Shown here piece after piece: positions 1 to 64,000 of a stretch of DNA of 64,000 bases. The position numbers and the translations under genes are program-made. Below the pieces are notes generated by a model, which saw nothing but the letters and a program-made list of their open reading frames with translations, searched no databases and was not told where the DNA came from. The DNA comes from Planctomycetota bacterium (lineage in GTDB: Bacteria; Planctomycetota; GCA-002687715), in NCBI GenBank assembly GCA_009691765.1, contig SIAO01000006.1, positions 1 to 64,000 on the forward strand, read 5' to 3'. Numbering within the stretch: the first letter of the stretch is position 1; every line of letters begins with the position of its first letter.

Positions 1-90
1 GCGCCTTGAAGCGAGGCGGGGGAGGAAGCAATATGTTGGCCCGAGCAGCGAAGGCCGAAGGCGGCCAGCGCTGTGACGAGGTGAACACAC

Positions 91-180
91 ATGCCAGCCA
101 ACACCCGCAAACTGAACAAAGCCAACCACGGCAAGCGTCCGCGCAACCACAAGGCTCGTCGCACCAAGCGCTTTTCCTGA
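91..180 (+). CDS. Small basic ribosomal protein, bL37-like
   Basis: A 29-residue, very basic protein (about 12 Lys/Arg/His, no acidic residues) with the core KANHGKRP at residues 10-17. From memory, this core resembles the tiny large-subunit protein bL37 described in mycobacterial ribosomes, whose C-terminus reads similarly; such peptides sit in rRNA folds and are often left unannotated. A clear Shine-Dalgarno GAGGTGA (78-84) lies 6 nt before the ATG. It lies upstream of ldcA with a 22-nt gap. The composition and the ribosome-binding site are seen directly; the ribosomal role is inferred. It could instead be another small RNA-binding peptide. Confidence 0.6.
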   Translation: MPANTRKLNKANHGKRPRNHKARRTKRFS

Positions 181-202
181 GGGAAATGGTGCCCTTCTGC
201 GC

Positions 203-1189
203 ATGAAACTCCCACGGGCACTTCAACTTGGTGATTCTGTCGCGCTCGTAGCTCCTTCGTCGCCCATTCTGCCTGCGGATTTCATTGCTGCCGCTGCGGC
301 CACTGTTTGCGCCCTAGGCTTTTCGCCTGTGGTGATGCCTCATGCCCGCGCAGTTCATGGCCACTTGGCCGGAACCGATGCCGAGCGCGCCGCTGATGTG
401 AACGCCGCGTGGCGTGACCCAAACATCGGCGCCGTTTGGTGCCTGCGCGGCGGAGCTGGGGCTTTGCGGTTGTTGCCGCTGCTGGATTTCGCGGCCCTCG
501 CGGCGAATCCCAAACCCTTCATCGGTTACTCCGACGCAACGGCGCTGCATTGCGCGATTCAGCGTCATGCTGGAGTGGTGAGTTTCCTCGGGCCTGTGGC
601 CATCGCTTGCGAAGGCGCTATCGAACGCGCGGCGTTGCTCCGCTGTATCTCCCCGCAAGCGCAATGCGTGGTGGCCTCCGCCAGCGAAGCCCATGGTGCG
701 CCGCAAGCGCTGGGCATGATCAGCCTCAGCGGCGAAAGCTGCGTCACCGTGCGAGCGGGCCGCGCTCGCGGGCGGCTTGTTGGCGGCAATCTCACAGTGT
801 TGCTGCGCACGCTTGGCACGCCCTACGAACCCAACTTCGACGGCGCCATCCTCGTGCTCGAAGATGTCGCAGAACCCCCCTACCGCATCGACAACATGCT
901 GACGCAGTTGCGGCTCGCAGGAAAACTGCATCGCGTCGCAGGCATCGTCTTCGGCAGCTTCACGGGCTGGACCGCCGACGATTCAAAACCGCAGTTTGAC
1001 TACGCGCAGATTATTGAAGAGCGCTGCGGCGATCTTGGTGTGCCGCTGATGACAGGCATGCGTTGCGGGCACAACGCGCCGCAAGTCACTTTGCCACTTG
1101 GGCTCGAAGCCGTGATCGACGCAGAACTCGGCACAGAAAAAAACACGGGCGCCGGCACGCTGATGGTGCCAACGCCCGCGGTGTGCTGA
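203..1189 (+). CDS. ldcA: LD-carboxypeptidase (peptidase S66)
   Basis: Predicted cytoplasmic murein tetrapeptide LD-carboxypeptidase, which removes the terminal D-Ala from recycled muropeptides. The 328 residues fit the S66 family length. The nucleophile Ser110 sits in GYSDATALH, Glu220 in VLEDVAEPPYR and His290 in CGHNAPQ, matching the family's Ser-Glu-His triad in order and spacing. The N-terminal GDSVALVAPSSP is the usual S66 opening, and there is no signal peptide. The start codon follows the small bL37-like gene; no strong ribosome-binding site is visible close to it. The 3' end faces the selenoprotein peroxiredoxin gene, 15 nt away on the other strand. Confidence 0.93.
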   Translation: MKLPRALQLGDSVALVAPSSPILPADFIAAAAATVCALGFSPVVMPHARAVHGHLAGTDAERAADVNAAWRDPNIGAVWCLRGGAGALRLLPLLDFAALAANPKPFIGYSDATALHCAIQRHAGVVSFLGPVAIACEGAIERAALLRCISPQAQCVVASASEAHGAPQALGMISLSGESCVTVRAGRARGRLVGGNLTVLLRTLGTPYEPNFDGAILVLEDVAEPPYRIDNMLTQLRLAGKLHRVAGIVFGSFTGWTADDSKPQFDYAQIIEERCGDLGVPLMTGMRCGHNAPQVTLPLGLEAVIDAELGTEKNTGAGTLMVPTPAVC

Positions 1190-1204
1190 AACGCTATTGC
1201 GCGC

Positions 1205-1669
1205 TCAGCAGCTCTTGCACTGCGCCAAGAGCTCTGACGCCTCGCGCTTGCCCGGAGGCCCAACGGACGAGGACCACAGCACCACGCCATCCTTGCCGAT
1301 GAGCACGGTGGCACGATCTGTGATGCCGCGAGCATCGAGGTACACGCCGTAAGCGGTTGCCATCGCGCCCTTCGGATGGAAATCCGAGAGCAGGGGATAG
1401 CTCACGCCGCCTAACGACTTGGCCCACGCGCCATTGGCAAACTTGCTGTCGATGCTGACACCCAGAACCTGGGTGCCACAGGCTTCGAACTCACCTTTCA
1501 GTGCTTCGAGGCCCGGGATTTCGACGCTTCAAGTGGGGGTGAACGCGAGCGGGTAGAAAACGAGCAGAACTTTCTGCTTCCCCGCGAAGTCTGACAGGCT
1601 CACGGACGCGCCGAGTTGGCTGTCAAGCTTGAACTGCGGCGCGCTGGCGCCGGGTGCAATTATTGGCAT
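1205..1669 (-). CDS. Predicted selenoprotein peroxiredoxin (Bcp/AhpE-like), UGA read as Sec47
   Basis: Thiol peroxidase of the AhpC/TSA superfamily, reducing H2O2 or organic peroxides. The reading frame from the ATG at 1669 to the stop at 1205-1207 holds one TGA at 1531-1529. It falls exactly at the peroxidatic residue of the PxxxTxxC motif, giving PLAFTPT-U at residues 40-47. Family sequence continues in the same frame on both sides (KVLLVFYPLAF before; SVEIPGLEAL, then VLGVSID after), so this is not a frameshift. Translated through, the protein is 154 residues, the normal Bcp length. A possible resolving Cys is Cys64, and there is a C-terminal CKSC. A SECIS-like hairpin follows the UGA. The gene diverges from the S9 peptidase gene at 1754. 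A nonsense mutation is the alternative, made unlikely by the second such gene at 6286. Confidence 0.85.
1481..1513 (-). promoter_or_regulatory. Candidate bacterial SECIS element in the peroxiredoxin gene
   Basis: Read on the minus strand, GGC-C-TCGAA (1513-1505) pairs with TTCGA-A-GCC (1489-1481), with a single C-A mismatch. Inside it, CACT pairs with GGTG around a GAAA apical loop (1499-1496). The apical loop begins 29 nt after the UGA and its first base is G. That agrees with the general pattern I recall for bacterial SECIS elements: loop about 16-37 nt downstream and a G in the first two loop positions. SelB binding is inferred; pairing was done by eye. Confidence 0.6.
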
Positions 1670-1753
1670 TGGTTTCTTATTCCTTTGGGGCCGGGACCTT
1701 CCCGGCGGAGCCATGCTAACGGAAGATGCGCGCCCAACACCTGTGAGGTCTTC

Positions 1754-3976
1754 ATGCGCCATTTTCATTTCGCGCCCGCACTTTTCTTGATGCTTTCGTG
1801 CCTCGCGCTGCCTGCGCAGGAAGCACCGTTGTTCAACTTGGAAGCGTGGGTGCGCAACCCCATGGGCTTCGTGCCGCAGGGTCTGTCCTGTTTGCAATGG
1901 CAAGTTGAGGGCGACAGTTTTTCTTGGGTCCGCACTGGAGCAAACGGCCCAGAGCTTGTCGTGTCCAACGCTGAAGGCACCAGCGAAACGGTTGTGCTCA
2001 ACGGCCAAGAACTCGCGGCGGCGCTCGCCACAGTCATGCCCGGCATTGGCGCCGACGCGCTTGCGAACCTGCGTTGGGAAGCCGGCGCGCGCACACTCTT
2101 GCTCGATCACCCGGCCGGTCTCGTGCGTGTGACTCTCGCTCAAGCCGTAGGCAGCGTTGCAGGTGACGCAGCCGCAACTGCGCCCGCAAACGGGATTGCT
2201 GCCGAAGTCCTATTCCGATTGCCGCAAGGCGCGGAGCATGCGGTGTATGCCGCCAACAAATCCGCGGTGGCCTTTGTGCTGGACCACAATGTGCATGTGT
2301 TGCTGCAAGACAGCACTACGCACGCCGCGACGGAAGGTGGCAACGCTGACCTCACGCATGGCATCGAAGTGCACCGCGTGGAATTTGGGATTCACGATGG
2401 TTTGTGGTTCTCGCCCGATGGAACGCGCGTCGCGTTTTATCGCGAAGACTTCAAGCCGGTGGATGCGTATCCGTACTTCGAAATCGGATCGCTGCCTGCG
2501 AAAGCTAAAGCTGGGCGTTATCCGATGGCGGGGCGCAATAGCAGCGTGGTGTCTGTAGGCGTGCATGAAATTGCAACGGGAAAGACGCAGTGGCTGGCAC
2601 TGGACTCTGTCGCCGACGAGTGGCACACCAATGTGGCTTGGAGCAAAGACAGCAGCGAAGTGTGGATCGCGCATGTGAATCGCGCTCAGTCGCGCATGGA
2701 ATTGCGCGCGTGGAATGCCGCCAGCGGTGCGCTGCGCGGCGTGGTGTTGGTGGAAGAAGATGCCGAGTGGATCGAGCCGGAATCGCCGCCGCTGTTTGTG
2801 CCCGGTGGCGCAGGCTCATTCTTGTGGCTCTCGGTACGCAACGGTTTCCGTCATGTGCATCTCTTCGATGCTGCTGGCAAGCATCAGCGTCAAATCACCA
2901 AGGGCACTTTCGATGTGCAGGAGTTTCTCGGCTTCGATGCCGATGGCAAAGGTTTTCAGTTCAGCGCGAGCGGTGAGAATCCGTTGCATAAACACTTGTT
3001 TCATGCAACGCTGGAAGGCCAGCAGCACCAGCTCACGCTAGGTCGTGGGCATCACAGCGCGCTGCGTAGTGCCAATGGCAAATGGTTGCTCGATACGCAC
3101 ACCAATCTCGAATTGCCGAAAGCTGTCGATGTTGTCGCTCTGAACAAAGATGTTGATCCGCGCCGTCTCTACACCGCGCCAGACCCATTTGCGGGCTTCC
3201 GCCACGGCCGCGACGAGTTGTTCACTTGCACCGCAGCAGATGGCGCCACGCTGCACGGTTGGATGATGCTGCCGCCCGAAGGCATGTTGTTGAAGGGCGC
3301 GCCCGTCGTGCACTACGTCTACGGTGGCCCGCACAGCCAGCTTGTGACCGATCAATGGCTGAGCGGCGGCGGTCGCTGGAATCTGTGGCTCGCAACGATG
3401 GCTTCGCAAGGCCATGTGGTGTTTTTCGCGGATGGCCGCGGCACATTGCAACGCGGGATCGACTGGCAGCAAACGGTGCATCGCAAACTTGGCACGCAAG
3501 AACTGAGCGACCAGTTGGCGGTGCTGGATTATGTGCTGCTGCGCACCGAAGCGAGCAGTGCGCGCGTGGGCGTGGTCGGCTGGAGCTTCGGCGGCTTCAT
3601 GACGCTGACGCTGATGACCCGCGCGGGAGAGCGTTACAAAGCCGGCATTGCCGGAGCGCCGGTGACCGACTGGGGCTATTACGAAACGGGATATGGCGAG
3701 CGCTACATGGACACGCCGGCAGAAAACCCCGCTGGCTACAAGGAAGCGAATCCCTCGAGCCATGTGAAGGGTTTACGCGGCCGCTTGCTCGTCGTGCACG
3801 GCAGCGCCGATGACACGGTGGTGTGGCAGAACACTCTGTCGTTCTTGAAGGCTTGCATCGACAACAGCGTTGAAGTCGAAACCATGATCTACCCAGGCGA
3901 ACTGCACGGATTGCGCGGGCGCTCCATGCTGCACTTCCTGCGCAAGGCCAGCACTTACTTCAAGTCGTCCCTGTAG
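1754..3976 (+). CDS. Secreted S9 prolyl oligopeptidase / dipeptidyl peptidase IV-like
   Basis: Serine peptidase of family S9 that probably removes dipeptides from proline-containing peptides outside the cytoplasm. The 740-residue protein begins with a signal peptide (MRHFHF, then a hydrophobic stretch ending LPAQ). Residues of about 40-480 form the DPP IV-type beta-propeller, followed by an alpha/beta-hydrolase domain. The triad is visible as Ser611 in GWSFGGFM, Asp686 in GSADDTV and His718 in GELHG. The frame is open further upstream to 1616, but the ATG at 1754 places the signal peptide at the N-terminus and leaves 84 nt for divergent promoters with the peroxiredoxin gene. Downstream it converges on the ATP-grasp gene. 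Confidence 0.9.
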   Translation: MRHFHFAPALFLMLSCLALPAQEAPLFNLEAWVRNPMGFVPQGLSCLQWQVEGDSFSWVRTGANGPELVVSNAEGTSETVVLNGQELAAALATVMPGIGADALANLRWEAGARTLLLDHPAGLVRVTLAQAVGSVAGDAAATAPANGIAAEVLFRLPQGAEHAVYAANKSAVAFVLDHNVHVLLQDSTTHAATEGGNADLTHGIEVHRVEFGIHDGLWFSPDGTRVAFYREDFKPVDAYPYFEIGSLPAKAKAGRYPMAGRNSSVVSVGVHEIATGKTQWLALDSVADEWHTNVAWSKDSSEVWIAHVNRAQSRMELRAWNAASGALRGVVLVEEDAEWIEPESPPLFVPGGAGSFLWLSVRNGFRHVHLFDAAGKHQRQITKGTFDVQEFLGFDADGKGFQFSASGENPLHKHLFHATLEGQQHQLTLGRGHHSALRSANGKWLLDTHTNLELPKAVDVVALNKDVDPRRLYTAPDPFAGFRHGRDELFTCTAADGATLHGWMMLPPEGMLLKGAPVVHYVYGGPHSQLVTDQWLSGGGRWNLWLATMASQGHVVFFADGRGTLQRGIDWQQTVHRKLGTQELSDQLAVLDYVLLRTEASSARVGVVGWSFGGFMTLTLMTRAGERYKAGIAGAPVTDWGYYETGYGERYMDTPAENPAGYKEANPSSHVKGLRGRLLVVHGSADDTVVWQNTLSFLKACIDNSVEVETMIYPGELHGLRGRSMLHFLRKASTYFKSSL

Positions 3977-4013
3977 TTCTCACTCAGACACAGCGTGAAG
4001 CTGGGCGTGACGC

Positions 4014-5036
4014 TCAGCACTTCACGCGGGCGAAGCCGAGCTTGAGCACACGCGAGATGAGGCGGACGAATCCAAGGCCCGACGCTTCAGCGCTGAGCGC
4101 GAAATCCTCTTTGCGTGCGAGGAACGGGTTCGGGTTTGCTTCGAGCAGCACCGGCGCGCCTTCTGCGGGCAAGCGTAAATCCAGCCGCGCGTAGCCATCC
4201 AAGTTTAGTGCACGCGCAGTACGGCGGGCGAGGTGCACGATGCGGCGCACGGTTTCTGGCGGCAAGTCTGTCGCGAATTCGTTGTTGATGCCCCAGCGTT
4301 TGCGGTACTCCTCGTCCCACTTCGCGCTGAAGCTAGCGATGCGCGGCGCTTCCGCCGGGAGAGTTCCGAAGCGGATCTCGCGCAGCGGAAACACGCGAAT
4401 GCGTTCGTTGCCAAGAATGGACACGTAAATCTCGCGGCCTTCGATGAACTCTTCTGCGAGCGCGGGCTGCGTAAAGGTGCGATGAATGAAATCCACCCGC
4501 TCTTTGAGTTGAGCTTCATCATTCACGATGGAAGCCTGCGCAATACCGACAGAGCCTTCTTCATACAGCGTCTTCACGATCAACGGCCATTGCAGGCGAG
4601 TCGGTTTGCGCGGAGTGGTGCCAGGCTCGCACACGAAACAATCAGGCACGCGGATGCGATGAGGGCGCAGCACTTTCTTCGCCAGTTCTTTGTCTTTTGA
4701 AAGCAACAAACCGCGCGGGCCGCAGCCGGTGTAAGGCACGCCTAAGAGTTCGAGGTACGACGCGATCTTCCAGTCGTTCACACTCTTGCCTCGAAACTCG
4801 TCCACCAAGTTGAAGACGATGTCTGGCTTCCATTCGCGCACGCGCGCAGCCACGGGCTCCACCTCATCGCACACGAGGCACACATCCACTTCATGCCCAA
4901 GGCGCTTCAGTGCACGTGCAATGTCGGATTCACTTTGCCACTCAGGTGTTTTCAGCGCGCTTGCAAGATCGACAGCAAGGTCTTCCTTGCGGGTGACAAA
5001 CGAGAGGAGAAGGACTCGCTTGTGTTCTCTTTTCAT
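4014..5036 (-). CDS. ATP-grasp ligase, D-Ala-D-Ala ligase-like
   Basis: Predicted ATP-dependent carboxylate-amine ligase of 340 residues. The N-terminal part (KRVLLLSF, later PDIVFNLVDEF) resembles the D-Ala-D-Ala ligase pre-ATP domain. The ATP-grasp core shows KTLYEEGSVGI, EEFIEGREIYV and a metal-binding LLEANPNPFLA near the C-terminus. The ATG at 5036 overlaps the stop of the upstream metallopeptidase gene as ATGA, so the two are translationally coupled. The longer frame to 5156 would lie inside that gene and is rejected. A housekeeping Ddl is possible, but the metallopeptidase partner and the lack of mur/fts genes nearby suggest a dedicated peptide- or amino-acid-ligating role whose substrate is unknown. 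Confidence 0.8.
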   Translation of the reverse strand: MKREHKRVLLLSFVTRKEDLAVDLASALKTPEWQSESDIARALKRLGHEVDVCLVCDEVEPVAARVREWKPDIVFNLVDEFRGKSVNDWKIASYLELLGVPYTGCGPRGLLLSKDKELAKKVLRPHRIRVPDCFVCEPGTTPRKPTRLQWPLIVKTLYEEGSVGIAQASIVNDEAQLKERVDFIHRTFTQPALAEEFIEGREIYVSILGNERIRVFPLREIRFGTLPAEAPRIASFSAKWDEEYRKRWGINNEFATDLPPETVRRIVHLARRTARALNLDGYARLDLRLPAEGAPVLLEANPNPFLARKEDFALSAEASGLGFVRLISRVLKLGFARVKC

Positions 5037-6076
5037 GAGGACATAGAGAAACGGCCTGCAAACAAGTAGTTCTTGGACAGCGACACGCAACAAGCGGCGA
5101 GATCGAGCAGTGCTGTTTCTTCGGGCGCGGTGCGGACCAAATCCAATTCGCGGCAAGTAGCGATCATGGCGGAGAGCATGGCGTCGAGATTGTACTTCTT
5201 CAGGCCGGACCAGCGGGCGACCACTTCGCGCAGGCGTTTGCGGTTGCGCTTGATGAACTCTGCGGCTTTCTCGGCTTCAGGATGGCCGGTGCGTCCTGCA
5301 AAAATCCGGCGCAAATCACCATCGACATATTCAGGTGACGTTTCTTCTGCGAGCACCACCAAACGCTCGTCATAAAACTCTTGCAACGTGCGTTGGTCTG
5401 CGGCGATGGCGTGCGGTTGCACTTTCGATTGCACCGGCGGTTCGCGTCCGCGCAGTTTGGTCAAACGCGCATCCATCCATTCCAGTTTGCGCAATGCGCC
5501 CTTCCAAGTCTTGTAGCGTTCGCGCCACGTGCTCGGCGGTGAGAGCCACACGGCGAAGGTCTCGGCGAAGTCTTCATCGGGATGACTTTGCGCGTACCAG
5601 TTGTCCAAGTGGCGGACGAAAGCGTGGCTGTGCGGTTTGGGCGTGTAGTTGTCGGGGTAGGGCAGTTTGCTGTTGCCAAAGAGTTCGCGCCGTCCGCGTT
5701 GGCGCGACATGCGGTACGCATAATCCGCAGCGTGTCCGGCTTCATGGCGCAAGATGCGCATGGCTTCGTCAGCGGTGCCGCCTTCGACATCCAAAACTTG
5801 TCGGCGTTCAAGTCGCAGTAGCCGCGGATGCGCCAAATAAAACGGTATGCCGATGCAGGTTTCGCCTTGCTCGACAAACCACTCCGTGCTCAGAAAGCAC
5901 AGCGGTTTGAAGCTCAAGCCGCGTTCCGCCAGCTCACGCCAAAGCTGTTCCACCAACGGGCCGATTTCGCAGTCCGCGAGGCGTAGAGGTAGATCGCACA
6001 GGCGTGTGCGGAGCAAGTCCGCATCCGTTTTCCCGAGCGTTTCAGCGGTGTTTTGTCCCATCGGGCTGTTGCCCAT
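5033..6076 (-). CDS. Putative zinc-dependent metallopeptidase coupled to ATP-grasp ligase
   Basis: A 347-residue protein without a signal peptide. A zincin motif, HEAGH, occupies residues 111-115 and is followed by DEDFAETF (167-174), whose Glu172 is a candidate third zinc ligand as in gluzincins. The rest is uncharacterised; the C-terminal half (about 215-347) is helical and charged. The gene stops in an ATGA overlap with the ATP-grasp gene, so the two products are probably made together. Such pairs are, as I recall, annotated as 'putative zinc-binding metallopeptidase' plus 'ATP-grasp' in several planctomycete and verrucomicrobial genomes. Substrate and pathway are unknown. Confidence 0.72.
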   Translation of the reverse strand: MGNSPMGQNTAETLGKTDADLLRTRLCDLPLRLADCEIGPLVEQLWRELAERGLSFKPLCFLSTEWFVEQGETCIGIPFYLAHPRLLRLERRQVLDVEGGTADEAMRILRHEAGHAADYAYRMSRQRGRRELFGNSKLPYPDNYTPKPHSHAFVRHLDNWYAQSHPDEDFAETFAVWLSPPSTWRERYKTWKGALRKLEWMDARLTKLRGREPPVQSKVQPHAIAADQRTLQEFYDERLVVLAEETSPEYVDGDLRRIFAGRTGHPEAEKAAEFIKRNRKRLREVVARWSGLKKYNLDAMLSAMIATCRELDLVRTAPEETALLDLAACCVSLSKNYLFAGRFSMSS

Positions 6077-6285
6077 GGGAGCTTTCTACCAACCCACAGC
6101 CTCTTGGCGCAGCACCGCGGGTCAAGAGGAGCTGCCACAGGTGTTTTGTGGCTGGTTTTCTCATATGGGCTGCAGCTTTACCCCCTTGGCGCCGCCTTGA
6201 TCCGCCCTGTGTTTCTTCAGGCCGGGATGGAGCGTTGGATGCGAGGGGTGGTATAAATGGGCGCCCTTTGGGCAGGAGATACCCC

Positions 6286-6603
6286 ATGCGTTTTGCCATT
6301 CTCGCGCTCGCCCTGAGCCTCGTCGTTATACCGGCGATGTTCGCGGCGTCCGGCTCTGCGGTGCCGACCGCAGATGATCCGGTTGTGTTCTTGGTCGGTG
6401 TTTCTGGGATGACTTGAGCAGGGAGCTGCACAGCCAAGGTCCGTGCGACCTTGGGAGCGCTCGCTGGTGTCGAGAAGGTGGAAGTGGACTTCAAAGCGAA
6501 GGTCGCTTCCGTCACCATGAAGACCGGTTCCCTCACCAAAGAAGACGCCGAGAAGGCACTGAAGTCCAAGGGCTTCGGGCTCTCCAGCTTCGCGAAGAAG
6601 TAA
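6286..6603 (+). CDS. Predicted exported selenoprotein, HMA (MerP-like) metal-binding domain, Sec44
   Basis: A 105-residue protein with a signal peptide (residues 1-20) and one heavy-metal-associated ferredoxin-like domain. An in-frame TGA at 6415-6417 lies in the metal-binding loop, giving GMT-U-AGS-C-TAKV. In HMA proteins this first position is Cys (GMTCxxC or GMTCxxxC). The domain continues in frame after it (LAGVEKVEVDFKAKVASV) to the TAA at 6601. A perfect 8-bp hairpin sits 16 nt after the TGA. GGAG in 'caggagat' (6274-6280) is a good ribosome-binding site for the ATG at 6286, and a strong Rho-independent terminator follows at 6625. Sec-containing MerP-like proteins are known from earlier selenoproteome surveys. 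The role may be metal or metalloid binding, or thiol redox; the metal is unknown. Confidence 0.85.
6434..6454 (+). promoter_or_regulatory. Candidate bacterial SECIS hairpin in the HMA selenoprotein gene
   Basis: CCAAGGTC (6434-6441) pairs perfectly with GACCTTGG (6447-6454) around the loop CGTGC. The stem begins 16 nt after the UGA and the apical loop 24 nt after it. G is the second base of the loop. This matches the general layout of bacterial SECIS elements that recruit SelB. An eight-base perfect inverted repeat at this exact place inside coding sequence is unlikely by chance. Confidence 0.7.
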
Positions 6604-6624
6604 CGCTTCGCGTTTGAGTTTGAA

Positions 6625-6663
6625 CGAGGCTCCGCTCCACGAGCGGGGCCTTGGTTCGTTTTT
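6625..6663 (+). terminator. Rho-independent terminator after the HMA selenoprotein gene
   Basis: A 13-bp stem, including CCGCTC pairing with GAGCGG and extended by GAGGC/GCCTT with two or three G-T wobbles, closes on a CAC loop (6638-6640). It is followed by a T-rich tail ending in TTTTT (6659-6663). It lies 21 nt after the stop codon and separates this gene from tatD. Confidence 0.7.
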
Positions 6664-6674
6664 AAGACACACAG

Positions 6675-7448
6675 ATGGAAAAACTTTTCGACACACATTG
6701 CCATCTCACTCTCGGCGAGCTGGCGCCCGACGGCACTGCTGCATGGGAGCGCGCGCGTGCAGATGGCGTTACGGAAGCGCTCGTAGTGGGCATTGATGCT
6801 GCCACTTCCACCGCCGTGCTCGCATTCGTTCATGCTCACGAAAACCTCTGGGCAGCGGTGGGCATCCATCCGAATGACACTGGTGCCGCAACCGCAGCGG
6901 ACTTCGAGACGATTCGCAGTCTCGCTGCAGATTCACGTGTGCGCGCCATTGGCGAAACGGGCCTCGATTTCTACCGCGACACATCTGCTGCGGCGGTGCA
7001 AGAAACCAGTTTGCGCTGGCACTCAGAACTCGCCCTCGAATTGGGCAAGCCACTGGTGCTGCACATTCGTGAGGCCTACGCGCCTACAGCGAAAGTCATA
7101 GAACCCTATGTCTCGCGTGGATTGCGCGCGGTGTTGCATTGCTTCGGCGGCAATCCGCAAGACTTGCATCCCTTTCTTGAGTGGGGGTTTTTCATCTCCT
7201 TTAGCGGCATCATCACGTACCCGAAAGGCGAGAATGTGCGTGCAGCGGCGCGCGAGGTTCCGATCGAGCGCTGTCTCGTGGAAACCGACGCGCCATGGCT
7301 CGCGCCGGTGCCCTTCCGCGGCAAACGCAATGAACCGGCGCATGTGGTGCACACCGCGCGCGAACTGGCCCGAGTGAAAGGCCTTGCAGAGGCGGATGTT
7401 TTTCGCCAAACGACAGCTAACGCGCACGCATTCTTGGGCATCGTCTGA
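6675..7448 (+). CDS. tatD: TatD family metal-dependent hydrolase / DNase
   Basis: A 257-residue amidohydrolase-fold protein of the TatD family, a cytoplasmic Mg-dependent 3'-5' exonuclease or DNase linked to DNA repair and fragment turnover. Metal ligands are visible in family order: DTHCHL (residues 6-11), GETGLDFYRD, HIREA, HCFGG and TDAPWL near the C-terminus. The start follows a terminator and a short leader. It precedes the xylose genes by 39 nt, with a possible separate promoter (TAGTCT at 7465-7470), so it is probably not functionally linked to xylose use. Confidence 0.93.
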   Translation: MEKLFDTHCHLTLGELAPDGTAAWERARADGVTEALVVGIDAATSTAVLAFVHAHENLWAAVGIHPNDTGAATAADFETIRSLAADSRVRAIGETGLDFYRDTSAAAVQETSLRWHSELALELGKPLVLHIREAYAPTAKVIEPYVSRGLRAVLHCFGGNPQDLHPFLEWGFFISFSGIITYPKGENVRAAAREVPIERCLVETDAPWLAPVPFRGKRNEPAHVVHTARELARVKGLAEADVFRQTTANAHAFLGIV

Positions 7449-7487
7449 ACTGGCTCGCATGGGGTAGTCTCCGCGCCGGAGCATTCC

Positions 7488-8666
7488 ATGAGCGCATTCG
7501 ACCCGGTGGCAGCAGACAAGTTCAGTTTTGGCCTTTGGACTGTGGGCAACCCGGGGCGCGACCCATTCGGTGGCCCGGTGCGTCCAACATTGGATCCGGT
7601 GCAGCTCGTTGAAGGGCTTGCCGCGTGTGGCGCGTGGGGCGTGAATCTTCACGACAACGATCTCGTGCCCTTCGGCGCTTCCGCAACAGAGCGCGACAAC
7701 ATTGTGGCGCGCTTCAAAGCGGCGGTGAAGCGCTGCGGCATGTGCGTGCCGATGACCACGTGCAATCTGTTCAGTCATCCCATCTTCAAGGATGGTGCTT
7801 TCACTTCCAACGACCCTGCGGTGCGCGCTTTCGCTGTCCGCAAATGCATGGATGCGCTTGATCTCGCTCACGATCTTGGCTCGAGTGTGTTCGTGTTTTG
7901 GGGCGGGCGTGAAGGCACCGAAGCGGACGCGTGCCGCAGCCCCATCGTTGCGGTGCGTCACATGCGCGAGGCCCTGAATTTCTTGTGCGGCTATGTGAAG
8001 GAGCGGCGCTACGACATCGTGTTTGCACTGGAAGCCAAGCCCAACGAACCGCGCAGCGACACCTATTTCCCGACGACTGGGCACATGCTGCATTTCATTT
8101 CCACTTTGCAGCATCAAGAAATGGTGGGAGTGAATCCTGAAGTAGCGCACGAGACCATGGCGGGCTTGAGCATGGTCCACGGCGTTGGCCAAGCAATGGA
8201 AGCGGGGAAATTATTTCACATCGATCTCAACGCACAGAAGATCGGCCGCTACGACCAAGACCTGCGCTTCGGCAGTGAAGATGTACGCGGCGCATTCCTG
8301 TTAGTGCGCTTGCTGGAAGGCAGCGCGGGCAACGCTCCCTACACAGGCTCGCTGCATTTCGATGCGCATGCTTACCGCACCGAAGACCAACAAGGCGTGT
8401 GGGATTTCGCTACTGGCTGCATGCGCACCTACAAGATTCTCAAGGCGCGCGCCTTCGCCTTCGATGCCGATCCTGAAGTGCGAGATTTGCTTGGTGGCCA
8501 GGGCAACACGGCGCTGAATGACGCCCTTGCCGCTGGGTGGAGCCTCGAGCGCGGCGCCGCACTGCGTGCAGCGGTGATCGATCCGGATGCCATCGGGGCC
8601 AAAGGCCTGCGTTACGAGCGCCTCGATCAGATCATGATCGAACATTTGCTCGGAGCCCGCGGGTGA
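7488..8666 (+). CDS. xylA: Xylose isomerase
   Basis: Converts D-xylose to D-xylulose in the cytoplasm. At 392 residues it is the short, class I (actinobacterial-type) xylose isomerase. It opens with FSFGLWTVGNPGRDPFG and carries the catalytic His55 and Asp58 in NLHDNDLVPFG. The metal-binding segments EAKPNEPRSDTYFPT and the later HIDLNAQK and HFDAHAYR are also visible. GGAG (7478-7481) is the ribosome-binding site 6 nt before the ATG. The stop overlaps the xylulokinase start as GTGA, so the two form an operon. No XylR gene or sugar transporter is seen nearby. Confidence 0.96.
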   Translation: MSAFDPVAADKFSFGLWTVGNPGRDPFGGPVRPTLDPVQLVEGLAACGAWGVNLHDNDLVPFGASATERDNIVARFKAAVKRCGMCVPMTTCNLFSHPIFKDGAFTSNDPAVRAFAVRKCMDALDLAHDLGSSVFVFWGGREGTEADACRSPIVAVRHMREALNFLCGYVKERRYDIVFALEAKPNEPRSDTYFPTTGHMLHFISTLQHQEMVGVNPEVAHETMAGLSMVHGVGQAMEAGKLFHIDLNAQKIGRYDQDLRFGSEDVRGAFLLVRLLEGSAGNAPYTGSLHFDAHAYRTEDQQGVWDFATGCMRTYKILKARAFAFDADPEVRDLLGGQGNTALNDALAAGWSLERGAALRAAVIDPDAIGAKGLRYERLDQIMIEHLLGARG

Positions 8667-10141
8667 GAGGCTTGCTGTTCATCGGCATTGACGTCGGCAC
8701 TCAAAGCACCAAAGCAGTGCTGCTGGATTCCGATTCCACGGGTTCGGGAAACGCTGATCCTGTGGTTGCGCGAGCCGCGCGGTCGTACGGTTTCATCGAA
8801 GGGCTGCCGCCTGGAGCGATGGAGCAACATCCGCACACGTGGTGGGAAGCGACGTGCGCCGTGGTGAAGGAACTGTTGGCCTCACCCGCTGCTGTGGGGC
8901 GTGCTCTCGGTGGCATCGCTGTGTCTGGGCAGCAGCATGGTTTGGTGGTGCTCGATGCGAACGGCGTAGTGCTGCGCCCCGCGAAACTGTGGTGCGACAC
9001 CAGCACCAGTACGCAAGCGGCGGAACTCTCACGCACTCTCGGACATTCCATTCCCACGGGTTTCACCGCATCGAAACTGCTTTGGATGGCTCAGCATGAA
9101 CCTGCGCTGCATGCGCGCATCGCAACGGTGTTGCTGCCGCATGACTGGATCAACTTCTGTTTGAGCGGCACCCCATGGATGGAATGCGGCGATGCTTCCG
9201 GAACAGGATTCTTCGACACACGAAACCGTTGCTTTGACGCTCGCGCCGTCGCGGCACTCGGGTCTGGCCTCAAAGCATGTTTGCCAGTACTGAAGGCAGC
9301 GCACGAATTTGCAGGCCGCGTCAGTGCCAAGGCCGCGCACGAAACCGGTTTGCCTGAAGGGTTGCCCATCGCGGTTGGCGGCGGCGACAACATGATGAGC
9401 GCGCTTGGCGCTGGCGCAGGGGATGACGGAATCGTTGTGCTCAGCCTCGGCACTTCTGCCACCGTGTTTGCGCGGAGTGCCGAGCCCGTCATCGACAGCA
9501 CGGGAGCTATCGCTCCGTTCTGCGACAGCACTGGTGCATGGTTGCCGTTGTTGTGTGTGATGAACGCGACAGGCGTTTTGGAAGAGCTGCGCCTTGGGTT
9601 CGGCGGCATGAGCATGGATGCCATTACGGAAGAGGCCGCGCGCGTCGCACCTGGGTGTGAAGGCGTAAGTTGCATTCCATTTTTTGGCGGTGAGCGTGTC
9701 CCAGATTTGCCGCATGCAACAGGCTCATTTCGCGGGCTGCGGTCAGGCTCATTCCGTGCGGGCATTTTGTTTCGCGCGGCGCTCGAGGGCATCACAGCTA
9801 ATCTCGCCTTGGGTGTGCAACGATTGCGTGCGCTTGGCGTCGAGGTGAGAAGCGTGCGTTGTGTCGGTGGCGGTGCGCGCAATGCGCTATGGCGCAGCAT
9901 GCTCGCAGATGCACTCGATGTGACAGTGGAATGCCCGATGGAACTGGAATCTGCGGCGCTTGGTGCAGCATTGCAATCCGCATGGGTTGCCAAGCGCGCT
10001 GCAGGAAGCACTCAAGAAGCTGGTGAGTTCGCGCGCCCCTTCGTGCGTCTCGCGGCACAGCGCGAAATGCCGAGTGCGGCTGGCCGAGCATTCTGGGCAG
10101 CAGCGTTGCCTCGCTATGCCGAACTCTTCGAGCGCTACTGA
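8663..10141 (+). CDS. xylB: Xylulokinase
   Basis: Phosphorylates D-xylulose to xylulose 5-phosphate, feeding the pentose phosphate pathway. It is a FGGY-family kinase of 492 residues. The N-terminal phosphate-binding loop is LLFIGIDVGTQSTKAVLLD, cut here as GIDVGTQSTKA. The family features SGQQHG, VGGGDNMMSALGAG and CVGGGARNALW follow in order. The GTG start at 8663 overlaps the xylA stop. The open frame extends upstream to 8537 inside xylA, but that part shows no family similarity. The 3' end overlaps the convergent secreted-protein gene by 7 nt. Confidence 0.95.
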   Translation: MRGLLFIGIDVGTQSTKAVLLDSDSTGSGNADPVVARAARSYGFIEGLPPGAMEQHPHTWWEATCAVVKELLASPAAVGRALGGIAVSGQQHGLVVLDANGVVLRPAKLWCDTSTSTQAAELSRTLGHSIPTGFTASKLLWMAQHEPALHARIATVLLPHDWINFCLSGTPWMECGDASGTGFFDTRNRCFDARAVAALGSGLKACLPVLKAAHEFAGRVSAKAAHETGLPEGLPIAVGGGDNMMSALGAGAGDDGIVVLSLGTSATVFARSAEPVIDSTGAIAPFCDSTGAWLPLLCVMNATGVLEELRLGFGGMSMDAITEEAARVAPGCEGVSCIPFFGGERVPDLPHATGSFRGLRSGSFRAGILFRAALEGITANLALGVQRLRALGVEVRSVRCVGGGARNALWRSMLADALDVTVECPMELESAALGAALQSAWVAKRAAGSTQEAGEFARPFVRLAAQREMPSAAGRAFWAAALPRYAELFERY

Positions 10142-11802
10142 ATCTGCAAAACGAGGTTGTCGCTGAAAGTGTTGACACCAGAAGGCGCGGTGGTGAGGCC
10201 GGTGGCAACGGCAAAGGTGATGTTTAATCCTACGAGCGACGGCAAGTTGGGCACGATTACCGCCGGCATGGAGGAGTAGCCGCCTGGACCGAGGATGTCG
10301 ATGAAGTTGTAGAAAACTCCGCCGCCGCCTTGGAACACTGACAGGTTGAGAATCAGATCCCAATTCAGGCGCAGCAGGCGCGTGTCCACCGGCAGCGGGC
10401 CTTGGCCTGCTGATGCGGCAAGGACGTAGGGACGGTTGGCATCGGAAGGCAGTGACAGAATGAGGCTCAGGCTGCCACCAAGCGGCAATGTTGCAGAGCC
10501 AGGCGTGATGCATGTGCGCGCCAAGCGCCTCACCCGCAACGTGGGCTGCGAAGTCGTTGTGAAGAGAGATACGCTGTAGGCACAGAGAATATTGCCGTAC
10601 TCGTCCACGCCGATTTTGGGGATGCTGTGGGTTTCGTTGACAGTGCCGCCAGCTTCCACGAAGTTGGATTCGATAAGAGTGCCCTGTTGCGAAAGGCGTG
10701 CAAAGCTGTTGCGAGGTGCGGGCTGCCCCGGCGTGGATAAACCATCCATCCAAACGGCGGTGCCTTCGCCGTTGCTGCTCATTCCGACGCTGGTGAGGTA
10801 CTGGCTCGTGGTGTTCGTGGGAGTGAGCAGTGTGTCGGTCGCGTCAAGCACCAATCCACTGCTGTTGAAACGACGGCTGTAACCATCGACCTGCGCGGGT
10901 GTGGTTTCTCCGCACCAACCAATAATGCAAGTGTTGCGGTCGTCGGCGTCTACACGTGGATCGAATTGATCGTTGGCCGTGATGCTGTTCACCACGAGAT
11001 TGATGGCGCTGGCGGGTTGCAATGTGCTGCTGAGAAAGCGCGCGACGATGGCTTGGCCAAAGTTGTCGGGTGAAGACTGTCCCAAGCTGCCGTTCGAAGG
11101 GCCGTCGAGCCAAACGACCACCATCTGACCCGCAGGCCACGCGCTAATCACCGGAGCGTCTTGCGCGCCGAAATTGCCGACAACAGCGTCCACACGCACT
11201 TCGGTGGTGTCAACCGCCATGCCCATACCGTCAAAGCGGCGCAGGTAGATTCCTTGCGAGGCTCCGGGCGTGAAGAGCGGACGGCGCACCCAAGTGATGG
11301 CGTAGCCGCCCGTGGCGAGCCCTGTGCACGAAGGACGCGATTCGTCGAGCGTGGTGAGTGTGTTGGCTTGTCCGCTTGCCAGCAACTGCCCAGTGAAGCT
11401 GTACTGACGGAAAAAGACTTCACGGTTGTTGCCGGCCGCCGCATTCGGTGTCGCATCGTAGACCAGCATGAAGCCGCTCGACGAAACGCCGATGTCAAAG
11501 CTGTAGGCGCTTTGCCCGGCTGGAAAGGAGATGACGAAGGGCGTTGCGACTTGTTGCCCGAAGCGATCGAAGAAGAACGCGTTGAAAGTGGTGCCACCGA
11601 CGAGCAGTGCGCCGCTGGACACAACCATGCTCCGGCCATCCCGCGCGGTGGCCACGACAGAGGTGATTCCGTAAATAGACCCGTTCACTGGCAGCAGCAC
11701 TTGCACTGCACCGGCACTCACTACGTCAGCAAACAAAGGGCTGGCACTGAGGGCCAACACAAACACAACGAGGCTGCTCAAGAATCGCATGGGCGCCATC
11801 AT
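10135..11802 (-). CDS. Secreted protein of unknown function, beta-propeller-like repeats
   Basis: A 555-residue exported protein with a signal peptide (MRFLSSLVVFVLALSASPLFA; the second Met at 11790 may be the true start). The mature part has repeated patterns such as 'V..ARDG..MVVSSG', 'GGYAITWVRR', 'GQMVVVWLDG' and 'GEGTAVWMDG', each about 50-60 residues apart. They look like blades of a beta-propeller or FG-GAP-like surface protein. The C-terminal 130 residues resemble the beta-sandwich tails of planctomycete secreted proteins. No catalytic motif or membrane anchor is visible. It is not clearly linked to either neighbour. Confidence 0.6.
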   Translation of the reverse strand: MMAPMRFLSSLVVFVLALSASPLFADVVSAGAVQVLLPVNGSIYGITSVVATARDGRSMVVSSGALLVGGTTFNAFFFDRFGQQVATPFVISFPAGQSAYSFDIGVSSSGFMLVYDATPNAAAGNNREVFFRQYSFTGQLLASGQANTLTTLDESRPSCTGLATGGYAITWVRRPLFTPGASQGIYLRRFDGMGMAVDTTEVRVDAVVGNFGAQDAPVISAWPAGQMVVVWLDGPSNGSLGQSSPDNFGQAIVARFLSSTLQPASAINLVVNSITANDQFDPRVDADDRNTCIIGWCGETTPAQVDGYSRRFNSSGLVLDATDTLLTPTNTTSQYLTSVGMSSNGEGTAVWMDGLSTPGQPAPRNSFARLSQQGTLIESNFVEAGGTVNETHSIPKIGVDEYGNILCAYSVSLFTTTSQPTLRVRRLARTCITPGSATLPLGGSLSLILSLPSDANRPYVLAASAGQGPLPVDTRLLRLNWDLILNLSVFQGGGGVFYNFIDILGPGGYSSMPAVIVPNLPSLVGLNITFAVATGLTTAPSGVNTFSDNLVLQIQ

Positions 11803-11871
11803 AATCGTGCGCAGCTCTACTTTGGCAGCGCATTTGGCAGCGCAGCCAAGCTGTTTTGTGGTGTTTCAGGA

Positions 11872-13107
11872 TTAGAGCAGGGCCAGAGCCTCATGGTTGC
11901 CAGCGAGGACCTTGCCCGGCGGGATTCCAAACCACTGCGACGTAATGGACGAATACACGCGGCGGAAGTCGGTTGTGAAGATCATGTCGCCTCGTTCGAG
12001 GGTTGTGAGGCTCGGGTAGTTGCCATACAGCCCGCCCTTTACTTTGCTGCCCATCATGAACATGTGACCGCCTGCTCCGTGGTCGGTGCCGCCTGAACCG
12101 TTTTCCGCAACACGACGGCCGAACTCCGAGAACACCATGGTCACGACGCGATCTGCGATCCCTAACGATTCCAACTCGCGCTGGAAGGCAGCGAGCCCAT
12201 CAAGTTCCGTGAGACAACGCGCCTGACGCTGCAACTGTTGATTGTGCGTGTCGTATCCGCCGGCTTCCACGCTGTAGATGCGAGTGGGCAGGCCCGCGGC
12301 GATGAGTGCGGCCACTGTGGCCAGTGAAGCACCGAGAGTGTTGGCACCGAAAGTCTGCTTCGGACTGAAATTGCGTGTTGCCTCGCGCACGCGATCGGAA
12401 GAAGCGTGGGCATCGCTCAGAGTGCGTTGAATACGGTCCAAGGCGCGATCGCGTCCGCTCTGTGGTTTGGTGTTCGCATCAGTTTGGTCACACGCTTCTG
12501 CGGCGCGCTCGACGGTGGCCAGTTCTTCAGGCGCTCCTACCCAGCGGTAGGCTGCTGGCGTCGAGAAAGTGACGGCGGGATGAGAACGGTTTTGCATCGC
12601 GAAGGGAGTGCGCGTGCCAATGTGAATCAGCAAGTTCGGATCGGTTTCGTCAGGCCACGCGCTTTCGGCGAGGCTGCCCAACCAACCGCGGCCAGTGAGT
12701 CGTCCGCGAGCATCAGCCGCGTGCCACACATCCATGCTGGAGAAGTGTGAACGAATTGGATCTGGGTAGCCGACACCTTGAATGATCGCGAGACGGCCAT
12801 CTGCGTGCAGCTTGTGCCATGCACTAAGCGCCGGATGCAATCCCAAGGTGTCGTTGAGTTTCAGCACTTCGCTTTCTTTGAGCGCGAGGCCTGGGCGCGC
12901 GGCGTGGTACGCGCGGTCCGCGAACGGCACGAGCGTGTTCAACGCGTCATTGCCCCCGGAGAGTTGCAGCACCACGAGGATCTTTTCGGGTGGTCCGTTC
13001 TTGCCTAAGTTGCGCATGAAGCGTGGCGAGAGTGACAGAGTGGAGAGTCCGAAGATGGCAGCGCCTGATGCGGTGGTGCCAAGGAATTGTCTGCGATTGA
13101 GCGTCAT
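11872..13107 (-). CDS. DUF1501 family protein, Tat-exported
   Basis: A 411-residue DUF1501 protein (sulfatase-like alkaline phosphatase fold, function unknown), typical of planctomycetes. The N-terminus MTLNRRQFLGTTASGAAIFG carries a twin-arginine motif, indicating folded export. Family segments VVLQLSGGNDALNTLVPF, SHFSSMDVWHAAD and FSEFGRRVAENGSGGTDHGAGG are visible; the last holds the likely metal-binding Asp and His. It is 10 nt downstream of DUF1800 on the same strand. These two families occur as a pair across the phylum and are thought to act together at the cell surface. Confidence 0.93.
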   Translation of the reverse strand: MTLNRRQFLGTTASGAAIFGLSTLSLSPRFMRNLGKNGPPEKILVVLQLSGGNDALNTLVPFADRAYHAARPGLALKESEVLKLNDTLGLHPALSAWHKLHADGRLAIIQGVGYPDPIRSHFSSMDVWHAADARGRLTGRGWLGSLAESAWPDETDPNLLIHIGTRTPFAMQNRSHPAVTFSTPAAYRWVGAPEELATVERAAEACDQTDANTKPQSGRDRALDRIQRTLSDAHASSDRVREATRNFSPKQTFGANTLGASLATVAALIAAGLPTRIYSVEAGGYDTHNQQLQRQARCLTELDGLAAFQRELESLGIADRVVTMVFSEFGRRVAENGSGGTDHGAGGHMFMMGSKVKGGLYGNYPSLTTLERGDMIFTTDFRRVYSSITSQWFGIPPGKVLAGNHEALALL

Positions 13108-13117
13108 GGGTTTCTCC

Positions 13118-14641
13118 TCAGCTAAGTTGGGATTCAGGCAACGACAAGATCATGTGCACGAGAGCACGGATGAAGGACTCTGGAGGCAGCTTCGTGCTGG
13201 ATTTGAAGTGCCCTTGCTGCAACACGTATTCCACGAGCTGCGCACGCGATGCGTTGGTGGGTTCGACAACCAAGAACTTGTGGCATAGCTGATCCACCAA
13301 GGTCTCAGCGCTATTCACTCCGGCGGCCTCCAGTGCGGGACTGAGCCTCTTGCTTGGTTTCCACTCTCGAGTGCGGAGCAGTTCCTTGGTGGCGCGCTCG
13401 CCGAACGGGTTTCCCTTGCTCTCAAAATCAGCAACGAGCTTGCGCGCGTTGACACCTTCCACGAGGTAGCCGGCCCAGTTATTGCGATGCAGCAGATTTG
13501 CGCTCGTAATCCAGCTTTGCCCGCCATCCCAACCTTTCACATCTGGTGGATCGAACAGCGTCTGGCCCATCAACGATGCCGATGCGGCCATCAGTCCGGC
13601 TGGTGGTGTCTCGCCAAGGCGTCGAGCAATGCCGATCACGAACTCCACGGGGGAGAGGATGTGGGCGCCGCGCACTTCATCTGAATAAAACGCTGGGTCT
13701 GTGAACAGCGCGTGCAACACAGGCGTCAGTTGCCAATCGCTTTCGCGAAGTTTTGCGGCGATGCGGTCCTGCAACCCAGCGGGGACGACATCGCCCACGA
13801 AGAAGCGCAGCAAACGTGCAGCAACGAACCGTGGCGCGGCCTCATGTGCCAGCAGGATTTCGAGGACTTCATCAGTGTCAAACTTGCCGCTCTTGCCCAA
13901 CACGATCTTGGCACCGCGATCGACGCCACGTCGTTCGAGATTCACTTCATCGCCGCGCACACGCCAGCCGGTGAAAGCGCGGGCAGCCTCGCTGACGTCC
14001 TTCTCGGTGTAGTTGCCGACACCAAGGGTGAACAACTCCATCACTTCGCGGGCATAGTTCTCGTTAGGCTTGCCAGCGCGGTTCTCGTCGTTGTCCAAGT
14101 ACTCGAGCATGGCCGGATCGACCGTCACTTCATGCAGCAGTTTGCGAAACGAGCCGACGGCTTCGCGGCGGAACAAGTCGTTCTGCTTGATCATGCGCTG
14201 TGAGTCGCGCACGTCGCGCATCGAGCTAGTGAAGTAGCCGTGCCAGAACAGGACCATCTTTTCGCGCAGTCCCGATTCCCCGCGAGTCATTTCTTCGTAC
14301 CACCACACGGTGAAGCTGCGCAGTTGCGAGATGTCTTCGCGTTGCAAGCTGTTGCGCAATTTTTCGCGTTCTTCGCGCGAGAGCTTTGCCGCCGCGGAAC
14401 GCTCCATGCGAATCGGTTTGGACTCGAACGGCGCTGCCGGAGCTCGTGCCGCACCACCAAGCAGCGCTGCCACCGCTGCGTTCAAGCCCAACGCACTCAT
14501 CTGCCGCACTTCATCGGCCGTTGCGCCGAAGCCCGCGCGCGAGAGCAGATGGCGCGCAGCAGCTTCATCGAAGGCCACTTGTTGTGCAGCAAGTTGCGAG
14601 AAACACAGAGCGAACAGTAGAAGCGATATGGTGTTGCGCAT
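13118..14641 (-). CDS. DUF1800 family protein, secreted
   Basis: A 507-residue DUF1800 protein with a signal peptide (MRNTISLLLFALCFSQLAAQ), then the family opening ARHLLSRAGFGATADEV and the conserved WWYEEMTRG, MVLFWHGYFTSSM and NENYAREVMELFTLGVGNYTE. The start at 14641 is chosen because the longer frame to 14719 would bury the signal peptide. It forms an operon with DUF1501 downstream. Biochemical function is unknown; in planctomycetes such pairs are proposed to work on extracellular polymers. Promoters shared with the divergent kinase gene must lie in the 95-nt gap. Confidence 0.93.
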   Translation of the reverse strand: MRNTISLLLFALCFSQLAAQQVAFDEAAARHLLSRAGFGATADEVRQMSALGLNAAVAALLGGAARAPAAPFESKPIRMERSAAAKLSREEREKLRNSLQREDISQLRSFTVWWYEEMTRGESGLREKMVLFWHGYFTSSMRDVRDSQRMIKQNDLFRREAVGSFRKLLHEVTVDPAMLEYLDNDENRAGKPNENYAREVMELFTLGVGNYTEKDVSEAARAFTGWRVRGDEVNLERRGVDRGAKIVLGKSGKFDTDEVLEILLAHEAAPRFVAARLLRFFVGDVVPAGLQDRIAAKLRESDWQLTPVLHALFTDPAFYSDEVRGAHILSPVEFVIGIARRLGETPPAGLMAASASLMGQTLFDPPDVKGWDGGQSWITSANLLHRNNWAGYLVEGVNARKLVADFESKGNPFGERATKELLRTREWKPSKRLSPALEAAGVNSAETLVDQLCHKFLVVEPTNASRAQLVEYVLQQGHFKSSTKLPPESFIRALVHMILSLPESQLS

Positions 14642-14736
14642 GGAAGGATCCTCTTTCGTCCGCTTCAAGAACGCTCCGGTTACCCGCATGTTTCGCTCTT
14701 GTGCAGCACGGCGCCTCACGGAGCATGATCTGCGTC

Positions 14737-15840
14737 ATGTTTGAACCAGCGATAACTGTCATTGAAGCGTTTGCACCTTATCGCATCAGCCCCGTAGGTG
14801 CGCACACGGACCATCAAGCCGGGCGCACCTGTGGGTTCACCTTGCGCGAGGGCGTTCACTTCCGAGGAGCCGCTACCGGGGATGGCAGCATCGAAGTGAA
14901 CAGCGCTGATTTCGCGGGGGCATGGCGCAGCTCCGTGCTCGCGCCTGCACCATTGCGCGGAGCGTGGTGCGCAACCGCTCCGGACACTTGGACGTCCTAT
15001 GCGGAAGGCATCCGTGGCGCGCTGGCAATGGACTTCCCGTTGAAGCGCGGCTTGCGTGGGCGTTTGCACGGCGATCTCCCGAGCGGCGGCATTGCCAGCA
15101 GCGCAGCCTTGCAAGTGGTGGTGCTGCGGGCATTGTTGGCGGCCAACGATTTCCGAATCGCTGATCCGGATGCCGTGCGCCTCGTGCGCGACAGTGAGCG
15201 TTCCGTCACTGGCACGCCGGTGGGCTTGCTGGACCCGAGTGTGATCTTGCACGGACAAGCGCGTACGCTGGTGGTGATCGACTGCGCGGACGGAACCGTT
15301 CGCCTCCACCGTTTTGCGGCGCGGTTCCCGCCTCATGAGTGGTGGTTGCTGGATGTAGGCGTGCGTCGTGAACTCCCGGCGACGCCCTATGCACGCAGGG
15401 TGCAGGAGTGCACGGAAGCTGCGCGGCTCTTGGGGGCGCCACCGGAAAACCCCGTCCTTGGTGCTGTCGGAGTGGAAGCTCTGCGGCGCCTACGCTCGAC
15501 ACTGCCACCGGTCTTGGCGCAGCGAGCCGAGCACGTCCTGTCTGAAATCAAGCGAGTGCGCCTCGCGGTGAACGCTGTGGCGAATGCCGATCTGCCGACG
15601 CTGGCGGCACTTATTAATGCGAGCGCTGAAAGCCTCGTGCGTTTCTTCGATGTCGGTGTGCCCCAGACCGTCATTGGCTTGCGCTCGGTTCGGGAGGTCG
15701 AAGGAGTCTTGGCCAGCACTTTTGCGGGTGGCGGCTTTGGCGGTCATCTCGTGTTGCTGACGCAGCCTGGCTCGGAACCGCAGCTACGAGCCTTCGCCGC
15801 TGCACACGGTTTCCGTCTGCACGCGGTGCACCCCTTCTGA
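14737..15840 (+). CDS. GHMP sugar kinase, galactokinase/galacturonokinase-like
   Basis: A 367-residue GHMP kinase. The N-terminal signature reads PYRISPVGAHTDHQAG, the GalK position-specific motif. Its PYR.SP.GAH.DHQ form is closer, from memory, to galacturonokinase of plants than to bacterial GalK (PGRVNLIGEHTDY). The ATP-binding loop is LPSGGIASSAAL. The catalytic Asp region is GLLDPSVILHG and the C-terminal motif is AGGGFGGHLVLL. The product would be a sugar 1-phosphate, either galactose or a uronic acid. The start MFEPAI (14737) was chosen; an in-frame ATG at 14725 is too close to the GGAG at 14720-14723. No GalT or GalE gene is nearby. Confidence 0.8.
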   Translation: MFEPAITVIEAFAPYRISPVGAHTDHQAGRTCGFTLREGVHFRGAATGDGSIEVNSADFAGAWRSSVLAPAPLRGAWCATAPDTWTSYAEGIRGALAMDFPLKRGLRGRLHGDLPSGGIASSAALQVVVLRALLAANDFRIADPDAVRLVRDSERSVTGTPVGLLDPSVILHGQARTLVVIDCADGTVRLHRFAARFPPHEWWLLDVGVRRELPATPYARRVQECTEAARLLGAPPENPVLGAVGVEALRRLRSTLPPVLAQRAEHVLSEIKRVRLAVNAVANADLPTLAALINASAESLVRFFDVGVPQTVIGLRSVREVEGVLASTFAGGGFGGHLVLLTQPGSEPQLRAFAAAHGFRLHAVHPF

Positions 15841-15947
15841 GCGCGCAGTTTTTAGGATTTCGGTGGCGAACCTCAGTTTTCGGCATAGAATCGGGGCGTC
15901 CAAGGCCCGCTGGACTGTGTGATCAAACTCCGCGGAGGCGGATTGCT

Positions 15948-16361
15948 ATGCAAACTCCGCTCGTGCTGATCGTGGCCTCGAGCCCATTTCATCTCACCCT
16001 CATGGGTGACCTGCTGGAAGCCAACGACATTCGCACCGTGCGCGTCACGGTGGCCGATGCCGCGATAGCTGCGTGCGAACAACACCAACCCACTCTCGTG
16101 GTGCTGGACTTGGACCTCGCCGAGCAGGAGGGGCGCCGCCTGGTGCAAGCCCTGTGTGGCTTTGGGAGCTGCGGGATTCCTGTGGTCACTGTGGGTGATC
16201 GCTCACAGCGCGAGATGTTCGATGCCATCTTGGGCATGAACAACGGTCTCTCAGTAGGCGGCATGGTGGAAAAGCCCATCGACACCGGTGTATTTCCACG
16301 TCGCGTGTTGCAAGAGATTCGCCGCCACACTGAATCCACAGGCCGCGTGGCTACGGTCTGA
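15948..16361 (+). CDS. Receiver (CheY-like) domain protein
   Basis: A 137-residue stand-alone receiver-like protein. VVLDLDLAEQEG holds the likely phosphorylated Asp at about residue 45-47, GIPVVTVGD is the Thr/Ser strand, and VEKPID carries the conserved Lys-Pro near residue 107. It lacks the usual N-terminal acidic pair (VLIVASSPFH), so phosphorylation is uncertain. The start follows GGAGG (about 15935-15939). A possible -10 TAGAAT lies at 15886-15891. No histidine kinase is adjacent, so the partner is unknown. Confidence 0.68.
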   Translation: MQTPLVLIVASSPFHLTLMGDLLEANDIRTVRVTVADAAIAACEQHQPTLVVLDLDLAEQEGRRLVQALCGFGSCGIPVVTVGDRSQREMFDAILGMNNGLSVGGMVEKPIDTGVFPRRVLQEIRRHTESTGRVATV

Positions 16362-16403
16362 CGGGGCTTGGCCTTGTTGGGTCCTTGCCGCAAGATGCCC
16401 GCC

Positions 16404-16841
16404 ATGCGCAGCCTTGCCGTGGTCTCACTACTTATTCTCGCCGCTTGTTCGACGGGCAGCGATGCCGTCGGTGGCGCAACCTTGGTGTCGCTCGAGACAG
16501 CGAAACCTGAAGCGCTGCGCGTTCAGGGTTGGCTCGAGTTTCCTACGTTGGCGCTTCACAGCGTCGATGAAGCGGCTGCCCCTGTTGCGCCATTCCTTCG
16601 CGGCGAATTCGCAGGTGGGTGGTTCACGCCTCGCGGTGTGATCGAAGGCGTTTTGCCCGAGCCGCCAGCACGGCGCGTGCTCGTACGCGGTGTGCTGGAA
16701 CTCAGCACGCGTGCCTTTATCGCAGCAGGGTCCGAGCGACCAGCGCGTGGTGCTTTCATCGTCGGCGTGCAGGATCAAGAAACTGGTGGTTTCCACCCCC
16801 TCGGTCAGCCTCAAGTGGGCTCCGCGGGTCAGATCCCGTGA
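16404..16841 (+). CDS. Small lipoprotein, function unknown
   Basis: A 145-residue protein starting MRSLAVVSLLILAACS, a signal peptide with the lipobox LAAC (Cys15), so a membrane-anchored lipoprotein. The mature part is beta-rich without recognised motifs. An in-frame ATG at 16395 is an alternative start. It overlaps mutY by 4 nt (GTGA). The overlap implies co-transcription with mutY, but a functional link is not evident. Confidence 0.6.
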   Translation: MRSLAVVSLLILAACSTGSDAVGGATLVSLETAKPEALRVQGWLEFPTLALHSVDEAAAPVAPFLRGEFAGGWFTPRGVIEGVLPEPPARRVLVRGVLELSTRAFIAAGSERPARGAFIVGVQDQETGGFHPLGQPQVGSAGQIP

Positions 16842-17881
16842 CGCGACTGCCAGCGCGTGCGCTGCTCGCGTGGTTCCGCGGAACGCAACGCGATTTGCCT
16901 TGGCGTCATGAGCGCACGGCGTGGCGTGTGTGGGTAGCGGAAGCCATGTTGCAGCAGACGACAGTTGCCGTGGCACTCAAGCGATATCCGCAGTTCATGA
17001 AGCGCTTTCCGACCCTACGCTCCCTCGCGCAAGCTGAAGAGCATGAAGCCCTCGCTGCTTGGGCTGGGCTCGGCTACTACCGCCGCGTGCGTGCGCTGCA
17101 GGCTGCGGCCAAGGTAGTTGAAGCGCGACATGAAGGTGTGATCCCACGCACCGAGGCTGAACTCGAGGCGTTGCCGGGTATTGGCGAATACACCGCTGCC
17201 GCCATCGTTTGTTTTGCTTTCGATGGTCGCGCTGCAGTGATCGACGCCAATGTCGCCCGCGTGCTTGCGCGCTGGCTCGGGCATGGCAGCGTCACGAGCT
17301 CACGAGACTTTCGCAGCGCCGCGCGTGAACGGCTCCTCGCATCTATGCCGGCGCAGGGTCGTGATTTCTCGGAAGCGTTGATGGAACTTGGCGCTCTGCT
17401 TTGTCGCCCGCTGCAACCTGAATGTGCCGCTTGTCCCTTGGCGCGCACTTGCGTTGCGCACGGCACCGGCCGCGAAATGGAGTTTCCTGTGGCAGAGAAG
17501 CGCAAGGCTGCGACAGAGGTGGATTCACTACGCTTGTTGGTGCGTCGAGGAACCCGCGTGGTGATGGTGCAGCGCGCTGCGGATGCGTCATTGCTGCCGG
17601 GATTCTGGGAATTGCCCGGCGCTTGGCTGCCACGCGGCAGTGCAACCGACGCAGGCACGCTACATGCGCTGCTCGCACCCCTCGGACTCAAAACCGTGGG
17701 CACTGGGCAACTGCTGCGCAGCGCAAACCACAGCATCACGCATCACCGGTTGCGTTGCCGCTTGGTGGAAGTTGTTGCTCGCGGACGCTTGCGCGGCGCA
17801 GCGTTGGTCGATCTTGCTCGGCCACAGCGCATGATCACAACGGAATGCACGAAACTGCTCGCCGCAGAGGCGCACGTATGA
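16838..17881 (+). CDS. mutY: A/G-specific adenine DNA glycosylase MutY
   Basis: Removes adenine mispaired with 8-oxoguanine. It is a 347-residue HhH-GPD protein: Glu35 in AEAMLQQTT (catalytic), the helix-hairpin-helix LPGIGEYTA (112-120), Asp136 in VIDANVARV, and a [4Fe-4S] loop C-x6-C-x2-C-x5-C ending CPLARTC. The C-terminal NUDIX-like domain (about 225-347) includes LPGFWELPGAW. The GTG start at 16838 overlaps the lipoprotein stop; the frame is open upstream but not MutY-like. It overlaps the TPR gene at 17878 as ATGA. Confidence 0.95.
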   Translation: MTRLPARALLAWFRGTQRDLPWRHERTAWRVWVAEAMLQQTTVAVALKRYPQFMKRFPTLRSLAQAEEHEALAAWAGLGYYRRVRALQAAAKVVEARHEGVIPRTEAELEALPGIGEYTAAAIVCFAFDGRAAVIDANVARVLARWLGHGSVTSSRDFRSAARERLLASMPAQGRDFSEALMELGALLCRPLQPECAACPLARTCVAHGTGREMEFPVAEKRKAATEVDSLRLLVRRGTRVVMVQRAADASLLPGFWELPGAWLPRGSATDAGTLHALLAPLGLKTVGTGQLLRSANHSITHHRLRCRLVEVVARGRLRGAALVDLARPQRMITTECTKLLAAEAHV

Positions 17882-18786
17882 AACCCATGGGCAATCGCAG
17901 ACCACAAAGTAAGCCTCGCTTTGGGCGCCCGGAACAACCTCCGGCGCACATTGAACGCGAGGACATCGGCATTCTTGCCATTCAAGTGGAAGCGTTGATG
18001 CAGGCTGGGCGGTTAGAAGAGGCGCTGGCCATGGCGGGCGAAGTCATCAGGGCGGACATCATGCGGCCCGATGGGTTCTTGCTCTTAGGCGATGTGCATT
18101 TTGCGCGCGGTGAATACGAAGAAGCGGCCGATGCCTTCGAGCGTGCCATGAGAAAAACGGAGAACGAAGACCTGCATCCTGCTGAAGCTCTGGAAACGCT
18201 GGCCACCGCTTTGTCGAGCCGCGCGAAAGCGTTGATGTTGCTGATGCGTTGGGAAGATGCTGGGCGTGCGCTGCGACGCCTGCGCGAATTGGCGCCGACG
18301 GATCGTGGACTCGCGGTGTTGCTGGCGGAGGTCGAGCTGCTCAGCGGAAGGCCGCAACCGGCTCGGGCTTTGCTTGATGCCACTTCGGCGGACAGCGCCG
18401 AAGTGCTGCTTCACGGCATCACGATGCTGCTCTTGGAGGACCAAGAAGGCGCGATGTCTTCGATGCGCTGCGCGTTCATGCTTGACTCTGCGCTGCGCAC
18501 GCATCTCGCGGCCTGCGACGGTGAGACGGATGAAGCGGCCGAGAATGAATGCGCAGGGGCGCAGTTGATCGAACGCTTGGATGTGCTCTTTACGGATTTG
18601 CCCGAAGTGTTGCAGTTCATGGTGGATGTCGCGCAGTTGCCGGCAGTGGAAGCCGAAGTGGTGCTGGCGCAGGCGCTGGCGAAAGCTCCTGATGGCGCTG
18701 CGCGCTTGCGCGATTTGTTGGACGCGCCGCGGCTTGCGGCCACCACGCGGTTGCTTCTCAGTGAGCTGGGGTCGGCCGAGTCCTGA
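17878..18786 (+). CDS. Tetratricopeptide-repeat protein
   Basis: A 302-residue soluble protein with TPR-like helical pairs at about 25-105 (QVEALMQAGRLEEALAMA, DGFLLLGDVHFARGEYEEAA) and again at 110-175. The N-terminal 25 residues are basic and proline-rich. The C-terminal half is helical and acidic without a known domain. It probably mediates protein interactions. The ATGA overlap with mutY shows co-translation. Its end overlaps the convergent terC gene by 29 nt. Confidence 0.7.
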   Translation: MKPMGNRRPQSKPRFGRPEQPPAHIEREDIGILAIQVEALMQAGRLEEALAMAGEVIRADIMRPDGFLLLGDVHFARGEYEEAADAFERAMRKTENEDLHPAEALETLATALSSRAKALMLLMRWEDAGRALRRLRELAPTDRGLAVLLAEVELLSGRPQPARALLDATSADSAEVLLHGITMLLLEDQEGAMSSMRCAFMLDSALRTHLAACDGETDEAAENECAGAQLIERLDVLFTDLPEVLQFMVDVAQLPAVEAEVVLAQALAKAPDGAARLRDLLDAPRLAATTRLLLSELGSAES

Positions 18787-19726
18787 GCGAGAGTGCGATG
18801 CCGACGGCGACACTCGCGCCGAGCACGGTGAGCGAAACCCAAGTTGGCATCGGCAAGTATTCATGCAAGGCCATTTTGAGCCCGATGAACACCAAGATGA
18901 CGGTGACAGCGCGCTTCAGGTGCTTGAATTGCACGAGCGCTCGTTCGAGCACGAAGAAGAGTGAGCGCAGTCCGAGAATGGCGAAGATGTTGCTGCTCAG
19001 CACGATGAACGGGTCGAGCGTGATGCCGAAGATGACGGGGATCGAGTCGATGGCGAAGATCACATCGCTCACTTCGATCATTAGCAACGCCACTAACATG
19101 CGCGTTGCGAACAACTTGCCACCTTGGCGCACGAGGAACCGAGCGCCATGGTCGCCTTCAGCAACACGCAAGCGGCGCGTGAAGAATCGGTAGATGCGAC
19201 TTTGCTCTGGGTCGTCATCGGACTCGCCGGCGAAGAACAGCTTCAGCCCCGAGATAATGAGCACAATGCCCATCACGGTGAAGAGCCATGTGAATTTTTC
19301 CACCAGCGCTATGCCCGCGTAGATGAACAACCCGCGCAAAACCACTGCGCCGATGATGCCCCAAAACAGCAATCGATGGCGGCGCTCTTCAGGGATGCGG
19401 AAGAAGCGCAGCGTCACCGCGATCACGAAGATGTTGTCGAGCGACAGGGCTTTCTCGAAGCCGTAGCCGGTGAGGAATTGCAGCGCCGCGTCCATCGCGT
19501 CTGCTGGGTGATGCGCCAGATCCGGGCGCGGTATCAATCCGAACCAGTGATGCTCGTAGGCCGCCCAAATGCCAACATTGAAGAGAAGCGCGCAGGCCAT
19601 CCAAAAAATGGTCCAGCCCACGGCCTCGAGCATGGAGACCTTGTGGGCTTTGCGGTGAAAAACACCGAGGTCTAAGGCCAGCAAGCCCGCGACGATCACG
19701 ATGAAGACTAAAACGGCGTCAGGCAC
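18758..19726 (-). CDS. TerC family integral membrane protein (Alx-like)
   Basis: A 322-residue multi-pass membrane protein of the TerC/Alx family, implicated in Mn2+ export and metal loading of exported proteins. About nine membrane segments are visible. The family acidic motifs are present: DLGVFHRKAH near the N-terminus, SLDNIFVIAVTLRFF and FAIDSIPVIFGIT, whose Asp residues line the transport path. It lies 9 nt downstream of corA, so the two cation transporters probably form an operon. No yybP-ykoY riboswitch fits in the gap. Confidence 0.92.
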   Translation of the reverse strand: MPDAVLVFIVIVAGLLALDLGVFHRKAHKVSMLEAVGWTIFWMACALLFNVGIWAAYEHHWFGLIPRPDLAHHPADAMDAALQFLTGYGFEKALSLDNIFVIAVTLRFFRIPEERRHRLLFWGIIGAVVLRGLFIYAGIALVEKFTWLFTVMGIVLIISGLKLFFAGESDDDPEQSRIYRFFTRRLRVAEGDHGARFLVRQGGKLFATRMLVALLMIEVSDVIFAIDSIPVIFGITLDPFIVLSSNIFAILGLRSLFFVLERALVQFKHLKRAVTVILVFIGLKMALHEYLPMPTWVSLTVLGASVAVGIALSLRTRPTPAH

Positions 19727-19735
19727 GGGGGTGCA

Positions 19736-20836
19736 TTAATCGCGCGGATTTTTTGGCCCGAGCCAGCCGTTGCGGCGGAAGTAGTAGAGCAAACCCAAAG
19801 CAACAGCCAACATGATCGAGAGCGCAAAGGGGTACCCGAACGCCCAGTGGAATTCTGGAATGTTGTCAAAGTTCATGCCGTAGACGCTGGCTATGAACGA
19901 CAACGGAATGAAGATGGTGGAGATGATGGTCAACACCTTCATGATTTCGTTCATGCGGTTGCTGACACTCGACAGATAAGTCTCCATCAGCGAAGTGGCG
20001 ACGTCGCGATAGGCTTCTGACATTTCCAAAAGCTGCACCACGTGGTCGTAGCAGTCGCGCAGGTACAGGCGTGTTTCTTCGGTGAAGCGTGGTGATGTGT
20101 CGCGCAGCAAAGCGTTGATCGCTTCGCGCAGCGGCCAGACTGCGCGGCGAATGGCGTGCAAGTCGCGCTTGAGCTCGTGGATCTTGCCGATGAGCCGCGG
20201 ACTCGGCCTCGAGACCACCTCGTCTTCGAGAGTCTCGATGAGATCGCCGTAGCGCTCGAGCACTGGGAAGTAGTTGTCGACCAGAGCATCGAGCAACGCA
20301 TAGGCAAGATAGTCCGGGCCGCAGAAACGCAGCCGTCCGCGCTTCATGCGCAAGCGCTCACGCACGGGATCGAAACAATCGCCCGGCGTTTCTTGGAAGG
20401 TCACCACATAGCCCGTGCCAAGGAAGATCGAGAGCTGCTCGGTTTCCAACACGGAGTTGAAGGTGGTCATGCGCGACGTGAAGAACAAATGGTCGGCGTA
20501 GTAGTCCACTTTCGCGCGCTGGTGTTTGTCTGTGATGTCTTCGAGCGCGAGGCGATGCAGCCCAAAAACTTCGCCGATGCGAGCGATCAGCGTCGTGTCG
20601 CCGAGGCCTTCAACATTCAGCCACACCACGGGAAACACACCGAGATAATCGCGCGCTTCCTCGGGGTCCAGAATCATCTTTTCGATGATCTCGTCTGGGC
20701 CATAGGCGAGGAGTTGGATCGTCGGACGGGGCGAGCCAGGCGCAACAGACAGCGTGCCGGGAGCGTCGCCGGGACGAGACAAGCTCTTCTCGGCGGTGAG
20801 GTCTTGAGCACGACGTTTGATGAAGCCTATTCCCAT
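19736..20836 (-). CDS. corA: CorA family magnesium/cobalt transporter
   Basis: A 366-residue CorA channel. The long cytoplasmic N-terminal domain (about 1-300) includes WLNVEGLGD and ALEDITDKHQRAKVD. It is followed by two C-terminal membrane helices, with the signature YGMNF after the first (IISTIFIPLSFIASVYGMNF region) and a basic tail. The ATG at 20836 starts MGIGFIKRRAQD; the open frame to 21004 gives non-family sequence. It acts in the inner membrane for Mg2+ uptake and is co-oriented with the TerC-family gene. Confidence 0.94.
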   Translation of the reverse strand: MGIGFIKRRAQDLTAEKSLSRPGDAPGTLSVAPGSPRPTIQLLAYGPDEIIEKMILDPEEARDYLGVFPVVWLNVEGLGDTTLIARIGEVFGLHRLALEDITDKHQRAKVDYYADHLFFTSRMTTFNSVLETEQLSIFLGTGYVVTFQETPGDCFDPVRERLRMKRGRLRFCGPDYLAYALLDALVDNYFPVLERYGDLIETLEDEVVSRPSPRLIGKIHELKRDLHAIRRAVWPLREAINALLRDTSPRFTEETRLYLRDCYDHVVQLLEMSEAYRDVATSLMETYLSSVSNRMNEIMKVLTIISTIFIPLSFIASVYGMNFDNIPEFHWAFGYPFALSIMLAVALGLLYYFRRNGWLGPKNPRD

Positions 20837-20900
20837 GGTGTGCAGCCGCTGCGCGCAGGATAACGGGGCATCCGTTTTCGGAGTAGGTCCCGAATTGACT

Positions 20901-21146
20901 TCAGACTGCTGGCGTAGGTGGCTCTTCGTCGCTGCCGGGAAGTGTGGACTCCGGCTGCAAAGAGGCGGCTTCCTCGCCGCGATGCCGTCGAGCCCGGGCC
21001 ACATATCCGGCCACGAACGCGAGAAGCAGCAAGATGCAGAATGCTATGGCGATAACGCGCACCGCATCGGGGGACAGGAGCTCTAATCCGAGTGCCCCGA
21101 GCCCGATCACGAGAATCGCCAGAATGATGATGAGTTCCTGACGCAT
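20901..21146 (-). CDS. Small membrane protein, function unknown
   Basis: An 81-residue protein with two predicted membrane helices (IIILAILVIGLGALGLELL and VRVIAIAFCILLLLAFVAGYVA; together residues 5-47), then a basic stretch RARRHRG and an acidic, Pro/Ser-rich tail. The ATG at 21146 was chosen over the longer frame to 21236, whose extra residues look non-coding. It is divergent from the MscK-like channel gene, 62 nt away, and might be functionally related, but nothing in the sequence proves this. Confidence 0.5.
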   Translation of the reverse strand: MRQELIIILAILVIGLGALGLELLSPDAVRVIAIAFCILLLLAFVAGYVARARRHRGEEAASLQPESTLPGSDEEPPTPAV

Positions 21147-21208
21147 CAGCGGCCGTCCATGGCCGCGCGATGCTAACATCGCAACCTCGCGCCGCGGAGC
21201 GCAGCCCG

Positions 21209-24200
21209 ATGCACAGATTGCGCGCTTTTCCCGCATTTATCTTCACACTGTGTGCGTTGGCAATGCTGTTGCCGGCGCAAGATGTACCCACAGGGGCGCA
21301 TGAGGGTTGGCTTGAAACGCCGCTTGTGCGGCGGCTGCGCAATGTCGACACGGCGCAACAGGCTCGCGAAGCCCTCATCGCGGTGCAAGCCGGGGCGCGC
21401 CGCGTGGCTTTGTTGCTGCAAGGAGGCACAAGCGATCAAGGCAGCTTGCAAGCTCTTGTTCAAGTGCTCGAGCATCAACGCAGTGCGTTGTTGGATATCG
21501 AACGTGTCTCCGATGAGTCGCAACGTCTGCCGGCGCGACGCGTCACTTTGGATGTTCAAATCGGCGATGCCCGCGACGCAGTGAGGTTGCAGCGTGCGTC
21601 CCATGAAGGGCAGCGCGAGCGTGAACGCGAATTTATAGCTTCAGTTACGAGCGTTTTTGAGGGAATCGATGCCGACGCTCTTGCCATTCGGCGCCGCGAA
21701 TCGTCGGGTGAGATTACGGCGGTTCAGGCTCTCATCACAGTTGCCTCGGACGAAGAGGGCACACGCCGCGAACGGGTGACCACCTTGGCGCAGGCCATGA
21801 CAGGTCGCCTTGATCGCGTGGAGAGCTTGCGCTCTCAGTTGGCAGTGGCTCGCTCCACACAAGCGGCCCTAGAGCGTGCATGCGTGGCGGTAGAGACAGC
21901 GGGCGAGACCGGCGCGGCTTTGTGGCTGCCCCGCGAGCGGCAGTACAGCGGTGAGCTTGAGATCTTGCGCATCGAAGCATCTCTGCTTCAAGTGGATACT
22001 GCTGTGCTCGAAGTTCGCGCGATGGAAATTGAATTGGCGCAGTTGAACCAAGACGAAGCCGAGGCCCGCAAGGAGGCTTTGTTCGCGCGGCTCTCCGCCA
22101 TCGAGATCGAACAGCGCTCTTGCCTGCAAGCTGAGGACCAAGCACTCGCTGCCGCTGCGAATGCGTTGCGCGCCGAGGCAGCAACCGACCCTGTAAAGGC
22201 CATGGCATTGCAGGCGCTGGAAGTGCGCAGAGAACAGCTCGGATTGGAGCGCTCGTTGGGCGAAGTGCGGCAGATGTCAGCGAGTGGTGTTTTGTTCACA
22301 GCGGGTGTGTCTATCCACGCGCTTGCGCTGCGTGTGGAGTCGGCGCATGCAGGAGACGCACGCGCGCTGCCTTCCGACTTCGATTCCATCTACGCACTGG
22401 AGGCGCGGGCAGCCGCAGAGCACAAGACCATTGTCGCGTTGACGGAGGAACTGGCACAACATGCCGAGAGTCTCGTCAAACTCGCGGCGCTACGAGAACG
22501 CGATTTGGAGCAGTCGCGCGCAGCGCAGTTGCGGAGTGCGGCCGTGGCTTCCGCGAGCGGGGGCGCAGAACTGAACGGCGCGCTTCTCGCACAGAAGCAA
22601 GTCATTGATAGTCTCGAAGCCGCACTCGGCAAGGCGCGCGAAACGGCGCATGCCTTGAGTCTCAGTGCTGAGCGCAATCTGCGTCATGTGCGCACTCGAC
22701 TCTTGTGGACACGGCGTGGCGGCAGCCTCGGTTTCGGCACGCTGCAACAGGCGTGGAACGACGCGGACGGGCTCGCAGGCTTTGCGCATTCCTCGCTGCA
22801 GGCAGAGGCAACAAGTTGGTGGCAAGCTGCAAGCGACTCGCAGAACTTGCGCAGCACCATTCTCGTGCTGGCCGCCTTGTTCGTGATGATCGTCGGCTCT
22901 TTGCTCATAAGGCGCTGGCTGCCTCAGACATTCTCATGGATGGAAGCGCATCAGCACGGCGATAGCGGCAGATTGTGGCGCCTGTTGGCGACCTTTGTGC
23001 GCCGTACAAATCTGGTTTTCTTGTTGGCCCTCGGTTGGTGTGCTGTGAACTTCGCGCAGAGCCGCAATCCTCTGCATGGAATGGGGGCCGTGCTGTTGCT
23101 CACGCCTTTCTGCTGGCTGGGATTGCGCTGCGCAGCAAGCCTCTTGCTCGCTCGCAACAGCAGCGCAGATCGCGTGCTGCGCATCGACAACGACTTCGCA
23201 GGCGCTTTGCAGACCACCGTCAACAGGCTCTTGCTGTTCTCAGTCTTGTTGGTGCCCGCAGGATTGCTCTTGGAAGAAGGCGGGTATGTGCAGCGCAATC
23301 CGGGCTTTCTTGAGCTGTGGTGGTTTGCGTACAGCCTTGGCTTCCTTGCATTGCTCTTGATCGGATTCTTGCGCCCGGGGTTGCTCTCCGGCTGGATGCG
23401 TGCGCGGGGTGTGGTGACTGATTCGGTGCGCGCCGGCCTCATCATGGGCTGGCCCTTGGTGCTCGTGTCCATCTTGGGTTTGTTGGCGCTCTACATGCTG
23501 CGCTACGAGGCCGCAGCGAAGCACCTTCAAGGCGCGTTGCTAGAAGCCGCCGCGATTCTCGCGATAGCGATCAGTGTCTATCACCTCGCGTTTGGTCGTT
23601 TCTTGCGGGAGCTCCATACGGAGGCTCTGAAGCGGGACTCGTTTGAATCGGAACAGGAGTTCGCTCAGGCGGCGACGCGTCGTGCCGCGGCTCTCGCAGG
23701 GCGCGCCAGTGTGCGCTTGTTGCTCTTCGGTCCCGCCACCGTGCTTTTATGGCGCCTCGGCAGTCGTGTGCTGGAAGAGTCCGTGCCGGAGCGAATCACG
23801 ACGGGCGGAGAGTGGCAGCTCGGTGTGAGCATCTTGCGGGGGCTCTTGGTTGCTGGCGTGGGCATCGTGCTCTTGCAACATGTTTCGCGTTTGATGCGTT
23901 ATGTCGTCTTGCCACGCACGCATCTGGACACCGGGGTGCAGTACGCCTTGGCGACGCTCGTCACCTACCTGCTCGTGGCAGCATTAGTTGTCGTGGTGTT
24001 GCGCAATTTCTCGGTTGAGGGCGCTCAGATCGCTTGGGCGCTGACAGCACTTTCCGTGGGCATTGGTTTTGGTCTGCAAGATCTTGTGCGCGGTTCAGTC
24101 GCCGGGCTCGTGCTTTTGGTGCAGCGCCCAGTGCGCGTGGGAGACCATGTGTCCGTGGGCGCGCAGTCCGGCACGGTGGAAGAAATCACGCTTCGCTCCA

Positions 24201-24607
24201 CCACCATCCGTACGGTCGACAACGCCACGGTCATCGTGCCCAATCAGAATCTCATGAGTGAGATGATTACCGACCGCGTCGCAGTGGGGGAACTCGCGCG
24301 CTTCCGTGTGCGCATCGGAGTCAGTTATGCAACCAACATCGGGCGAGCACGCACCCTCGTGCGCGAAGTCTTGGCAACGCACTCCGTGATCAAGACACGA
24401 CCGGTGCCAGAAATGCTCGTGATCGACGCTGGCGATTCCGCGGTGATCCTTGAAGTGTGTTTCTGGGTCGCGGGCGCGGAGCAGAGCGTGCGCATTCAAG
24501 CTGAGGTGCGCGAAGCCTTGCTGGAGAGCTTCCAAGCCAACGGCATTGACATTCCATTCCCGCAAATGGAAGTGCGCATGCGCGGTTCCGGACCGTTGAA
24601 CGCATGA
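21209..24607 (+). CDS. Large mechanosensitive channel, MscK/MscS family
   Basis: A 1132-residue inner-membrane channel for osmotic emergency release. It has a signal peptide ([24 protein letters not shown]), then a periplasmic, coiled-coil-rich domain of about 500 residues typical of MscK/MscM. Around ten membrane helices lie at about 550-910, followed by the MscS pore and beta domain ([44 protein letters not shown]). The C-terminal domain is alpha/beta. It overlaps tadA by ATGA. The start was set at the Met that exposes the signal peptide. Confidence 0.9.
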
Positions 24608-25077
24608 GCACGCCTGCTGAAGACGAAGTGTGGATGCGTAAAGCGCTGCGCGAAGCGGAAGCCGCTGCTGCGGATGGCGAGGTGCCCGTGGGTGCCATCA
24701 TCGTGCACAAGGGACGCATCTTGGGGCGGGGACGCAATCAGCGTGAAACTCTGCACGACCCGACGGCGCACGCCGAGATGATCGCCATCACAGCGGCTGC
24801 TGGTGAACTCGAAAGCTGGCGTCTGCTTGATTGCACGCTCTATGTGACGCTCGAACCTTGCGCCATGTGCGCTGGCGCCATCGTGCTCGCGCGCATTCCG
24901 CGCCTTGTGTTTGGTGCAAGCGACCCGAAGGCTGGCGCGTGCGGCTCGGTGTTGGATATCACGAGGCACGAGCGCTTGAACCACCGCGTTGAACCCGAAG
25001 GTGGCGTTCTCGGGGAAGAGTGCGGGCACATGCTTAGCGAGTTTTTCCGCAAGCGTCGCGCCGCCGTTGAGGATTGA
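24604..25077 (+). CDS. tadA: tRNA-specific adenosine deaminase
   Basis: Deaminates A34 to inosine in the anticodon of tRNA-Arg(ACG). It is a 157-residue CDA-fold zinc enzyme: zinc ligand His56 and catalytic Glu58 in HAEMIAI, and Cys86 and Cys89 in [10 protein letters not shown]. The C-terminal FFRKRR helix is typical. The start overlaps the MscK-like stop (ATGA). It sits beside other tRNA-related features: two tRNA-Ser genes and a possible nucleosidase-like gene. Confidence 0.95.
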
Positions 25078-25097
25078 GTGAGGCGCGCGCCGGAGCC

Positions 25098-26087
25098 TCA
25101 GTAGAGGTCCGTGTCGTGCTCGGGTTCGCGAAACTTTGATGCCGAGCCTGCGTTGGCGCAACTCGCTTGTAGCGGACAACGCAGGCCACATTCATGAGCC
25201 GTTGATGCGCGCAGGCTGCAATCGGTCGCGTGGTTGCAGTCCGGTTGCTGCGGCACAGAACAAACGGGCGTGCGCTCGCCGCTGCAGCAGTTGCGCCCCA
25301 CCATCCAGAGCAATGGATCGATGTGCGCGAGTGCGGCCACCGCTGCCATGGGCGCCGATGCTGCAAGAGCTGCACTGCGCAGCAGCAAGTCTTCTTCCGC
25401 GTTGCACGGCACACCCGCAGCGAGTTCGAAGGCGCGCTGGTTTGTTGGCACCAACACGCCGGTGCGCAAAAACACGCGAATGAGATGGTTGTCGATGGGC
25501 AGCCCACACGCGTCCGGATCTGCGGCTTCGAACAAACTCATGGCGCGCAGTGTTTGCAGCAACAGATGCGATTTCTTGCGTACTGGATCGCGGTAGGCCC
25601 GTGTGCGCGCAAGACGTGCGAACAATCCGGCAGCTCCAGCAAGTTTGCCTTTAGAGGCGGTGATCGCGCCTGCGAGTGTCCCGCCACATTCTGTTTGCAG
25701 CCAGCGGCCAAGATCGTTGAGCAGCGCACAGCGCTCTTGCACGCGCGTGAGTGGCGCGGGTGCGTCAGCGAACCATCCTGCTAGTTCTTCGGCGTTGAGC
25801 ATTGCGAGTCGTGAGGCTTCGAACCTTGAAGGATCTATGTCCAGCACTTCGCGGAAGCGCTGTGCAAGGGCGTCACTGCCATGCAGCAGGCGTCCATTCA
25901 CTATGGCTTGCAGACCTCGTGTGCGGTGGCATATCCCTACCCAAGCCAGCACAAATTCGGTTTCGTGCAGGCGCCCGGCCTGAGTTTGGGCTCTGGGAAA
26001 AAACCACGCCGCCTGCGGGTGCAAGACCGCAAGGTGCCCGGCGAGGGCCGCCGCACGCGCGGCATCAGTGCGAAAGGACGGCAGCAT
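25098..26087 (-). CDS. Uncharacterised Cys-rich protein, HhH-glycosylase / DUF2419-like
   Basis: A 329-residue protein with no signal peptide. The central part (about 100-215) with ERCALLNDLGRWL, YRDPVRKKSHLLLQ and LPIDNHLIRVFLRTG resembles, from memory, the DUF2419/Qng1 queuosine nucleotide glycosidase, which itself has a helix-hairpin-helix DNA glycosylase-like fold. The C-terminus is rich in Cys and ends C-x9-C-x3-CPLQASC, which looks like the [4Fe-4S] loop of EndoIII or MutY (compare CPLARTC in the MutY here). It lies between tadA and tRNA-Ser genes. A glycosidase acting on nucleic acid or nucleotides is plausible; the substrate is unknown. Confidence 0.6.
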   Translation of the reverse strand: MLPSFRTDAARAAALAGHLAVLHPQAAWFFPRAQTQAGRLHETEFVLAWVGICHRTRGLQAIVNGRLLHGSDALAQRFREVLDIDPSRFEASRLAMLNAEELAGWFADAPAPLTRVQERCALLNDLGRWLQTECGGTLAGAITASKGKLAGAAGLFARLARTRAYRDPVRKKSHLLLQTLRAMSLFEAADPDACGLPIDNHLIRVFLRTGVLVPTNQRAFELAAGVPCNAEEDLLLRSAALAASAPMAAVAALAHIDPLLWMVGRNCCSGERTPVCSVPQQPDCNHATDCSLRASTAHECGLRCPLQASCANAGSASKFREPEHDTDLY

Positions 26088-26142
26088 GGGGGAAAAAGGA
26101 AGAGCGGGTCATGCGTTGCCACACGACCCGCTCCCAAGGATG

Positions 26143-26229
26143 CGGAGAGGGAGGGATTCGAACCCTCGATACGGTTACCCGTATACACGCTTTCCAAGCG
26201 AGCTCCTTAAGCCACTCGGACACCTCTCC
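26143..26229 (-). tRNA. tRNA-Ser(GGA)
   Basis: An 87-nt class II tRNA read on the minus strand. The acceptor stem is GGAGAGG/CCTCTCC, the anticodon loop is TTGGAAA with anticodon GGA (reads UCC/UCU), and the variable arm is TATACGG/CCGTATC. The T loop GGTTCGAATCC is present. The discriminator is G and CCA is not encoded. Confidence 0.96.
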
Positions 26230-26271
26230 CAGGAATTTTTGGGAACCGGACGCGAATCGCTTTGGTTCCAG

Positions 26272-26358
26272 CGGAGAGGCAGGGATTCGAACCCTGGATA
26301 CCCGTGAGGGTATACCGGTTTTCGAAACCGGCCCGTTCGACCACTCCGGCACCTCTCC
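26272..26358 (-). tRNA. tRNA-Ser(CGA)
   Basis: A second 87-nt class II tRNA in tandem with the first. The acceptor stem is GGAGAGG/CCTCTCC, the anticodon stem-loop is CCGGTTTCGAAAACCGG with anticodon CGA (reads UCG), the variable arm is long (TACCC/GGGTA) and the T loop is GGTTCGAATCC. CCA is not encoded. Both are serine tRNAs; neither has the UCA anticodon needed for tRNA-Sec. Confidence 0.96.
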
Positions 26359-26514
26359 GGGAGGGCGCGATTCTATGCCTGCCATCGTCCTCCATCAACG
26401 CACCACGAAGGAAACCATGTTTTTTCGTGCGCAACGCCGCGCAGAAGTGTGCAGCAGCAGGCTTTGTGGAGTCGGAGTCGGCGCATAGACTGCGATTCGC
26501 TTACTGCGCGGGTT

Positions 26515-26653
26515 GGAGGCTCGGAACCACCGCCCGGTCGTGTCCCATGCAACGGGCAACCGCAAATCAGGTCAGGCCAGGAATGGAGCAGCCTCCCGCG
26601 GATCTGCCCGTGTGTCGTGGAGCAGCATGATCGGACGGTGGTTCGGGGCCTCC
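26515..26653 (+). ncRNA. ffs: Bacterial SRP RNA (4.5S-type)
   Basis: About 139 nt. The ends GGAGGCTCGGAACCACCG (26515-26532) and CGGTGGTTCGGGGCCTCC (26636-26653) pair as a long terminal helix. The domain IV motif GGTCAGGCCAGGAATGG, then AGCAGCC (26570-26593), carries the GGAA tetraloop and the symmetric loop bound by Ffh. It lies directly upstream of dnaX, a common place for this gene. Exact ends are approximate. Confidence 0.9.
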
Positions 26654-26684
26654 GCCGTGTGGTGACAAGCCATCGAGACACGCT

Positions 26685-28379
<1,695 letters not shown>

Positions 28380-28382
28380 AAG

Positions 28383-28703
28383 ATGAAGGGCATGGATCCG
28401 CGACAGTTAATGGCTCAGGCGCGCAAGATGAAAGACGACATGGACCGCGTCCAAACCGAATTGAAGGAGCGCATGGTGGAAGGCAAGGCTGGCGACGGCC
28501 TGGTGCGCATCACCTTTGATGGGAATCAGCAGCCCGTGGGCGTCAAGATTGCCGCAGGCGCGCATGATCCGTCAGATCCGACCATGCTCGAAGACCTTCT
28601 GCTGCTTGCGATGCAAGACGGCCTGGCGAAATCCAAGAAGCTCTCCGAAGAAGCCATGGGACGCATCACCGGCGGCGCCGGCGGACTTGGCGGTTTGTTC
28701 TAA
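28383..28703 (+). CDS. ybaB: YbaB/EbfC nucleoid-associated protein
   Basis: A 106-residue DNA-binding protein of the YbaB/EbfC family. The N-terminal helix includes MAQARKMKDDMDRVQTEL, followed by beta strands (GLVRITFDGNQQPVGVKI) and a Gly-rich tail ending GGLGGLF. The gene order dnaX-ybaB-recR is conserved across bacteria and supports the call. It probably coats DNA as a dimer. It is separated from recR by 137 nt, which carries a likely recR promoter. Confidence 0.94.
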   Translation: MKGMDPRQLMAQARKMKDDMDRVQTELKERMVEGKAGDGLVRITFDGNQQPVGVKIAAGAHDPSDPTMLEDLLLLAMQDGLAKSKKLSEEAMGRITGGAGGLGGLF

Positions 28704-28759
28704 AAAATTCAACGCTCGCTCCTCCCCGTTCGTAGCCCTAAGCAAATCTCGTGCCGTAC

Positions 28760-28789
28760 TTGCCCAAAGCCGTGCGGCGGGCGTATTCT
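28760..28789 (+). promoter_or_regulatory. Candidate sigma-70 promoter for recR-rpoN
   Basis: TTGCCC (28760-28765) and TATTCT (28784-28789), spaced 18 nt, lie about 50 nt before the chosen recR start in an otherwise gene-free interval. Recognition is by eye. Confidence 0.4.
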
Positions 28790-28840
28790 CTTGCCGTGCT
28801 TTGAGTGGCGACGGGCGTTACACAAAGCTCGGAGCGGATT

Positions 28841-29452
28841 TTGGGATCACTGCCGGAACCACTACGAAGGCTCATCAAAGAGCTCGGTCAACTCCCAGGC
28901 GTGGGGGAGCAAACAGCGGAACGCTTAGCTTTCCACCTGTTGCAGGCGGAAAAGCCTGAAGCTCTCGCGTTGGCTGCGGCAATCTGCGATGTGAAGGAGC
29001 GCTTGCGTCCTTGCGAGCGCTGCCTAGCAGCTTCGCCTGAGAAATGCTGCGCGGTTTGCTCCGATCCGGCCCGGGATCAAGGCCTAGTTTTGGTGGTCGA
29101 AAGTGAGCGCGAATTGGCCGCGTTTGAGCGCATGGGGCGTTTTGTTGGCGTGTATCACGTGCTCGGAGGCCGAGCGTCAGCCAGCGAAGGCCGTGGCTAC
29201 GCCGCGCGTCCCATCGAACGCCTGCAAGAACGCGTGCGCGGTGGTGGTGTGCGCGAGATCATCCTCGGCACGAACCCCGACAAGCATGGCGACCTCGCTT
29301 TGGGGCCGGTGGTGCAGGCCCTTGCTGGGTCTGGAGTGAAACTGACGCGCCTCGCGCGTGGTCTGCCGCAAGGCGCCAACATTGAGTACCTCGGCGCGCC
29401 GATTCTCGAAGAGGCTTTGCAAGAGCGGCGGGCAGTGAGCATGGAGCGCTGA
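28841..29452 (+). CDS. recR: Recombination mediator RecR
   Basis: A 203-residue RecR, which loads RecA with RecF/RecO. It shows the helix-hairpin-helix LPGVGEQTAERLAFHLL, the zinc finger CERCLAASPEKCCAVC, and a Toprim domain with VVESERELAAFE and LGTNPDKHGD. The start was set at TTG 28841 because GGAG (28831-28834) precedes it by 6 nt and it gives the usual MGSLPEPLRRLI N-terminus. The frame is also open from a GTG at 28805. It is followed after 1 nt by rpoN. Confidence 0.94.
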   Translation: MGSLPEPLRRLIKELGQLPGVGEQTAERLAFHLLQAEKPEALALAAAICDVKERLRPCERCLAASPEKCCAVCSDPARDQGLVLVVESERELAAFERMGRFVGVYHVLGGRASASEGRGYAARPIERLQERVRGGGVREIILGTNPDKHGDLALGPVVQALAGSGVKLTRLARGLPQGANIEYLGAPILEEALQERRAVSMER

Positions 29453-29453
29453 C

Positions 29454-30875
29454 ATGGGCATAGACATGCGCATGCATCAGAAGCTCGAACTGGGTTTGCG
29501 CCTAGCGCCGCAGATGATCCAGTCCATCGAGTTGTTGCAACTCCCGGCGCTGGATCTCAACGACGCCATCGAGCAAGAACTTGACGTCAACGAGTTCCTC
29601 GAGCGTGTTGCGCCGACGGAGAAAACTGGCGACGACAGCACTGAACGCGAGCGGGACGCAGCCGAAGAAGAGCGCTACGAGCGCATGGACATTTGGGATG
29701 ACGCGGAGACGCGGCGTTCACGTTCGCGCGGCGACGAAGGCACCGACATCAAGATGGAGGCGATGTACAACGCGCCCAACATCGCTCCGGGCTTGCAAGA
29801 GAGCCTGCGGCGGCAGTATGCCTTGCTGGAAGTCGACGCGCGCTTTGACGAATTGGCGGAAGCCATCATCGGCAACATCACGGACGATGGGCTACTCAGT
29901 TGTGGGCTGGAAGAGCTGTTGTTGCCTCACGCTGACAAGTTCAGTCTGGAGGATGCCGCACGCATTCTGAGCTGCGTACAGCGCCTCGAACCGCGAGGCA
30001 TTGGAGCGCGCAACAAATCCGAGTGCTGGTTGCTTCAGATCCTCAAAGATGATCCTGACGCGCTCGCGCTGCGCACGATGGTGCTGGACCATTTTGAGCA
30101 CATAGAAAAGAACCGCGTCAGCAAGATTGCATTGCTCATGCAGATCACTGTGCAAGAGGTGGAACGGCTCACGGAGCGCCTGCGTGGGTTCTCGTTGCAT
30201 CCGGGCCGCAGCGTTGGCGGCGAAGTGAATCACTACATCAAGCCCGACGTCATCATCGAGTGGAATGGCAGCGGCTACGACTTGCGTCTTGCGGATGACT
30301 GGGTGCCAGAGCTGCGCCTTTCGAACGCGTGGAAATTGGCACTGACTGCGCGAGACACCCCTCAAGAATACAGAGAGTATGTCCGTCGCAAGGTGGATTC
30401 GGCGCGCTCGTTCATCATGGCCGTCGAGCGGCGCAAGCAGACGCTGATGAATGTGGCGCAGTGCATTGTGAAACATCAGCGCGACTATTTGGATCACGGG
30501 ATGCAGTTCATTCGGCCGCTCAAGATGCTGGATGTGGCAGGAGAATTGGGCATCCACGTGTCAACCGTGTCGCGCGCAAGCAGTGAGAAATATTTCCAGT
30601 CGCATCGCGGTTTGATCGCGATGAAAGACCTTTTCACGACAGCGGCGCGCAGCACGAGTGGCAGCAACACAAAATCGCGTGACAGTGTGTTGCTCAAGGT
30701 GCGCGACATGGTTGCAGCAGAAGACGCGCAGCAGCCGCTGGATGACAATGACATCGTGCAACGTTTGAAGCGCGATCACGGTGTTGATGTGGCGCGCCGT
30801 TCAGTGACGAAGTACCGCAATGCGCTGGGCATCCCATCGTCGAGGCAACGCAAGCGTTTTGGGGGCGGCAAGTGA
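29454..30875 (+). CDS. rpoN: RNA polymerase sigma-54 factor
   Basis: A 473-residue sigma-54. The Gln-rich activator-interacting region I is [25 protein letters not shown] (shown in part as [15 protein letters not shown]). The acidic region II lies at about 50-110, then the core-binding domain. The HTH has [16 protein letters not shown] and the C-terminal RpoN box is [20 protein letters not shown]. It directs activator-dependent promoters. Its stop overlaps the mutase start as GTGA, tying it to the propionate genes at least in translation. Confidence 0.96.
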
Positions 30876-32491
30876 ATCCAGCCGACGACGAGGCGCTGAA
30901 TCGTCACCGAGCCGCCCGCCGCGACACGTCGCGCAGCACGCCTTCGGGGATTCCTGTGGAGGCGCTCTACGCGGACCCAGGAGATATCGAGCGTCTCGGA
31001 TTGCCTGGCCAACATCCGTTTTTGCGCGGAGTGCACGCGGGCATGTATCGCGACCGTGCATGGACCATGCGCCAGTATGCAGGTTTTGGCAGCGCAGCCG
31101 AGACCAACAAGCGCTTTCGCTTCTTGCTTGAAGCGGGACAGACCGGACTTTCGACTGCGTTCGATCTGCCGACGCAGATGGGCTACGACCCGGATCATCC
31201 TTTGGCGGCGGCTGAAGTGGGTTGCGTGGGCGTGTCTATCGTCACGCTCGAAGATGCGTTGGCTTTGTTTGATGGCATCCCGTTGAACCGTGTGTCGACT
31301 TCGATGACCATCAACGCTACGGCCATCGTGCTCTTGGCGTTGTATGCAGCCGTGGGGCGTGAGCAGGGCGTGGCCGAAGCGGAGCTCACAGGCACTATTC
31401 AAAACGACATTCTCAAGGAATACGCGGCGCGCGGGACTTGGCGTTTCCCGCCGCGGCCTTCGCTGCGCTTAGTGACTGACATCTTCGCAGCCGCCGCCGA
31501 GCGTTTGCCTCGATTCAATCCCATCTCTGTTTCTGGCTATCACATGCGTGAAGCCGGTTGCACTGCGGCTCAAGAAATCGGATTCACTCTCGCGAACGGC
31601 ATTGCCTACGTCGCTGCGGCTCGCGACGCGGGGCTCGCCGTCGACAGTTTCGCACCGAGAATCTCGTTCTTCTTCAACGCGCACAACGATGTCTTTGAAG
31701 AAATCGCCAAATTTCGTGCTGCACGCAGGCTTTGGGCAACCATCATGAAGGAGCGCTTTGATGCGAAGGACCCGCGGTCCTGCATGTTGCGCTTCCATAC
31801 GCAAACTGCGGGGTCTACGCTGACGGCACGGCAACCGATGGTGAATGTGGTGCGCGTGGCCTACCAAGCTCTCGCAGCCGTGTTGGGCGGGACGCAGAGT
31901 TTGCACACCAACGCTTTCGACGAGGCGCTGTCCTTGCCGAGCGAGGATTCTGCACGCTTGGCTTTGCGTACACAGCAAGTCATCGAATGTGAGAGTGGCG
32001 TCACCGCGAGCGTGGATCCTCTTGGCGGCGCTCCATTCATTGAAGCGTTGACTGACGCGCTCGAGGGCGAAGCTCGGCGCATCATTGGCGAGGTTGATCA
32101 GCTCGGCGGTGGGCTCTGTGCCATTGAACAGGGCTTTGTACAGCGTGAGATTCAACGCGCCGCCTTCAGTCATCAACGAGCGGTAGAAGCGGGCACTGTG
32201 CGCGTTGTTGGCGTGAATTGCCACGAGCAAGATGGTGCCGCTGTGGTGCCACTCTTCTGCTCCAACGAGACTCTCGGCGACGAGCGACGCGAAGCGGTGA
32301 AGGCGGTGCGCTCTAGGCGTGCTCAAGGTGCTTGCAACGGTGCACTGGCGCGAGTCGTCGCAGCAGCACGCGGCAAAGAGAACATGTTCGCTCCCGTGCT
32401 CGCCGCTGTGGAAGCGCGCGCGACGATCGGTGAAATCTGCAGCGCTCTCGAAACCGTTTTCGGCAAGCACCGCGAGGTCCCGGTACTTTGA
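30872..32491 (+). CDS. Methylmalonyl-CoA mutase, catalytic (large) subunit
   Basis: Isomerises (R)-methylmalonyl-CoA to succinyl-CoA with adenosylcobalamin. The 539 residues cover the substrate-binding TIM barrel only; the C-terminal B12-binding domain with DxHxxG is absent, so a separate small subunit is expected elsewhere. Tyr in [10 protein letters not shown] and Arg in [10 protein letters not shown] match residues that select methylmalonyl-CoA over isobutyryl-CoA. Further family segments are [35 protein letters not shown] and [14 protein letters not shown]. The GTG start overlaps rpoN. Confidence 0.93.
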
Positions 32492-32501
32492 GGTCGCCAG
32501 C

Positions 32502-32918
32502 ATGATCAATGGCATTCATCACGTGGCCATCGCAGTTGCGGCTATCGATCCACTCTTGCCGCTCTGGACCGGTTTGCTCGGTTTCGAGTTGAAGTGTATT
32601 GAACATGTGGCGGACCAGCGCGTGCGCGTGGCCGTGCTCATGAAGGGCACGCAACGCATTGAACTGGTGGAGCCAGCGGCCACCGATTCGCCGGTGAACT
32701 CATTTTTGGCGAAACGCGGGCCCGGCTTGCATCATGTATGCCTTGATGTGGAAGGGCTCGTCCCACTGCTCGCGTCGCTGGAAGCGGCAGGCATGAAACT
32801 GATCGACAAGGCTCCGCGCCCCGGTGCCGAAGGGCGCAGTGTTGCCTTTGTGCACCCTGCTGCGACTGGTGGGGTGCTGCTGGAACTCTCCGAAGCTCAG
32901 CCGCGCGTCGCGCACTGA
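32502..32918 (+). CDS. mce: Methylmalonyl-CoA epimerase
   Basis: Interconverts the S and R forms of methylmalonyl-CoA. A 138-residue VOC-fold protein starting [11 protein letters not shown], with metal ligands His7 (HHVAIAV), the second His in [12 protein letters not shown] and Glu near the C-terminus in GVLLELSE. The ATG at 32502, 10 nt after the mutase stop, fits the family N-terminus; the longer frame starts inside the mutase gene. It links the carboxylase product to the mutase. Confidence 0.94.
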
Positions 32919-32935
32919 GTTACTATCCCGCACCT

Positions 32936-34480
32936 ATGGATCCACGCCAGCGCCTTGAAGCCATGCGCGAAGCCGCCCGACTTGGCGGCGGTCAGGAACG
33001 CATCGACGCGCAACACGCGCGTGGCAAACTCACGGCGCGTGAGCGCATCGATCTCTTGTTGGATCCAGGCTCCTTCGTGGAGTTCGACGCTTTCGTCACG
33101 CATCGCTGTCATGACTTCGGCATGGACAAGAAGCTAATTCCTGGTGACGGAGTCGTCACTGGGCACGGTTGCGTCGATGGCCGCGATGTTTTCGTTTTTT
33201 CGCAGGACTTCACTGTGTTCGGCGGGTCGCTCTCGGAAGCTCATGCCGCCAAGATCTGCAAAGTCCTAGACATGGCGATGAAAGTCGGTCGGCCCGTGAT
33301 CGGGCTGAACGATTCTGGTGGCGCGCGCATCCAAGAAGGCGTGGTGAGCCTGGGTGGCTATGCCGACATCTTCTTGCGCAACACTTTGGCTTCAGGCGTC
33401 ATTCCGCAGATTTCGTGCATCCTTGGGCCCTGCGCAGGCGGTGCGGTCTATAGCCCTGCGATCACCGACTTCATCATCATGTCGGAACAGAGTGCCTACA
33501 TGTTCATCACGGGACCAAACGTGGTGAAAACCGTGACGCACGAAACGGTGAGCTCTCAAGAACTGGGCGGCACCGAAGTGCATGCAGCAAAATCCGGAGT
33601 TGCGCATTTTGCCGCCGCTACCGACGCCGAAGCCATCGCAGTGGCGCGTGAGTTGCTCTCGTACTTGCCGCTCAACAACATGGAGGATCCTCCGACGCGT
33701 CCGACGCGCGACGATCCTGAACGCCGCGATCCGCAATTGGCCGAGATTGTGCCGGCGCAAGCCAACAAGCCCTACGACATGCGCGCGGTGATCACGCGCG
33801 TCGTTGATGACGGGCGCTTCTTCGAAGTGCATGCACGTTTCGCCGCCAACATCCTCACGGGTTTGGCGCATATGGATGGGCGCGTTGTGGGCATCGTTGG
33901 CAATCAGCCCGCAGTGTTGGCCGGAGTACTGGACATCGACGCATCGGTGAAGGCCGCGCGCTTCGTGCGCTTTTGCGATTGCTTCAACATTCCAATTATC
34001 ACTTTCGAAGATGTTCCTGGCTTCATGCCCGGAGTTGCGCAGGAACACGGCGGCATCATTCGCCACGGCGCGAAGCTCTTGTATGCGTATTGCGAAGCGA
34101 CTGTTCCCAAACTCACGGTGATCACGCGCAAAGCTTATGGCGGAGCCTACGATGTGCTTTCTTCGAAGCACATTCGCGGGGATGTGAACTTGGCTTGGCC
34201 CGGCGCAGAAATTGCCGTCATGGGTCCGCGCGGCGCTGTGGAGATCATCTTCAAGCGCGAGATCGAAGAGGCTGGCGATAAGCGCGCCGAAGTGGAGGAG
34301 CGCTTGGTGCGTGAATACACCGAGACTTTCGCCAATCCCTTCAGTGCTGCTGCACGTGGTTATGTCGACGACATCATCGAACCCGAAGAAACTCGTCCGC
34401 GTTTGATTCGCGCTTTGCGGCTCTTGGCCTCGAAGCGCGACAGCAATCCGCCCAAGAAACACGGCAACATCCCTTTGTGA
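32936..34480 (+). CDS. pccB: Propionyl-CoA carboxylase beta (carboxyltransferase) subunit
   Basis: Transfers the carboxyl group from biotin to propionyl-CoA. A 514-residue crotonase-fold carboxyltransferase: N-terminal [18 protein letters not shown], oxyanion-hole segments [11 protein letters not shown] and [12 protein letters not shown], and a C-terminal half with [12 protein letters not shown] and [15 protein letters not shown]. The Asp in GGAYD agrees with propionyl rather than acetyl preference, as I recall for actinobacterial enzymes. A TACTAT (32921-32926) just before the ATG might be a -10 element. It is part of the mutase-epimerase-carboxylase operon. Confidence 0.94.
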
Positions 34481-34493
34481 GTACGCAAGAGCG

Positions 34494-36001
34494 ATGACGC
34501 CAGCGCTGAACCCCATCCGCAAAGTTCTCGTAGCCAACCGCGGCGAAATCGCGGTGCGCGTGATCCGTGCCGTGCATGAGATGGGATTGAAAGCTGTCGC
34601 GGTCTATTCTGATGCTGATCGTGGCAGCTTGCATGTGCGCTACGCCGATGAAGCGTTCCATCTGCCGGGCGAGGAATCATCAAAGACATATTTGAATCAG
34701 GCGCTCATCTTGGTGGCTGCCAAGAGCACCGGCTGTGACGCGTTGCATCCTGGTTACGGTTTCCTTTCAGAAAACGCTGCATTCGCACGCGCCGTCGCGT
34801 CTGCAGGGCTCACCTTCATTGGCCCAAGCCCTGAAGTGATCGATGCTATGGGCGACAAGATTCGCGCTCGCGAGACCATGCGTGCTGCTGGCGTGCCGTT
34901 GGTGCCGGGGCAGAGCGGCATCACACGCGAAAACCTCAGTGCTGCCGCGAAGTCCGTGGGCTACCCGTTGATGCTGAAGGCCTCTGCAGGCGGCGGCGGC
35001 AAGGGCATCCGCATTGTGCGTCAACCTCACGAGCTGCTCTCCGCTTTCGAGCGCGCGCAAGGCGAAGCGCGCACCGCCTTCGGCGACCCGACGGTGTACA
35101 TCGAGCGCTATGTAGAAAACCCACATCACATCGAGATTCAGATCTTTGGCGATCAACATGGCAATGTGGTGCATATGTTCGATCGTGAATGCAGTGTGCA
35201 ACGTCGGCACCAAAAAGTCGTTGAGGAAAGTCCTTCGCCCTTTGTGACTGCTGCATTGCGTGAGGCGATGGGGCGTTGCGCTGTGAATGCGGCCAAGAGC
35301 ATTGGCTATAGCAGCGCAGGCACGTTTGAGTTCCTCGTAGATTCTGAGCGCAACTTCTATTTCCTCGAAGTGAACACACGCTTGCAGGTTGAACACACGG
35401 TGACAGAAATGTGCACCGGCATCGACCTTGTGCGCGAGCAGATTCGCGTTGCGTCCGGATTAGAGCTTTCATTCACGCAAGCAGATTTGCGGCAACAAGG
35501 CCATGCTATCGAAGTGCGTATTTGCGCTGAGGATGCCGAGAACAACTTCTTGCCCTGTGTGGGCCGCGTGGATGCTCTCGCATTGCCCGGCGGGCCCGGC
35601 GTGCGTCTTGACTCTGCGCTCTTCACCGGCATGGTGATTTCACTTTGGTATGACTCGCTCTTGGCCAAACTGGTGGTGCATGGCCGCGATCGTGCCGAAG
35701 CGTTGACGCGCATGCGGCAGGCTTTGTCAGAGATAAAAATTGCCGATTTGAATACCAATGTGGCGTTCCTTGGACGCGTGGTGCGTAATGAGGAGTTCGT
35801 CTCGGGCGTGTATGACACCGGGCTTATTGCGCGCATGCCGAAACCACAGGCACCCGACGATCTCGTGCTTGCGGCTTCCATCATCGCGGTGGTGATTTGC
35901 GCCGAGACCAAGCGTACGGCGCGGCCTGACGCCAATGGCAACACGGCAAGTGTCGATCCTTGGAAACTCGCGGGGCGTCGCGGCAACATGAGGGGACGCT
36001 G

Positions 36002-36002
<1 letters not shown>
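34494..36002 (+). CDS. pccA: Biotin carboxylase subunit of propionyl-CoA carboxylase
   Basis: ATP-dependent carboxylation of biotin. A 502-residue biotin carboxylase: KVLVANRGEIAVRVIRA, GYGFLSENAAFA, the Gly-rich ATP loop KASAGGGGKGIRIV, QRRHQKVVEESPSP, FLEVNTRLQVEHTVTE and the later RICAEDAENNF. It lacks the fused biotinyl domain, which is the next gene. The C-terminal 60 residues extend beyond a minimal AccC. The start lies 13 nt after pccB; the stop shares one base with the carrier gene ATG. Confidence 0.95.
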
Positions 36003-36508
<506 letters not shown>

Positions 36509-36554
36509 ACGGCAGACCCTTGGTGTAGGATTTCGGCTTACCTAGGAGCCTCCC

Positions 36555-38276
36555 ATGAAGTTGTTCACAGCACTGGTGGTGTTCGCACTTCTCGTAGGCA
36601 GCGGTCATGCACAAGTGTTTGGCTATGGCAACTTCGCGGGAGCCACAGGACTTTCGCTCAATGGAGCTGCTTTCATCGACCAGACGTCAGGCGTCTTGAT
36701 GGTGACCCCCAATGCGATCGCGCAGTCCGGGCGCGCATGGGCGAGCGCACCGGTCTATGTGGCCTTCGGTTTCGATACGGTGTTTCAATTCAAGGTGACG
36801 CGTACTGGCGTGGGTGCCGACGGCATGGCGTTCGTCATACAGAATTCTGCTGCGGGCAACGCTGCTGCGTCCGTGGGGGGCACTGGCAGTGACAACGGAT
36901 ACGGCGGCAGCCCGGGCATCAGCAACGCGCTCGCCATCGAACTCGACATGTACTACATGAGTTCGTCGCCGTATTTCGACACGAGTGGCAATGAGATTTC
37001 CATTCACACCATGGGCAACGCTGCAATCAACGCCTACGAATCCTCTTCGATCGGCCGCGTGACGCCTGTGATTCCGATGAATGACCAATTGCTTCACACG
37101 CTGCGTGTGAACTATGTGCCCGGAACTCTGTCGGTGTACCTCGATGACATGTTGAATCCGGTGCTGGTGACTCCGTACGACTTCGCTCCGGGCGGTACCT
37201 ATGTGAACACGGGCACTCCGGCACCGGGACTGAGCGTGCCAAACGGTGTTGCATGGGTTGGCTTCACAGGTGGGACCGGAGGACTTTCGCAATCACACGA
37301 GATTCACAATTGGACATGGACTTCAACGAATGCGCCGATCACTTGCTACAGCGGCAACGTAGGTGCAGCGACGCTTCCATATCCGGCGCAGGTGCTGAAG
37401 GTGAACGGATCCTCTGGCGGTTTGCAGCACATTGTGAACACCACGGTTTCTTCCAACATCACGGTTTCCTTCGATCCATTCCCTGGTGGCGCCATTCAAC
37501 CTTTCGTGATTTGGGGCATCGTGGCACCTGCGGGCTCGCTGGTGCCTCTGTTTACGCCGTATGGTGATTTGTGTTTCATTCCGCAGTTCCTCGATCCTTT
37601 CAATCCGTTCAACTTCACTCTGACCGATTGCATCGGCTTGGGAATGCCTGGGTTCATTCCCTCGGCGCCCGGATTGTGGTCTTTTACTATGCCGGGCGGC
37701 ATCGCTGTACCGCTCACGCTGACTCTGCAAGGGGCGCTCATTGATATTGGAACACCCGCCATCACCAATTCGGTGACGATCAATGTGGTGCCGGCGCCAG
37801 CGCCCGTCATCACAGTCCTTTCGCCGCTTTACGGCAATGCAGGCGCAACCGTCACCATGACGGGGACTGGTTTCTTGCCCGGAGCAACCGTCCGATTTGG
37901 AGGTGTGCTCGCGACGATCAGTGCGCAAAGCGCAACGCAAATCGTCACCGCTGTGCCTACAGGGGTTCCGTGTCCCGGAACGCTCCTGCTCACCAACCCT
38001 GATGGGCAGACCGCTACTCGAAACTTCAATACTCCGCTCATCAGCGGATTGTTGCCGAGCTCGGGCCTCGCTTCTGGCGGAGCCAATCTCTACATTCTGG
38101 GCAGTGGGCTCGCACCGGGCTGCACCGTCACAATCGGCGGGGCACCAGCGACAATCACCACCAACATTCCGACGCAGATCATTTGCATCACGCCTCCAGG
38201 AACTGTCGGGCCAGCTGCGCTCGTGGTGACGACGCCGCAAGGTTGCAGCGCGAGCAGTACGTACACCTACAACTGA
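36555..38276 (+). CDS. Secreted lectin-like protein with TIG (IPT) domains
   Basis: A 573-residue exported protein with a signal peptide (MKLFTALVVFALLVGSGHA). Residues of about 20-255 look like a bacterial L-type (legume) lectin sandwich: FQFKVTRTGVGADGMAFVIQN, ALAIELDMYY, GVAWVGFTGGTGG and a C-terminal HEIHNWTW. A linker with four Cys follows, then two TIG/IPT domains (VITVLSPLYGNAGATVTMTGTGF and ISGLLPSSGLASGGANLYILGSG; both cut short here). It probably binds glycans at the cell surface. A -10-like TAGGAT lies about 30 nt before the ATG. Confidence 0.68.
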   Translation: MKLFTALVVFALLVGSGHAQVFGYGNFAGATGLSLNGAAFIDQTSGVLMVTPNAIAQSGRAWASAPVYVAFGFDTVFQFKVTRTGVGADGMAFVIQNSAAGNAAASVGGTGSDNGYGGSPGISNALAIELDMYYMSSSPYFDTSGNEISIHTMGNAAINAYESSSIGRVTPVIPMNDQLLHTLRVNYVPGTLSVYLDDMLNPVLVTPYDFAPGGTYVNTGTPAPGLSVPNGVAWVGFTGGTGGLSQSHEIHNWTWTSTNAPITCYSGNVGAATLPYPAQVLKVNGSSGGLQHIVNTTVSSNITVSFDPFPGGAIQPFVIWGIVAPAGSLVPLFTPYGDLCFIPQFLDPFNPFNFTLTDCIGLGMPGFIPSAPGLWSFTMPGGIAVPLTLTLQGALIDIGTPAITNSVTINVVPAPAPVITVLSPLYGNAGATVTMTGTGFLPGATVRFGGVLATISAQSATQIVTAVPTGVPCPGTLLLTNPDGQTATRNFNTPLISGLLPSSGLASGGANLYILGSGLAPGCTVTIGGAPATITTNIPTQIICITPPGTVGPAALVVTTPQGCSASSTYTYN

Positions 38277-38289
38277 TGTGCACGCCGCG

Positions 38290-38730
38290 TCATTCGCGGC
38301 GCATGGGAATGTGCGGCATGTCGTCGAGGCTGTAAACAGGCCCCGTCGTGATGAAACCGAAGCCTGCGTAGAAGCGTTCAAGGTAGGCCTGCGCTTCGAG
38401 CACGAAGGGCCCGCGACCGATGAGATTCAAGGCGGTCAGCATGAGAGTCTTGCCTGCGCCAGTGCCGCGGACTTCCTGCGTCGTGAGCACTCGGCCGATT
38501 TTGGTGGCCCCGCCGTGTGGAAAGCAGCGTGCGTAGGCGACCAAGCGTCCTTGCAGTCTGCCGCAGACATGCAGGGATTCCGCGTCATGTTCATCAGGAT
38601 CGAGGTAGAAGCAACGCTGTTCCAAGACGAAAACCTCCGCGCGTGTACGCAGGATCTCGTGGAGTTGCTGTGTGCTGAGCTCGTCGAAGCGCAGAGCTTC
38701 GAAGGTAATGCTGTTGGGAGTTGCTGCCAT
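38290..38730 (-). CDS. GNAT acetyltransferase, ElaA family
   Basis: A 146-residue GNAT N-acetyltransferase of the ElaA type. The opening FEALRFDELSTQQLHEILRTRAEVFVLEQ is typical (quoted in part: ELSTQQLHEILRTRAEVF). The acetyl-CoA loop is RVLTTQEVRGTGAGKTLM and the C-terminal part includes YAGFGFITTGPVYS with a catalytic Tyr region. It lies opposite and 20 nt upstream of the DUF1080 lipoprotein gene. The physiological substrate of the family is unknown. Confidence 0.88.
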   Translation of the reverse strand: MAATPNSITFEALRFDELSTQQLHEILRTRAEVFVLEQRCFYLDPDEHDAESLHVCGRLQGRLVAYARCFPHGGATKIGRVLTTQEVRGTGAGKTLMLTALNLIGRGPFVLEAQAYLERFYAGFGFITTGPVYSLDDMPHIPMRRE

Positions 38731-38743
38731 GGTTCCCTATACT
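38714..38743 (+). promoter_or_regulatory. Candidate promoter for a leaderless lipoprotein mRNA
   Basis: TTGGGA (38714-38719) and TATACT (38738-38743) are spaced 18 nt. The expected start of transcription, about 7 nt after the -10, falls on or next to the ATG at 38751, and there is no ribosome-binding site. A leaderless transcript is therefore likely, by inference only. Confidence 0.4.
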
Positions 38744-38750
38744 ACGGCGC

Positions 38751-39332
38751 ATGCTGCGACTCTTGGCCTTCGTCTTGCTTTCGTTCCTCGTTGCGTGTTC
38801 GGAAGAGCAACGTTCGGCAGAACCGGAAGTTCTTTACGATGGTAAGTCGTTCGCTGGCTGGAACATGAGCGGCGGCGAGCGCTCTTTCATGATTGAAGGA
38901 GAGGGCGTTTTCGCGTGCGGAGATGAGCCAGGTGTGTTGGTCACGCGCGAGCGGTATGCCGATTTCGTATTCCAATGTCAAGTACGCAGCGATGCCATGT
39001 CCAGCGCTGCCATCGCTTTGCGCTGTGGAGCAGATCCGCGTTCTGGCGTAAAGGGAGTTGAAGTTGTGATTGCTGATATGGGCGCTCCCATGGCTGGCAA
39101 AGACGCATGCGGCAGCCTTCGCGGAGTGACACCAGCGCGGAGTGCTTGCATGCAGCCCACAGGCACTTGGAATCCCATGAAGATCACGCTGCGTGGGAAC
39201 AGCATCGAAGTGAGCGTGAATGGCGTCATCACGGCGAGCACAAGCATGCAATTGCCTGCGGACGGTCACATTGCGATTATCGGCGAGGGCGAATTCTTCT
39301 GGTTGCGCGAACTCAGCGTGACGCGGCTGTAG
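38751..39332 (+). CDS. Lipoprotein with DUF1080 / 3-keto-disaccharide hydrolase-like domain
   Basis: A 193-residue lipoprotein: MLRLLAFVLLSFLVACSEEQ with lipobox LVAC (Cys16). It is followed by a concanavalin-like sandwich of the DUF1080 family, recognised by VLYDGKSFAGWNM, GDEPGVLVTRERYADFVFQ and PTGTWNPMKITLRGNSIEVSVNG. DUF1080 domains are abundant in planctomycetes and some act on 3-keto-glycosides. The start is set at 38751, where the signal peptide begins. It may bind or cleave sugars in the periplasm. Confidence 0.82.
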   Translation: MLRLLAFVLLSFLVACSEEQRSAEPEVLYDGKSFAGWNMSGGERSFMIEGEGVFACGDEPGVLVTRERYADFVFQCQVRSDAMSSAAIALRCGADPRSGVKGVEVVIADMGAPMAGKDACGSLRGVTPARSACMQPTGTWNPMKITLRGNSIEVSVNGVITASTSMQLPADGHIAIIGEGEFFWLRELSVTRL

Positions 39333-39336
39333 AGCT

Positions 39337-40776
39337 TCAGCCGCGGCCTTCGTCGTCGCGCCAACGCAACACACGGCGCGTGATGAAGATGTAAGCGGGT
39401 TTCACAGTGCTCATCCAAAGGCGTGTGCTCCATGCCTTGCGCGCGAGCAGCCAACGACCACGTGGCGACACCGATCCGGGGCGGTAGCGCTCTTGTTGTT
39501 TCAAAAGGTGACGCAGATCTTCGCGCGCCTGCAAGCGGAACCAAGCGCCAAGGCGGTGATGCACGGAAGCTAATTGCAAGTCGATCAGCGCCAGTCGGCC
39601 ATCTGGAAGCACGATCCAGTTGGGCGGCTTGTGCGTGTCGTTGTGGGTGATGCCGCGTTGACGCATCGAGCGCAGCAAGTTGCGCGCTTCGCGGAAGGCC
39701 AACACGCTTGGCGGAGAGGCTGCTTGCAGAGGGTTGCCTTCGAGACGCGAACGCGCCAAGCGCCCATTGTCTCGTGCGCGGATTTGTGGGACGAGGCCCG
39801 TGGGTTTACCGGCGAGCGCTACCAACGCCGTTTCTTCGCGCAGCAACAACGCTGCTGCCAGAGGCCGTGCCCACCAGCGTGCGTTGCGCACGTCGCGCAG
39901 CACCACGGGGCCGTCCGCGCCATCGGCGAATGCGATCGAACCAAAGATGTCGGCCTTCAGAATGCGGTTTGGTGTGATGGCGCGACAATCGGGCAATTGC
40001 GGCAAGACTCTGCGACGCAGCGCGTGTTGCAGCAGTGCAGCGCACGAAAGCGCAGCAAGCACGTGTTTCCATCCATGGCCACTGAGAACAAGAGTGTGCC
40101 CGAGGCTTCCGTCAGCCTGTTCGAGAAGTTTGGCCAGTGCATAGAGCACGACGGCGCCAATCCAAGCGAGGAGCCCTGTGGTGCGTCGCGGCGTGAGTGC
40201 CATGAGCACGGGCATCAAGATCAGCGGCAAGAATTGCGCCAGCGCGTAGGGGACGAGGTTGCCGACACCAAGCGCTTCGGTGTGTTTCCACCAGAACACT
40301 GTGGCGGGATCGATCAGCAGCAGCGCTACGAGCGCATAGGTGCCACACCTCGGACCGAGGCGTTCGGCGATGGCCGCAGCGAGCAGCCCCGCGAAAGCCA
40401 CGGTCATGGGGAGACGATCCCAGAACAAGCGCTCCGTGCAGGGGGATGCGTGATACCAAGCTGATCCCAAACCAGTCGCAACGATGCCAAGGGTGGCGAC
40501 GATCCAAGGCAAGGCTTCGGCGCGTGTCAATGAGCTTCGCGAAGGTGAGAGCAGTGCAAACAGAGCAGCGATCCCGACCCACAGAAACGGGAGATTGGTG
40601 AGCACCAATTCAGCATGCGACAGGCCACAGCATGACGCAGTTGCATGAAAGCTGTGGTAGCCGGGGTCTTGAGGCACAGCGGGAAGCAGCACAACAAGGA
40701 GCGCACACAGCAGTGCGGTGCCTGCCGCAAGGCACCACAAGGTGGTCTTGTGGAATGAGGTTGAAGCGTCGCTCAC
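39337..40776 (-). CDS. Membrane protein fusing ceramidase-like hydrolase and kinase-like domains
   Basis: A 479-residue protein with two parts. Residues 1-255 contain about seven membrane helices and the ceramidase (CREST) residues: Ser105 and His109 in GLGSAWYHA, Asp120 in FWDRLPM, and His234 and His238 in GHGWKH. These match the zinc site of alkaline ceramidases. Residues 260-479 look like a small protein-kinase-fold domain of the WaaP/RIO/Kdo-kinase kind, with a catalytic loop THNDTHKPPN (Asp380, Asn386) and LALIDL (Asp399) in place of DFG. A membrane lipid or glycolipid hydrolase tied to a phosphotransferase is the best reading. The substrate is unknown, and I know of no such characterised fusion. 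Confidence 0.65.
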   Translation of the reverse strand: MSDASTSFHKTTLWCLAAGTALLCALLVVLLPAVPQDPGYHSFHATASCCGLSHAELVLTNLPFLWVGIAALFALLSPSRSSLTRAEALPWIVATLGIVATGLGSAWYHASPCTERLFWDRLPMTVAFAGLLAAAIAERLGPRCGTYALVALLLIDPATVFWWKHTEALGVGNLVPYALAQFLPLILMPVLMALTPRRTTGLLAWIGAVVLYALAKLLEQADGSLGHTLVLSGHGWKHVLAALSCAALLQHALRRRVLPQLPDCRAITPNRILKADIFGSIAFADGADGPVVLRDVRNARWWARPLAAALLLREETALVALAGKPTGLVPQIRARDNGRLARSRLEGNPLQAASPPSVLAFREARNLLRSMRQRGITHNDTHKPPNWIVLPDGRLALIDLQLASVHHRLGAWFRLQAREDLRHLLKQQERYRPGSVSPRGRWLLARKAWSTRLWMSTVKPAYIFITRRVLRWRDDEGRG

Positions 40777-40851
40777 GTGCTCAGCTTGTGGTTGAACTTC
40801 GGCGCGTCAAGGGGCGCTGATATAGTCATGCCGCTCGAAAGGGGGCTACTC

Positions 40852-41475
40852 ATGTCCGCTCGAATTGTGGTTGCATTGGTGTTGCTGCTGTGTGTAGGTG
40901 TTGCTCAGGACAAGGCTTTCATGCCTTTTTATGGCAACGCCAAATGCCCTATCGAGGGCAAGGATGTGAATCGCAAGCTCTTTGCTGAACACGAAGCTCA
41001 GCGCATTCATGTGTGCAGCAAAGACTGCCGCAAGAAAGTGGATGCGGACCTTGCTGCCAATCTCGCCAAGGCCTACCCGGCCGACAAAGTCGTGGATGTG
41101 AAGAACGCGACGTGCCCTTGCATGCCTAAGGCTGCGAAGGCCGAGTTCAGCACGGTCTGGCAAGGCCACAAGGTGCAGTTCTGCTGCAAGAAGTGTCTCG
41201 GCAGGTTTCCAAAGCAGCCTGCGCGCTTTCTCACCATGGCGCTTAATAAAGACCTTGTGGCAGTGGGCAACACAAAGTGCCCCGTGATGCCTGAAGAGGA
41301 TGTGGAAGCGGACATGTTCATTCTCTACAAAGGCAAACTCATCGACCTGTGTTGCGATTCCTGCGTCGACGATTTTGATGCAGCCAAGCACATGAAGAAC
41401 TTGCCTGCGCAGAAGGCGCCCGGGCAGCCCGGTGGCACAGGTGGTGCGCCCGGCACTGGTACGGGTGGCGGCTGA
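40852..41475 (+). CDS. Exported protein with three Cys-rich YHS/TRASH-like units
   Basis: A 207-residue exported protein (signal peptide MSARIVVALVLLLCVGVAQ). It holds three copies of a small metal-binding-like unit at about 32-60, 88-115 and 143-171. Each has Cys-Pro followed 22-24 residues later by Cys-(Cys)-x-x-Cys: KCPIEGKDV...HVCSKDC, TCPCMPKAA...FCCKKC and KCPVMPEED...LCCDSC. The Gly/Pro/Thr-rich tail is disordered. GGGGG upstream of the ATG at 40852 and TATAGT (40821-40826) give the start and a possible -10. The next gene carries a fourth unit, which suggests a shared periplasmic metal (copper?) role. Confidence 0.65.
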   Translation: MSARIVVALVLLLCVGVAQDKAFMPFYGNAKCPIEGKDVNRKLFAEHEAQRIHVCSKDCRKKVDADLAANLAKAYPADKVVDVKNATCPCMPKAAKAEFSTVWQGHKVQFCCKKCLGRFPKQPARFLTMALNKDLVAVGNTKCPVMPEEDVEADMFILYKGKLIDLCCDSCVDDFDAAKHMKNLPAQKAPGQPGGTGGAPGTGTGGG

Positions 41476-41493
41476 GTTCTGAGGAACCACGCG

Positions 41494-42297
41494 ATGCGTC
41501 GAACTGTGCGCTGCTGTCTCTTGCTTCTTGCGCTAGCCTGCGCTGCCTTCGCGCAGCCGGTTAGTGCATCCAAGTCACAAGAGTCCAACCCGGTTCCGCA
41601 GGCCGCACCAACCGCGCCGCAGCAGGTGATGAACAAAACTTGCCCCGTGATGGAGGGGGAGCCGGTCGGTGATGATCCTGTCGTCATCGAGTACGAGGGC
41701 AAGAAGATCAACTTGTGTTGCAAAAAGTGCAAGCAGATCTTCCTTCAGGAGCCGCAGCGTTACATCAAGGGTTTGCCGCAATTCGCGGTGCCGGCAGACG
41801 TGGCGCGAGCGACAGCTGCTGTTTTGCCACTTGCAGTGATCCCAACGGCGCAAACAGAATCCACGCCGTTCTTGGACTGGCTCGGACGCTTCCATGTTGT
41901 CGTGGTGCACTTTCCTATCGCGCTGATTCTCTTTGCTGGCGCATGGGAGTGCATGTTGCTGCTTCGCGGCAGACCGCCCTGCGCGCCAGGCGTGCGCGCC
42001 GTGCTCGCGGGCGGCGTGGCAGCCGCGGCCGTGGCTATCGGGCTTGGCCTGCTCTACGAAGAAACCATGGACTTTGTTGGCGAGCGTCACGCCGTGCTCG
42101 AACTCCATGAACTCTATGCATGGAGCGGAGCAGGGTGCGCTGCATTGGCGCTGTTGCTTTCATGTTGGGCTCCCCGCGTCACGGCTGTCAGTTGGGCCTA
42201 CCGCGTCATTCTCACTGCGTCGGCTGTGTGTATTGGGCTCGCAGGTCACGCTGGCGGGCGTTTGACTCAAGGCCTTGGTTTTTTCTCGCGCGGTTGA
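41494..42297 (+). CDS. YHS/TRASH-like unit fused to DUF2231 membrane domain
   Basis: A 267-residue protein with a signal peptide or N-terminal helix (residues 5-20). A Cys-rich unit follows at 50-79 (CPVMEGEPV...LCCKKC), then a DUF2231 domain of four membrane helices starting LGRFHVVVVHFPIALI and ending GHAGGRLTQG. DUF2231 proteins are probable heme- or metal-linked membrane proteins with conserved His. It is 18 nt after the three-unit protein and 51 nt before the TonB-dependent receptor, so the three probably act as one operon. Confidence 0.75.
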   Translation: MRRTVRCCLLLLALACAAFAQPVSASKSQESNPVPQAAPTAPQQVMNKTCPVMEGEPVGDDPVVIEYEGKKINLCCKKCKQIFLQEPQRYIKGLPQFAVPADVARATAAVLPLAVIPTAQTESTPFLDWLGRFHVVVVHFPIALILFAGAWECMLLLRGRPPCAPGVRAVLAGGVAAAAVAIGLGLLYEETMDFVGERHAVLELHELYAWSGAGCAALALLLSCWAPRVTAVSWAYRVILTASAVCIGLAGHAGGRLTQGLGFFSRG

Positions 42298-42348
42298 TTG
42301 AACCGAGCGGCCAATTCTGCGCTAACTGCCGCAAGGACACTCTAGCTC

Positions 42349-44490
42349 ATGTGCTCAAGCACTCTGGCCGCACTTCTGTTGGCACTGCTCTCGCTACCGT
42401 TGTTTGCCCAAGATCCGGTTCCCCAGCCTCCAGAAGTGCAACGCGGTGCGGTGGAGCAGGAAGTCAACGCAGTCATTTCACGCTTGGACACCATTGTGGT
42501 GACGCCGCTGCTGGAATCCGGCACCATCTTCGAAGCGCCCTTTGAAGCGGTCGTTATCACGTCCGAGCGCCTCGGCAGCGTGCGTACTCTTGCGGATGCC
42601 TTGCGAGGCCTTCCTGGTGTGGCCGGGCAACGCACGGGCTATGGCCAGTCGAGTCCGTACCTGCGCGGGTTCACCGGATACCACACGCTGTGGATGCTGG
42701 ATGGCATCCGGCTGAACAACTCGGTCTATCGCTCTGGGCCGAACGAATACTCCGCCACCATCGACGCGCACTCACTCGAGCGATTAGAAGTGGTGATGGG
42801 CCCAGCGTCCGTGCTGTACGGATCAGATGCAGTCGGTGGGGCGTTGAATGCGCTCAGCCGTCGTCGCGATCCGCGCGAAAACAGGGCGACCGAAGTGCGC
42901 ACGCTCAGTCGTTACTCCACGGCTGAGGCATCGATCACCGGGCGCGTGGAAGTCTCAGGTGCTGCAGGCGGTGTCGGCTATGTGCTGGGCACAACACTGG
43001 CGCACTACGGCGACCTCGATCAAGGTGGAGCCGGGCGTCAACCCATGACCGGCTATCGCTCGGGGTTCATGGATGCGCGTTTCGATGTGGCGGTGTCAGA
43101 CAACTGGACCGCGGCATTGCTGGTTCAAAGCGCCGATCTCGACAGCGTAGACCGTACGCACCGCACCAACGTCGCAGTGCCGTATCACGGGACCACTGTG
43201 GGCACCGACCGCAAGTTGGAAGCGGACTACGAGCGAAACCTCAGCGCGTTGTTGCTCGAAGGCGTGAATCTCGATGGCGCAGTGGATCGCCTTGAAGTGC
43301 GCGTGTCTTGGCAAGAGCTTGAGGAAACCTCGAACCGCATTCGTTCCAACAACAACCGCGAGGAGCAGGGCTTCGATGTGGGCACCTTCGGCATCGCCAT
43401 CGAGGCTTCCAAGTCTACGGAGATCGGCGTTCTCTCTGCAGGTCTTGATTGGTACCACGATCGCGTATCGAGTTTCCGGACGAACTACAACCCAGCAGGC
43501 GCAGTGACTTCCGTTGGCATTCAAGGACCAGTGGGCGATGACGCCAGCTACGACCTTGCGGGGTTGTTTCTGCAAGATGACTTGGAGCTTGGAAGCGGGT
43601 TCTCGGCACTCGTAGGGGTTCGAGCAACTTGGGTGAGCGCTGATATCGGTCGCGCCGTCGATCCGGCGAATACGACTCAAGCGATCAGTCTCTCCGATGA
43701 TTTCTCGACGGTGGTTGGATCGTTGCGCATTTCGAAGAGACTCGGCGAAGACTGGAACGCATACGCGGGGCTCTCGCAGGGGTTTCGCGCGCCCAATCTC
43801 TCAGACCTGTCGCGCTTCGACATTGCGCGCAGTGGGGAAGTGGAACTGCCTTCCCCCGGCTTGAACCCCGAGAAGTTCTTGACCTACGAAATTGGTGCGA
43901 AGACTGAGAGTGAGAATTGGACAGGATCGTTGGCGCTGTGGCACACACGCGTGAACGACATGATCATCCGTCAGCCAACGACGCAGATGATTGGCACCAA
44001 TGTGGTAGTGACCAAGAGCAACGCGGGCGAGGGGCATTTGCAAGGCATCGATCTTGGTGTGCAGCGCTTGCTCGGATCCGGCTGGACCGGCTTCGGAACA
44101 CTTTCTGCGACTGACGGCCGCATTGCGGCTTTCGCCACCAGCGGACCAACTCTTACCGTTGGTCCTCTTTCACGTCTTGCTCCTTTCCAAGGCCTGATCG
44201 GAGTTCGTTTCGAAAGCGACGACGGCTGCTTCAGCATGCAGCCTTCGCTGCTGCTGGCCGCACATCAAGAGCGCCTTTCCGCCGACGATATTCGCGACAC
44301 TCAGCGCATTCCGCCGGGCGGCAGCCCTGGCTACAGCGTGCTCACCTTGGACTTCAACTATCGCTTTAGCGAGCGCTGCAACGCATGGTTGTCGCTCGCG
44401 AACCTCGGCGACATCGAGTACCGCGTGCATGGCTCTGGTCAGCAGGAAGCCGGCTTCAACATGATCCTCGGCGTCGAGGCGCGTTTCTGA
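42349..44490 (+). CDS. TonB-dependent outer-membrane receptor
   Basis: A 713-residue TonB-dependent receptor. The signal peptide ends near LPLFAQ. The plug domain (about 45-165) includes LADALRGLPGVAGQRTGYGQSS, quoted in part as LRGLPGVAGQRTG, and YLRGFTGYHTLWMLDGIRLNN (in part TLWMLDGIRLNN). A 22-strand-type barrel ends in Phe, with AQ-rich strands. It takes up a large or scarce ligand at the cost of the proton gradient. Placement after Cys-rich metal proteins and before TonB suggests a metal complex. Its stop is back to back with the convergent tonB stop in a TGATCA. Confidence 0.92.
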   Translation: MCSSTLAALLLALLSLPLFAQDPVPQPPEVQRGAVEQEVNAVISRLDTIVVTPLLESGTIFEAPFEAVVITSERLGSVRTLADALRGLPGVAGQRTGYGQSSPYLRGFTGYHTLWMLDGIRLNNSVYRSGPNEYSATIDAHSLERLEVVMGPASVLYGSDAVGGALNALSRRRDPRENRATEVRTLSRYSTAEASITGRVEVSGAAGGVGYVLGTTLAHYGDLDQGGAGRQPMTGYRSGFMDARFDVAVSDNWTAALLVQSADLDSVDRTHRTNVAVPYHGTTVGTDRKLEADYERNLSALLLEGVNLDGAVDRLEVRVSWQELEETSNRIRSNNNREEQGFDVGTFGIAIEASKSTEIGVLSAGLDWYHDRVSSFRTNYNPAGAVTSVGIQGPVGDDASYDLAGLFLQDDLELGSGFSALVGVRATWVSADIGRAVDPANTTQAISLSDDFSTVVGSLRISKRLGEDWNAYAGLSQGFRAPNLSDLSRFDIARSGEVELPSPGLNPEKFLTYEIGAKTESENWTGSLALWHTRVNDMIIRQPTTQMIGTNVVVTKSNAGEGHLQGIDLGVQRLLGSGWTGFGTLSATDGRIAAFATSGPTLTVGPLSRLAPFQGLIGVRFESDDGCFSMQPSLLLAAHQERLSADDIRDTQRIPPGGSPGYSVLTLDFNYRFSERCNAWLSLANLGDIEYRVHGSGQQEAGFNMILGVEARF

Positions 44491-45360
44491 TCAGAGGCGC
44501 AGTGGCACGAGGAGCTTTGAGGCCACTGCGGCCCCGTCTTGCATTGCAGGACTGAAACTGAAACCCAGCACTGTGCGCAGCGCCGCTGCGTCCAACGCTG
44601 CGTTGCCCGATGAGATGCTGATGGACGCAGTCAGTGCGCGCCCTGTGGCGTCGAGGTCCACTAACACTTCGACGCTGCCGCGCCAGCCGTTGCGGCCGGC
44701 TTCACGAGCGAGGCGTTGCGTGGCGCGCTCGTGATTCAAGAGGCGCGCAGCAATACGACCTGCTCCGTCGCGCGAGCCTTTATTGATGAGAGCGCGAGGA
44801 TCTTCACCGCCGCCCGTGGCTGGGACTGTAGTGACACCAGTAGCGACATGTTGCGTTGACGTGGTGCTCGTAGGACCGTTCGCGCTACTCTCGACGCTGC
44901 TGCTGCCGCGCGCAAACGCTTGGACTTCAGACTGTGTCGGGGCTGCGAGCGATTCGGTTTCGCCACTCGCAACGGGTTTCGCCGCTTCAGCAGCGATCGG
45001 CGCCTTTGCAACAACGGAGTTCATCAACAGCTGCTCGGGATCGACCGGGGCATTCGCCTCAACGAGCGGCGCAGGCTCGACCGCGTTCAGCACCGGTGTG
45101 GGGAGGACTTCCGTGATGGGCTCGGCTTGATCCGTACGCTCGGCAAGTTCAGTGGCCCGCTCACCGCGAGGTGTGGTGCTGAGGGTGACTTCCATCACCC
45201 ACTCCACGTCTGCACGTTCTGCGGGCAGGTTCAGTGGCGTGTGGGCGGCCCAGAGCAACAACCCCGCGTGCAGGGCTGCAGCGCAGATCATCACATCGGC
45301 GCGCCAGCGCATCGGTGGCACGATTCTCGTAAGCCGACGGTTGCTGCCTTCTGAATACAT
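44491..45360 (-). CDS. Energy transducer TonB family protein
   Basis: A 289-residue inner-membrane TonB-like protein: cytoplasmic N-terminus, one membrane helix (about 22-40, VMICAAALHAGLLLWAA), a long Ala/Glu/Pro/Thr-rich periplasmic stretch, and a C-terminal TonB domain (about 205-289) with GWRGSVEVLVDLDATGRA and LDAAALRTVLGFSFSPA. It faces the receptor gene tail to tail. ExbB and ExbD are not in the window. Confidence 0.87.
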   Translation of the reverse strand: MYSEGSNRRLTRIVPPMRWRADVMICAAALHAGLLLWAAHTPLNLPAERADVEWVMEVTLSTTPRGERATELAERTDQAEPITEVLPTPVLNAVEPAPLVEANAPVDPEQLLMNSVVAKAPIAAEAAKPVASGETESLAAPTQSEVQAFARGSSSVESSANGPTSTTSTQHVATGVTTVPATGGGEDPRALINKGSRDGAGRIAARLLNHERATQRLAREAGRNGWRGSVEVLVDLDATGRALTASISISSGNAALDAAALRTVLGFSFSPAMQDGAAVASKLLVPLRL

Positions 45361-45422
45361 GAGCTGAAACAGGGCGACCTCGTAATGGTTGAGCGCCGCC
45401 CGAGGCCGCCCGGTTCAACGCA

Positions 45423-45686
45423 TCAGGCGATGGCGTTGACGCGGCGGGACATCATGGATTTCTTGCGGGCGGCGGTGTTGGAATGAATGATGTTGTGCTT
45501 GGCACAACGATCGATGTGGGTGAAGGTCACCAGCAGTTCCTTGGCGGCCGCGGCCTTGTCGTTGGCGTCGATGAGAGCTTGTAGCTTCTTCATCTGAGTC
45601 TTCATCGCCGAAGACTTGTCTTTGTTGCGGATGCGGGCTTCGTTGCTGGTGCGGATGCGCTTCTTTGCTTGCTTGTTGTGAGCCAT
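45423..45686 (-). CDS. rpsT: 30S ribosomal protein S20
   Basis: Binds 16S rRNA early in 30S assembly. The 87 residues start MAHNKQAKKRIRTSNEARIRNKDK and are strongly basic, the usual bS20 length and pattern. The ATG at 45686 follows a GGAGAG (about 45691-45696, read on the minus strand). It is the last gene of a minus-strand pair with the TPR gene upstream; 22 nt separate them. Confidence 0.96.
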   Translation of the reverse strand: MAHNKQAKKRIRTSNEARIRNKDKSSAMKTQMKKLQALIDANDKAAAAKELLVTFTHIDRCAKHNIIHSNTAARKKSMMSRRVNAIA

Positions 45687-45708
45687 AGTTCTCTCCGGGG
45701 GATCGGCG

Positions 45709-47091
45709 TCAGGACGCCAAAGCCGCGATGCGTTGTCCGACATCACGATATGCGATGTCGGCTTCGTAGATTTGCTTGAATGTTATAGCCGCCGTGGCGC
45801 GGTCGCCTTGGCGTTGTTGTAATTCGGCCAATTCGTACAGGAGCTCTTTTTTCAGATCGGTCATCCCAGCGATCATGCCAGTAGCTTCAACGAGCTGCTT
45901 GATGGCAAGATCGAGGATTCCTTTGGCGGCAAAAGCGCGCCCGAGCATTTGCAGGGTTGCGATCTTGAGTTTGGGGTCTCTCACGGCCTGCTGGAACTGT
46001 TCGATAGATTCGTCGTGCTGACCTTCGTCCAGCAGAGCGCGGCCTAAGCGGAAACGAGCAGCCATGTCCGTGGGGTGCACCTCCACACGGCGACGCGCTT
46101 CCTGCAAGCGGAAGGCGCGATGCTCGCGCTTCAGGCGCCGCAAGCGATCTTCAGCACCGTCTTCGCCACGCTTGGCTTCTTCATCCGCAGCGCGCAAGTC
46201 CAGCTCGAAACGACGCAAACGGATCTCACCCAAGCGCTCAAGCCCTTCAGGATGCGTTGCCTCGCGTTGCAACAGTGCCTGGCAGGCGGCTTCAGCACCG
46301 GCGTAGTCCTGCTTCTGCTGCAACAACACCACGCGGCGAAGCAGAAGTCTTGCTTCGTTCGGATTGGCTTGCAGTTCTTCGCCCAGTTCTTGCAAGGCGA
46401 TTTCGATGTCGTCAGCCGTGCGCACGATGCGCTGCGATCGTTCGGTTTCTTTCAGTTGGCGTTCGCTTTTTGCTAATTCACGCGCCGATTTGGCTTGCTC
46501 GAAACCACCGGAGCGGATGGCTCCTTCGGCAGCGAGGTTCTTGTGCATGCGTCCGGCTTCTTGATCGCGCGGATTGATGCGCAGGGCGCGCTCGAAGCAA
46601 TCGATGGCCTTGCTGTGTTCCCTGCGAGCTGCGTACAGCCCACCCAAGAGCTTGAGCGATTCGATGGCAGTGCCATCAGCCTCGGTTGCAAGTTGGAAAG
46701 CTGCTTCCGCGCCACGCATGTGTTGTTGGTCCATCAACAGCGCACCCAAGCGATGGTTCATGGCCGCAGAACGAGGGTCGCGCTTGAGGGCCGATTCCAG
46801 CAGGCCGCACTCCCACGCTTTTGCGCGTGAAACCCGCGCCAGCAGCAGCAATGTTTTGACAGGTAAGTTGAGCAGCGCGAGCTCGATGGTTGAGGGATAG
46901 CGCTTCTCCAGTTTGCGTAGGCTGGCTTGGCGCACGCCGGTGCGCGCCTCGGGACAATCCGGATCGATCTTCAGAATCTGCTCGAACTGAGTGATGGCAG
47001 CATCCCAGTTGCGGCGCTTTAGATCGCTTTCGGCTCGTTCGATGTACTTGCTGACGTCCACCACAGGTTGATTCCAATAACATGCAGGCAC
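45709..47091 (-). CDS. Tetratricopeptide-repeat protein with long helical insert
   Basis: A 460-residue soluble TPR protein. TPR-like units are visible at about 10-75, 105-165 (SKAIDCFERALRINPRDQEA), 220-285 and 345-440. They are separated by charged, coiled-coil-like stretches (about 185-215 and 290-335, rich in Arg/Glu). A GTG at 47064 is an alternative start and would begin with VDVSKYIERA. There is no signal peptide. It probably scaffolds a complex; the partners are not apparent. Confidence 0.68.
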   Translation of the reverse strand: MPACYWNQPVVDVSKYIERAESDLKRRNWDAAITQFEQILKIDPDCPEARTGVRQASLRKLEKRYPSTIELALLNLPVKTLLLLARVSRAKAWECGLLESALKRDPRSAAMNHRLGALLMDQQHMRGAEAAFQLATEADGTAIESLKLLGGLYAARREHSKAIDCFERALRINPRDQEAGRMHKNLAAEGAIRSGGFEQAKSARELAKSERQLKETERSQRIVRTADDIEIALQELGEELQANPNEARLLLRRVVLLQQKQDYAGAEAACQALLQREATHPEGLERLGEIRLRRFELDLRAADEEAKRGEDGAEDRLRRLKREHRAFRLQEARRRVEVHPTDMAARFRLGRALLDEGQHDESIEQFQQAVRDPKLKIATLQMLGRAFAAKGILDLAIKQLVEATGMIAGMTDLKKELLYELAELQQRQGDRATAAITFKQIYEADIAYRDVGQRIAALAS

Positions 47092-47201
47092 ACGACCTGC
47101 GGGGAGATGCGGAAGGGGAGCACGATATCAGTCGATTCCATGCCGTTCAACGCATTGGAGCCCACCTGTCGGGGGTAGACTGCGCGCGGAAATCACAGCA
47201 C

Positions 47202-47720
47202 ATGCGCGTCGTTCACTACCCGGAATCTATCTTGCTGACGCCCGCGCCCAAAGTCGGCAAAGTCACGGAAGAGGTGCGCAAGAAAGCCCTCGAAATGGTG
47301 CCGCTGATGAAGCTCGAAGATGGCATCGGGCTTGCGGCGCCCCAAGTGGGCTGGGCCGCGCGATTGCTCGTGGCCTGCACTGGAGCTGAAGATGATGAGC
47401 CCTGTGTGCTGGTCGATCCTGAGATCATCGACAAGAGTGGTGGGCTCGTAGAGGACCAAGAAGGGTGCCTCTCCTTTCCTGGCATTTATGGCGACGTTGC
47501 GCGCTACCGCTGCGTGCGCGTGCGCGCTCATGACCTCGATAACAATGTGATCGAAATTGATGCCGAGGATTTGTTTGCGCGCGTACTGCAACACGAGATC
47601 GACCATTTGGATGGCGTGCTTTTCATTTCGCGAATGAACTCGGAGGACCGCGCCAAGAACAAGCCGTTGCTCGCGGAGCTCGTCGAGCGCCACCAAAAGC
47701 GTGGCGCAGAGAAACCGTGA
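47202..47720 (+). CDS. def: Peptide deformylase
   Basis: Removes the formyl group from nascent proteins. A 172-residue metalloenzyme: motif I GIGLAAPQVG (41-50), motif II EGCLSFPG with Cys89, motif III HEIDHLDG with His131, Glu132 and His135. The N-terminus MRVVHYPE is the family form, so the longer frame to 47082 is rejected. The stop overlaps ribF (GTGA). Beside the translation genes L31, RF1 and PrmC. Confidence 0.95.
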   Translation: MRVVHYPESILLTPAPKVGKVTEEVRKKALEMVPLMKLEDGIGLAAPQVGWAARLLVACTGAEDDEPCVLVDPEIIDKSGGLVEDQEGCLSFPGIYGDVARYRCVRVRAHDLDNNVIEIDAEDLFARVLQHEIDHLDGVLFISRMNSEDRAKNKPLLAELVERHQKRGAEKP

Positions 47721-48691
47721 TCGTCCTTGATGGCATGGCAGCTGCGGCTGCAGGTGGCCTGCATCATCCTGTGGTAACGCTTGGTGTCTTTGATGGCGTT
47801 CACATCGGCCATCGCTTCGTGCTTGAGCATGTGGTGAGCCTTGCTCGCGAGCGTTTGAGTCAATCCGTCGTGGTCACATTTGCGCGACATCCGCGCGCGT
47901 TGATTACGGGCTCAGCGCCCATGCTGCTCACGGCACTGCCGCACCGTTTGAAGTTGTTCGAACAACTCGGTCTCGACGTAACAGTCGTCTTGCCTTTCAA
48001 CGATGAATTGCGTCACATGAAGCCCACGGTGTTTGCGCAGCGCCTTTTCCACGAAACGCTTGGCGCAGCGCACGTGGTTCTGGGCTACAACAACCGCTTC
48101 GGTGCTGGCGGATGCGGTGATTTCGCGACGCTCAAGGCGGTTGGTGAACGCTGTGGTTTTACTGCGCAAGAACTCGCAGAAGTGCGTGTCGGTGGCCAAG
48201 CACTTTCCAGTACGCGCATCCGCGAGCTGATTCTCGCTGGCGATCTCGAGTCGGCGTCCATGATGCTCGGGCGCCCGTTTTCAGTGATTGGGACAGTGAT
48301 TCACGGCGCTGGCCGTGGTCGCACGCTCGGGTTTCCCACAGCCAATCTGGACTTGCATCACGAGGTACGCCCACCACGTGGCGTGTATGGGTGCTCTGTC
48401 ACTCTGGGATCTGTGCGCATCTTCGGAGTTCTCAACATTGGCGTGCGTCCGACTTTGGTTTCAAGCGGTGTCGTGGGAACGGAGTGGAGCGAACGCGACG
48501 CGCACGAGCATGTTGAAGTGCACCTGCTCGACACGCAGATGGACTTGTACGGACAAGATTTGGAGGTGTTGTTTCTGACGCGCTTGCGCGATGAACAGCG
48601 TTTCGTTGACACCAACGCGCTGTCTCAGCAAATCGCGAAGGACATCAGCGATTTCCGCGCTTGGATTGGCGTTCGTGCGCCTCGAAGTTGA
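47717..48691 (+). CDS. ribF: Bifunctional riboflavin kinase / FAD synthetase
   Basis: Makes FMN and then FAD from riboflavin. A 324-residue RibF. The N-terminal nucleotidyltransferase domain has LGVFDGVHIGHR (the GxFDGxHxGH motif), LPHRLKLFEQLG and SSTRIRELI. The C-terminal riboflavin kinase domain (about 185-320) has GRGRTLGFPTANL and RPPRGVYGC. The GTG at 47717 overlaps the def stop. The tRNA-Phe promoter begins at its 3' end. Confidence 0.95.
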   Translation: MIVLDGMAAAAAGGLHHPVVTLGVFDGVHIGHRFVLEHVVSLARERLSQSVVVTFARHPRALITGSAPMLLTALPHRLKLFEQLGLDVTVVLPFNDELRHMKPTVFAQRLFHETLGAAHVVLGYNNRFGAGGCGDFATLKAVGERCGFTAQELAEVRVGGQALSSTRIRELILAGDLESASMMLGRPFSVIGTVIHGAGRGRTLGFPTANLDLHHEVRPPRGVYGCSVTLGSVRIFGVLNIGVRPTLVSSGVVGTEWSERDAHEHVEVHLLDTQMDLYGQDLEVLFLTRLRDEQRFVDTNALSQQIAKDISDFRAWIGVRAPRS

Positions 48692-48715
48692 CGCGTTGCG
48701 GGGCCGTCGTAGACT
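48688..48715 (+). promoter_or_regulatory. Candidate sigma-70 promoter for tRNA-Phe
   Basis: TTGACG (48688-48693) and TAGACT (48710-48715), spaced 16 nt, lie immediately upstream of tRNA-Phe and partly inside the ribF stop. Both hexamers are near consensus; recognition is by eye. Confidence 0.5.
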
Positions 48716-48727
48716 CTCGCCACACCC

Positions 48728-48800
48728 GGCCAGATAGCTCAGTTGGTAGAGCATAGCACTGAAAATGCTAGGGTCCCCAGTTCAAATCTGGGTCTGGCCA
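48728..48800 (+). tRNA. tRNA-Phe(GAA)
   Basis: A 73-nt class I tRNA. Acceptor GGCCAGA/TCTGGCC, D arm GCTC-AGTTGGTA-GAGC, anticodon stem-loop TAGCA-CTGAAAA-TGCTA with anticodon GAA, T arm CCCAG-TTCAAAT-CTGGG, discriminator A. CCA is not encoded. Confidence 0.97.
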
Positions 48801-48851
48801 TCGACGCACAAGCCTCGCGCAACATCGCGCGGTTCTCTAGGAGGTTCCTCC

Positions 48852-49412
48852 ATGCGCAGTCTCTCGCTCATCGTTGTTGGTGTACTGCTCCTCTCTGCGT
48901 CCATGCTCAGCGCTCAGACGCCCGCGCCTGTCACTGCTGGTGTGGTGGACATGTTCAAGGTGCTCAACGAGCATCCTGAAACCAAACAGCGTATGGAAGG
49001 CATCAAGAAGGACTTCGAAGCCTCTATCGAGAAGTTGAAGGTTGAGATCTCGAAGGCCAAGGCGCTGGATGATCAACTCGACCTGTTGAAGGAAGGTTCG
49101 CCAGAGCAACTTGAGCAACTGAAGAAGATCAGTCAGCTCAAGGCCACCTTCGAGATTGATCGCAAGCTGCTGATTGCGCGCATGAATATCGATACTGTCA
49201 CGGTGATGCGCGACATCCATGAAAAGAGTGTGAAGGCCGTGGGCGAGGTGGCGCAGCGCAAGGGTCTGCGCATGGTGTTCATGACCACGAGCGGGCGCGT
49301 TGGCGGCCGTACGGAGTCTGAAGTGATGAACGAAATCGCTTCGCGGCCCGTGATCTGGAGCGACAACAGTCTCGATATCACGGAGGCCGTGATCGCAGCT
49401 CTCAAAGGCTGA
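48852..49412 (+). CDS. OmpH/Skp family periplasmic chaperone
   Basis: A 186-residue exported protein. The signal peptide (MRSLSLIVVGVLLLSASMLSA) is followed by GVVDMFKVLNEHPETKQ, the Skp-like first strand, then a long charged coiled coil (about 45-140) typical of the 'tentacles' of Skp/OmpH. It would escort unfolded outer-membrane proteins such as the TonB receptor. A strong ribosome-binding site, AGGAGG (48839-48844), precedes the ATG. The N-terminal part of the longer frame overlaps tRNA-Phe and is rejected. Confidence 0.8.
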   Translation: MRSLSLIVVGVLLLSASMLSAQTPAPVTAGVVDMFKVLNEHPETKQRMEGIKKDFEASIEKLKVEISKAKALDDQLDLLKEGSPEQLEQLKKISQLKATFEIDRKLLIARMNIDTVTVMRDIHEKSVKAVGEVAQRKGLRMVFMTTSGRVGGRTESEVMNEIASRPVIWSDNSLDITEAVIAALKG

Positions 49413-49529
49413 CATTCCGCCAACTTGGGCGGCGCACTGCTGGGGTGTATCCTGCGGTCCCAAAGATTCCTGCGCCTGCGGCAGCCGACCCGCTGAAGTG
49501 GTCGACGGCAAAGCGCCCGGAGAACTGAA

Positions 49530-49760
49530 ATGCAGCAAGGTATTCACCCCAAGTATGTCGAGTGCACGGTCAACTGCGGTTGTGGCAACACGTTCAAAAC
49601 GCACGCCACTATCGCACGCATCGCCATAGAGATTTGCTCTGCTTGTCACCCGTTCTACACAGGGAAGCAGAAGTTCGTGGACACCGCAGGGCGCGTCGAG
49701 AAGTTCATGCGCCGCTACAAGTTGGAAGGTGGCGCTGGCCCCGCGCAGCCTGCCAAGTGA
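49530..49760 (+). CDS. rpmE: 50S ribosomal protein L31 (zinc-binding form)
   Basis: A 76-residue bL31. The start [20 protein letters not shown] has the CxxxCxC cysteines, with [10 protein letters not shown] further on, so it is the C+ zinc-containing form (paralogues for low zinc lack these). [11 protein letters not shown]-like ending ([11 protein letters not shown]) is typical. A 117-nt leader lies upstream with a possible -10 TATCCT near 49448. It is followed 6 nt later by prfA. Confidence 0.95.
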
Positions 49761-49766
49761 CCTGCG

Positions 49767-50861
49767 GTGCCGCAGGTGTCGCTAGTTGATCTGTTACTGC
49801 CGCGCTTGCTCCGGGCTGAAGAGCGCTTTAGCCAAATTGACGTCGAGTTAGCTGCGGGGCCCATCGAGCATGCACGGCTCGCGACGCTCATGAAAGAGCG
49901 CGGCTCGCTGGCGCCTCTCGTGGAGTTGGTGCGCGGGCGTCGCCGCCTGCTTGAAGACCTTCAGTCGGCAGAGGAGCTTTTGGCAGCCGATGCGTCGTTC
50001 GCAGAGCTGGCAAATGAAGCCCGTGACGCGGCGCATGCACAACTGCCTTCGATCGAGAATCGCTTGGTCACTCTGTTCGTCAGCCGCACGGAGCAAACCC
50101 CTCCGGGTCTCATCGTTGAGATTCGCGCAGGCACTGGCGGAGATGAAGCGGCGTTGTTCGCCGGCGAACTGCTGCGCATGTACATGCGCTTCTGCGAACG
50201 GCGCGGTTTGAAGGCGGAGTTGCTTGACGAATCCCACACCGAGCTTGGAGGCGTGCGCGAAGCAGTTCTCGGAGTGAGTGGTGAGGCCGCGTGGGCGGCG
50301 TTCAAATTCGAGTCCGGGGGGCACCGTGTTCAGCGCGTGCCGTCCACGGAAACTCAAGGCCGTGTGCACACCAGCGCAGCAACGGTCGCAGTGCTGCCCG
50401 AGCCTGACGAAGCCGCCATCGTCATCAACGACGGGGATTTGCGCATCGACTCGTTCCGCTCTTCCGGACCTGGTGGACAGAGCGTGAATAAGACCAGTTC
50501 GGCGATACGCATTACGCACATCCCCACGGGCACGGTGGTTTCGTGCCAAGACGAGAAATCGCAGCACAAGAACAAGGCCCGTGCACTCAAAATCTTGCGT
50601 GCACGGTTGCACGATCTCGAGGCGCAGCGTCTGCACAGCGAGCGCTCTGGATTGCGTCGCGTCTTGATCGGCTCCGGCGATCGTTCGGAGCGCATTCGTA
50701 CTTACAACTTCCCGCAAGATCGTGTGACGGACCACCGCATTGGAGCGAGTTTTCACGACTTGCCATGCATCCTTGCAGGTGGGCTTGATGCGCTTATTGA
50801 GGCGCTTGCGCAGAGCGAACTGGAAGCGCGACTGAAGGCCTTGGCAGAAGAGAAGGCGTGA
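49767..50861 (+). CDS. prfA: Peptide chain release factor 1
   Basis: Reads UAA and UAG stops. A 364-residue class I release factor. The anticodon-like tripeptide is PST in RVPSTETQG, an RF1-type PxT rather than the SPF of RF2. The catalytic GGQ is in [14 protein letters not shown]1 does not read UGA, so it does not compete with selenocysteine insertion. The start is GTG 49767; the N-terminal [18 protein letters not shown] is the family opening. The usual prfA-prmC order follows. Confidence 0.94.
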
Positions 50862-50874
50862 GAGCGCTGCGGCC

Positions 50875-51744
50875 ATGAGCGCGGCAGAACGGGTGCACAG
50901 CGTCAAAGAGCTCGTGACACTTGCTGCAGGCTGGCTGGGAGACCACGGATGCAGCAGTGCGCGCATCGACGCCGAACTTCTGCTGGCAGTCTTGTTAGAG
51001 CGTGATCGGTTAGGACTTTGGCTTATCCACGACATGCCAGTAGCCGCGGATGTGATGCAGCGCTACCGCGAACTCTTGAAGCGTCGGCAGCGCGGCGAAC
51101 CCGTGGCTTACATCCTCGGCCGCCGCGAGTTTTATGGGCGCAATTTCGTAGTGTCCCCAGCGTGTCTGATTCCGCGTCCGGAGACCGAGCATGTCGTGGA
51201 TGCTGCGCTGCAACGGTTGCGCCGACGCGGCGTACAGGAGCGGCGCTTGCGCTGTGTCGATCTCGGTACGGGCAGCGGCTGTATCGCCATCACGCTTGCA
51301 TTAGAAATGCCGAGCCTTGAAGTGCTTGGCGTCGACCTGAGTGCAAGTGCATTGCAGTTAGCGACACGCAACGCGAGCGCGCTCAAGGCCAAGGTGGACT
51401 TTCGTTGCGCTGACATGTTTGAGTTTCTGCAAAGTGGCGAGCGCTTCGATCTCGTGGTGAGTAATCCGCCCTACATCACTGATGCCGAGCGCAGTGGATT
51501 GGACCGCGATGTGCGTGAGCACGAACCGCATCTTGCGCTCTTCAGTGGAGCCGATCCGCTGGCTTTCCACTCGCGCTTGCTCGCGGTCGCGGAGCGCATC
51601 CTGACTCCTGAAGGGGTCATGGTGTTGGAGTTACCAGCGCTGGACGCTGCTGGCTTGAAACGCATGCAGCCGACGGAGGCGGAGCGTCCTTCGAGCACCT
51701 TGCCCGACCTTGCTGGAATCCAGCGAGTGTTGCTTTACGGCTGA
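50875..51744 (+). CDS. prmC: Release factor glutamine methyltransferase
   Basis: Methylates the Gln of GGQ in RF1 and RF2. A 289-residue Rossmann-fold SAM methyltransferase: VDLGTGSGCIAITLA is the SAM loop, and NPPYITDAER carries the NPPY that binds the target Gln. The N-terminal helical domain has IDAELLLAVLLERDRL, and RREFYGRNFVV precedes the SAM domain. The gene order prfA-prmC is conserved. 13 nt separate it from prfA. Confidence 0.95.
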   Translation: MSAAERVHSVKELVTLAAGWLGDHGCSSARIDAELLLAVLLERDRLGLWLIHDMPVAADVMQRYRELLKRRQRGEPVAYILGRREFYGRNFVVSPACLIPRPETEHVVDAALQRLRRRGVQERRLRCVDLGTGSGCIAITLALEMPSLEVLGVDLSASALQLATRNASALKAKVDFRCADMFEFLQSGERFDLVVSNPPYITDAERSGLDRDVREHEPHLALFSGADPLAFHSRLLAVAERILTPEGVMVLELPALDAAGLKRMQPTEAERPSSTLPDLAGIQRVLLYG

Positions 51745-51761
51745 GAAGGGTGCACGGTTGG

Positions 51762-52109
51762 TCAGGCTGGGGAGAGGGTGGCAGCCTTGATCATGCTGTC
51801 GAGCTTCACGCGTACATCGGGAGTGATGTTGGTGAAAAACAGCCCAAGGTCGTAGGCGCCATCCGTGCGTCGTTCACAGCGGACCACGGCCGCTTCGATG
51901 ACCAAGCTGGTTTCCCTTTCATTACCAACGGCGGCCACATTGAGGCGCACCTTCATGTGCGCCATTTCCGGCAACGGGATGCTGCACACGGCGAGGGCGC
52001 CGCTGCGGCTGAGATTCGCCACTTTGCAGGAAACCTCTTCGGTTCCTGAGAGCTTGGCATCTATGAGCGTGTCGACGCGGGGTTCTTGACGGCGATCGTT
52101 GAAAGTCAT
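51762..52109 (-). CDS. PilZ domain protein
   Basis: A 115-residue single PilZ domain. Arg7-x3-Arg11 in RRQEPR and Asn32-x-Ser34-x2-Gly37 in NLSRSGAL match the cyclic di-GMP-binding RxxxR and (D/N)xSxxG motifs. The rest forms a beta barrel. It may act on motility or surface secretion; a pilus operon whose PilB-like ATPases also look c-di-GMP-binding lies 7 kb away. It is convergent with prmC. Confidence 0.86.
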   Translation of the reverse strand: MTFNDRRQEPRVDTLIDAKLSGTEEVSCKVANLSRSGALAVCSIPLPEMAHMKVRLNVAAVGNERETSLVIEAAVVRCERRTDGAYDLGLFFTNITPDVRVKLDSMIKAATLSPA

Positions 52110-52297
52110 CGCAGTTCCTTTCTTTTGGCGGCTCCCTCGGGCGCGGGAGAGCTTCCGGGTGTCCTCCCCGCAGCTTATGATCGCGTGCGGTTCGGGCTGA
52201 TCTCCGCTTTTTCGGCGGGGCCAGCGTGGCTGCTGAACTTTTTTCTCACTCTCGGCCCGGGTTTTCCGGCCGGGTGGAGACCCTTGGAGAAGTGGTT

Positions 52298-52765
52298 ATG
52301 GCAAATCTGAACAAGGTCATGTTGATGGGCAACCTCACTCGGGACCCCGTGGTGAAGTACCTCCCGAACGGCAATGCGGTGTGTGAGATTGGTTTGGCGA
52401 CGAACCGGGTCTGGTTCGACCCACAAACCAAGGAGAAGAAGGAAGCCGTCACTTTCGTGGACTGCGTGGCCTACGCCCGCACGGGAGAAAACATCGGCAA
52501 GTTCTTCAAGAAGGGCAAACCCATCTTTATTGAGGGCCGACTGAACTATCGCGCTTGGGAAAAGGATGGAGTGAAACGTAGCAAACTCGAGGTTGTGGTT
52601 GAGGGCTTTGAGTTCATCGGTGGCCGAGATGGCGAGAGCGGTCAGAACCGTTCGGGCGATGGCGGCCGCTCTGACGCCCACCAGCAGCAGGCGGCCCACA
52701 TGGACGAAGGTGCTGGCAGCGGCGGAGGTGGAGCGGCGCATTACGACGACGAAGTACCGTTCTGA
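52298..52765 (+). CDS. ssb: Single-stranded DNA-binding protein
   Basis: A 155-residue SSB: OB fold at about 1-110 (LNKVMLMGNLTRDPVVKYLPNG at the start, quoted in part as VMLMGNLTRDPVV; VTFVDCVAY; GKFFKKGKPIFIEGRL), then a Gly/Gln/Ser-rich linker and the acidic tip DDEVPF that recruits partner proteins. GGAG (52286-52289) lies 8 nt before the ATG. It replaces a longer frame to 52226. Confidence 0.96.
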   Translation: MANLNKVMLMGNLTRDPVVKYLPNGNAVCEIGLATNRVWFDPQTKEKKEAVTFVDCVAYARTGENIGKFFKKGKPIFIEGRLNYRAWEKDGVKRSKLEVVVEGFEFIGGRDGESGQNRSGDGGRSDAHQQQAAHMDEGAGSGGGGAAHYDDEVPF

Positions 52766-52850
52766 CAAGGAGTTGCGGCATGTCCGGGGGCCTTTGCTCG
52801 GCCCGCGATGAAAGGTTGCACCAAAGCGCCGGCTTGAAGCATTTGGCTGC

Positions 52851-52880
52851 TTGCGTGTTGCTTGCGTTCGGGAATAGAAT
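52851..52880 (+). promoter_or_regulatory. Candidate promoter upstream of structured leader
   Basis: TTGCGT (52851-52856) and TAGAAT (52875-52880) are spaced 18 nt, placing transcription start near 52887, before the gene at 52996. Recognition is by eye. Confidence 0.45.
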
Positions 52881-52886
52881 CAACTC

Positions 52887-52995
52887 ACGAAAGATGGAGT
52901 GGCCCCGTAGTGATGCTGGGGCAAACTCCTCGGAGTAAGAGTTGCGGTAGTCCCCCGAAGGTGCGCTGATTCTTGTCAATTCGAAGCGACCAAAC
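52887..52995 (+). promoter_or_regulatory. Structured 5' leader, possible cis-regulatory RNA
   Basis: About 109 nt between the candidate promoter and the TTG start. GGAG (52896-52899) can pair with CTCC (52926-52929), enclosing GCCCC (52902-52906) paired with GGGGC (52918-52922) around an 11-nt loop. The same CTCC can instead pair with GGAG at 52932-52935, giving two alternative folds. I do not recognise a known riboswitch class. Confidence 0.3.
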
Positions 52996-54522
52996 TTGAA
53001 GTCCTCACGCGAAAGTCTTCTGCTTGTTGCCATTCCCTTGGTGATGCTCACCGGGGCTGTGGTGTTTTTGCTGCCACGAAGTGGTGAGCAGACGGAGTGG
53101 GAGAGTGTTGCGCCTGCGGGCCCGATGATCGAGCAACCGGTGCAAGTCATCCGCAACATTGCCATGCGTGCAACCGAGGAGCCTGTTGCCGTGCTCGCAG
53201 TGGCGGTTGTGCCACTGGTCGAACAGAACCTCGTGCAGGGTTCAGTGACGGACACACGCGGAGTGCCCGTGCCTGGCGCCGTTGTACGCGTCACCGCACG
53301 CGTCAACATGTTGGATGGACAAGGACAGTCTCTTTATCCGTTGGAGCCAGCGAGTTTCACGAACAGTGACGCATTGGGGCGCTTCTCGTTTCGCCATGCA
53401 GGTGCAGTGCTGTACGACCTCGTCATCAGCGCGGCAGGTTTTGCACCGGAGACGCTGACTTCACAGCAAGGGTCGCATTGCACCGCGGTACTGACTTTGC
53501 CGGCGACAGTGTCAGGCACAGTGACCGATGGGAATGGGAATGCCATCGAAGGTGCCGAGCTCAATCTCGTGCAAGGGTCACGCCGCATCGTTGGTAGCAC
53601 GAGCAGATCTGGGAGCTATCGCTTCGAGCAGGTCGCGGGTGGCGCAGCACTCCTTGAAGTGGCACATCCGCAGTTTGAACCTCAGTTGCTGCGCATTCCC
53701 GCCATCCTCGAGGATGAAGAAGTTGTGCTGGATGTTTCTCTGCAGATCGGCTCTGCCCTCACCGGCCGCGTGCTGCGTGCAAACGGGCAAGCTGCCAGCA
53801 ATGCCACTGTGGTTGTTCAGGATCTGATGCGCATGTTGCCTTGCGGCACTTTGCTCACCGATCTGAACGGGATGTTTAGGATGCAGTCGGTCATGCTTGG
53901 TGGGCGCTACCGCATTAGCGCGCACGGCGAAGATTGTGCTGCATCGCTTACGATTCACGTGCCTCGGGAAGGGCCTGCTCCTCTGGTGGAGTTGCATTTG
54001 GCTCCTCGTTGGGTCTTTGAGGGCACCGTGACAGCTCAAGGTGGCACTGCAATCCAAGATGCAACCATCATGCTTGTGGCCGAGAATGGGACTAACAGCG
54101 CGACGACCATCACGGGTTCGAATGGCGGTTTCGTTGTGAAGGAACTCGTGGTCGGCATGAGCTATCGCCTGATTGCCGTGTCTCCAGGCTTTGCCGTTTT
54201 TCAGGCTGCTGGCCTCACTGCGCTGAATCCGCAGATTGCTGCTGTACTTGAAGAAGCCCTCTCTGCAGACGGACACGTCGTCAGCATTCACGGCCTACCC
54301 TTGCAAGGTGCAGCTGTGAAGTTGACATTCCCGAATAATGCAGCTGCGCCGATATTCACTCTGACCGGTCCTGACGGGCGCTGGCATTTCGATGGCTTGC
54401 CGTCCGGCGATGCATGGATGACCGTGATGCGCGCTGGCTACGAAAACTCGGTGAGCAGCATCACACTTGTTGCCCCAGCCCGCTTGGCTGCAATGCAAAC
54501 TCAGCTGTCGCCCTTAAACTGA
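52996..54522 (+). CDS. Exported carboxypeptidase-regulatory-like repeat protein
   Basis: A 508-residue protein with an N-terminal membrane helix or signal peptide (about 7-26, SLLLVAIPLVMLTGAVVFLL). Tandem beta-sandwich repeats of the carboxypeptidase regulatory-like type follow, for example VQGSVTDTRGVPVPGAVV, VSGTVTDGNGNAIEGAEL, LTGRVLRANGQAASNATV and FEGTVTAQGGTAIQDATI. Each has the G.V.D..G.P..GA.V pattern, with 5-6 domains in all. The start is TTG 52996. It is probably a surface or periplasmic structural protein. The next gene is 5 nt away on the same strand, so the two form an operon. Confidence 0.7.
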   Translation: MKSSRESLLLVAIPLVMLTGAVVFLLPRSGEQTEWESVAPAGPMIEQPVQVIRNIAMRATEEPVAVLAVAVVPLVEQNLVQGSVTDTRGVPVPGAVVRVTARVNMLDGQGQSLYPLEPASFTNSDALGRFSFRHAGAVLYDLVISAAGFAPETLTSQQGSHCTAVLTLPATVSGTVTDGNGNAIEGAELNLVQGSRRIVGSTSRSGSYRFEQVAGGAALLEVAHPQFEPQLLRIPAILEDEEVVLDVSLQIGSALTGRVLRANGQAASNATVVVQDLMRMLPCGTLLTDLNGMFRMQSVMLGGRYRISAHGEDCAASLTIHVPREGPAPLVELHLAPRWVFEGTVTAQGGTAIQDATIMLVAENGTNSATTITGSNGGFVVKELVVGMSYRLIAVSPGFAVFQAAGLTALNPQIAAVLEEALSADGHVVSIHGLPLQGAAVKLTFPNNAAAPIFTLTGPDGRWHFDGLPSGDAWMTVMRAGYENSVSSITLVAPARLAAMQTQLSPLN

Positions 54523-54527
54523 GGCGC

Positions 54528-55361
54528 ATGGCGCGGCTGGCATTGGTTTTGTTCTGCATCAGTTGCACGTGGATTCCTGCACAGGCCAAGAGCGTCATGT
54601 TGGAAGGCGAAGCGCTTCAAGTCTTGACTGCGGTTGACGCGCGCTTGCTGGAGCCGCTGCGTGCCCATGCTGTTAGCTTCGTGTATCGCCCGCAAATCCG
54701 TGTCGTCGGCACAGCAGCCACGCCCGCTCTATGGAGCGTGCGCTACTCGTGGCGTGATGGCGTCGGCGATCGCGTCGACTTTCTGGACGCAGAATCGCAC
54801 CCATGTGCTCATGTGCCGGATGCACCAGTGGAGCAGCGTGCTGGGGCGCTGCAGCAACACCTCAACATGGCTCGTGGTCTGGCAGCATTTTTTCGTGGAC
54901 GTGCGCACGTGCAGGCCTATTCAGGATGTCGCGGGCGGGTGGAACGCGAAACTGTGAATGGTGTCGCAGAGGTTTCCGTGGTGCTCGAGCCGGCAGAGCG
55001 GCAGCGAGTGGCGCGCACTGTCATTCGGCTGGATAGGCGCGGGGTTCCTTGGAAGGTTGAGCGCAGCATGACCAATGGCGATCGCGTCTTGCAACATCCA
55101 CAGTATGAACCGCGTGGTGACAAGTTTGCGTTGTTGGTGTTGCAGCACATGGAGACGCCCGCGGTCACCAGTGAAAAGGGCCACACCTACGCTTACGAAT
55201 TCAAATGGCAAACGGTGGACGGTGTCTTGCTTCCAGCGAGTGTGAGCAAGCAAAGCAAAGATGAGGATGAACCAGGCCTCGGGACTACCGAGTTCCGTGA
55301 GGTTCGTTTGGGGGCTTCGGTGGCTGAGTTTGAGCCGCTGGCTCCTGCATTCGTGCGCTGA
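54528..55361 (+). CDS. Exported protein of unknown function
   Basis: A 277-residue protein with a signal peptide (MARLALVLFCISCTWIPAQA). The mature part is mixed alpha/beta; residues of about 60-85 and 190-240 form beta strands (SVRYSWRDGVGDRVDFLD, YEFKWQTVDGVLLPASV). They resemble, loosely, the secreted DUF-type proteins that carry a beta-barrel-like lipid-carrier fold (outer-membrane lipoprotein-sorting type); this is not certain. It follows the repeat protein in an operon. The last 77 nt overlap the convergent helicase gene. Confidence 0.5.
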   Translation: MARLALVLFCISCTWIPAQAKSVMLEGEALQVLTAVDARLLEPLRAHAVSFVYRPQIRVVGTAATPALWSVRYSWRDGVGDRVDFLDAESHPCAHVPDAPVEQRAGALQQHLNMARGLAAFFRGRAHVQAYSGCRGRVERETVNGVAEVSVVLEPAERQRVARTVIRLDRRGVPWKVERSMTNGDRVLQHPQYEPRGDKFALLVLQHMETPAVTSEKGHTYAYEFKWQTVDGVLLPASVSKQSKDEDEPGLGTTEFREVRLGASVAEFEPLAPAFVR

Positions 55362-57303
55362 GCAGTAGCAAGGCCTCAGCGTCGACTTCAGCGCGGTTGA
55401 CCAGATTCACCGCCGCGCGCAAGCGGTCACGCAAACCGCTGTCATCTGGCACACCTTCCGCGAAATCGCGTAGCACTTGCACCGTCATGCGAAAAGTGCG
55501 CACAATGTCGCCAGCTTGTGCGGCTGTGAACTGGTGGAGGTCGTCGAACGTGCTGCCATCGACCCACGCAGCCATGGCGGCTGTCATTGAAAAATCTGGG
55601 GGTTTGATGCAGTTTTCGATGCCGGCAGCGCGTTCGAGCTTAGCGAATTCCATGCAACGCTTGCGTGCGCGATTCGCGGCGGTGTCGAGTGTGCGCGAAG
55701 CAAAGCGTGAGTGCATTTCCCCGCGTCGCGCTTCATGCACGACAGCGCAGAGCAGCATGGCGCACTCACCGGGCGTCAAGTCTTCGAAACAACCGGCCGC
55801 GTGCAGTTCAGTGATGCTGATCTCGAAGGCCTGCAAGCGTGTCGCGAGACGACCTTTGCCTGTCAATGTGCGACCTTCGAGATAGTGCGCACGCTCCAAG
55901 ACTTTCAGGCGTGAGCGCAGGGTGGCGCGTCCGGATTTTCCTTTGTCGCCACGCAACCATGCGGCGAACGACTTGCCGACAGCGTCATAAATGCCCTCAC
56001 CAACGTCGTGCCACAAGCGCAGGACAGCGTTGTAAGGCAGATTGAATTGGCTGGTCAGCGGCGGAACTTTTCCGAAGATCACATCCTTCACCGCTTTGGG
56101 GTCGTCGCGTTCGGGATCGATGTTTGCAAACACGGAGCCTTCGGTGTCCATGCCTTGACGGCCGGCACGGCCCGCCATCTGGTGGTACTGAAGTGGCGTG
56201 AGCCAGTCGAACTCGATGCCGTTGAACTTGCGTAGCGAGGAGAAGCATACGGAGCGCGCTGGCATGTTCACACCGAGCGCAAAGGTCTCGGTGGTGAAGA
56301 GCATGCGCAAAGCTCCCGTCGTGAAAAGGCGTTCTACGATTTCTTTCCACACGGGCAGCATGCCTGCGTGGTGGTAGAGCACCCCATGCGCGGCCAACGC
56401 ACGCATGTCAGGTGTGGCGGAATCATCTTCGATCTTGAAGAGGCGGCAGAGTGCGTCGAAAGCGTCCAGCAGTTGTCGGCGCTGTTCTGCATCGACAAGG
56501 TGACGCTTGCACGCTGATTGCGCTCGCATTTCACATTCGCGGCGCGAGAAGCAAAAGAACAAACCTGGCAGCATGTGATTCTGCGCGACCCAATCGAGCA
56601 AGTCTGTGCCGTGCTCGCCACGTCTGGCTCCGCGATGTCGATCGCGCACCGGCTTTTCAATTTGGCGCCGCGCCTCGCCGGGTCTTATCGGGCCGGTCTG
56701 AGGTGTGAACACATGATGTTGCAGCGGTACGGGTCGATCGCGCGTGATGACTAGGTCCACATCCTCTTCGCGCACACTGCAGATCCAATCGCGGAACTGC
56801 TGGAGGTTTGAAATGGTGGCTGAGAGTCCGAGGAAGCGCACGCCCTTGGGCGCGAACATGAGGCACTCTTCCCACACCGTGCCGCGATCGCTGTCGGCGA
56901 TGTAGTGAATCTCGTCCATGATCACCCAGCGCGCGCCGAGATTGCGTTCGTTGCCGGTGATCAGCGTGTTGCGGAAGATTTCCGTAGTCATGATCAACGC
57001 CGGAGCTTGGGCATTGATGGTCACGTCGCCGGTCATGATGCCAATGCGGTCGCCCCACGTTGCGCGGAAGTCGCGAAACTTCTGGTTGCTCAGCGCTTTC
57101 ACCGGCGAGGTGTAGATGACACGCTCGCCACGCGAGAGACAGAGCTCCATTGCGTATTCTGCCACGACGGTTTTGCCCGCGCCGGTGGGTGCCGAAACCA
57201 GCACGGAATGGCCGGCATCGACGGAGTCGAAGGCCTGGGCTTGGAATGGGTAAAGCTCGAAACCGTGCCAGCGGCGCGGTTGGTCAGTTGGATTGGAGGG
57301 CAT
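55285..57303 (-). CDS. Ski2/HelY-like DExH-box RNA helicase
   Basis: A 672-residue SF2 helicase of the Ski2/Mtr4/HelY type. Walker A is APTGAGKT (about residues 39-46), the DExH box is DEIHY, motif III is LGLSATISN, and the second RecA domain has MLFTTETFALGVNMPA and QMAGRAGRQG, followed by a winged helix and a helical-bundle C-terminal region. Such enzymes unwind structured RNA in exosome-linked decay of eukaryotes; the bacterial members (HelY in actinobacteria) are less understood. The last 25 residues overlap the neighbouring gene and are Pro-rich. Confidence 0.88.
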   Translation of the reverse strand: MPSNPTDQPRRWHGFELYPFQAQAFDSVDAGHSVLVSAPTGAGKTVVAEYAMELCLSRGERVIYTSPVKALSNQKFRDFRATWGDRIGIMTGDVTINAQAPALIMTTEIFRNTLITGNERNLGARWVIMDEIHYIADSDRGTVWEECLMFAPKGVRFLGLSATISNLQQFRDWICSVREEDVDLVITRDRPVPLQHHVFTPQTGPIRPGEARRQIEKPVRDRHRGARRGEHGTDLLDWVAQNHMLPGLFFCFSRRECEMRAQSACKRHLVDAEQRRQLLDAFDALCRLFKIEDDSATPDMRALAAHGVLYHHAGMLPVWKEIVERLFTTGALRMLFTTETFALGVNMPARSVCFSSLRKFNGIEFDWLTPLQYHQMAGRAGRQGMDTEGSVFANIDPERDDPKAVKDVIFGKVPPLTSQFNLPYNAVLRLWHDVGEGIYDAVGKSFAAWLRGDKGKSGRATLRSRLKVLERAHYLEGRTLTGKGRLATRLQAFEISITELHAAGCFEDLTPGECAMLLCAVVHEARRGEMHSRFASRTLDTAANRARKRCMEFAKLERAAGIENCIKPPDFSMTAAMAAWVDGSTFDDLHQFTAAQAGDIVRTFRMTVQVLRDFAEGVPDDSGLRDRLRAAVNLVNRAEVDAEALLLLSARMQEPAAQTQPPKPPNEPHGTR

Positions 57304-57416
57304 CAGAGCAGAAAACCTTGTGGCACGCTACCAGAGCTTCATCTTGCGGCAACGCCGCTTGCCGCTGCGCCGCCGTGGGGCTAAGTTTCGCACCTTCCAA
57401 ATCGTGAGGAGCCAGC

Positions 57417-58172
57417 GTGGCCGGTCACAATAAGTGGGCCAACATCAAGCATCGCAAGGGCGCGCAAGACAAGCGCAGGGGCATTCTGTTTTCGAAATGC
57501 TCGAAGGCGATCATGGCTGCGGTGCGCCAAAATGGGCCCGATCCAGACATGAACCTCACGCTGGTTTATGCCATCGAGAAGGCTCGGGCCGCGAACATGC
57601 CACGCGAGCGTATCGAACGTGCCATTCAAGCGGCTTCTGGCGGCAATCAGGGCGAGAGTTTTGAGACGGTTCTCTACGAAGGATACGCGCCGGGCGGCGT
57701 CGCCGTTTTGGTCGAGGCGCTGACTGACAACCGCCATCGGACCGCGCCAGATGTGAAACTGCTTTTCTCGAACCATGGCGGCAACATGGGAGCCAGCGGT
57801 TGTGTTGCACACCTTTTTGCTTGCAAGGCTGTGTTTCGTGTGGCCACACAGAACGCGACGGAGGAGCGGCTCATCGAGCTCGTTGCCAACGCTGGTGGTG
57901 AAGATGTGGTGTTGGATGGTGATGACTTCGAACTCTCGGGTCCGCCAGAGAGTTTCGCCGCTCTACGCAACGCGCTTCTTGCTGCCAAGCTCGAGAGTAC
58001 ATCAGCGCAAATCAGTTTCGTACCCTTACTGAAGGTCGAGCTGACGGATGAGGCAATTGCGCGTGAGGTTCTCGCGCTCATGGAAGACTTCGAAGACAAC
58101 TACGATGTGAGTAGCGTCACGGCGAACTTCGACATTCAGGGCGCGCTGGCTGAAAAGCTCGCGAAAGAGTGA
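57417..58172 (+). CDS. YebC/PmpR family transcription or translation regulator
   Basis: A 251-residue protein of the YebC/PmpR family. The opening AGHNKWANIKHRKGAQDKRR is the signature, followed by a helical domain 1 and the domain 2 and 3 segments (GYAPGGVAVLVEALTDNRHRT, GCVAHLF, EDNYDVSSVTANFDI). Family members regulate transcription; some also relieve ribosome stalling. The start is GTG 57417, which yields MAGHNKW. It lies divergent to the helicase, with a 113-nt gap. Confidence 0.93.
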   Translation: MAGHNKWANIKHRKGAQDKRRGILFSKCSKAIMAAVRQNGPDPDMNLTLVYAIEKARAANMPRERIERAIQAASGGNQGESFETVLYEGYAPGGVAVLVEALTDNRHRTAPDVKLLFSNHGGNMGASGCVAHLFACKAVFRVATQNATEERLIELVANAGGEDVVLDGDDFELSGPPESFAALRNALLAAKLESTSAQISFVPLLKVELTDEAIAREVLALMEDFEDNYDVSSVTANFDIQGALAEKLAKE

Positions 58173-58175
58173 GGC

Positions 58176-58874
58176 CTAGTGTTTGGGCGCAGCCTCGCGC
58201 TCGCGGGCACGCTCTTGCACAAAGCGCTCGACATCCGTGGCGAGATCTGAACCCTCTACACCCAAGACGCGCCACGATTTTTCGTAACTCACGCGATACA
58301 CCTGTGGATGTTCAGTGCCACTAGGAAACTCAGTGCTGCTCAGGCGCAGTAGCATCGTTTGCGGCGTGAGTTCCGCAGCCTCAGTGCCGAAGGGCAGAGT
58401 GCCATCGGTGCGCCCTAACATGGGGTCGGTCCACCAAATGCTGTAGTTGGTTTCTTGCACGAGCTGCACCACGAGTTGACGGCCCGCGAGGCTGAGATTC
58501 ACAGCGGCCAGCCCATTACCGAGGGAGCGATCAGCGCCGACTTCAGCGGCAGCGATGTCACCGCCGATGCGTGCGGCGACATAGGCGCGAACGTCTTCGC
58601 GCACTTGCATGTAGGTCTCAAGCGTGAAAGCACGCCCGTGCTTGCGCAGAATCTCGGTTTTCAGCGCATCCGAGAAGCACAAGTATTGGTGGCGGACAGC
58701 TTGTTCGCTGGTGTCGCTGAGTGCCGCTTTGAAGTATTCGAGCGTAGCCGTGGGAGATGCGAGCGTGTACCCCGGCATGCGCATCATGTCAGGCACCGGC
58801 GGTGCGGTAACACAGCATGCGCATAGCACCACTACGCAGCACAACGCCAAACCTGTGCGAACATGCTCTTTCAC
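58176..58874 (-). CDS. Putative lipoprotein, function unknown
   Basis: A protein of about 232 residues. A GTG at 58874 gives a signal peptide of suitable length (VKEHVRTGLALCCVVVLCAC) with a lipobox around VLCAC. The ATG at 58913 gives a 13-residue longer form and is the alternative. The mature part, with PTATLEYFKAAL and a long alpha/beta region, recalls lipoproteins that carry a periplasmic substrate-handling fold, but no family is recognised. It converges on the yebC gene, 3 nt away. Confidence 0.5.
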   Translation of the reverse strand: MKEHVRTGLALCCVVVLCACCVTAPPVPDMMRMPGYTLASPTATLEYFKAALSDTSEQAVRHQYLCFSDALKTEILRKHGRAFTLETYMQVREDVRAYVAARIGGDIAAAEVGADRSLGNGLAAVNLSLAGRQLVVQLVQETNYSIWWTDPMLGRTDGTLPFGTEAAELTPQTMLLRLSSTEFPSGTEHPQVYRVSYEKSWRVLGVEGSDLATDVERFVQERAREREAAPKH

Positions 58875-58987
58875 GGCTCGCGCAGGGTAGCCTTGGCGCA
58901 AGTGCAAGTCCACTGCTTTACTCAGTGGGCCTCTTTGTAGATAATCAGCAGCGGCGGTGCCTCCCTGACAGCGCCGACAGTCGGCAG

Positions 58988-60685
58988 ATGAATCAGACGA
59001 GCGCCAGAAAACGCATCGGTGAAATCTTGCAGGCGGCCGGGGTCATTTCCGATGCCGCTTTGCAGGATGGACTCCGTTATCAGAAAGAGACATCCCTCAA
59101 GCTTGGGGAGTGCCTCGTGCGTTTGGGGCATTGCCGCGAAGAAGATGTCGCTCGCGCGCTCGCACGCCAAGCCGGGATTCCGTTTGTGGACGTTGGCAAG
59201 GGCAGCATCGATCCAGAGGCCATTGCGCTCATCCCACGCGAAACAGCTGAAGCGCACAATCTGTTGCCGGTGAAGCTCGAAGGTCCGCGCAAGTTGGTCA
59301 TTGCGGTGACTGACCCGTTGGCGATCTACAACCTCGAGCATTTGAGTTTCACGCTGAACATTGAGTTCCGCTGTGCGCTCACGACGGAAACAGCGTTACT
59401 CGAGGGTCTGCGCCGCTATTACGGCATCGACAAGCGCCAGGCCTTGAGCATCACAGAGCAAGCGGCTCAGGTCGCGAAGAGCGGTGATGAAGATGGTCCC
59501 ATCATTCGGCTGGTGCAGAATCTCTTTGAAGATGCAGCAAAAGCGCGAGCATCGGACATTCACGTCGAGCCGATGGCCGATCGTGTGCGTGTGCGTTTTA
59601 GAGTCGACGGAGTGTTGCGCGTTGCGGCTGATTTGCCTAAGGCGTTGCAAGGCGCGGTGCTGTCACGATTGAAGCTCATGGCGGGCATGGACATTGCCGA
59701 GAAGCGCAAGCCTCAAGACGGTCGTGCTGCAGCGGAAACGGTGCGCAAGAAGCTGGATGTGCGCGTGAGTGCGTTGCCGGGCACTCATGGCGAGAGCATC
59801 GTCATGCGCCTGCTGGACAAACAGGAAGGCTTGGTCAGTCTCGAACGCCTCGGTTTCGACGCGCGCGATCACGACCGCTTCAGGCGTGTGATCAAGCGTC
59901 CTAACGGCATCATGCTCGTGACGGGTCCGACGGGTTCAGGAAAGACAACTTCGCTCTATGCCGCACTGCAGGAGTTGAACCGTCCCGATGTGAAGATCAT
60001 CACGGCCGAAAACCCGATTGAGTATCACTTGCCGGGCATCAATCAGTGCCAAGTGCATCACCAGATTGGTCTCGACTTCGCTCGCATTTTGCGCGCCATG
60101 TTGCGCCAAGCGCCCAACATCATCCTTGTGGGCGAAATCCGCGACCACGAAACCGCCTCTATTGCCATTCAAGCAGCGTTGACCGGACACTTGGTGTTCT
60201 CGACCTTGCACACCAACGACGCGCCATCGGCACTCACGCGACTCGTGGACATGGGTGTCGCGCCGTTCTTGGTTTCTTCCTCCGTCGCCGCGGTGTTGGC
60301 GCAACGCTTGATGCGCAAGCTGTGCAGTCGTTGCAAGCGTGAACACCATCCGAACGCCGGAGAACTTGCCGCGGTCGGGCTTTCGCCAGAGCGATTGGGC
60401 GGACGCACTGTGTGGGCCGCCACAGGTTGCGACGATTGCCGCAACACGGGCTATTCAGGTCGCGTGGGCATTTTCGAGATGTTGGAAATGAGTCCAGACT
60501 TGCGCGAAGCGGTTTTCAATCGTGAGCCCACAGCGCGCCTTCGTGAACATGCGCGCACTTCTGGCGGGATGTTGCCGCTGCGCGAAGATGCGTTGCGCAA
60601 GGTGCTTGCGGGCACCACATCTCTCGAAGAAGTGTTGCGAGTTTTGTCCAAAGAAAGCGTCGGCGTCGCCGCCGTCATGGAGTGA
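58988..60685 (+). CDS. pilB: Type IV pilus / type II secretion assembly ATPase (PilB/GspE), copy 1
   Basis: A 565-residue secretion ATPase that drives pilin or pseudopilin assembly. The N-terminus carries two MshEN-like units (RIGEILQAAGVISDAAL and LKLGECLVRLGHCREEDV), which bind cyclic di-GMP in related proteins. The ATPase core has GPTGSGKTTS (Walker A), the Asp-box ITAENPIEYHL, GEIRDHETA (Walker B) and HTNDAPSALTRL. A Cys4 zinc site is CSRC...CDDCRNTGYSGR. The ATG at 58988 replaces a longer open frame. It heads an operon with pilT and a second copy. Confidence 0.92.
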   Translation: MNQTSARKRIGEILQAAGVISDAALQDGLRYQKETSLKLGECLVRLGHCREEDVARALARQAGIPFVDVGKGSIDPEAIALIPRETAEAHNLLPVKLEGPRKLVIAVTDPLAIYNLEHLSFTLNIEFRCALTTETALLEGLRRYYGIDKRQALSITEQAAQVAKSGDEDGPIIRLVQNLFEDAAKARASDIHVEPMADRVRVRFRVDGVLRVAADLPKALQGAVLSRLKLMAGMDIAEKRKPQDGRAAAETVRKKLDVRVSALPGTHGESIVMRLLDKQEGLVSLERLGFDARDHDRFRRVIKRPNGIMLVTGPTGSGKTTSLYAALQELNRPDVKIITAENPIEYHLPGINQCQVHHQIGLDFARILRAMLRQAPNIILVGEIRDHETASIAIQAALTGHLVFSTLHTNDAPSALTRLVDMGVAPFLVSSSVAAVLAQRLMRKLCSRCKREHHPNAGELAAVGLSPERLGGRTVWAATGCDDCRNTGYSGRVGIFEMLEMSPDLREAVFNREPTARLREHARTSGGMLPLREDALRKVLAGTTSLEEVLRVLSKESVGVAAVME

Positions 60686-60689
60686 TGCA

Positions 60690-61739
60690 ATGAACATGGA
60701 ACTCCTGATGCGCACCTGCATTTCTCAGAATGCAAGCGACATCCACATCCGCGTGGGGCGCAAGCCCGTGTTGCGCGTGTCTGGACGGCTGCGCGACCTC
60801 GCGGAAGAAGTGGTGACTTCCGAGCAAGCCGAGCAGCTTGTGAGCGAAGTGCTTCCCGAACGACTGCGTGCGGAGCTCAATGAACGTGGTTCGGCAGACT
60901 TTGCGATCACCTTTGGGACGGAGGCACGCTTCCGCTGTTCTGCATTTCGCGAGAAGGCGGGCCAAGCGCTCGTATTGCGCCGCATTCCCTCGAAGATTCT
61001 CGAGTTTCCGGAAATCGGTTTGCCGGATCACATCAAGGACCTGCTCTCGCGCCAACGCGGTTTGATCTTAGTGACTGGGCCTACCGGCTCCGGCAAGACC
61101 ACGACGCTGGCGACGCTTATCAACGAAATCAACGCCACTCTCGACAAGCACATTGTGACCATCGAGGACCCCATCGAGTATTTCCATCCACAGCGGAAGA
61201 GCATCATCACGCAGCGCGAAGTGGGTGTGGATGTTCCAGATTTCTCTGAAGCCATGCGCCGTGTGCTGCGCCAAGACCCGGATGTGATCATGCTCGGTGA
61301 AATGCGTGACTACGAGACCATCAGTACGGCCATTACGGCTGCAGAAACGGGTCACTTGGTCTTTGGAACCCTGCACACCACAGGCAGTGCGCGCACCGTG
61401 GATCGCATCATCGACTCGTTCCCCAAAGATCAGCAGGAGCAAGTGCGCACGCAGCTCGCGCTGTCCATCGTGGCCGTCATCTCGCAAGTGCTGATGCCAC
61501 GCAAGGGTGGTGGGATGGTTGCTGGGTTCGAGCTCATGATCAATACGCCAGCCATCGAGAACTACATTCGCAAAGCAGAGACGTTTAAGATCTCCAGCGA
61601 TATTCAAACGGGACGCAAGCGCGGCATGATCTTGTTGGATGATCACCTGTTGCAGCTTTGGCGCGAAGGAAAACTGGAAGCCGAAACAGCGCTCGAATAC
61701 GCGCAAGATCGCATCGAAATGCGCAACCGAATGGCCTGA
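60690..61739 (+). CDS. pilT: Type IV pilus retraction ATPase PilT
   Basis: A 349-residue PilT-type ATPase that powers pilus retraction. It opens MNMELLMRTCISQNASDIHIRVGRKP, quoted here in part as NASDIHIRVGRKP. Walker A is GPTGSGKTTT, the Asp box is TIEDPIEYFH, Walker B is GEMRDYETIS, and the His box is HLVFGTLHTTGSA. It lacks the Cys4 zinc site of PilB. It lies 4 nt after PilB and 5 nt before the second PilB-like gene, so the three are expressed together. Confidence 0.93.
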   Translation: MNMELLMRTCISQNASDIHIRVGRKPVLRVSGRLRDLAEEVVTSEQAEQLVSEVLPERLRAELNERGSADFAITFGTEARFRCSAFREKAGQALVLRRIPSKILEFPEIGLPDHIKDLLSRQRGLILVTGPTGSGKTTTLATLINEINATLDKHIVTIEDPIEYFHPQRKSIITQREVGVDVPDFSEAMRRVLRQDPDVIMLGEMRDYETISTAITAAETGHLVFGTLHTTGSARTVDRIIDSFPKDQQEQVRTQLALSIVAVISQVLMPRKGGGMVAGFELMINTPAIENYIRKAETFKISSDIQTGRKRGMILLDDHLLQLWREGKLEAETALEYAQDRIEMRNRMA

Positions 61740-61744
61740 CGGCG

Positions 61745-63427
61745 ATGACAGAAATCAAACGCAGATTACTCGGGCAGATTCTTCGGGACATGAAGGCCTG
61801 CGGGCTCGGAGCAGTCCAGGAAGCCCTTGCCGTTCAGATGGAGAAGGGTGGCCTGCTCGGTGAGTTGCTGTTGGAGCAAGGCGCGATTACGCGGCAACAG
61901 TTGCTCGCGGCATTGGCGGAGCAAGCGGGCATGCCTGCCGTGGATCTCGAAGTGGTCGCGGTGCAGCCCGAAGCTGCCCAAAAGGTGGATGCGGCCACGA
62001 TGCAAGCGTTTCAGTGCGTGCCTTGGAAGCTGGAAGGGCGCGTGCTGCATGTGGCGCTTGCGAATCCGCTCAACACGCAAGTACTGACCGATATTGGTTT
62101 CATGACCGGTCTCGAGGTGCGCGGTGCCTTGGCTTCCGACAAGGCCATCGCTGCGGCGTTGAAGCGTTTGCATCCCGTGGAGGAGAATCTCGACGATTTC
62201 CTTGACGGGCTTGGCGCCGATGCCAGCAAAGGAATCGACGACCCTGTTTCTGCGGCGCGCTCTGCACCCGTGGTGCGTCTGCTGAATCACATTTTGGTGG
62301 CCGCCATCCGCGATCGCTCCAGCGATATTCATTTCGAGCCGTTCGAAGAGGAGTTCCGTGTTCGTTATCGCATCGACGGCACCTTGTTCGAACTGCGTTC
62401 GCCACCGCGGCATTTGGCAGTGGCGTTGCTGTCGCGCATTAAAGTGCTCGCCAACCTCGATATTGCTGAAGTGCGCGTCCCGCAAGATGGGCGCATCGAA
62501 CTCATGGTGGCTGGGCGCAGTGTGGACATCCGCGTTTCGACATTGCCCACGATGTTCGGCGAGTCTTGTGTGTTGCGCATTCTCGACCGCAGTGTGGTGC
62601 GCCTCGATCTTGCGAATCTCGGTTTGCGTGCGGACGACCTCGTGTTGCTCAAGGATCTCATTGATCGCCCTCACGGCATCGTGCTCGTGACGGGCCCAAC
62701 GGGATCGGGCAAGACCACCACGCTTTATTCGGCGCTGAACGCAGTGAACGATGAGGGCATCAAGATCATCACCACGGAAGATCCCGTGGAATACGACCTT
62801 GATGGCATTGTTCAGGTGCAAGTGAACGAGGAAATTGGAGTCACCTACGCGGCCTGTTTGCGCTCCATTTTGCGCCAAGACCCGGACAAGGTTTTGGTGG
62901 GCGAGGTGCGCGACAAGGAGACGGCTCAGATCGCTGTGGAAGCGGCGCTGACTGGACACTTGGTGTTCACAACACTGCACACCAATGACGCACCGTCGGC
63001 AGTGACGCGACTCGTCGATATTGGGGTCGCGCCGTACCTCGTGGCGGCGACTTTGGAGGGCATTGTGGCTCAGCGACTCGTTCGTCGCATTTGCATGAAG
63101 TGCCGCGAATGGAACGTGCCGTCCGATGAAGTGCTTTACGAGCTTGGTCTCACGCGCGAGACCATGCAGGACCGAAAGTTTGCTTGCGGGCGTGGCTGCG
63201 CAGAGTGCAACGGCACGGGGTTCAAGGGGCGTATGGCGCTCTTTGAAATGCTCGTGGTGGATGACCAGCTCGCGCAAGCCATCGTCGAAGGTGTATCGCT
63301 CGGAAAGTTCCGCGACCTCGCTCGTGAGCGCGGCATGCGCACTTTGCGAGACAACGGGTTGCTCGCCATTTTCGATGGTCAAACAACACCGGAAGAGGTT
63401 GTGCGCGAGACACTGGCGACATTCTGA
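61745..63427 (+). CDS. Type IV pilus / type II secretion assembly ATPase (PilB/GspE), copy 2
   Basis: A 560-residue second assembly ATPase. The N-terminal MshEN-like units are LLGQILRDMKACGLGAVQ and GLLGELLLEQGAITRQQL. The ATPase motifs are GPTGSGKTTT, ITTEDPVEYDLDG, GEVRDKETA and HTNDAPSAVTRL. The Cys4 site is CMKC...CGRGCAECNGTGFKGR. It differs clearly from copy 1, so it is an old paralogue. One copy may serve pili and the other a type II secretion system, or both may act in one machine. PilC/GspF follows. Confidence 0.92.
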   Translation: MTEIKRRLLGQILRDMKACGLGAVQEALAVQMEKGGLLGELLLEQGAITRQQLLAALAEQAGMPAVDLEVVAVQPEAAQKVDAATMQAFQCVPWKLEGRVLHVALANPLNTQVLTDIGFMTGLEVRGALASDKAIAAALKRLHPVEENLDDFLDGLGADASKGIDDPVSAARSAPVVRLLNHILVAAIRDRSSDIHFEPFEEEFRVRYRIDGTLFELRSPPRHLAVALLSRIKVLANLDIAEVRVPQDGRIELMVAGRSVDIRVSTLPTMFGESCVLRILDRSVVRLDLANLGLRADDLVLLKDLIDRPHGIVLVTGPTGSGKTTTLYSALNAVNDEGIKIITTEDPVEYDLDGIVQVQVNEEIGVTYAACLRSILRQDPDKVLVGEVRDKETAQIAVEAALTGHLVFTTLHTNDAPSAVTRLVDIGVAPYLVAATLEGIVAQRLVRRICMKCREWNVPSDEVLYELGLTRETMQDRKFACGRGCAECNGTGFKGRMALFEMLVVDDQLAQAIVEGVSLGKFRDLARERGMRTLRDNGLLAIFDGQTTPEEVVRETLATF

Positions 63428-63497
63428 GTGATTGACCCTGCCGAGGATGGCCCGCACAATGCTGCGGGAGCTCGCTCGGAAAGAGCTGAGGTAATGC

Positions 63498-64000
63498 ATG
63501 TCTGACAAGTTGAAAGCACGACGCGAACGATTGGCCGAGAAAGCGTCAGGGCCAGGAGCGGCAGAGCCAAGTGCACAAAGGCGATCTTTGGGCCATGTCG
63601 CGCGCAAAGCCAAAGTCTTGTTCACTTTGCAGTTTGCGACGCTGCAAGACGCCGGTCTGCCTGTGCTGCGCAGCTTGAAGGTCCTTGAGAACCAGATGGA
63701 ATCGGGCGCCATGAAGCGGGTTGTTGGTGAGATCTCCAGCGATGTCGAAGCAGGCAGCAGCCTTTCGGAAGCGATGGCGAAGCATCCTAGCGTGTTCGAC
63801 GACCTTTACGTGAACATGATTCGTGCCGGCGAAGCGTCGGGCGCGCTCACCATCATTTGCAATCGTCTCGCGGGGTTCATGGAGAAGGCAGAGGCTCTTC
63901 GTCGGCGCATCCGCGGAGCCATGGTTTATCCCATGATGGTGATGTTGATCGCCATTGCCATTGTCACGTTCATCATGCTTTTTGTGGTGCCGAAGTTCGA
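63498..64000 (+). CDS. Type II secretion / type IV pilus inner-membrane platform protein (PilC/GspF), partial
   Basis: The start of a PilC/GspF platform protein, cut by the window end at 167 codons. The N-terminal basic stretch (KLKARRERLAEKA) is followed by the T2SSF domain with FTLQFATLQDAGLPVLRSLKVLENQM (quoted in part as FATLQDAGLPVLRSLK), SDVEAGSSLSEAMAKHP, YVNMIRAGEASGAL and the first membrane helix MVYPMMVMLIAIAIVTFIML. It completes the core of the secretion machine with the ATPases upstream. The ATG at 63498 was chosen; an ATG at 63494 is out of frame. Confidence 0.9.
   Translation, partial: MSDKLKARRERLAEKASGPGAAEPSAQRRSLGHVARKAKVLFTLQFATLQDAGLPVLRSLKVLENQMESGAMKRVVGEISSDVEAGSSLSEAMAKHPSVFDDLYVNMIRAGEASGALTIICNRLAGFMEKAEALRRRIRGAMVYPMMVMLIAIAIVTFIMLFVVPKF

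Follow-up and report, generated by a model that had tools for sequence, protein, structure and literature searches.

MerP, among the nearest catalogued relatives of the protein described here, is an exported protein made of a single HMA domain; it binds through a CxxC motif and belongs to the mer operon. The CopZ/Atx1 copper chaperones share the fold but are cytosolic CxxC proteins without selenocysteine (Sec). Sec-containing proteins of these kinds have also been catalogued: Table 2 of the GOS survey of 2008 has a predicted MerP selenoprotein with two sequences (PMC2398784), and the entries of a 2026 review include NF041115, for UxxU metal binding, as well as a MerT selenoprotein (PMC13188914). 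Known Sec sites are mostly thought to be redox-active (PMC9312934).

The protein described here is encoded in a 64,000-nucleotide stretch of planctomycete DNA (the window). A sequence-only reading had proposed an exported HMA protein with an in-frame TGA, read as Sec, followed by an 8 bp hairpin stem. Re-reading the window and translating with Sec returned the same coordinates for gene, TGA and stem. The features of the locus are:

6286–6603, + strand: Sec-HMA gene, encoding 105 residues once the TGA is translated as Sec; ATG at 6286, TAA at 6601–6603
6274–6278, + strand: Shine-Dalgarno-like AGGAG ribosome site, 7 nt 5' of the ATG, read directly
6286–6345, + strand: probable signal peptide, residues 1–20 (MRFAILALALSLVVIPAMFA), a hydrophobic N-terminus judged by eye
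6400–6576, + strand: HMA domain, residues 39–97 (Pfam PF00403, E 4.8e-11)
6415–6417, + strand: in-frame TGA, Sec44, first ligand position, in the loop that joins strand 1 to helix 1
6427–6429, + strand: Cys48 codon, second UxxxC ligand position, at the start of helix 1
6434–6454, + strand: SECIS-like hairpin within the coding sequence, 8 bp stem, loop CGTGC
6625–6653, + strand: terminator-like hairpin followed by a T-run, upstream of tatD

Domain, fold and ligand spacing

Membership of the HMA family is supported by both score and fold. The PF00403 match reaches 43.3 bits (gathering cut-off 24.8), bearing out the domain named by the sequence-only reading, and translation of the TGA as Sec gives GMT-U-AGSC. 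AlphaFold2, run on the window protein and 21 relatives with Sec44 modelled as Cys, and with an alignment drawn from the window protein and related loci only (mostly CxxC proteins), predicts a beta-alpha-beta-beta-alpha-beta HMA fold with a pLDDT of about 92 over the domain. In the model, Sec44 lies in the loop before the helix of residues 47–57 and Cys48 at the start of that helix. Residues 1–20 are the low-confidence part; signal peptides or lipoboxes are present in homologues, in keeping with the export first read from the hydrophobic N-terminus. Foldseek matches ATP7B, PacS, CopZ, Atx1 and MerP, and sequence profiles match the same set; the HMA relatives of solved structure are metal-transport proteins. 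The terminator-like hairpin before tatD suggests that the gene is transcribed singly.

The window protein departs from the usual GMxCxxC spacing: its UxxxC motif is one residue longer. The sequence-only reading had pointed out this difference correctly, but it is not peculiar to the gene, since the three-residue spacing is common to the whole family. A profile (A1) built from 18 relatives and searched in 392 planctomycete genomes gave an HMA match in 229, many of them to ordinary CxxC proteins. Reading of the loci yielded 51 Sec domains whose ligands are separated by three residues, in at least 44 planctomycete genomes, each with the TGA kept. Their motif is mostly UxxxC, with UxxxU in several families; in alignment A1 the second ligand position is always Cys or Sec, and at one further locus (L010, genome G014) it is non-Cys (GVTUSSNKK). 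Cys forms with the same spacing, CxxxC, occur in G072, G184, G116 and the g106 genomes, ruling out three-residue spacing as a Sec-only trait.

The TGA codon and its hairpin

The window's genome (G000; 2.58 Mb, 90% complete) encodes the Sec machinery. The sel genes that the sequence-only reading had said to look for were all found: selA (C1:12888–14228) with tRNA-Sec directly 3' of it (C1:14295–14388, 78 bits), selB (C19; 319.6 bits, above cut-off) and selD (C23; 364 bits, with an in-frame TGA of its own). Across the tabulated Sec-HMA genomes, tRNA-Sec scores above cut-off in all except the drafts G040 and G073.

The codon itself is conserved. The genus has two other genomes, whose orthologues, at 76% and 68% identity, carry TGA at the same position, and purifying selection acts on either side of it (downstream pN 0.10–0.16 vs pS 0.35–0.61). 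Further afield, Sec exchanges with Cys at the residue 44 position. In genus g124, the motif is GMTUGAGC in G322 and G144 and GMTCGAGC in G184, within lipoproteins that are otherwise near-identical; the exchange of TGA for TGT, seen on comparing L084 with L097 and L100, gives a natural Sec/Cys pair. The G184 Cys copy, in which the hairpin is intact, seems from its sequence to have lost Sec recently. With the motif columns left out, a tree of 90 domains needs 13 Sec/Cys changes, a count from a short domain with many forks open. Several genes near the Sec-HMA gene, among them tatD and an S9-type peptidase-like gene, are common to G000, G002 and G003, the last being more distant, and the gene therefore looks old within its family.

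The stem downstream of the TGA, CCAAGGTC/GACCTTGG at 6434–6441/6447–6454, pairs perfectly, with a TGA-to-loop distance of 24 nt and G at the second loop position. Its folding energy is low against dinucleotide shuffles (MFE z −2.40) and against synonymous-codon shuffles (p = 0.02). The same holds across the family: 54 Sec forms average −10.1 kcal/mol, vs −6.2 kcal/mol after synonymous-codon reshuffling (mean z −1.63; 43% at p < 0.05), while CxxC homologues show no such excess (mean z −0.08; 0/31 at p < 0.05 in the same kind of shuffle). In the commonest register, covariation is 0.354, vs 0.232 in shuffled and 0.07–0.19 in slid versions; this exceeds all 500 shuffles, which are lenient owing to related rows, and all slid versions, which are less so. 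A single conserved register was rejected: among the 20 of 51 rows listed, stems centre at several places, so single-register covariation understates the pairing, and in several members the protein motif appears to have stayed while the RNA stem moved. Energy and covariation thus support a selected structure at the place where the stem was first noticed.

Two readings would do away with Sec altogether. The TGA could be a true stop, leaving a pseudogene or a 43-residue peptide, and other genes of the window do use TGA as an ordinary stop; but the frame is conserved, with purifying selection downstream, the codon is kept over 44 genomes, and the Sec machinery, SECIS covariation and Cys swap all speak against a stop, which makes this reading highly improbable. 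Reassignment of TGA to Trp or Gly in the lineage, which has the open frame in its favour and nothing further, is more improbable still: TGA terminates 6 of the 8 neighbouring genes checked in the window and is therefore not generally recoded, the G001 orthologue itself stops at TGA, and homologues have Cys at the Sec position. Given the Sec machinery, the kept TGA, the TGA/TGT exchange and the strength and covariation of the hairpin, we are nearly certain that the gene encodes a selenoprotein; every test run supports that status, with Sec insertion itself following by implication.

Surroundings of the gene and of its relatives

In the window, the Sec-HMA gene is flanked by a divergent gene and by tatD, with no metal gene beside it. 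Elsewhere in the window, the gene for a bacterial small SRP RNA lies close to a pair of tRNA-Ser genes (26536–26635 and 26142–26358). MerT was absent from genomes G000–G011, and no MerA scored above cut-off in 40 genomes, although MerA-like hits were obtained below it. A classical mer system in G000 was rejected on these grounds (no MerT; MerA-like proteins below cut-off; genome 90% complete), as was transfer of function from the gene neighbourhood, the neighbours being housekeeping genes that differ between families.

Some relatives have more telling surroundings. In both G012 and G304, MerT is fused to a C-terminal, MerP-like UxxxC domain (GMTUPQSC in each), with an iron-sulfur CopZ-type domain between the two in G304. 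The adjacent gene in both genomes encodes a lipoprotein in which a UxxU HMA domain is fused to a thioredoxin domain. The G304 locus is flanked by a CsoR-type repressor, resembling the copper-sensing RicR, and by a MerR-type regulator. Family f24 has a metal-type MerR gene near HMA genes (TIGR02051, 130 bits, below the cut-off of 150.85).

Several further candidates were seen along the way. The f24 cluster (L110, L105, L103) combines MerR, HMA proteins with CxxC and UxxU, and a SAHETMFGLGP protein that has no Pfam or NCBIfam match. UxxU HMA-thioredoxin-like lipoproteins are found at L143:6149–6931 (+), L142:5295–5948 (−) and L141:4067–4879 (−). The HMA-thioredoxin lipoprotein of G032 has the thioredoxin site HGPGUAPC, giving three candidate Sec residues in one protein. 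At L141:9886–10950 (+), on the G012 contig of the MerT fusion, a protein with a glutaredoxin-like start (HTUGAC) has an in-frame TGA. G000 encodes a second exported protein on the reverse strand of L122 (G000:C25:58701–68928; HMA match at G000:C25:63701–63928), with two degenerate HMA domains, GGGUGAA and GVGUAETC, each with an in-frame TGA and with hairpins of loop CGTGA downstream.

Function and comparison with known systems

The window protein is exported and probably uses a selenolate-thiolate pair to bind a soft metal, either Hg(II) or Cu(I). In the mechanism that we propose, (i) SelB bound to the hairpin at 6434–6454 would deliver tRNA-Sec at codon 44, the UGA, (ii) the mature protein would offer the Sec44 selenolate and Cys48 thiolate, one residue wider apart than in CxxC chaperones, and (iii) this pair would chelate extracytoplasmic Hg(II) or Cu(I), either trapping the metal or shuttling it. 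The context indicates that the protein of the window's genome would work alone, not within a mer operon. For UxxxC domains in general, soft-metal binding is supported by the MerT fusions of G012 and G304, the regulators beside the G304 fusion and the f24 MerR. For the window protein, with no metal neighbours and no MerT in G000, we infer it from domain kinship. Since the gene is isolated and G000 has neither MerT nor a clear MerA, the metal and the partner are likewise things we infer, and redox activity, which the sequence-only reading had also set beside soft-metal binding, is a live rival.

In that rival, the HMA fold would be the scaffold for a reversible Sec44-Cys48 selenenylsulfide, acting in the periplasm as a reductant of disulfides, peroxides or oxidised metal sites. 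It draws on the redox character ascribed to most known Sec sites (PMC9312934), on a loop one residue longer than the metal-binding CxxC, and on the thioredoxin fusions: some members adjoin thioredoxin-domain HMA proteins, as in G012, G304 and G032, the last with Sec in the thioredoxin site. The metal-transport roles of the solved HMA relatives, the MerT fusion with CsoR and MerR in G304, the MerR of f24, and the UxxxU motif of many members, which would suit a two-selenolate metal site, weigh against it, and we consider it rather unlikely. We give no better chance to a narrower form of soft-metal binding, in which an exported chaperone specific for copper would feed copper enzymes or export and have no mercury role. 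The top model scores are CopZ-type (NF047957), a RicR-like CsoR adjoins one MerT fusion, and a long frame on C28 of G000 encodes a CxxC-HMA protein; but every score falls under its curated cut-off, the window protein is exported while CopZ is cytosolic, and MerT is the only transporter domain seen fused to a UxxxC domain. The signals of metal identity are mixed, the MerT fusion pointing to Hg and the CsoR-type regulator to copper.

A wider version of the soft-metal reading can be put forward tentatively: the protein may belong to an uncatalogued, phylum-wide Planctomycetota family of exported metal chaperones, in which a genetically encoded chelate, selenolate-thiolate (UxxxC) or di-selenolate (UxxxU), would retain extracytoplasmic Hg(II), methylmercury or Cu(I); in the lineage of the window it would do so with no other mer components. 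If this is true, Sec at one or both chaperone ligands, together with natural Cys forms in the same genus, would make it possible to test directly how selenium alters metal affinity. The window protein reaches the cut-off of no NCBIfam model, and routine annotation would therefore be expected to truncate such genes at the TGA or to overlook them. The UxxxC motif is absent from the 2026 review (PMC13188914), and "UxxxC" with selenocysteine had no match in the searchable, non-subscription literature; we did not find the family among the annotation models and reviews searched, relative to which it is new.

Set beside the known systems, the window protein has the HMA-type domain and Sec at ligand positions of NF041115 (UxxU_metal_bind) but UxxxC in place of UxxU, and its 36.9 bits are far under the cut-off of 95. 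The MerT/CopZ fusion-like selenoproteins (NF045683) and MerTP (NF033556) recall the MerT-UxxxC fusions of G012 and G304, which score 61–66 (cut-off 375) and 60–68 (cut-off 180) on the two models; the window protein itself is an HMA domain alone, with no MerT domain, and reaches 33.1 bits on NF045683. CopZ/Atx1 chaperones resemble it in fold and general sequence, the score on NF047957 being 37.9 bits (cut-off 85). With MerP (TIGR02052) it shares export, a single HMA domain and the fold (1osd, 1afi), but it differs in its motif and surroundings and scores 31.4 bits against 92.55. The sequence-only reading's mention of MerP-like selenoproteins is borne out in part: the 2008 survey has a MerP entry, and UxxxC-MerT fusions exist in two other lineages; the likeness does not extend to mer neighbours or to the MerP cut-off. 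The MerP-type selenoprotein of that survey, known from its listing there (PMC2398784), may be kin to the protein described here.

Follow-up and report, generated by a model that had tools for sequence, protein, structure and literature searches.

A Fused Gene for a Putative Membrane Hydrolase and a Kinase

The window, by which we mean the whole analyzed stretch of 64,000 nucleotides from a planctomycete genome, carries at 39337..40776 on the minus strand a complete fused gene in which a CREST ceramidase-like domain is followed by a RIO-like kinase domain, as recognized from the open reading frame, Pfam, NCBIfam and AlphaFold2. The frame runs from 40776 to 39337, opens with a GTG start and encodes 479 aa. 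A sequence-only reading of this interval, which named no strand, had pointed to eight residues (S105, H109, D120, H234, H238, D380, N386, and D399), and all of them have been found at these positions. The full-length AlphaFold2 model, calculated with an alignment of homologous loci as input (pLDDT 91.5, pTM 0.82), has an ACER-type domain at the N-terminus and a kinase fold at the C-terminus, the two folds that the same reading had proposed to look for by structure prediction. It is confirmed that the interval encodes a genuine two-domain protein, beyond a match of motifs, and the fold and domain identity of both halves are nearly certain.

Between the two closest species, dN/dS amounts to ∼0.14–0.24 across the N-terminus, the CREST part, the linker and the kinase, with dN of ∼0.19–0.29 and dS of 0.86–1.66 in every segment including the linker, a substitution pattern which indicates that the fusion gene is under purifying selection. 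The short linker that connects TM7 to the kinase in the model (residues 258–267, 39976..40005, minus strand) shows a dN/dS of 0.19/1.38. As two other genomes carry this fusion as an uninterrupted frame (72–73% and 50–51% identity), a frameshift or an assembly artefact can be ruled out, and so can a chimera, given an intact frame in three genomes at 50–73% identity and the low dN/dS.

The fusion gene has several neighbors of note. Divergent from it, at 40777–45360, lie genes for a YHS protein, a YHS-DUF2231 membrane protein, a TonB-dependent receptor and a TonB-like protein, a cluster that looks like a metal-uptake set and is kept beside the kinase across the family. Immediately downstream and convergent is a gene for a probable lipoprotein resembling 3-keto-disaccharide hydrolases (PF06439, 38721–39332). 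A secreted-looking protein with legume-lectin-like and IPT/TIG domains (36555–38276) is encoded between the fusion and an acyl-CoA carboxylase set (carboxyltransferase, biotin carboxylase and biotin carrier, 32936–36508), the latter being retained in part by the family on the opposite flank of the kinase.

The Ceramidase-Like Half

The alkaline ceramidase-like (CREST) membrane domain extends over residues 7–257 (40006..40758, minus strand) and contains eight helices of membrane-span length, namely seven core TM helices with the ACER/AdipoR fold and an additional N-terminal helix, TM0 (residues 7–30, 40687..40758, minus strand), which, judged from the model helix and the charge bias, sets the CREST core N-in/C-in. 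Relatives were collected from planctomycete genomes, and 20 CREST and 21 kinase sequences were aligned; a first mixed alignment had misplaced TM7 and was left out of the results. Among the 20 CREST homologues, all five site residues are invariant: S105 and H109 of the SxxxH motif at the end of core TM2 (helix 85–110; motif 40450..40464), D120 at the start of core TM3 (helix 114–140; 40417..40419), and H234 and H238 of the HxxxH motif at the start of core TM7 (helix 233–257; motif 40063..40077), all encoded on the minus strand. The earlier assignment of a ceramidase/CREST domain has been substantiated by this conservation, by a Pfam Ceramidase match above the cut-off (PF05875, 33.9 bits vs. 32.5, residues 59–249), and by the superposition of model residues 37–261 on human ACER3 (6g7o; Z 18.5, rmsd 3.3, 210 aligned residues). 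A sequence-profile search with the CREST half has in addition returned a weak match to SIDT2/SIDT1. On the grounds of sequence and model, residues 37–261 are taken to be a CREST domain of the alkaline-ceramidase type.

With the alkaline ceramidases (human ACER3 and yeast YPC1/YDC1) the protein shares the fold, the S-xxx-H motif, an Asp 11 residues after the His, and the H-xxx-H motif. In contrast to them, it adds an N-terminal TM helix and a C-terminal kinase, its identity is 13% only, and its ceramidase activity is a predicted one. The bacterial CREST hypothetical groups 1 and 2, which are the bacterial CREST members nearest to alkaline ceramidases, display the same motifs, yet they are mainly proteobacterial and have been reported with no kinase fusion (PMC3146951); ceramidase tests of bacterial members have been called for in the same survey. 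We regard it as rather probable that the CREST part is an active amidase on a sphingolipid.

The Kinase Half

The kinase domain comprises residues 268–479 (39340..39975, minus strand) and, judged from NCBIfam, conservation and the model, has a RIO-like fold of the PRK12274/PRK09188 kind. These two NCBIfam models, both named "serine/threonine protein kinase", cover residues 267–479 at nearly full length (E 7e-56 and 4.5e-50), although the scores fall well short of what an equivalog would need (172 of 372 bits for PRK12274 and 192 of 490 for PRK09188) and the kinase of the window is, in addition, fused to a membrane enzyme; a literature search has returned no paper naming either family. A profile search with the kinase half has matched kinases of known structure at E 1e-9. 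In the full-length model it superposes on RIO2 of A. fulgidus (1tqi; Z 16.6, rmsd 3.2, 173 residues), and RIO2 is again on top when the kinase is modeled alone (pLDDT 93.3; Z 17.8, 167 aligned). Invariant among the 21 kinases are the alpha-C Glu, the catalytic loop H378-x-D380 ... K383 ... N386 (39619..39645, minus strand), the metal-binding D399 of an IDLQ motif that usually reads DFQ (39580..39582, minus strand), and R294 on beta3 (39895..39897, minus strand), located by alignment and model. The kinase-like C-terminal part proposed earlier is thus well founded in the NCBIfam matches, the RIO2 fold and the invariant Asp/Asn/Asp, and residues 268–479 are, as far as sequence and model can tell, a RIO-type kinase with a protein-kinase-like (RIO/Bud32/KdkA) fold. 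Because the Lys of the beta3 VAIK is replaced by the invariant Arg R294, we speak of a kinase-like fold and withhold the label of a canonical Ser/Thr kinase.

The relatives of the kinase weakly match Kdo kinase, Bud32, LanKC and RIO models. A proposed link to WaaP/Kdo kinases comes down to a distant family resemblance: the Kdo kinase model PRK01723 (KdkA) is matched, weakly, by 19 of the 21 relatives, whereas a Pfam search with the kinase of the window has returned no family at E ≤ 0.1, and no Kdo/WaaP match (PF06293). WaaP is not among the fold matches listed, a list which is filled by other kinases and is hence uninformative on WaaP. A further comparison is offered by the ceramide kinase CpgB of Caulobacter, likewise a bacterial kinase in a ceramide-making diderm; it is, however, of the LCB5/DAGK type with a GGDG motif and differs in fold from the protein-kinase-like domain described here (PMC10331486). 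The kinase half has no match to DAGK_cat, and its RIO-type fold rules out a relationship to CpgB. A separate LCB5/DAGK-type (DAGK_cat) lipid kinase gene is present elsewhere in the host genome. Whether the target of the fused kinase is a lipid or glycolipid rather than a protein appears evenly balanced to us.

Membrane Topology

In the model, TM2 bears its zinc motif at the end, TM3 and TM7 bear theirs at the start, and the kinase starts ∼10 residues past the end of TM7. Zinc site and kinase are therefore at opposite ends of TM7, and the two active sites would lie on opposite membrane faces, whatever the orientation. The number of Lys and Arg residues is greater on the C-terminal side in 20 of 20 CREST homologues (10 vs. 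2 in the protein of the window). This charge bias, and likewise the cytoplasmic location of ATP, leads to the prediction that the kinase should be in the cytoplasm and the zinc site should be directed toward the periplasm. For ACER3, a cytoplasmic N-terminus and a luminal C-terminus have been described (PMC6303388), and its zinc is on the cytoplasmic side, so that the charge bias predicts the opposite orientation, and hence an inverted insertion, for the protein studied here; the difference on the N-terminal side would result from the extra helix TM0. Should this inversion be real, the protein would also illustrate how one added helix at the N-terminus can turn a ceramidase toward the opposite face of the membrane.

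The predicted geometry also bears on a simple scheme suggested by the sequence-only reading, in which one protein cuts a lipid and then phosphorylates the product. With the zinc site and the kinase at opposite TM7 ends in the model, and with the charge bias of the 20 homologues, this scheme is disfavored: a product would first have to cross the bilayer, a direct hand-over is unlikely, and cutting and phosphorylation in one pocket are excluded as far as the predicted geometry is correct.

Distribution and Origin of the Fusion

A search for the same domain order in other genomes, proposed by the earlier reading as well, has located the fusion in all three sampled genomes of a single planctomycete genus, that of the window. 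In the other genera of the family the kinase is found at the same place, flanked by a YHS gene and, across from it, by GNAT or biotin-carrier genes. Two sister genera (G003 and G004) have the kinase alone at that locus. In a third (G005), a second CREST fusion, consisting of a CREST domain and an alpha/beta hydrolase (1459–3213 of locus L046, minus strand), overlaps with its stop the start of a separate kinase gene (764–1462, minus strand) by 4 bp, the joint stop and start reading ATGA. The kinase tree places G003 beside the fused kinases (support 95/92) and G004 with G005 (99/96), which implies that the kinase was inherited vertically and that a CREST gene was joined to it. On whether the G005 pair and the fusion have one origin or two, the CREST tree gives a support of 28/23. 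The best explanation is that the fusion was made in place, by joining a CREST amidase to an older, vertically inherited kinase gene of the RIO/Kdo type.

Outside the family of the window, CREST and kinase share none of the 294 planctomycete genomes sampled; the fusion is lineage-restricted, which limits its reach. Plasmid and viral collections contain CREST genes as free-standing genes only, in proteobacterial plasmids, and no kinase relatives were found in these collections. The long N-terminus of one planctomycete CREST frame (G037) was considered as a possible domain and dismissed, since it looks like read-through of a non-coding frame. In two other families (f32 and f56; e.g., loci L049, L053, L058, and L061), the standalone kinase is accompanied by a divergent lpxB and, in several genomes, by a block with an ECF sigma factor and YbjQ. 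The earlier statement that no characterized protein with this pairing is known holds as far as the literature could be checked: no pairing of a CREST hydrolase with a kinase was found there, and none in the CREST survey (PMC3146951), and the pairing appears to be unreported.

Co-Occurrence With Ceramide Synthesis

The host genome contains, on another contig (C20, 27000–41000, locus L087), a Caulobacter-type spt-bcerS-cerR ceramide locus, with SPT-like, bCerS/YghO-like and divergent CerR-like epimerase genes at 4717–8248 of L087. The gene at 5915–7129 scores higher as serine palmitoyltransferase (NF047600, 508 bits, under the cut-off of that model) than as bioF (372) or glycine C-acetyltransferase (356). 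Its neighbors are related to E. coli YghO (34% identity) and to the epimerase encoded near YghO (28%); in E. coli, genes for AOS, an acyl carrier protein and an acyl-AMP ligase belong to the same cluster. In Roseomonas, a homologue of the YghO-like gene is accompanied by genes for DAG kinase, LptF/G and an NTP-transferase. As the YghO-like gene is left unnamed by Pfam and NCBIfam alike, its identification as bCerS is based on context, which matches the aasR-cerR-acpR-spt / cerS arrangement of the Caulobacter ceramide cluster (PMC11324152, PMC12275187).

Among the 294 planctomycete genomes sampled, 106 have a bCerS-like gene. It is present in 19 of 22 CREST-positive but 87 of 272 CREST-negative genomes (Fisher p 6.5e-7, with shared ancestry ignored), and in 16 of 18 CREST genomes when the family of the window is left out (p 1.7e-6, again with shared ancestry ignored). 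Ten of the 12 families with a CREST gene include a genome having both, and two of the three CREST genomes lacking bcerS are incomplete (76% and 68%). For the kinase, used as an internal control, there is no such link (bcerS in 9 of 28 kinase genomes); given that it mostly occurs without ceramide genes and without CREST, its ancestral substrate was probably not a sphingolipid. The link between CREST and ceramide synthase is the more general and more testable result than the fusion. With ceramide-synthesis genes in the host and the co-occurrence of CREST genes with them, the membrane-lipid role put forward by the sequence-only reading is favored.

Proposed Function and Alternatives

Most likely, ceramide or a related N-acyl lipid is turned over by the protein in the periplasmic leaflet, and this turnover is linked to a phosphorylation in the cytoplasm. 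The fusion would be a bifunctional inner-membrane protein whose zinc site opens to the periplasmic leaflet, the side where bacterial ceramide synthesis is completed; in Caulobacter, CerR is periplasmic (PMC11087976). Zinc would be held by H109, H234 and H238, with D120 as the base and S105 as an oxyanion helper as in ACER3 (PMC9436119), and the site would hydrolyze the amide bond of ceramide, of dihydroceramide or of a closely similar N-acyl lipid. The sphingoid base set free in this way may go back to the cytoplasmic face, there to be re-acylated or phosphorylated. The kinase, in turn, would phosphorylate a hydroxyl of a membrane lipid or glycolipid at the cytoplasmic face, and the joining of both domains would couple the turnover of envelope lipids across the bilayer. 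In this full form, which pairs a ceramidase directed toward the periplasm with a lipid or glycolipid kinase in the cytoplasm so as to couple envelope-lipid turnover, the proposal is a tentative one: against it stand the opposite-facing active sites, the kinase family, which is mostly found without ceramide genes and without CREST, the separate LCB5/DAGK-type kinase of the genome, and the lack of a PF00282 match in the fused genus.

The opposite-sided geometry would equally suit a receptor-kinase, in which the CREST part senses ceramide or the membrane state in the periplasmic leaflet, as proposed for the PAQR/AdipoR type, and switches a cytoplasmic kinase that acts on a protein. The CREST superfamily includes receptor-like PAQRs, which have been suggested to possess hydrolase activity (PMC3146951), and RIO2, lanthipeptide-synthetase and Ser/Thr kinase structures top the fold matches of the kinase. 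Most standalone members of the kinase family, however, are free of a sensor domain, NCBIfam sets the family near protein kinases but also near KdkA and RfaY, which are glycolipid kinases, and neither an evident partner protein nor an obvious response gene at the locus of the window has been seen, so that we hold such a lipid-gated signaling kinase to be unlikely, if worth keeping in mind.

The weak PRK01723 matches of 19 of the 21 kinase family members may instead indicate that an LPS-type sugar is phosphorylated on the cytoplasmic face, while the CREST part removes an acyl chain of lipid A or another glycolipid after flipping. In 15 of 27 genomes, a divergent lpxB is located at a distance of 0.2–4.6 kb from the kinase gene, and LpxB, LpxK and KdtA occur in nearly all kinase genomes. 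The adjacency is, however, limited to two families, inside a longer conserved block with the sigma factor and the YbjQ gene; as the neighbors are conserved too, it may reflect inherited gene order and counts for less as evidence of an LPS role. The family of the window lacks this adjacency, the kinase of the window is moreover missed by the Pfam Kdo family, and the CREST gene tracks ceramide synthesis rather than LPS, which is nearly universal here. We therefore consider a glycolipid kinase with an attached lipid deacylase to be distinctly unlikely. A role of the kinase as a stand-in for LpxK has been ruled out by the presence of LpxK in every kinase genome tested.

A stricter form of the ceramidase proposal, in which periplasmic ceramide is deacylated and the base, once it has moved through the inner membrane, is captured in phosphorylated form by the fused kinase, is quite improbable; if true, a single protein would salvage sphingolipids by means of a kinase fold that is not known to act on sphingoid bases. 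Sphingosine-phosphate lyase has been considered as a downstream partner and rejected, since a search of the fused genus (G000–G002) returned no protein of the sphingosine-phosphate-lyase type (PF00282); full degradation via the phosphate is thus unlikely there. That the CREST part is idle or unrelated and merely holds a membrane-acting kinase at the inner membrane, the two parts having no pathway in common, would agree with the lack of a general functional link implied by CREST and kinase genes never co-occurring outside the family, but it is the least probable of all in view of the five retained catalytic residues, the low dN/dS over the CREST part and the occurrence of the pairing both as a fusion and as overlapping genes.

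Implications for Bacterial Sphingolipid Recycling

Turning back to the turnover of periplasmic ceramide as the preferred reading, the recycling of sphingolipids in bacteria has been stated to be unclear (PMC11324152). Because the bacteria that bear the fusion also carry the genes for making ceramide, the fusion protein is a good candidate for bacterial ceramide breakdown or recycling, and a ceramidase-type gene that tracks the bacterial ceramide synthase across the phylum offers a concrete gene with which such recycling can be tested.
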